Source of the DNA: a virus
Length of the DNA: 23,423 nt
Strand: one strand, 5' to 3'
Virus record (IMG/VR): IMGVR_UViG_3300015204_000012
Span: 1 to 23,423 of that record
This document shows, one piece after another, positions 1-23,423 of this stretch. Numbering within the stretch: the first letter of the stretch is position 1; every line of letters starts with the position of its first letter. The notes under the pieces were generated by a model. It was not told the origin of the DNA. It saw only the letters and a list, made by a program, of their open reading frames with translations, and made no database searches. The translations under genes were made by a program, and so were the position numbers.

Positions 1-1
1 A

Positions 2-571
2 GATGGGGGGCAACCATCCGGCGGAACCGGAGCGTTCGCGGGGAAGGCCGGAGGCGCGCCGGGCGTAGGAGGCGCGTCGGGAGCCTCCGCGGCCGGCGGG
101 GCATCGGGTCAGGGCGGCGAGGGTGGGATGGCCGCGGGGGCCGGAGGCGCGTGGCAACCTGGGCATGGCGCGCAGGGGACGTGCCCTCACTCTCCGTGCC
201 TGCCCGGAGGCCCGCTCCAATCGAACTGCTCCGACCTGGTCGCGCTGGTGGACTCCGTCATGGCGAAAATAGGCAAGCCGTGCACCGGGCAATGGAGCGC
301 CGAGTGCGCGATGACGGCGTCCAACTACGCCCTAAACGTCCCTGGTATGGCGTGCGCCTTCTTCCCAACGCCGAACGTCGACTATTCGCCATGCCCCGCC
401 CCGGCCGGGCAAGAGGTGAATTGCGGCACCGTGTCGAAGTGCGTCGTGTGGCCGTCGTCAGATAAATTGATGACGCAGTGGACGCAAAGCGTGGCCAGTT
501 GCTTGCACGGGCCTGGCCCGGACGCCTACGCGTCCGCTACGGTCATGTCCGGGTGCTGCGATGTTCCGTTA
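2..571 (+). CDS. Gly/Ala-rich linker plus Cys-rich domain protein, 3' part; probable host gene
   Basis: The frame is open from the left edge, so the true start lies outside the window. The first 55 or so codons are a Gly/Ala/Ser linker. A Cys-rich globular part follows, with about a dozen cysteines (for example TCPHSPC, SNCSDL, SECAMTASNYA, VNCGTVSKC, SGCCDVP). This layout is common in exported proteins and lipoproteins of Myxococcota, but I do not recognise a family. Coding character stops at an in-frame TTA at 569-571. In the standard code the frame stays open to a TAG at 797-799, but that extension is antisense to the convergent fibre gene and looks non-coding. I therefore end the gene at the TTA. 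It could also be a bacterial gene cut by phage insertion, or a phage gene. The Cys-rich protein is fairly sure; the function is unknown. Confidence 0.55.
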
Positions 572-2263
572 CGTCCACCCGTACGCCGTGACCAAGTACA
601 CCGCGGTCGCGTTTGCCTGCAGCTGGACGGGAGGAACGGACGCGCTCGTGATGTCGAAGAATCGCTTTTGAAGGCGCAGCAGCGCGGGGTACATGTTCGC
701 CAAAGAGGCGCCGTTGCCGCTGGTGGCGTAGGCCGAGTATCTACCCCACGACTGCCCCCGATGCTGGTGCGACCCGATACTCCCGCCTCCCCCGTTTAGC
801 AGGTGGTCGTAGAACGCGAGGAAGCACTCCTCGGCGCAGATGATCGCGGTCCTTGCGTCGCTCGCGCGGGTGACCACCAGGCGCGTGGTTGGCGCCCCGG
901 TCGCCTGCGAGTAGTGATACGGCGTGACGGCCGGCGTTCCGGTCTTGTCGAGGTTCTGGACGTGGTTGTTGATTGCGTTTGCGAGGTCGTTGCAGTGCTT
1001 GATCAAGTCCGGGAGCGATAGGCCCGAGTACGACACAACGTTGCTCGTGTCCGGCGACGGCGCGCCGCTGGTGTAGTGCGAGTAACCGGTCAGTAGGACG
1101 CGGTGGTTTTCGTACAACGACATCAGATCGACGATGCCTGTCTTCAGCGTGGCCAGGTCTACCGGAATGTCTGCAAAGTCTCCTACGCCGCCGTCGACCG
1201 GATTGTTCGCCACTGACTGGTCGTGGGAAGACGAATAGGTCGCGTGGCCGAAGAACGTCGTTCGCAGCGTCCAGTAGTATGTGATCGCATCGGACAAGAC
1301 CACGAGCGCGGGCGGAGTAAACACGTTCGTGGTGTCCGCCACTGGGTGCACCTCCGCGCCTACGCCGCCCGACGTGTTCACGCGGTGGGCGTTGAACTTT
1401 GAGGCGATGTCTGCAAGGCGAGCGATGCAGTCCAACAGCGTCACCGGGGCCACCACCGAGGCGAGCGCGTTTGTCGCGTCGGCGGATCGGTGCACTTTCC
1501 ACGTGGTCATGCTCGCGTGATAAATGAAGTTTGCGTTCAGTGACAGGAAGGCTCCCCACGAAAAAAGCTCGCTCGCCAGGCTCTGCGACGCCCCCAGGCC
1601 CTGCATATATCCGACGTAGCTCAGAACCACCGCGTCTTGGGTGGCGATCGTCGCCGCCGGCGTAGCTGGCTTGCTCAGGTTGACAGCGCCAGGGAAGACC
1701 GTGTCGACCTGGTCGGCATACGTTCGCACGCTGATGGTGGCCGTGTCCTGGCCGAAACCCACCTTGCGCGTGTGCACCTCGGCAACGGGATAATTGGCGT
1801 TGTAGATAGGCGCGGTGCCGGCCACGACGAGCCCCGTGTACGCCGGGAGCGTCGAGATCTCGTTGTCCAACGTCGCCACCTCGCCCGCGGCGACGTTCGG
1901 AACGTGCCCGCCAAAGGTCGGCACGAACTGATATTGGGTCACGTCGTACGCCGCGATCCTGTACGTCCCCGGAGCGTCTGGGGTGAACGTGGCGCCCGCC
2001 GCGTTGGCCTTCAGCCGGATGTCGGCGCGCTGGGTTCCGAGGGCAAGAGGACCCGTATACGAGGCCGCGGTGCCGGTGCGGTACGCGTCGAGGGTGGCGT
2101 ACTGGTCGAGCGTCGGGATCTTCGAGGCGCTCGGGGCGCTCTGGAGATACCAGTAGACCGATTGCGGCACCGACTGCGAGACGAGCGTGCCTGAAGTCGA
2201 AAGCTGGGTCGCCGATCCGGCGGTGCCTACGCCGGGCGTCTCGAATATTGCGGGGGGCGCCAT
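569..2263 (-). CDS. distal tail fibre-type protein (unrecognised)
   Basis: This 564-residue protein is the last gene of the late operon. It starts 3 nt after the TGA of the previous gene and ends in TAA. Residues about 80-110 contain FTPDAPGTYRIAAY, typical of Ig/PKD-like beta domains, and the first 200 residues are beta-rich. The second half has four predicted amphipathic helices that each end in a similar motif: NAH at 291-293, ENH at 385-387, NNH at 432-434 and YDH at 485-487. A His/Gly-rich turn (SIGSHQHRG) lies near 496-503. I recognise no receptor-binding or chaperone family. The position after the gp48-like gene, where Mu carries its fibre gene S, suggests an adsorption or distal tail protein. 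Role is by position only. Confidence 0.6.
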   Translation of the reverse strand: MAPPAIFETPGVGTAGSATQLSTSGTLVSQSVPQSVYWYLQSAPSASKIPTLDQYATLDAYRTGTAASYTGPLALGTQRADIRLKANAAGATFTPDAPGTYRIAAYDVTQYQFVPTFGGHVPNVAAGEVATLDNEISTLPAYTGLVVAGTAPIYNANYPVAEVHTRKVGFGQDTATISVRTYADQVDTVFPGAVNLSKPATPAATIATQDAVVLSYVGYMQGLGASQSLASELFSWGAFLSLNANFIYHASMTTWKVHRSADATNALASVVAPVTLLDCIARLADIASKFNAHRVNTSGGVGAEVHPVADTTNVFTPPALVVLSDAITYYWTLRTTFFGHATYSSSHDQSVANNPVDGGVGDFADIPVDLATLKTGIVDLMSLYENHRVLLTGYSHYTSGAPSPDTSNVVSYSGLSLPDLIKHCNDLANAINNHVQNLDKTGTPAVTPYHYSQATGAPTTRLVVTRASDARTAIICAEECFLAFYDHLLNGGGGSIGSHQHRGQSWGRYSAYATSGNGASLANMYPALLRLQKRFFDITSASVPPVQLQANATAVYLVTAYGWT

Positions 2264-2266
2264 TCG

Positions 2267-3082
2267 TCAGCCGCCGGGGGTGAGGTAGGGCGCCGTGAAG
2301 GTACACCGCAATCCGATGTAGGTCGTCTCTGCCGCGATGTAATTCGCGCCGCCGGGGCCGGTGAAGATCGCATACAGCGAGTGCGGGGACACGCCGTTGG
2401 CGACCTCGGTAAGGCCAGTGATCGAGAACGAATGGACTGCGTTGTATGCGGTGACCGTCCCTGACGGGTCGGTGGCCGTAGACCCGAGCTGCGTCAGCGA
2501 TCCGTCCGCGGAGCTGAGGCGCCAGATCGCGAGGGTAGGCATATTCGCCGGCAGCGCCACGAAGCCGCCGCCGCTGCCGCCGAAGATTGTCACGGTCACG
2601 ACGGAGAGCGTGGCCAGATCCACAACGTTTGTGATCGGCAGATAGAGCGCCGCGTTTCCGGTGGTGCAGTTGTAGCCGCCCTTGCCGATTACCCACGGGA
2701 AGCCGTCCGTTGGCAGCCCGCCGCGGAACGCTGGCGCGCGCTGCGCTCGGAAAACGGTCAGCGGCGCCGGGTAGCTCGGAAGCCCGCCGCCAGCTAGGCC
2801 GAGCTTCAGCGCGGCGCCCGGGAGCGCCAGGCCTCCCGTCCCCGTGGTCGTGACGACCAGGTCCAGGTTGAACAAGCCGAACGCGACCTGACTCGCCGAG
2901 TTGTCGGTCATGTCGAACGTCAACAGGTTGCCGCCGCCGCGGATGATCGCCGCGCCGGTGAGTGGCGTAGTCCCGCTCCGGGTGAGCGCCGCTTGCTGCC
3001 CGGCGTCAAGAGCGTTGATTTCCGCCGCGTTGAGCTTGTCGAGGGCGTTTTTCGGTGCGGCGAGTGCGGTCGGGTTTGACAT
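2267..3082 (-). CDS. probable tail fibre or baseplate-associated beta-rich protein
   Basis: The product has 271 residues and runs from ATG at 3082 to TGA at 2267-2269. It starts 3 nt after the TAA of the gp48-position gene. A short helical N-terminus with alternating Ala, Leu and Asn (LAAPKNALDKLNAAEINALD) could be a trimeric stem. The rest is Gly/Thr/Val-rich beta-strand sequence, including GGSGGGF near residues 168-174 and an FTGPGGANY segment near the C-terminus. This is typical of phage fibre or decoration proteins, but no family is recognised. It sits between the gp48-position gene and the last fibre gene, so a role at the distal end of the tail is likely. Function is inferred from context only. 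Confidence 0.6.
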   Translation of the reverse strand: MSNPTALAAPKNALDKLNAAEINALDAGQQAALTRSGTTPLTGAAIIRGGGNLLTFDMTDNSASQVAFGLFNLDLVVTTTGTGGLALPGAALKLGLAGGGLPSYPAPLTVFRAQRAPAFRGGLPTDGFPWVIGKGGYNCTTGNAALYLPITNVVDLATLSVVTVTIFGGSGGGFVALPANMPTLAIWRLSSADGSLTQLGSTATDPSGTVTAYNAVHSFSITGLTEVANGVSPHSLYAIFTGPGGANYIAAETTYIGLRCTFTAPYLTPGG

Positions 3083-3085
3083 TGA

Positions 3086-3874
3086 TTAGAGGCTCGTGAA
3101 GTCGAGTTTCGAGAGGTCGCAGAAGAACCCGGCACTGGTTTGCCCTGTGGCAAACTGCGAGATTCCGCCGGCCATCCACGCGGGAAGCATTGCGTCTAGG
3201 ACTTGCAATCCCTTGGCTACCAGCGCGCTGATAGTTGCCTGCGGCACCGAGGCGGGCGGCAATATGTTCACAGAGATAATCGCTAGGCCCGTCGACCACG
3301 GATAGGCAGCGTTGTACTCGCCTGGCATGTCGGCGTTGAACGCCGTAGCCATCGCGCCGTAGTACGCCTTCACGTTGCCCGCCGGTACCTTGCCGGCGTA
3401 GTTCACATCGCTGATCTTGTTCTCGCTGAGGCCCTGATACCAGGAGCCGAAAACACCGACCATCGCGGTGTCGATTCCTGACCGCGTATTCGGGCCGAGG
3501 CCCACGAGGCGCCCGGTGACGGCTGCGCGTCGGTCCGCCTCGCTGGATGCGTCCGAGGGCCGGATTCGAAGGAAGGCCTCCCAGCGCTCCAGGACGGACT
3601 TGTAGAGGTGCTTGCCGGTGTCGCCGTCGACGTAGTCTCGCCGCGCTGAGGTGAGGCGCGTAGGGTCGCCCTGTAGCGTGCGCCGCTGGGTGTCGCGCCA
3701 GGCAATCGCCAGAAGCCGAGCCGTCGCCATGTTCTTGGCGTCGATCTCCGTCCCCGGTCCGCCGCGTAGCGCCTCCGGCCGACCCGACTGGATCGACTTG
3801 TAGAACGTGTCCACTGGCTCGCCGACCCTGCCGCCGAGCTTGAACGGCGTCGGCCTTTTCCACCCGAAAGCCAT
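3086..3874 (-). CDS. baseplate/tail protein in the gp48 (tail protein I) position
   Basis: The product has 262 residues and ends in TAA at 3086-3088, one of only two TAA stops on this strand in the window. It follows the gp47/J-like gene and one small gene. In Mu and P2 the next gene (gp48 or gpI) encodes the protein linking baseplate to fibre. Visible features are a basic N-terminus (MAFGWKRPTPFKLGG), a charged region (TRLTSARRDYVDGD), and a C-terminal stretch with DAMLPAWMAGGI. I cannot show DUF2313 or gpI sequence motifs, so the assignment rests on order. It may instead be a lineage-specific baseplate protein. Confidence 0.6.
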   Translation of the reverse strand: MAFGWKRPTPFKLGGRVGEPVDTFYKSIQSGRPEALRGGPGTEIDAKNMATARLLAIAWRDTQRRTLQGDPTRLTSARRDYVDGDTGKHLYKSVLERWEAFLRIRPSDASSEADRRAAVTGRLVGLGPNTRSGIDTAMVGVFGSWYQGLSENKISDVNYAGKVPAGNVKAYYGAMATAFNADMPGEYNAAYPWSTGLAIISVNILPPASVPQATISALVAKGLQVLDAMLPAWMAGGISQFATGQTSAGFFCDLSKLDFTSL

Positions 3875-3878
3875 CAGA

Positions 3879-4373
3879 TCACCAAACGAACAGGCAGAAC
3901 TCGACCGGGTCCGTGGCCGCGCTCGCGCTGTTCCAAAAGTTGAGGCCCACGATCGACGGCGAAGTCAGAGAGTAACTGTTCGTCAGGTTCGACCCGCTCG
4001 CCCTCGACGAGATGCTGACCGCGCGGATCGAAACGCTGTGTGACTCGGCCGTGCCGTCGTCGCGAAGGTCGCTGTAGGACGAGGCCCACGTGACCGAGTA
4101 GACGCCCGCCGAGCTCCGGACGATTGCCGGCGCTACGCCAAGCGTGTTGCCCCAGACCGCGTCATGGTCGGCAAGCGTCGCGACGCCGGCGGCGACGGTC
4201 ACGCGGCACCACGCGCGGGGCGAGGTGTGCGAAAGCGCGGCGAGGGTCGCGCGGATCCGGTTGAAAAACGCAGACGCTACTTCCGTCGTGGGGTCCTGTA
4301 CCGGATCCGGATCCGAGAACGGGCCCCCGAACGTCGTGGGGATTGCGATGTCAGGAAGGATTGCAGCGGGCAT
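3879..4373 (-). CDS. small baseplate-region protein, unknown
   Basis: The product has 164 residues and lies between the gp47/J-like and gp48-position genes, 4 to 6 nt from each neighbour. The N-terminus is Pro-rich (MPAAILPDIAIPTTFGGPF). The remainder is Ser/Thr/Val-rich and probably beta-stranded, with two cysteines (AWCRVTV and EFCLFVW). It has no signal peptide or membrane segment. It is most likely a structural protein of the baseplate or fibre base. No family is recognised. Confidence 0.6.
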   Translation of the reverse strand: MPAAILPDIAIPTTFGGPFSDPDPVQDPTTEVASAFFNRIRATLAALSHTSPRAWCRVTVAAGVATLADHDAVWGNTLGVAPAIVRSSAGVYSVTWASSYSDLRDDGTAESHSVSIRAVSISSRASGSNLTNSYSLTSPSIVGLNFWNSASAATDPVEFCLFVW

Positions 4374-4379
4374 GGGCGC

Positions 4380-5930
4380 TCACGGGTAGAAGGCGAGTTT
4401 CGCTGTACGCCAGATGTTGGGCGGGTTCGTCACGGATCCAGGTACCACCGGCTCGTAAGGAATCACCGGCGTAGTGCTCTCGCCGAGGCTCCCGAACGTG
4501 AGCACGGACACCTCGGTGAACTGCGCGATCAGCGCGGCGATCTGCGCGGTCGTGATTCCGCTCGGGAAGCCGTCGACGGACCGCGGGTGGCGGTACGCGC
4601 GCGGTAGGAGCACCGATCCAGCGGGGAGCTTTTCGCCCGGGGCGAGCTTGGAGATCAGGCCCTGGAAGAAGTCAGAATACGCAGACGCCCGCTCGCAGGA
4701 CGGGAACATGTAGTCCCCGTTGACGAGACTCGGAAGCGCGATATCAGTCGTCACGGTGTACGAGCCGCCGCCGTTGACCACGATGCCGACGATTCGTGCC
4801 GGGCCGAGCACGACGCGGTTCGTGGAATCGAAGAACGAAACGCGCGTTGTACTGAGCGTCGGCGCGGAAGAGACTTGTACGGTGAACGTGCTCGCGTTCA
4901 CGGCCGTGATCTTGACCGGAAGCCCAGCGGCCGGGCCGGTGCCGCCGTTGCTCAGCGGCCAGCGATCTGCGATCTTATCGACCCAGCCGCCACCAACGCC
5001 GCCACCGGCGAGAGGCTCCGGCAGGGTCAACTTGAAGACCGTAAGCAGGTCCAGGTGAGCCACGGTCGTGAAGCGTCCGTCGGAGTATTCCGGATTGTTC
5101 GACGTGATCGCGTTCGCGACCAGCGTGGTCAGAGCCGAGGAGCCAGCGCGGGCGAAAGCGTTATCGCGGGTGCCGGCGATCACATACGCAACATGCGACG
5201 TCCCCGGGCCCTGCGCGGCCGGGTAGACGAATGCGTCGTACACGCTCGCGCTCGCGGTCTCCGCGTTGAGCCGCACCGCGCCCCACGATCCGCCGCTCTG
5301 CGGGGCCGACAGGCGCTTTTGCAGGCGCTTGCGTAGCCCCGCGTCGTTGTCGGCGTCGACGCCTCCCGTGAGGCCGCTGGCGTCCACGGTCGCGACGGTA
5401 TTCGCGTTAGGCGGCGGGCTCGTCCAGACGAACTGCTCGCCCGGCGGAAGGTTCGTCGCCGATCCGACGTCGATGCCGACCATGGGCACGAGCCCGCCGT
5501 CCGATACGGTGGTCGCGGTGATTACCTGGTAGCGCTTGCCGGTGCGCTTGCTCGTGGCCTGCGCTCCCGCCGTGAAGGTGGTAGTGGCGCTGGCGCCGAT
5601 AATGACGTTGCCCGACGCGCCCGCGCCCGGTGATGGGGCGACGCCGTAGACCCGCGCGAGCCGCACGAGATCCGCGCCGCCTGCCGAGTCGGGGAGGAAG
5701 GCATCTTCCTTGACGCGGTTATTCGCGAATACGGCCGCGACGGCGTTGGCCACGGCGTACGCGTCCGCCCAGCGGTCGGTGCCCTTGGCGGTAGCGGCCA
5801 CGGCGCTAGCCGCCGACACGCCGTTGCGAATGAGGATCTGCCTTTGGATCTGGAGGAAGCCAGATACAATCTGATCGATACTCGGGAAGTCTCCCGAAGT
5901 GGTCGGTGCGAGCGGGGGGACGATTGCCAT
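4380..5930 (-). CDS. baseplate assembly protein J / Mu gp47-like
   Basis: The product has 516 residues. It resembles baseplate J (gp47/gpJ), a wedge component that forms the ring around the hub and triggers sheath contraction. The N-terminal 120 residues match the usual layout: a helical start, then LARVYGVAPSPGAGASGNV and a segment typical of J proteins (TFTAGAQATSKRTGKRY). A variable insertion follows, with a WPLSNGGTGPAAG loop and a beta domain around residues 330-410. The C-terminal helical part contains GEKLPAGSVLLPRAYRHPRS. It is longer than the roughly 350-400 residues of many J proteins, probably because of the inserted beta domain. It starts 3 nt after the TGA of the gp46-like gene. 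Confidence 0.8.
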   Translation of the reverse strand: MAIVPPLAPTTSGDFPSIDQIVSGFLQIQRQILIRNGVSAASAVAATAKGTDRWADAYAVANAVAAVFANNRVKEDAFLPDSAGGADLVRLARVYGVAPSPGAGASGNVIIGASATTTFTAGAQATSKRTGKRYQVITATTVSDGGLVPMVGIDVGSATNLPPGEQFVWTSPPPNANTVATVDASGLTGGVDADNDAGLRKRLQKRLSAPQSGGSWGAVRLNAETASASVYDAFVYPAAQGPGTSHVAYVIAGTRDNAFARAGSSALTTLVANAITSNNPEYSDGRFTTVAHLDLLTVFKLTLPEPLAGGGVGGGWVDKIADRWPLSNGGTGPAAGLPVKITAVNASTFTVQVSSAPTLSTTRVSFFDSTNRVVLGPARIVGIVVNGGGSYTVTTDIALPSLVNGDYMFPSCERASAYSDFFQGLISKLAPGEKLPAGSVLLPRAYRHPRSVDGFPSGITTAQIAALIAQFTEVSVLTFGSLGESTTPVIPYEPVVPGSVTNPPNIWRTAKLAFYP

Positions 5931-5933
5931 AGA

Positions 5934-6440
5934 TCAGACCGGCGCTTTCGTGATTATTGCGAGGCCGCCCGGCGGGCTCGTGATTGACAGGTCGCGCCAG
6001 CGCACCTCGCGCGTCAGCATCCCGCCGTTTGCGAGTATTGACACGGCGTCGACCGCGATCTGCTTGGTCGCGATGAGGTCCGCCAGCGCGGCGTTTACGA
6101 AGCCGATCACCTGCTGCGTCGTCGCGGTCTGCTTCGTCAGGTTGTTCGTCTTGTCGCCGAACGCGGTCGCGTAGGAGAGCTTGCCGACAGGCTGCAACAG
6201 CCTCACGAGCACCTGCTGCTCCATCGCGGTCATGGCGTAGTGCGGCGCGCCGTTGGTCGTGTAATCGACCACGTAGTCTTTGGTGAGCGGGTTGATCATC
6301 CGCACCGCGACGACATCCGCCACGTACCCGAACCCGTTGCCTGGCGAGGGCAGGCCGAGCGGCGTACCGAGGCCGATCCCCGTCAGCCCAGCAGGCTGGA
6401 CGCCGGCGCCGAATGGCTGATTGATAGGTTGGGAGGGCAT
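5934..6440 (-). CDS. baseplate wedge protein, Mu gp46 / gpW position
   Basis: The product has 168 residues, between the spike/repeat-protein pair and the gp47/J gene. This is the place of gp46 (gpW, gp25-like) in Mu and P2. Residues about 52-95 read as in that group: a start with KDYVVDYTTNGAPHYAMTAM, then EQQVLVRLLQPVGKL. The C-terminal half (TQQVIGFVNAALADLIATKQ) fits the wedge core that joins baseplate to sheath. The Gly/Pro-rich N-terminus (about 40 residues) is extra. ATG at 6440 follows the previous TGA by 1 nt. Confidence 0.7.
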   Translation of the reverse strand: MPSQPINQPFGAGVQPAGLTGIGLGTPLGLPSPGNGFGYVADVVAVRMINPLTKDYVVDYTTNGAPHYAMTAMEQQVLVRLLQPVGKLSYATAFGDKTNNLTKQTATTQQVIGFVNAALADLIATKQIAVDAVSILANGGMLTREVRWRDLSITSPPGGLAIITKAPV

Positions 6441-6441
6441 G

Positions 6442-6750
6442 TCAGGCGGCCAAGTCCAAAGGGCACTGCGGGAGCGTCGGGAACGGGATCCCCGGAAGCT
6501 TGATCGACAGGCTCAGGCTCGGGAGCGAAAGCGAGAACCCGGGAAGCCGGAGCGAGATTGAAGGCAAGCTAGGAATAGGCAGCCCAGGAAGCTTGATGCT
6601 CAGCGACAGAGACGGGAGCGCGAGCGAAAAGCCCGGCAGCCGGAGCGAGATTGAAGGGAGGCTCGGGATTGGCAGCCCCGGAAGCTTGATCGACAGGCTC
6701 AGGCTCGGGAGCGAAAGCGAGAAGCCCGGCAGATGGCAGAGCGACCCCAT
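6442..6750 (-). CDS. tandem-repeat protein directly after the spike gene (possible spike-tip or needle component)
   Basis: The product has 102 residues. ATG at 6750 overlaps the spike gene's stop as TGATG, so translation is probably coupled. The protein is built from a 31-residue unit: LPGFSLSLPSLSLSIK followed by LPGLPIPSLPSISLR. Copies start at residues 7, 38 and 69, the third cut short and varied (IPFPTLPQ). It ends CPLDLAA. Leu/Ile alternates with Ser, broken by LPG or LPS turns, which suggests a stack of short beta strands. There are almost no charged residues. The place after gpV suggests something fitted to the spike tip or the inner tube end. That is inference, and I recognise no named family. 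Confidence 0.7.
   Translation of the reverse strand: MGSLCHLPGFSLSLPSLSLSIKLPGLPIPSLPSISLRLPGFSLALPSLSLSIKLPGLPIPSLPSISLRLPGFSLSLPSLSLSIKLPGIPFPTLPQCPLDLAA
6466..6732 (-). repeat. 93-bp in-frame tandem repeat, about 2.9 copies
   Basis: The landmark gaagcttgat (plus strand) recurs at 6495, 6588 and 6681, exactly 93 bp apart. Copies one and three are nearly identical over roughly 40 bp around this site, while the middle copy differs (cagcgacagagacgggagcg). The pattern suggests repeat expansion or gene conversion rather than convergence. The period is 31 codons, so copy number can change without breaking the frame. Confidence 0.9.
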
Positions 6751-7370
6751 CAGAACATAATGGAAGGATTCGGTGGCATCGCCGCGCCGCCGGCGAAAGG
6801 CTTCGGCGCCATCCCGAGCGCCACGAGACCGCCGCGGACGAAGCACTGAGGCGAGAGCACCTGGAAGTGGTCGTCGGCGAGCTCCAGCGCAGAGCCGCCC
6901 TTGGTCACGACGATGAGCCCGTTGGGCCCAAGCTCGAGCTGGCCCCATTGGTTGAACAGGATGATCTTCCCGTCCTTCTCGATCGAGATCCCGGCGTCCG
7001 TTGACGCGCCTTGCTGAAGGAGCGCAATCGACCCGTCCGCGTTGCAGCGAATCGTGTTTTTGCCGGTGCTCCACATCGCGACGTCGCCCTCATTGAGCGC
7101 GCCGTGACAGACCGCGCCGCGCATGTCGCGGGTGGCGGTGATGATCCGTTTTCCCGCCACGTGCTGCGCGATGGCGTCGCACTTCCCGCCAGCGCTCGGC
7201 TTGCTAGGACGGTAGGAGAACCCGTAGTGCGACCAGATCTCTGCGTTGGTCTGGTCCTGCCCATCGGTCTCGCCAGCGAGGCGGATCGACGCGGTGGCGA
7301 TCGCAGGCCCGTTGTCCGTCGCCGTGGCGCCCCAGTTGCTTTCGGAGACCTCGACCCAGTCGATATCCAT
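6750..7370 (-). CDS. tail spike / baseplate assembly protein V (Mu gp45-like)
   Basis: The product has 206 residues: the central spike at the hub, used to pierce the outer membrane. It follows the hub gene and precedes gp46, as in Mu. The C-terminal half holds the short-strand beta-helix pattern of gpV proteins (GDVAMWSTGKNTIRCNADGS, then ISIEKDGKIILFN). A Gly/Ala/Pro-rich tail follows. There is an odd N-terminal OB-like portion with DIDWVEVSESNWGATATDNG. ATG at 7370 overlaps the hub's terminal TTA as TTATG, with AGGGA six nt upstream. TGA at 6750-6752 overlaps the next ATG. Confidence 0.78.
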   Translation of the reverse strand: MDIDWVEVSESNWGATATDNGPAIATASIRLAGETDGQDQTNAEIWSHYGFSYRPSKPSAGGKCDAIAQHVAGKRIITATRDMRGAVCHGALNEGDVAMWSTGKNTIRCNADGSIALLQQGASTDAGISIEKDGKIILFNQWGQLELGPNGLIVVTKGGSALELADDHFQVLSPQCFVRGGLVALGMAPKPFAGGAAMPPNPSIMF

Positions 7371-8647
7371 AACGATCCCTGACTGACCCAGTAGGTCACG
7401 CTGCCGCCGCCGCCGAGGGTCGTCGCGACGAACGCGCCGGTCTTGGCCGGGCTCTTCGTGCCAGCGTCCTTCGCCGCGTCGACGTATGGCTTGATTCCCG
7501 TAATTGACTCGTCAGGCTGCCAATCGAGCACGAGCGTCCCTAGCGGGAGAAGCTTCAGCTTCGTGCGCTTGCCCGAGCGCGATACCTGAAAGGTGCGCTC
7601 CTCGACCCACAGCGGGCCTTCCACGCCCTGTTTCTCGTCGTTGACGGTAGCAACGCAGTCGACGCCATACACGTTGCCGGTGGCCCTGTCAGACAGGCCG
7701 GCGACCGTGCACTCGTAGGAGAAGTAAGACCGCATCTGCTTCGCCAGAAAGAGCCGCGCGATTACCTCTGCCTTCTCCTGCGTGCCGGCGTGTTTGTCAC
7801 GGATGTAGGCCGGGACAAAGTTGCGCACTACGGGGTTTGTGATCATCGAAACGACTTTGCCCTTGGGGCCAGCGCCGCCGTCGAGGCCGCGCACGTACAC
7901 GTGAGACGGGACCTTGCCCTCGTCGAGTGTGACGGATGCGTCTTCCATGTTGTTGCCCTTGCCGACGCCGGTGCTTTTCGGGTCGTGCAACATGGTCAAA
8001 GTGTAGATGCTTTTTTGCGCGTAGTCCGGCCCGGCGATGATCACTCCAGTTCCATCGGGGCAGGCGCGGATCCAGTAGCCGTAATGGCCGAGGATTCGCG
8101 AGAGGTAGGAAAAACCGCCCTCGTTGTCCTGCGGCTTCAGGTCCTTCAGCGCGAGGTCGCGCGCGTGGCGGCTCTCGTACTTCTTCTTCTTGCCGGTGCC
8201 TGATCCGATCGCGACGTCGCTCGGAATGGCGTCGTCGAAGATCGTATACTGAAGGTTGAACGTCTTGACGATGACGAGCTGGACGAGGTCCGCGATTGTC
8301 ATCTTCTCGTCCGTCTGTAGCCGCGGATCGATGTTGCCCGCCACGAACGGCGCCAGGATGTCGCGGCCGGAGATAGAGACCTTCGTACCGCCGTGCCCGC
8401 TGGTCGAGATACTCGTCTTGTCGATCCATCCGGTGAGCTGCGGCTTTTCGTTCACCAGAATCTGTACCGCCGCGCCGTTCGGGAGCTTGCGGCAGAGGTC
8501 GGGGCCGGCGAACTCGGAGCCGCACTCCAACGTGAACTCCTGGCACGGCTTCAGGTAGGAGTCGGTGACCGTCGCGGACTCGAAGAACAGAAACTCGTCG
8601 CCGCTGTCAAGATTGCGGACTTTGAACTCGTCAAGCTCGGCGGCCAT
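7370..8647 (-). CDS. baseplate hub / tail protein (Mu gp44, gpD-like)
   Basis: I count 425 residues from ATG 8647 to an in-frame TTA at 7372-7370. It resembles gp44/gpD hubs: an N-terminal beta domain with NEKPQLTGWIDKTSIS and VSISGRDILAPFVAGN, a LysM-like helical insert, FSYLSRILGHYGYWIR, and a C-terminal LPLGTLVLDWQPDE. In Mu the hub joins tube to spike. Reading past the TTA would add 155 residues rich in Arg, Ser and Pro that overlap most of the spike gene in another frame (to 6905), which is not credible protein. The expected end is at the TTA, which forms TTATG with the spike start, like a TAATG or TGATG overlap. Confidence 0.8.
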
Positions 8648-8650
8648 GGG

Positions 8651-9559
8651 TCACGCGTAGACGAACACGAGCGAGCCGGCGCGCACTGTGGCACGGTCAG
8701 CGGCGCCCGGGTTCATCCGAAGGAAGTCATCGATTGGCGTGTTGAACAGCGTCGCAATGGCCGTTGCAGGAGCCTGCGCGCGGACGCTAACGGCGGTGAT
8801 CGGCTTGCCCTTCAGCTTCGCGTTCAGGGCGATGAAGACGACGGCGTCAAAGGCCCGCGTGAGCGCGTCAAGAGCCTTGTACGCCTTCGGGTCGCCGGTT
8901 GCGGCGATGGAGTCTCGAAGCTCGCCAAGCGCCCCGAGCATCCCGTCCACGCCCGATCCGATGTTGCCGACGCCCATCCTGAACATTGCCAGCGCGCCCG
9001 TGAGGCGCTTCATCGATTCGAGGAGCGACGGCGCCACCGCGTCCGGGTAGACCGGAATCGGGCTGATGTTTCCAATCGCGTTGTCGAGGTCACGCGCGGC
9101 CGAGAGTGCCTGCGCTGTGGGGCTCGCCTGCTTGAGGAGATCGGTAAGCTCGTCCTCCGCGGCGGGCGATTCGATGAATACGACGTCGACGTCGACGCCG
9201 TCGCGACGCATCATGTCGAAGGACGTATCCATCGACTTGCACTTGACGCTGATCGGCCCGAGTTCCGGGTGCACCAGCGTGCCGGTGGACTTATCTGTGC
9301 AGGCGGCGACGAACGCGCGCCAGTTCACCGGGTATTGCGGGACGGTAGAGCCAGCGATTCCGTTCCGGAAGTAGGCGGTAAACTTGTACGTTGCGGGGTC
9401 GCGGCCGGTGCCTTCGATAAGGCCCGCGTCACGGTCCGGGAAGAGGTGCGCCGACTGCCCTTGCTCGAAGGAAAACGACCACGGCCCGCAGTAGAACGCC
9501 ACGTTGCGAAACGACGGCGTCAACAGATTGCGGGCAATGTCGAGATCGGAAGGGGGCAT
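8651..9559 (-). CDS. DNA circularisation protein N-like / tail protein (Mu gp43)
   Basis: The product has 302 residues from ATG 9559. The N-terminus matches the DNA_circ_N family of Mu gpN: NLLTPSFRNVAFYCGPWSF, HLFPDRDAGLIEGTGRDP, YKFTAYF, and the region with GTLVHPELGPISVKCKS followed by VDVVFIES. The C-terminal 45 residues resemble a LysM unit (PIDDFLRMNPGAADRATVRAG). In Mu this protein sits between tape measure and hub. In the standard code there is no stop between the tape measure and this gene, so both form one 1052-codon frame (8651-11809). An in-frame TTA at 9565-9563 lies 3 nt before this ATG, and I treat them as two genes. The ribosome site is weak (CCGGAACC). Confidence 0.78.
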   Translation of the reverse strand: MPPSDLDIARNLLTPSFRNVAFYCGPWSFSFEQGQSAHLFPDRDAGLIEGTGRDPATYKFTAYFRNGIAGSTVPQYPVNWRAFVAACTDKSTGTLVHPELGPISVKCKSMDTSFDMMRRDGVDVDVVFIESPAAEDELTDLLKQASPTAQALSAARDLDNAIGNISPIPVYPDAVAPSLLESMKRLTGALAMFRMGVGNIGSGVDGMLGALGELRDSIAATGDPKAYKALDALTRAFDAVVFIALNAKLKGKPITAVSVRAQAPATAIATLFNTPIDDFLRMNPGAADRATVRAGSLVFVYA

Positions 9560-9562
9560 CGG

Positions 9563-11809
9563 TAAGGTTCCGGTGATGGGGTCTGCTGCGGAGCTTCGCC
9601 CGCTGGCCGCGATTGCGGCGATGAGGCTTTCCATCCCGGTCACGGCAACCGTCGCGCCCTGTGCGAGCTGTGTAGGTTTGTCGAGTCCGGCGCGAAGCTC
9701 GGCGATGATCGGATCGATGTTGGCGTTCGATTGGTTCTGCTGCTGCGTGCCAATCGTCGCCTCGTAGGCGCCTCTCCCGAGCGCGGCGAGAGGGATCGCC
9801 GAGGCGATGTTTCCCGCGCTGATGTCGCCCGATGCGATCCCGCGGTATCCTGCGGTCGCACCCGACACGAACTTACCGAGAACACCGTCCTGGCCGCTAC
9901 GGTCCGATTCAAGCCGGTCGAGGACCGATGCCGCGTATTCCTTATCCGCGACAGTGCCGCGCTTCATGGCCCCGAGCGCGTTCAGCCCGGCTCCCTGCGC
10001 GGAGTTTGCGCCGGCCTGCTTGGCGTCCAGGCTAGTGTTCGCCGACTCCGCGGTGAGGCTACCAATCGCGCCACCGAGCACCGCGCCGAGCCCAATCGCG
10101 CCGAGCGCTCCGCCCATGCCGCCAGGAGCAGCGGCGCCACCTCCGCCGGATAGTGCGTTGGTGATCAGTTTTCCGATCCCGGCCACTGCCAGCTCTTTCA
10201 GAATGTATCCACCGATGACGGCGCCGAGTCCGACGAACGGGTTTTTTGCGAACAGATCCGCCAGCGCCGACACGCCGGATGCCGCCTTTTCTGCGGCAGG
10301 CGCAAGCTTGATGAGCGCCGGCAGGACCTTGTCCGCGAGCCCAGCGACGAGCGTATCGAGCTTCTGCTGGAAGACGGCGGCCTTAGACGACGTGGTGTCC
10401 ATGGAGCGGTCAAAGGACTCTTGGACCTCGCCGCCTCCCATGGCCGAGCTTTTCAAGCGCTTGAACTCGGCGCGCACGGCAGCCTCGCCTGCCTTGCCTC
10501 CGCCCGCCGCGTTGTACTTGGTCGCGAAGCCGCGCGTTACGCGCTGAGCCTGGGCGTCAGCAATCATGCCGCCCATCTTGGTCTTGTTGCCCTTGGTGGC
10601 ATTGAGCATGTTCACAATCAGGTCTTCCGGATCGAGAAGCCTCCCACTCTTGTCTTCGACCTTGGACATGTCGCCGCCCATCTGGGCCGCCATCGACTTG
10701 CGCCGCGCGCCCTTCGAGAACTGATTGACGAACGAGCCTACCGACGTCGCCGCCTGGCTTGCGGATGCCGCGCCGCCGCTTGCCCGCGCCTCCTGCGCGA
10801 GGGCGCCAAGTGCGCCCATGGTGCCGCCGATGTCTGGGCTGGAAAACTCCGACGCGCGCGCGGCAAGCTTTGCCATCTGCGACGCCATATCCTTGATCTC
10901 GACCGCGCCAAGCTTGCCCTGTCCGGCTACCGTCCGCATGACGGTGTCGACGATCTTCATTCGCTCGCCAGCGTCCGCGACGTCACCGAGCTGCGCAGCA
11001 ACGTTGCCCGCGCCCATCGCCATGTCGCCTAGACTCGACCCGGTGGCCTTCGCGAGCTTCGCGAGGTTGGCGATCGAGCCCATCGACGTGGACAGATCGC
11101 CGGACACGCTGGTCATGTCGGCCATGGCCTGAATGACCTCGGTGGGGTCCGTCGCGGTCTGGAGCCCTACCCCGCTCGCCAGGCCCATGATCTCCGACGT
11201 GTCCCGCCGCTTGCCGTTGCTCTTGTCGCCCGCGATGTACCCGGCATTCGAGAGGTTCACGGCAAGGTTTTCCTGCGTCGTTCGCTGCCGGATCCCATGC
11301 GACAGGCTCAGGTCAACGCCGACGCCGTCCGAGAGGGCGCGCGCCGCGGTCATGGCGCCGCGCCCGACCGCCGAAACGCCCTTCATGAGCCCGACGCCGG
11401 CACCGCGAAGCACGGCGCCACCGACGCCCGAGAAGGCCCCCTGTGCGCTCCCTACGGCTCGGCTCTCGCGAGCCTGGCGCGCCACCTCTTGCCGATTCGC
11501 CTGGACCTGGACGCGCGCCTGCTCCCGCACAGACGCGGCGGCGATACGGGCTCGCTCGCGCCCCTCGTCTCGGGCGATCTGAATCTTCGCCTTGGACGCG
11601 TCGCGAACGGCCTGGACGCCGCCCTTCTCGGCAATCTTGCTGCGCTCGACGTGGCCCTTCATGGCCATGCGCTGCAAGTCCGCGTTGAGCTTCGCGCCGA
11701 TTCGCACCTGTTCGGCCGCGCTCTTGGCGAGCGACTGCGAGACGGTGCGCGTCATGCGATCGATGAGATCGCCGCCGCCGACCTTGAAGTTGATTACGAC
11801 GTTTGCCAT
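9563..11809 (-). CDS. tail tape measure protein
   Basis: I count 748 residues, ending at an in-frame TTA (9565-9563). The N-terminal 130 residues are charged, coiled-coil helices rich in Arg, Ala and Gln (for example ERSKIAEKGG, GRERARIAAAS). The middle holds the tape-measure core with GTMGALGALAQEARASGGAA, and then hydrophobic Gly/Ala-rich segments around residues 520-590 (FVGLGAVIGGYILKELAVAG, GGALGAIGLGAVLGGAIG). These are the likely membrane-active segments. The protein sets tail length and is threaded through the tube. It starts 4 nt after the end of the chaperone's -1 frame. Confidence 0.85.
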
Positions 11810-11813
11810 GGGG

Positions 11814-11900
11814 TCAGCGCTTAGGAAGACTCTTCTCGTACTGAGCCACGGCCCGCAGGATGCCGAGCACTAGGAGGAGGTCGGAGTCGGGGTAGTCCCA
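11814..11900 (-). other. -1 frame extension of the tail chaperone (possible programmed frameshift product)
   Basis: In the -1 frame relative to the chaperone, codons from 11900 read WDYPDSDLLLVLGILRAVAQ, then YEKSLPKR, and end in TGA at 11816-11814. That is 4 nt before the tape measure ATG. This sequence is helical and protein-like, while the zero frame over the same bases is a Ser/Thr/Pro-rich tail. The layout matches gpG/gpGT-type and Mu/P2-type chaperones, where a minority of ribosomes slip. I see no canonical X-XXY-YYZ heptamer nearby, so the slip site is not assigned. Translation by reinitiation is the other option. Confidence 0.55.
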
Positions 11901-12523
11901 GACTCCGCCGTCGACGCCGCAAGCGCCTCCCGCACCTCGACCAACGACCTCACGCAGTATTCGCAGAGGATCGCCAGCCGCGCGTGCGGCAAGTAGGCGA
12001 AAGGGTCGGCAAGCACCCCCTTCGCGATCGTCGTCACCCAGTCCTCAAGCTCGGACTCGGTAAGCTCAAGCAGCTTCGGGTGCGTCGAGTCTTTGAGGCG
12101 AGCGTAGGTAGCCGCCAAGACGCCAAACTCTTCCGCGTTGAAGTGCTCCCGCGCCTCAATGACGCCGTTCTCGAAGAATGGCTTACTCGGGTCGTCGGCG
12201 TCGCGGCACGCGATCGCGACGATCTCCGTAACCCGCGCGTTGTATTCGAGCTCCTCCGGCTTCCACCCGAGGTCATCGCCCTTGCCGACGATCCCAGCGA
12301 CGTACCGCCGAGCGTTGGCGAGCGCGAGGTCCTCTTCCCGCACCGAAAGGAGGCGGATGAACACCTTGCAGATCGAATTCCCGTCCACGTCGAACCGCGG
12401 GAAGTCGATTACCTTGAACGGCGGCCTGCCGCGCGAGATGAGTTCGGCGACCACAGAGGACGGAGACATGCCCTTAGGCGGGCCGTTCTTGCCTACGGCG
12501 CTTAGCGCTTCAGATGCTTTCAT
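11870..12523 (-). CDS. tail assembly chaperone (Mu gp41/gpE-type)
   Basis: The product has 217 residues and ends in TAG at 11872-11870. It sits between tube and tape measure, where contractile phages encode the tape-measure chaperone. The fold-like part runs from residue about 35 (PPFKVIDFPRFDVDGNSICK) to 205, with mainly helical sequence such as EEFGVLAATYARLKDSTH. The last 20 residues are Ser/Thr/Pro-rich and look like a linker. A separate coding-like -1 frame continues to 11814 (next entry), as expected for the longer chaperone form. The ribosome site GAGGG lies partly inside an 18-bp stem (12532-12594). Confidence 0.78.
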   Translation of the reverse strand: MKASEALSAVGKNGPPKGMSPSSVVAELISRGRPPFKVIDFPRFDVDGNSICKVFIRLLSVREEDLALANARRYVAGIVGKGDDLGWKPEELEYNARVTEIVAIACRDADDPSKPFFENGVIEAREHFNAEEFGVLAATYARLKDSTHPKLLELTESELEDWVTTIAKGVLADPFAYLPHARLAILCEYCVRSLVEVREALAASTAESGTTPTPTSS

Positions 12524-12531
12524 GTGGATCC

Positions 12532-12594
12532 CTCAATAAGCCCTCGATGACGCCATGCCCGGAAAGGCTAGTCCGCCATCGAAGGCTTATTGAG
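12532..12594 (-). promoter_or_regulatory. 18-bp inverted repeat ending at the chaperone ribosome binding site
   Basis: Arms at 12532-12549 and 12577-12594 with a 27-nt loop. On the minus-strand transcript all 18 positions can pair (17 Watson-Crick, one G-U at 12543/12583). On the plus-strand transcript the same position would be a C-A mismatch, so the structure favours minus-strand RNA. There is no U-run, so it is not a standard terminator. The 3' arm ends GAG immediately before GGATCCACATG, so the stem includes part of the chaperone's GAGGG ribosome site. It may lower chaperone translation or act as a processing site. Confidence 0.7.
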
Positions 12595-12621
12595 ACCGGC
12601 GAGCGCGAGGCTCGCCAAGGC

Positions 12622-12999
12622 TCACAACGTCGACGCGTTCGCGGGCTCGCCGATGAAGTCGAACGAGACGCTGGCCGCTTGGTTCACCCCGAACTGCTGC
12701 TTCACGTTCGTGATGTAGCCCTTGCAGGTCGTCTTCTGCGAGTGCCCGAACAGGGTCATCTCCACGACCGTGAGGCCTTGGAGCGACGCGAGATAGTCGA
12801 CCTCGAACCCAACGCGAGGCACGGCCGAGTTCACCGAGATGCGCGTAATTTCGGCGCCAGGCGAGATGCCTGCGAAGCCCTTCTGTTGGGTGAAGATCGG
12901 CTGCAACTGCGGGTCGTGCTCGAAGTTGAAGTCGGTCGTTTCGGCGAGGAGCGCGCCGTCCTTGAACAGGGCACCCTTCTCGTAGGCTTGCAAACTCAA
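12622..12999 (-). CDS. tail tube protein (probable TTG start)
   Basis: I assign 125 residues from TTG at 12999. AGGCAGGG lies 7 nt upstream, and the sequence (SLQAYEKGALFKDGALLAET) is protein-like from there. The longer open frame reaches 13263, but its extra part is Arg-rich, crosses a terminator and overlaps the sheath gene, so it is rejected. The beta-rich remainder includes EHDPQLQPIFTQQKGFAG, EVDYLASLQGLTVVEMTLFG and CKGYITNVKQQFG, and fits the inner tube (Mu gpM) between sheath and chaperone. An alternative TTG lies two codons downstream. Confidence 0.8.
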   Translation of the reverse strand: MSLQAYEKGALFKDGALLAETTDFNFEHDPQLQPIFTQQKGFAGISPGAEITRISVNSAVPRVGFEVDYLASLQGLTVVEMTLFGHSQKTTCKGYITNVKQQFGVNQAASVSFDFIGEPANASTL

Positions 13000-13066
13000 T
13001 GTGATACCCTGCCTTTCATGGTGTAACGGAGTCGCCGCGCACGCGCGAGATGCGCGCTTCGCATAG

Positions 13067-13108
13067 AAAAAAGCCCCCAATGCACGGAGGGGAGACGTGC
13101 AAGGGGGC
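13067..13108 (-). terminator. intrinsic terminator between sheath and tube genes
   Basis: On the minus strand: GCCCCC, TT, GCACG, a 9-nt loop, CGTGC, ATT, GGGGGC, then TTTTTT. The outer stem (13073-13078 with 13103-13108) and inner stem (13082-13086 with 13096-13100) are perfect, separated by a small internal loop. The six Ts lie at 13072-13067. It follows the sheath stop by about 80 nt and precedes the tube start by about 70 nt. It works in the minus direction only. Confidence 0.88.
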
Positions 13109-13116
13109 CGCTTGTG

Positions 13117-13134
13117 AGGCGCGTAGTCGCGCCT
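13117..13134 (-). promoter_or_regulatory. second hairpin upstream of the terminator
   Basis: A perfect 7-bp stem, AGGCGCG and CGCGCCT around a 4-nt loop, lies between the sheath stop and the terminator. It may stabilise the 3' end of the sheath mRNA or be part of a composite terminator. The region 13000-13186 holds no other gene. I see no confident promoter for the tube in it. Confidence 0.5.
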
Positions 13135-13186
13135 TCGTTTGTGTTGCCGCGGTCGTGTCCCCTCGATCGCGCGGCTTCGGGTTGGG

Positions 13187-14752
13187 TCAGACGCTCGGCG
13201 AGGACTCCTCGACAAGAAGCGCCGTCGCGTGGAGCATGATCGCCGCGTAGAACGGCGTCGCAACGTCCATTCTGCTCGGGTTGGTCGAGTTCACGCCGGT
13301 AGCCATGCCGAGGATCATCGTCTGAAGCTGCGACGGGTTGATCCAGCCATTGTTGTTGTAGTCCCGCATGAGCGTCTCGATCAACATCCGGGTGCGCTTC
13401 GGCGTGTTGAAGGCGGCCGGGGGCTGCTTCGAGTTCGAGTCGATCGGGTCGTCGGTGATCTTCGAGAACGGCGCGTTACGAATCTTCGCCGCCGCGTCTC
13501 CCGCGAACTTATCCGCGAGGGTGACGACGCTCGTATCCCGAGCACGGTAGTCCGCGGTGCCGCCGTTCAGGCTTCTGGTCGTGACGCTTCGCACGATATA
13601 CGCCGTGCCAGCGTCCGATACGCCGATGGGGGTAACGCCGTTGTTGAGCGCGGTCAGGAAGTCCGTCGCCGGGACGGGCCAGTTCGCGACCAGCGCGGGG
13701 GCCTTGAGCTGGAAGTTGTTGCCGCTCTTCAGGCCGTACGAGTCGTAGTTGGTGCTAGGGTCGGAGATCTCCGAGAGCACTCGAACCGCCGCCACAGAAG
13801 CCGCAGTGAGGTAGTGCTCCTCGGGCGACGCGTTCTGATTCGCGAGTTGCATCCGCGGGTTGTTGAGGCCGGTCGCCACGGTGGTCGCCGCCGAGGTCGA
13901 GAGGCTCGAGCCCGAGATGACCTGCTGCCTAAAACCGGTCGTCGGCAGCGCCTGCGAGAGCACCTGGGTCGAGAGCAGACCGAGGTTGGTCGCGTCCTGA
14001 ACGTGCGGAACGATGTAGTCGTACTTGGTCGCCAGCACCGTCGCGAGCGCATTGGTGTACGAGCACGCGGTGATTCCGATGGCCGCGCCGGCCTGGCCCG
14101 ACGTGCCGAAAGCGGCGTCCGGCTGCGTCGCCGCGCCGTTGTGGAGGAGGTTTGTGGCCGAGCCGCTTTGGGTGAACGCCGACCAGCGGATCGAGTTCGG
14201 CTCCGGGCCGACGATCTTCGCCGTGATCGTCAGAACGCCAATCGCAGAAGAGGAGGTGACGGGAAGGATTGCCTGCGCGTTGATGGCCGCGGCGAGGCCG
14301 GCGGCAATCGTGGTCACCGTGTCCGACGTGGTGAACGCGTAGGTGCAGATCACGTTGCAGACCGCGACGTTCGCCGTACCGGACGCGGCCGGGTTCGACA
14401 GAGACGAGAAGGTCAGCGTGAGCTTTTCCACCCCAGCAGATCCGGCCGAAACGGCGGGCGCCACGATAAAAACAAGCGCGCTCTTGCACAGCGAGAGGAA
14501 GCGCTTCGCCATACGGTGCGCGGGCGATCCGGCGCCACAGTCGGCAATGACGGCCGCTTCGGTGGCGTAAGGCCCGCCAACCGCGGTGTCCGGCGTGAGG
14601 GCGCCTGCGGCCGTCTTGCTGGCAATGATCAGGACCTTCTTGGGGCTCTGATCGCCGGCAACGTCGCCCTGCGCGTAGCGCACCTCGGCGTAGACGCCGG
14701 GAATGGGGCCGTTGGGGTCGATGCCGGTAAGCGGAATATTGAGAGTACCCAT
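13187..14752 (-). CDS. tail sheath protein (Mu gpL-like)
   Basis: The product has 521 residues, the contractile sheath around the tube. N-terminal features fit Mu-type sheaths: NIPLTGIDPNGPIPGVYAEV, then KKVLIIASKTAAGALTPDT and the segment AVIADCGAGSPAHRM. The C-terminal part (MRDYNNNGWINPSQLQTMIL, then PFYAAIMLHATALLVEE) carries the conserved sheath core. Ribosome site GGAGGG is 7 nt before ATG 14752, and TGA is at 13187-13189. It is followed by the terminator at 13067-13108. Confidence 0.88.
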   Translation of the reverse strand: MGTLNIPLTGIDPNGPIPGVYAEVRYAQGDVAGDQSPKKVLIIASKTAAGALTPDTAVGGPYATEAAVIADCGAGSPAHRMAKRFLSLCKSALVFIVAPAVSAGSAGVEKLTLTFSSLSNPAASGTANVAVCNVICTYAFTTSDTVTTIAAGLAAAINAQAILPVTSSSAIGVLTITAKIVGPEPNSIRWSAFTQSGSATNLLHNGAATQPDAAFGTSGQAGAAIGITACSYTNALATVLATKYDYIVPHVQDATNLGLLSTQVLSQALPTTGFRQQVISGSSLSTSAATTVATGLNNPRMQLANQNASPEEHYLTAASVAAVRVLSEISDPSTNYDSYGLKSGNNFQLKAPALVANWPVPATDFLTALNNGVTPIGVSDAGTAYIVRSVTTRSLNGGTADYRARDTSVVTLADKFAGDAAAKIRNAPFSKITDDPIDSNSKQPPAAFNTPKRTRMLIETLMRDYNNNGWINPSQLQTMILGMATGVNSTNPSRMDVATPFYAAIMLHATALLVEESSPSV

Positions 14753-14755
14753 GGA

Positions 14756-15082
14756 TCAGCCCTCCTTCGCGGGCGGCGCTGCGAGCTTCGGCGCGGAGAG
14801 AGAGAGCGGGGCGGGAGCGGAGAACGGGAGTCCGAGCACGTCCGCGGTTGCCTTGTCGGCGCAATGAAGCTCGCCGGCCTTGCACGCGTTGACGTACCAA
14901 GACCGGTGCATCCCGAGCTCTCCGTGGGACATGCGGATACACGACGCATCGGCGTCGAGGGTGTAGCGGGTCTCGGACTCGCTCCAGCTTTTGCCGATGA
15001 ACGCGCGGCGCTGCGCGAATTGCATGGCGTGTACGTCGCAAACGTCGACGGCGTCGACGCCGCGGAATCGCAACTCAATCAT
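14756..15082 (-). CDS. small protein upstream of the sheath (Mu gp38 position)
   Basis: The product has 108 residues. It lies between the gp37-like tail terminator and the sheath, where Mu carries the small gp38 (DUF2635). It has four cysteines (DVCDVHA, ASCIRMS, NACKAGELHC) and an Ala/Pro/Ser-rich C-terminus. It is longer than usual DUF2635 proteins, and I cannot show the family motif. CCGAAAGGGAGC lies upstream of ATG 15082, in a leader block shared with the capsid gene (15090-15120). Confidence 0.55.
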   Translation of the reverse strand: MIELRFRGVDAVDVCDVHAMQFAQRRAFIGKSWSESETRYTLDADASCIRMSHGELGMHRSWYVNACKAGELHCADKATADVLGLPFSAPAPLSLSAPKLAAPPAKEG

Positions 15083-15089
15083 CGGGTGC

Positions 15090-15120
15090 TCCCTTTCGGT
15101 AATTTGTGGCTAAGCCGACG
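15090..15120. repeat. leader block of the gp38-position gene, with 10-nt insertion
   Basis: Plus-strand tccctttcgg, then a 10-nt spacer (taatttgtgg), then ctaagccgacg. On the minus strand it holds the TTA that ends the gp37-like gene and the GAAAGGGA site before the gp38-position gene. It matches the capsid leader at 18816-18836 except for the spacer, which would be consistent with a 10-bp insertion or deletion between short GG repeats. Confidence 0.75.
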
Positions 15121-15833
15121 TCGCTCTGAACAACGACGGTCGGCACGACGTCGAGGCCGGTACTGTCGCCAACGGTCGCCGTCACGGTCGCGTACGTGAA
15201 TACGTTCCCGGTGTTCGTGGCGTCGAAGTTGTCCTCGCGGACCACCTTGAGACTCGCGAAAAACGCCGGCATGAAGTGACCTTGGTCGTGCCCCGCGAGG
15301 AAGCCGAACTCGGCGGTCTCCCACCAAAGCTCCTGCACACCGGCGAGCGCCCACGGGTTTGCCCCGAGCGTGCTACCGACCGGGGTATAGGCCGGGTCGC
15401 CGCGCTTCTCGGTGAGAAGCAGGAGCAGGTTCCACGCGGATGTGAGGATTGGGCTCACGCGTTGATACTGGTCAAACGCCATCGCAGGGAGGACGTAGCG
15501 GATCCCGTAGTGAAAGACGGCGTTGTCCTTCTCGAGAGAGTGCCGAGCGAACTCGACACGCATCGGGAAGATCGAAAGCAGCGGCGGCCTGATCGGGGTG
15601 AACGAGTCGAGCCACGGCTCGGGGTCCACCTGCGTCGTCGTGGGGCACGCTTGGTTTGTGGCGACCGTTACCTGGCCGCCCATCGCGTTGACGTAGGAGG
15701 TCGTGAGGTAGTTGTTCAGACCCCACTGGTAGAAGTCGATCACCCGATAGAGGAACTGGTCGGCATACGGCTGGACGAACGCGCCGGTGCCCGCTGCGAG
15801 CGGGAACGATTCGCCTGCTATCAGGAGCGCCAT
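15111..15833 (-). CDS. tail terminator / neck protein in the gp37 position
   Basis: I count 240 residues to an in-frame TTA (15113-15111). In the standard code it continues 12 residues to TGA at 15075, overlapping the next start and swallowing that gene's ribosome site. Sequence features are AGTGAFVQPYADQFLYRVID, LLSIFPMRVEFARHSLEKDN and LLLLTEKRGDPAYTPVGSTL. In synteny with Mu gp37 it would cap the tail tube and join it to the head. Position gives most of the evidence. ATG 15833 overlaps the end of the upstream gene as TTATG. Confidence 0.6.
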
Positions 15834-16291
15834 AAGAGCCCCGACAGGTCAGCTGCGATCATGGCCGCCTTATCGGCGCGCGCTGCCAGCACGGGCTCGG
15901 AGAGCGTGGCCTCGCCCTCTTCATAGCGGAGTGGCTTGGTGCCTGGGTGGAAGACGCGCTTCGCGAACCGGACCGAACCGTTCACGACGAAGCGTAGCGC
16001 GCCAGCCTTCCGTGCCTCGATTACGTGCGCCACCGTGCCCTTGTCGAGGAAGGTCGCGATCTTGTTCTTCGACTGCACGCGCCAGTGGCCTGACTTGACC
16101 CTGGTAGACTTGAAGCTAGCTGCCGTCTTGCCGCTGCGATTCGTCCAATACATCCCGACCTGGATCCGAAAGAGAGACTCTTTCGCGGTCTGCTCCGCGG
16201 CGTCGTCGAGCCGGTCCTGGAGAATGGCCGCGAACGTCGTGAGCCCCTTCACGGCGGGCCCAATATCTACGTTGTAGGTGACGAACGGCAT
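15833..16291 (-). CDS. HK97 gp10-like / virion morphogenesis (gpG-type) head-tail protein
   Basis: I count 152 residues to the TTA at 15835-15833. The standard frame runs on only four codons to TGA at 15821-15823. The core LDKGTVAHVIEARKAGALRF, then FAKRVFHPGTKPLRYEEGE, contains the HPGTKP motif of HK97-gp10/virion morphogenesis proteins. These act at the neck or tail completion step. It starts at ATG 16291, directly at the end of the gp36-like gene, and its own end forms TTATG with the next gene. Confidence 0.75.
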
Positions 16292-16758
16292 CAGAAGTCC
16301 CCGCTGTTCGTCTGGCCGGTGGCCGCGTCGATCATGGTTCGCGGCGCGTTGTCGTAGACGATGCCGCCGACGTTTCCAGGCTTGGTGGCGCCGAGGAAGT
16401 CGGGCATGTATTGGATTCCATCCACGAGGCGCTTCAGTAGCTCGATGGCCGCCGTGTTGTAGTCCTTGCGGACGCCCTTCATCGTGTTGCGGATGTACTC
16501 GGGTCGTCGGTCGTAGAGGAACTCGACGGCCTTGTAGAGTGCGGCCTCCTGCATCATTGCTGGCGCTGGGCTCTGTGTGATCGGGAAGGGACCGACGTAG
16601 TTAGCGGCGAGGAAAGAATCCACCCACGCACTCGCTCGCGTCGTGATGAACGTGATTACGCCAGCGCCCGGCGATCCGGTGTTCGTGTCGTCGGTCAGGG
16701 CAAGGAGCGCCGGTAGGCCGATCGTGTTCTGGATGTCGGACTGCGAGACGTACGCCAT
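16291..16758 (-). CDS. head-tail adaptor, DUF1320 / Mu gp36-like
   Basis: The product has 155 residues. The N-terminal half matches gp36/DUF1320: MAYVSQSDIQNTIGLPALLA, then GVITFITTRASAWVDSFLAA followed by NYVGPFP. Helical segments follow (MMQEAALYKAVEFLYDRRPE). It links the portal ring to the tail. ATG 16758 has GAGGT about 8 nt upstream. The stop TGA at 16293-16291 touches the next gene. Confidence 0.82.
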   Translation of the reverse strand: MAYVSQSDIQNTIGLPALLALTDDTNTGSPGAGVITFITTRASAWVDSFLAANYVGPFPITQSPAPAMMQEAALYKAVEFLYDRRPEYIRNTMKGVRKDYNTAAIELLKRLVDGIQYMPDFLGATKPGNVGGIVYDNAPRTMIDAATGQTNSGDF

Positions 16759-17258
16759 AAGCTGTACCTCAGCGGCCGGCCGACATTGTCAGGGGTGATC
16801 GCCATCTGCGGCACACACTGAAAGGTTTTTCGATCCATCTCCACGCGACGCACTTCGCCCATTGAATAGGCCGGTGTGGCGCCGCTCCCCTTGGGGGCGT
16901 TGTCCGCGAGGAAAGGCTCGATGTTGTCGCGGTGGCCGCAAACAAGGACCCGCTTGAAGTAGCGCTCGGACTTCGAAAGCATCTGATCCAAGAGGATCGA
17001 GATCGGAAACTGCGTCTGCAAGAGCGGGTGCTGCTGCACCTCGATACCGAGCAACGTGCCCATGATCCGGGCCGTGTCGATGGTGCGCTGAAACGGCGAA
17101 CAGATGATGAGCTTGGGGCACTCGCCCATCTGGACCATCCGCTGCGCTACGGCGGCCACAGTCTGCCGCCCTTCGGACGTGAGCCCGCGTGCCCGTTCTA
17201 CGTAAGGGTCGCTAGAGTACGCGCCCGCGTATCCGTGCCTTTGCATCCAGAGTTTCAT
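16758..17258 (-). CDS. SixA-like phosphohistidine phosphatase (histidine phosphatase superfamily)
   Basis: I count 166 residues from ATG 17258 to TTA at 16760-16758. It has the full catalytic set of the histidine phosphatase fold: R7-H8-G9 (MQRHGYAG), R58 in CSPFQRTIDTAR, and H109 in VCGHRDNIEPFL. The stretch RARGLTSEGRQTVAAVAQRM is typical of SixA proteins (R-x-LT-x-G). SixA removes phosphate from histidine phosphotransfer proteins and from a PTS component (NPr). It lies between head genes and overlaps both neighbours: 47 bp with the previous gene, and one base (TTATG) with gp36. Past the TTA the standard frame adds 21 out-of-frame residues. It is an unusual cargo in a head operon. Confidence 0.8.
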
Positions 17259-17490
17259 GGTTGCTCGTGTCGATATGGATGCGCGGCATACCGGCGTCGC
17301 CGGCCTTCATGTGGCTCTGCGCGGCCTCGTTTCGCACGAAGGCCCACCACGCCGCCTCGCGTAGCGAAACGCTATCAAGCGGGCTCTTGGCCCCGAGCGC
17401 GACAAGCGCCGCGAACGGGTCCGATGCGTCGTCGAAAGATACGCGGCCCGCCGCGCCATTGGCGTACGCGACCGCGATCTCGTGCTTCAC
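17212..17490 (-). CDS. small head-region protein, unknown
   Basis: I assign 92 residues from GTG at 17490, which overlaps the upstream stop as GTGA, to TAG at 17212-17214. The longer open frame above 17490 is Arg-rich and overlaps the upstream gene, so it is rejected. Sequence features are a helical segment (DASDPFAALVALGAKSPLDS), then LREAAWWAFVRNEAAQ and a terminal HIDTSNHETLDAKA. No family is recognised. It overlaps the phosphatase start by 47 bp, so the pair may be translationally coupled. Confidence 0.6.
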   Translation of the reverse strand: MKHEIAVAYANGAAGRVSFDDASDPFAALVALGAKSPLDSVSLREAAWWAFVRNEAAQSHMKAGDAGMPRIHIDTSNHETLDAKARIRGRVL

Positions 17491-17678
17491 TTCCGCGCTT
17501 GCTGCTGCGCCGCGGCGGCGTCGGGAAGCATCTTGGCCATTCCGAGTGCCACCGGCTGCGCCATATCCGCTTCCTCCCATTCCGCAACGTCGCCGACGGT
17601 GAGCCACTCGCGGCTGTCGCCGGACGTGTCCGGCTTTGCGATGGTACCGTGTAGAATCTCGAATCTTCGCTTTGCCAT
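17487..17678 (-). CDS. small protein after the capsid gene (Mu gp35 position)
   Basis: The product has 63 residues. ATG 17678 has GAGAGGGG about 9 nt upstream, and TGA at 17489-17487 overlaps the next GTG. The sequence (MAKRRFEILHGTIAKPD, then WLTVGDVAEWEEADMAQPVA) is compact and hydrophilic. In Mu a similarly small gene (gp35) follows the capsid gene. I cannot claim family identity beyond position and size. It may be a minor head or neck component. Confidence 0.65.
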   Translation of the reverse strand: MAKRRFEILHGTIAKPDTSGDSREWLTVGDVAEWEEADMAQPVALGMAKMLPDAAAAQQQARK

Positions 17679-17701
17679 GTAAGAATCCCCTCTCTACAGG
17701 C

Positions 17702-18808
17702 TAACTGCCAGGCCGCTTTGATAACGCCGCCGACGATATTCGAGGTGATTACCTCGGCGTCGTTGTGGGTGACCACGATCTCAACACCACCGCGCGGGCC
17801 CTTGAATTGGTTGAAGAACGAGCGCACCTGGAAGCCGCCTTGCATGGTGGTGTCCTGCGACTGAGCACCGGTCCAGCGGAACGTGAACGAGGTGGCGATC
17901 GTCATGCCGTCTTTCGGCGCGTTGACCTCCTGGTGAACGAACGCAACGTCGTTGCCCCAGACGTAGTCGTAAATATTGGCCGCGGTCAGCGTCTTCATCG
18001 CTGCCACGAGGATCTGCGGGAGTCCGAGGAGCGCGTTGGTGCCCTGGATATCGGTCGGCTGCCCCGGGAGGCCAGGCACGTTGAACTTCGCCTGCGTGAA
18101 CTTCTGGACCTGCGCGTTCTTCACGAATGAGTGCCAGACGCGCTCGGACATCACCATGTGCGTCACGGGCTGGAGCGACTTCTCCATGATCGTGTAGATG
18201 TCGTTGATCGGGTCGCTCGACGCGCCGCCATTCCACTTGTTGAGGGCAGGCTCGGTGATTACGACGGAAGGGTCAAAGTTGGCCGCCGTGGTAAGCAGCG
18301 CGCCCACGCGCGCCTCGCGTGCCTGGATAAGCACGTTCATGCATCGCTGCATCGCGTTGAGCTGCGGCGCAAGCGGGTTGTCCGCGTTCGCCATGATCTC
18401 AGTGGGGATGAAGGCGCCCACGGCGTAGCCAATGGTCGTGAAGAGCGTGTTGCTCAGACGCGGGTTGACTTGTTTGACGGTTGCGCCGGGGGACGCGACG
18501 ATGTCCTGTACCGGCTGGAACGCGTCGAGCTTGTCCCACTGGAAGTACTTGTCCGACGCGTTCGTGGTCGGGAGGACCGGCGAGACGGTATCGGCAAGAC
18601 CCTGCTGGAGACGAAAGCCAGCCGCGTAGTTGGCAAGCGCCTTTTCGATGTGGACGTCGCTCTGTCCGAGGTCCATCTTGACGAGGCGTCCGCCGCCATC
18701 GGCGTAAGTTGCGGTGCGCGAATCAGGATCGAAGTCCGTCATCGCCTTCACACCGGTGCCGGCGAAAGCCCGGCCTGCATCGAGCATCTGGATCTTCTGC
18801 TTAGCCAT
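17702..18808 (-). CDS. major capsid protein
   Basis: I count 368 residues from ATG 18808, with GAAAGGGA upstream, to TTA at 17704-17702. The size and sequence fit a HK97-fold coat. Features are LSNTLFTTIGYAVGAFIPTE, then MANADNPLAPQLNAMQRCMN, HMVMSERVWHSFVKNAQVQK, FNVPGLPGQPTDIQGTNALL and a terminal THNDAEVITSNIVGGVIK. The last segment is the usual C-terminal end of such coats, so the chain should stop after AAWQ, exactly at the TTA. In the standard code there is no stop, and 109 out-of-frame residues rich in Arg and Ser would follow to 17375. It also lacks a stop between itself and the decoration gene. Confidence 0.85.
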
Positions 18809-18815
18809 GTTCGTT

Positions 18816-18836
18816 TCCCTTTCGGCTAAGCCGACG
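18816..18836. repeat. leader block of the capsid gene, shared with 15090-15120
   Basis: Plus-strand tccctttcgg joined directly to ctaagccgacg (21 nt). On the minus strand it carries the TTA that ends the decoration gene and the GAAAGGGA ribosome site of the capsid. The same two blocks recur at 15090-15120, separated there by 10 nt. Confidence 0.75.
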
Positions 18837-19477
18837 ATTTCATAAACGATGGTGCTCGTATCCGTACCGGACGAGCTGGTGATCACGAGCTGTGCGACGC
18901 CGAAGGCGCCAACGACAACCGTGTAGGAGAGGTGCCCCGGAGTACCGCCGGTGAGGCTGCGCGAGAGGAAGACCTTGCTGTTGGCGGTGATTGCGATACC
19001 GGTCAACACAGTGACCGTACCGGCCACGAGAACCGCCGATCCGACCTGAGCAAGGCCCGAGCCCTGCGGAGTCAGGAAGACGACCACGGGGTCCGCGTCC
19101 GCTGCCTGACTGAGAGACTGGCCCATCGCGGTGGGGCCGGTGGACTTGGTCACGCGGCCGAGCTTGGCGCCGTTGGTCGAAAGCATCACCGGGTCGCCCG
19201 GGTTGATAGCGCCGTCCGCCGAGGCGATTGCAGTGCCGAGCACGCGAACGCGCCCGTCACGTCCGGCCTTGAGGACCTCCATCGTGACACCGCACGCACC
19301 AGCAGGGTTACCGGCCGAGAGTGCGACCGTAACGCCGACAGTTTGGTTGATCAGCGAAAGGTTGACCGTGTCAATCAGGACCGCGGTGCCGGGCGGGATA
19401 TCGGTGCCCGAGTAGTTGTGGAATACGAAGTCGCCGCCCTGAACGGGCGTCGCCGACATCTGATTGTAGATTGCCAT
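18827..19477 (-). CDS. capsid decoration / cement protein (DUF2190-type plus C-terminal virion domain)
   Basis: I count 216 residues from ATG 19477 to TTA at 18829-18827. The N-terminal part resembles DUF2190-type capsid cement proteins: HNYSGTDIPPGTAVLIDTVN, then GRDGRVRVLGTAIASADGAI and PGDPVMLSTNGAKLGRVTKS. The C-terminal 70 residues are the phage domain with TANSKVFLSRSLTGGTPGHL, ending SGTDTSTIVYEIVG. In related proteins this motif is the chain end, so a stop is expected where the TTA lies. GGGAGGG is upstream of ATG 19477. In the standard code it is open on both sides, joined to scaffold and capsid. Confidence 0.78.
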
Positions 19478-19480
19478 AGC

Positions 19481-19963
19481 TAAACGCCCTCCCTGTGCAC
19501 GGTAGGCAGCTTCGGCCCTCATGACTTTGTCGTAGGCCTTGAGAGTGGCGTCCTCGAGGGACATGCCTTTCTCCTTTTGGTACTTGTCGACGAGAGCGAC
19601 CACGCTCGGGACGTCGTCGCGGCTAACCACCTTGCGCTCGCCGACGTCGCCCTTGTCCGCCCCATTCGAGGCAACGTCCTGGGTGAGGTGGCGCTGGTGC
19701 GCAGGCACGCTCGGGAAGAGCTTGCGGAACGAATCGCGGCTCGCGCGGGCGAGGATGAACATGTCCGCTTTGTCGGAATCCGACAGGCGCTTCACGTCCT
19801 TGTTGGTGAGGTAGGCCGCCTCGACTTCGGCGTGGAGCTCCTCGTCGTCGCGCTTGACCTTCTCGTCGCGGAGCAGTTTCACCTCGGCCTCAAGTGACGT
19901 AACGCGAGACTCTGCGTCCTTCAGCTTGAGCCGAGTTTCGGCGGTCTCGGTAGCATCGCTCAT
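19481..19963 (-). CDS. internal-start scaffold protein (Mu gpZ-like)
   Basis: An in-frame ATG at 19963 (residue 278 of the protease, MSDATETAETRLKLK) has GAGGA 10 nt upstream. The product would be 160 residues, beginning with a coiled coil of Lys, Glu, Asp and Arg. In Mu the scaffold Z is likewise made from an internal in-frame start of gene I, so I list it as a separate nested product. Its use is inferred from this site and the Mu analogy. Confidence 0.6.
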
Positions 19964-20794
19964 GGTGGTTGATTCCTCGTTGGCCGGCGGTGCCGGCGTG
20001 TTGTCTGAAAGTGCCGCGGCGATTGCCGCAGCCACGTCTTGGAGATCGCGATCCGTTTCGAGAACAGAGTCGCTCGAGTCCTTCGCCGCCATGGGGGCCA
20101 TGCCGTCGAGGAAGGGTTTGTTGGTGAGGCCGGCGCTCGTCATACGCGCGCCAATCGGCAGGCCCGTCACGCGGTCCTTGGCGCCGAAGCGGATGGCCGG
20201 GCTGATGAACTTGTACTGGCCCTGCTTGATGTACCCGGACGCCAGTTGGCCCCACTCGACCTCGCCCCAGAGACCGTTCTGCCCGCGGTTGTCGAGGTTG
20301 GTGATCCATCCCTGCGCGGGTGCGCCGCGAGTAGGGATGTCACCTTCGGCCGCGTCGGCTTCGGATGCGTGCTCGAAGTCGATCGGGATGGCGCGATTGC
20401 TGGTCGCCTTGAAGTTGCCGACGATCTCGTCAAACACCTGCGGCGTAAGCGCAAACTCGCCTGCACTGTGGCCCTTGAAGGCGCCCACCTTGCCGAGCTG
20501 TACCCAGACGCGCTTGGCCTCGGATGCGTCGCCGAAGAGCGCGCGGTCGAGGTAGGCGCACGGTCGGATCGTGTCTTCCAGCAGCACGGATTCCCCTTCG
20601 TCCGCGTACGACACGGAGACTGTTTTCTGCTGCGCGTTGACCGCCACTTTCATCCGGCGCTTGCGCTTGGCGGACTTGGGTGCGGCAGCGGCAGCAGTGC
20701 CAACCGCGGGCGAGTTGAGGCTCGACCCGTTCGGCTTATTGGTGGCCGGCCCAGTGCCGGTGCTGGCAGCGGGCGTTGTGACTTGGATAGGCAT
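19481..20794 (-). CDS. capsid maturation protease with scaffold domain (Mu gpI-like)
   Basis: I count 437 residues from ATG 20794 to TTA at 19483-19481. Residues 100-235 match the Mu I/phage I-like protease: NRAIPIDFEHASEADAAE, then GAPAQGWITNL, GLWGEVEWGQLASGYIKQG and QYKFISPAIRFGAKD. From about 278 a charged coiled-coil scaffold follows, itself with an internal start. The protein would self-cleave and process head proteins during maturation. The first 47 residues are Ser/Ala/Thr/Pro-rich, so ATG at residue 48 (MKVAV) is an alternative start. In the standard code the frame continues without stop through decoration and capsid to 17375 (1139 codons). Confidence 0.82.
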
Positions 20795-20798
20795 TCGC

Positions 20799-21539
20799 TA
20801 ACCAATTCTGGACAGTGAAGTTGCCCGCGCTGATGTCGGCGTTGTTCAGCGTGCCGGCCGCAAGCTGTGCGTTCAGCGCAAGCGTGGCGGTGCCGACGAG
20901 CCCGGGAGTCGGCGCGGCAGCGAGGCCGTAGTTGACCGTCGACGCGGTGGTGTTCGGCGTGATGCGGGCGAAAACAAATTGCGAGTTGGTCGCCGAGAGG
21001 ATCGGAACGTTCGCGACCGTCGCTGCGCCGGCGATCAGGGTGACCAACTGCGTCACGCTGCGCGGGTAGAACGAGAGCGCCGTGGTTCCAACCACGATTG
21101 GCCCGAGCGTGACCAGCTTCCACGTGCTCAGCGCGTACAGCGCGCCTTCGGTAACCTCGCAGATCTGACCGGGGAGGACGTACCCCTGTGCGAAGTCCGC
21201 GGCGCGGGTCAGGACGAACTTGGCGCCTGCGCCACCGAGTGCGGTAACGGTGTAGATGCCGTTGTCCGCGCCAGCGACACCGGCGACGAGGAGCACGCGG
21301 TTGCCCACGGCGGGGGCAACGCCGTCGATCGTCGCAAGCGCGCCAACGGCGTTGGCGGTGAGGACGCCGGCGACGTTGGTGTACGCGGGCAGCGCCGCGG
21401 CGGTTGCCAGACGGCAGGCGCGCCCGAGGGCGTTGATGTCGGCTGCGGCGCTTGTGGCGGTCGCGTTCAGGGCGTCGCAGATCGCCTGCGGGTTGCCGCC
21501 GATGATCTGATTGTTCGGGATGACGATCGAGGTGGCCAT
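20799..21539 (-). CDS. virion surface or fibre-type protein between portal and protease
   Basis: I count 246 residues from ATG 21539 to TTA at 20801-20799. It has the phage surface motif LATIDGVAPAVGNRVLLVAG, followed by NGIYTVT, a middle with FVLTRAADFAQGYVLPGQIC, and STWKLVTLGPIVVGTTALSF. This pattern is common in fibre and capsid-surface proteins. The place between portal and protease, where Mu has gp30 (MuF), is unusual. Past the TTA the standard frame adds 21 residues to 20736, overlapping the protease start. Confidence 0.72.
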
Positions 21540-21552
21540 GTCTGGTTTTCTT

Positions 21553-23142
21553 TCAGTTGGGCGGACCGGGAGGCTGGTCGTCGTCCGTGGCTGTGGGGTC
21601 CGCTGGGCTCACGTCCGGCATAAGCGCGGCCGTTGCTGCGGCGATGTTCGCGTCAATCGCCGAGAGCGAGACGGGCGAGACGAACGCGAGGCGGATCGCC
21701 TGCGGGTCCGCGGTGTCAATCAGCGGCATCCCGGTACGCTCCGCGAGGAGCTTGCCGTCAATGGGCAGTCCGATGCTGGCGCCCACCTGGGCGACCTGCA
21801 TGACGCTCATCGGATCGGGCTTGTCGCCGAGCTGGATTATGACCCTCGGTGTCAGGTGCTGAAACTGCGGGAAGTTGAGCTTCACCATCCACGAGAACAC
21901 GTCGCGACGAAGCGTCTCGCTCAGCGTCGCGGCATCGAACTTGTAGATCTCGTTGACGCCCACCTTGCCGACGTCAGCAGTGGACCGAGACCCGTACTTG
22001 CCCGACTCGACGGTGAAAGTTTGGCCGAGGACGGCTTTGGAGATCTCCGAGTTCATCATCGAGACGAACCCCTCGAAGCTGATTCCGGAACCGCCCTTCC
22101 CGCCGTCCGGGAACATCATGTTGACCTTCGCGACGTCCGGCAGTGTCGCGCCCGTGGCGGACCCAGTACCGAGCGCCACGATGGCCGCCTGCATCTTCGC
22201 GATATCGTCGTCGTTCGCCGCGCGCGGTACGCCCGTGTCGGTGGTCGAGAACGTCGCCCACGCCCACGGCTTCGCGAAGCGCTCGATGTACGCGCCAGCT
22301 CCGCGAGCGGCCATCAACTTGAGCGCTACCCACCACGAGATAACGCGGCCGAGGCCCTCGCGGGTTGGGTACTCGCCTCGAAGCTGCGGCGAGTGGATCA
22401 CGAACTTGCCCGGGTAGTCAGCGGCGCGCACGCCCCATAGGCGCGTCGTCGGAAACTTCGCCGGGTTCATGCCCGGCAGCGTCGGCGTCGCCGACATCGT
22501 GCCCGCGTAAGAGCTGCCTACGCCGCCTTGATCCCAGATGCGCACGTCCCACGAGCCCGGGTCCGGGAACGCGAGGCGGCGAGTGTGAATGAAGTGCATC
22601 CGCGCCAGGCGCCAGGTGCCTTGGCTATCGGTGACCCACGAGTTCTCGAGCGCCGAGAGGCCGGTGAGGTTGGCCTGGAAGAGCAGCCCGAAAAGGATCT
22701 GTACCTTGTCCGGGACTGCGTCCCAAAGCACGGAGCAGAAGTCTGCAATTGCGTCTGCGATCGGCTGCTCCGCGAGCGAAGCGGCCTTGATCGGAGTGAT
22801 GTCGAGGCGCCCACCGGCAACAGCCATCGCGCGCTGCGCGAGTACCGCGTGTGCGTGGGTGTCGCGTTCGATTAGCTCGGAGAGGACATCGACCCAAGGC
22901 TGCCGGTAGCCCGTTGAGGCCTGCCGCATGACGGATGAGATCGTCTGGAGCGAAAGGTTCGACCCGATGACGACCGGATAGCGGTCGATGCCGGGCCACG
23001 GCGCCACCTTGGCGGCCTGCGGATCCGGCGGCTGCATCACAAAGCCTTGCGGCGTCGGGATGGGCGTCGCGGGCTTCTTGGCGGTGTTCGGAAAGGGATC
23101 GGCTAGGTAGATGGCCCCCGCGGGCTGAGAGGTGTCAGCCAT
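21553..23142 (-). CDS. portal protein (Mu gp29-like, DUF935)
   Basis: The product has 529 residues. Features of DUF935 portals are WVDVLSELIERDTHAHAVLA, GLGRVISWWVALKLMAARGA followed by YIERFAKPWAWATF, and EISKAVLGQTFTVESGKYGS. A Pro/Asp-rich C-terminal tail ends in TGA at 21553. The portal forms the ring for DNA entry and tail joining. ATG 23142 has no clear ribosome site. An inner ATG at residue 36 is possible. The start is 15 bp from a divergent plus-strand gene, although in Mu the terminase gene should precede it on the same strand. Confidence 0.87.
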   Translation of the reverse strand: MADTSQPAGAIYLADPFPNTAKKPATPIPTPQGFVMQPPDPQAAKVAPWPGIDRYPVVIGSNLSLQTISSVMRQASTGYRQPWVDVLSELIERDTHAHAVLAQRAMAVAGGRLDITPIKAASLAEQPIADAIADFCSVLWDAVPDKVQILFGLLFQANLTGLSALENSWVTDSQGTWRLARMHFIHTRRLAFPDPGSWDVRIWDQGGVGSSYAGTMSATPTLPGMNPAKFPTTRLWGVRAADYPGKFVIHSPQLRGEYPTREGLGRVISWWVALKLMAARGAGAYIERFAKPWAWATFSTTDTGVPRAANDDDIAKMQAAIVALGTGSATGATLPDVAKVNMMFPDGGKGGSGISFEGFVSMMNSEISKAVLGQTFTVESGKYGSRSTADVGKVGVNEIYKFDAATLSETLRRDVFSWMVKLNFPQFQHLTPRVIIQLGDKPDPMSVMQVAQVGASIGLPIDGKLLAERTGMPLIDTADPQAIRLAFVSPVSLSAIDANIAAATAALMPDVSPADPTATDDDQPPGPPN

Positions 23143-23157
23143 GGTAGGGTCGCCGGT

Positions 23158-23423
23158 ATGTGGAACGTGAACAGCAACGCCGTGACGGCGTCCGACGCGC
23201 AGGCGCTGAGGGCGGCCAGGTACGACGCCGCCCAGCTCAGGAAGGAACGCGAGGCGCTACGGCAGGACCTCGCGACCGTGACGGCCGCGTGCCACAACCT
23301 GCGCTCTCGAATCGAGTATCTCGGCAGCATCGTCGGCACGCCCGAGGCGGCGACGCACTACGACGAGCTTTGCAACCGGCTCGCCTCGCTCATGCTGGTG
23401 GCGGGCTGGCCGAAGGATTACGC
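23158..23423 (+). CDS. divergent coiled-coil protein, cut by the window edge
   Basis: ATG at 23158 opens a frame through the right edge (88 codons seen). The sequence is hydrophilic and helical: SDAQALRAARYDAAQLRKER, then EALRQDLATVTAACHNLRSR and EYLGSIVGTPEAATHYDELC. Codon third positions are strongly G or C, as in the other genes. GTAGGG about 8 nt upstream is a modest ribosome site. It runs away from the portal gene with 15 bp between starts. I do not recognise the family. It may be a small phage gene inserted between terminase and portal. Confidence 0.65.
   Translation, partial: MWNVNSNAVTASDAQALRAARYDAAQLRKEREALRQDLATVTAACHNLRSRIEYLGSIVGTPEAATHYDELCNRLASLMLVAGWPKDY

Follow-up and report, generated by a model that had tools for sequence, protein, structure and literature searches.

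Apparent termination at UUA in a clade of Mu-like tailed phages

A structural gene block with TTA codons at gene ends

The window analysed here, which is the whole IMG/VR entry IMGVR_UViG_3300015204_000012 (23,423 bases, 65% GC), carries nearly all of its genes on the minus strand (Table 1). The gene content marks the window as the structural gene block of a Mu-like tailed phage, because it includes portal (PF06074), head protease, capsid, sheath, tape-measure, hub and baseplate genes. A Mu-type portal and a protease of the I-protein type (PF10123, E 2.1e-28) are both present, and the window matches Mu-like phages (Portal_Mu, Mu-like_Pro) in portal, protease, sheath, hub and gene order. The 23.4 kb record stops just upstream of the portal gene, and the stretch expected to hold genes for a transposase and transpositional replication lies outside it. 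Comparison of the window with known phages at the DNA level gave no match. We note that the histidine-phosphatase-like gene lies within the virion gene block, where it adjoins the head-tail adaptor gene, and that a small gene made up almost entirely of LPGFSLSLPSLSLSIKLPGLPIPSLPSISLR repeats (6442-6750, minus strand) follows the hub and spike genes.

Table 1. Features of the window and, in the last row, of related contigs. In the TTA rows the upper coordinate is the first base of the TTA on the minus strand, as listed in the preliminary description of this DNA; the TAA on the plus strand begins two bases lower, at the first coordinate given.
Feature	Position	Strand	Remarks
TTA end of gene 20799-21539 (...FTVQNW, TTA)	20799-20801	minus	next ATG 4 nt on (20794); G001 and G015 homologues have ...NW TGA there
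TTA end of Mu-like head protease gene 19481-20794	19481-19483	minus	PF10123; next ATG 3 nt on, same frame
TTA end of decoration-like gene 18827-19477	18827-18829	minus	capsid ATG 18 nt on, same frame; AAAGGGAAACGAAC ahead of capsid ATG
TTA end of major capsid gene 17702-18808 (...KAAWQ, TTA)	17702-17704	minus	phrog_1005; 14/14 relatives have TGA/TAA/TAG here
TTA end of histidine-phosphatase-like gene 16758-17258	16758-16760	minus	PF00300; TTATG overlap with head-tail adaptor start
TTA end of gene 15833-16291	15833-15835	minus	TTATG overlap with next start; relatives end at most one residue away with TGA or TAA; kept in L002
TTA end of gene 15111-15833 (...QSDVG, TTA)	15111-15113	minus	G004 homologue ...RSDVG TGA; G006 homologue ends TTA; kept in L002
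TTA end of tape-measure gene 9563-11809	9563-9565	minus	next ATG (9559) 3 nt on, same frame
TTA end of baseplate hub gene 7370-8647	7370-7372	minus	TTATG overlap with next start
Mu-like portal gene	21553-23142	minus	ends TGA; PF06074 E 5.6e-47
Tail sheath gene	13187-14752	minus	ends TGA; phrog_165 E 3e-42; tree marker
Baseplate J-like gene	4380-5930	minus	ends TGA; phrog_6
Virion gene	569-2263	minus	ends TAA (...AYGWT TAA); G004 homologue ...GYGWT TTA
Apparent shared TTA/TAA trinucleotide	G001 55974; G002 19006; G004 20860 (minus); G007 10854		convergent gene pairs

The preliminary description had claimed that the nine TTA codons lying in frame on the minus strand all fall at gene ends, that these genes lack a standard stop there and that each TTA adjoins or overlaps the next start. 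All of this was borne out: each TTA was the last codon of its gene and in frame with the gene upstream, and it either overlapped the following start as TTATG (three sites) or was followed by an ATG 3-28 nt on. All nine belonged to virion genes. As had been described, two genes ended in TAA (at 569 and 3086) and TGA and TAG were also in use, with 13 TGA, two TAA and two TAG among the remaining gene ends. At the hub TTA the coding signal left the hub frame and was taken up again in the frame that the next ATG opens, and GAGAGGGG preceded the ATG (17678) of the gene after the capsid gene.

TTA inside a gene, said to be absent in that description, was looked for and indeed occurred nowhere among the 7,224 interior codons that the curated genes comprise. 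The codons missing from this set were exactly TAA, TAG, TGA and TTA, so that conserved genes of the window contained neither TAG nor TGA internally. Even the rarest sense codons were still found (AGA 5, ATA 6), TTG was an ordinary interior codon (31 in the aligned genes) and TCA was used within genes. The expected number of interior TTA codons ranged from 5.5 to 17.6 between null models, and the probability of all nine TTAs falling at gene ends was about 1e-23. Out of frame, the same genes contained 44 TTA triplets, 29 in one of the remaining frames and 15 in the other.

Gene ends and codon use in related phages

Sheath, baseplate J, capsid and hub alignments, run against viral contigs, turned up about 40 relatives. 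Homologues carried standard stops exactly at the TTA positions of the window for the capsid gene (14 of 14) and for the genes ending at 20799 and 15111, and within one residue of it for the gene ending at 15833. TTA was found where other relatives have TGA, TAA or TAG in G001 (adaptor and p572), G004 (p572) and G006 (p15114). The adaptor gene ended in GACTTC TTA TG in G001 versus GACTTC TGA TG in the near-identical G002. L008 has GACTTC TTA TGTTCACC versus GACTTC TGA TGTTCACC in the near-identical L009. TTA, TGA, TAA and TAG swap at homologous ends and therefore behave as codons of one meaning. On the 71 kb contig G001, TTA also ended a gene that is not structural and lies upstream of DnaB, with a strong hairpin (z -4.6) within 15 nt after it, and a coding-potential screen of the whole contig gave no interior TTA. 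In convergent gene pairs of four relatives, the TTA stop of one gene and the TAA stop of the gene on the opposite strand appeared to share a single trinucleotide position.

The strongest single test was the codon count of L163, a clade member of 57.6% GC, in which none of 2,594 interior codons was TTA when 16-21 were expected. Related codons were plentiful (TTG 36, CTA 30, CTG 51, with 14 TCA in aligned genes) and the missing codons were again only TAA, TAG, TGA and TTA. In-frame TTAs were confined to the end part of two genes in L163, one of which runs TTATCCTTATG into the portal start (TTATG).

For clade and control contigs alike, each in-frame TTA of either strand was scored by coding potential. 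Clade contigs contained 19, none of them interior, with 15 at ends and four directly followed by a new in-frame ATG; contigs in which TTA encodes leucine gave 23 interior TTAs and 10 that were assigned to ends. For some gene ends of the relatives the call depends on coding potential and, since the screen alone makes false end calls, as in the controls, homology was preferred where present. In the annotated phages Mx8 and RC1, TTA lies mostly within genes; ordinary Mu-like phages such as Rhodobacter phage RC1 read TTA as leucine, unlike the window. A sheath tree of 36 rows placed the window, G001, G002, G004, G006 and L163 in one 15-row clade (support 100/98), within which there was no contig with TTA as leucine, such contigs falling in other clades. 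Several clade members have no in-frame TTA and are neutral, and the TTA-stop code is seen only in members having TTA. There were two exceptions to this grouping, both weak single-site cases with one TTA at an apparent gene end. At position 9242 of L099 (G013, the sheath of which is not in the tree) the TTA lies at the protease end ahead of the decoration gene, and at 5889 of L103 (G014, a long branch outside the sheath clade) it forms a TTATGG overlap.

Within the window (11840-11900, minus strand), the end of gene p11873 resembles a tail-assembly chaperone, possibly one made by programmed frameshifting. L011 (9769) and L115/G023 (7007) have a TTA six to seven codons before the stop of the tail chaperone, where others have TGA. 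These two TTAs were not counted as clean evidence, because the region may use programmed frameshifting.

Possible mechanisms and alternative readings

The position of TTA at gene ends, its exchange with standard stops at homologous positions, its absence from gene interiors up to and including the 57.6% GC relative, its recurrence in independent contigs and the grouping of these in one clade all support the first option of the preliminary description, an extra stop codon. On these sequence comparisons, UUA very probably terminates translation in these Mu-like tailed phages and does not stand for leucine, its meaning nearly everywhere else. The best explanation as a whole, which we consider probable, adds a host code in which tRNA-Leu(UAA) would be lost and UUA read by a release factor. 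The translating cell is presumably a bacterium, because the clade consists of tailed bacteriophages. We propose that the phages follow the code of this host, that its tRNA-Leu(UAA) may have been lost and that a release factor, most likely RF2, could terminate at UUA through a change of its codon-reading serine, with TGA, TAA and TAG remaining stops. Where UUA is a stop in labyrinthulean mitochondria and in peDinoflagellate plastids, RF2 carries a substitution at Ser204 and the matching tRNA is missing (PMC12574857), and a serine change as in these organelles would be the simplest model for a bacterial RF2. We lean slightly towards a host-wide mechanism of the RF2 type. A free-living bacterial lineage with UUA as a genome-wide fourth stop, an altered release factor, no tRNA-Leu(UAA) and phages adapted to this code is, in our judgement, somewhat more likely than not.

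A host was sought among 84,980 GTDB species genomes by rpsK followed by TTA, with no hit; the host lineage, if real, would thus be unsampled or would lack TTA at rpsK. Alignment of baseplate J gave no prophage of the clade in GTDB genomes. The DUF5131 and methylase matches of G001 are a loose and non-decisive pointer to Pseudomonadota as host. No release factor gene was present on 23 related phage contigs, no tRNA gene on the window and no tRNA-Leu(UAA) on the phage contigs scanned, and the sole tRNA call of the clade contigs was a tRNA-Asn antisense to a tail gene. Outside the clade, the large related phage G017 (L138, positions 120001-138550 of a 138.5 kb contig) has 29 tRNA genes at 7821-12244 that cover most amino acids; its tRNA-Leu set comprises GAG, CAG and CAA and none with the anticodon UAA. 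This set was left out as evidence, because two TTAs of G017 were scored as interior.

One alternative is that UUA is unassigned, the host having lost tRNA-Leu(UAA) with no adapted reader in its place, and that proteins end there because RF2 misreads the codon slowly or because stalled ribosomes are rescued. The absence of interior TTAs, which would be unreadable, fits this model, as does the rarity of TTA across the whole high-GC group and in a relative of 51% GC outside the clade (4 versus about 22 expected). However, TTA is used nearly as often as TGA in the window (9 versus 13), the capsid gene included, and recoded E. coli uses tmRNA to tag proteins that stop at an unassigned codon and then degrades them, so that phages fail to grow (PMC6207430). 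On that account we regard this alternative as unlikely. The related suggestion of the preliminary description, that UUA stalls ribosomes in a host short of its tRNA, is on the same grounds less likely than a UUA that is read as a stop.

Another possibility is that the phage itself drives the switch, removing tRNA-Leu(UAA) at a late stage of infection; UUA would act as a stop from that point only, and readthrough fusions would be made early. The restriction of the nine TTA stops of the window to virion genes would agree with this. Against it, the TTA upstream of DnaB in G001 ends a non-structural gene on a contig that has no interior TTA, the clade contigs offer no release factor and only the antisense tRNA-Asn call, and there was no candidate nuclease among the annotated genes, although annotation is partial; such a switch is very improbable.

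A change in the record, by which a sequencing or assembly error replaced TGA or TAA with TTA, was the second option of the preliminary description and is rejected as hardly conceivable. A single substitution does separate each TTA from TGA or TAA, but two of the sites were reproduced in an independent contig, IMGVR_UViG_3300015196_000083 (L002), which is 99.5% identical to the window over 5,929 aligned bases and has 31 substitutions, none of them at the TTAs at 15111 and 15833. Genes ended by TTA also occur at other positions in several more contigs, and errors at stops could not produce the depletion of interior TTA.

Nor is there any real chance that TTA is ordinary leucine, with tolerated C-terminal extensions or natural fusions and a high-GC rarity that misleads. 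Translated in this way, the genes of the window would extend by 4 to 702 codons, TTA included. Three of the nine readthroughs are in-frame fusions of neighbouring genes and two add fewer than 13 residues, which such a reading could accommodate. Yet passage through the protease TTA would join the protease to the decoration protein and the capsid (702 codons), giving a product of 1,139 residues, and passage through the tape-measure TTA would give a fusion with the DNA-circularisation/baseplate hub protein. The capsid would gain 108 residues, the hub 154 (the longest tail outside the fusions) and the G001 adaptor 461, out of frame across the next gene. Homologues all end at the TTA position, and control contigs with TTA as leucine do have interior TTAs. 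A +1 frameshift at TTAG was ruled out, as four of the nine sites read TTATGG or TTACCG, and so was misreading of a modified base, as TGA still stands at 13 gene ends and also occurs out of frame.

Relation to known codes

The preliminary description knew UUA stops only from mitochondria, which is outdated since a plastid case was reported in 2025 (PMC12574857). NCBI table 23, the code of Thraustochytrium and labyrinthulean mitochondria, has in common with the window a UUA stop alongside the standard stops, and a factor of the RF2 type with a changed Ser204 has been proposed there (PMC12574857). Table 23 is an organelle code of eukaryotes, whereas the present case is a clade of tailed bacteriophages of 57-74% GC. 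In the peDinoflagellate plastid code, UUA occurs only at gene ends and ends a large share of genes, as in the window (PMC12574857), but UCA is a stop as well, whereas TCA is a sense codon inside genes of the clade (window and L163). Mitochondria of Marsupiomonadales likewise have UUA only at gene ends (PMC12574857), but there UUG is also a stop, via an altered mtRF1a, in contrast to the interior TTG codons of the clade. Because UCA and UUG stay sense, the code of the clade is neither of these two; as regards UUA it is similar, among the codes listed, to table 23, but it belongs to a virus of bacteria. Recoded phages (codes 4 and 15, for example the crAss-like phages with code 15) also depart from the standard code, but in the direction of stop to sense, with TAG or TGA encoding an amino acid (PMC9523058), and the clade goes from sense to stop.

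In the literature searched, UUA stops, like sense-to-stop changes in general, were reported from organelles only, that is, from mitochondria and one plastid lineage, and the authors of the plastid study presented theirs as the first change from sense to stop to be seen beyond mitochondria (PMC12574857). The clade described here would be the first case of a leucine-to-stop change outside mitochondria and plastids and, if true, the first sense-to-stop genetic code of bacteria and their viruses. Codetta, which infers codes from nucleotide sequence, is blind to sense-to-stop changes (PMC9825746), which would explain how a UUA-stop code could be missed in bacterial surveys. Standard gene callers would fuse or extend genes ended by TTA, and the gene calls and proteins of such phages in public databases would be wrong. 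A bacterial host with a UUA stop would provide a test of how release factors shift specificity, of whether the loss of a codon in GC-rich genomes comes before its capture as a stop and of whether a fourth stop shields a lineage from foreign genes. The outside relative of 51% GC, G022 (L158), has at least one clearly interior codon among its four TTAs. It is a possible intermediate stage of codon avoidance and, as speculation, fits a path on which UUA first became rare and was later captured as a stop.
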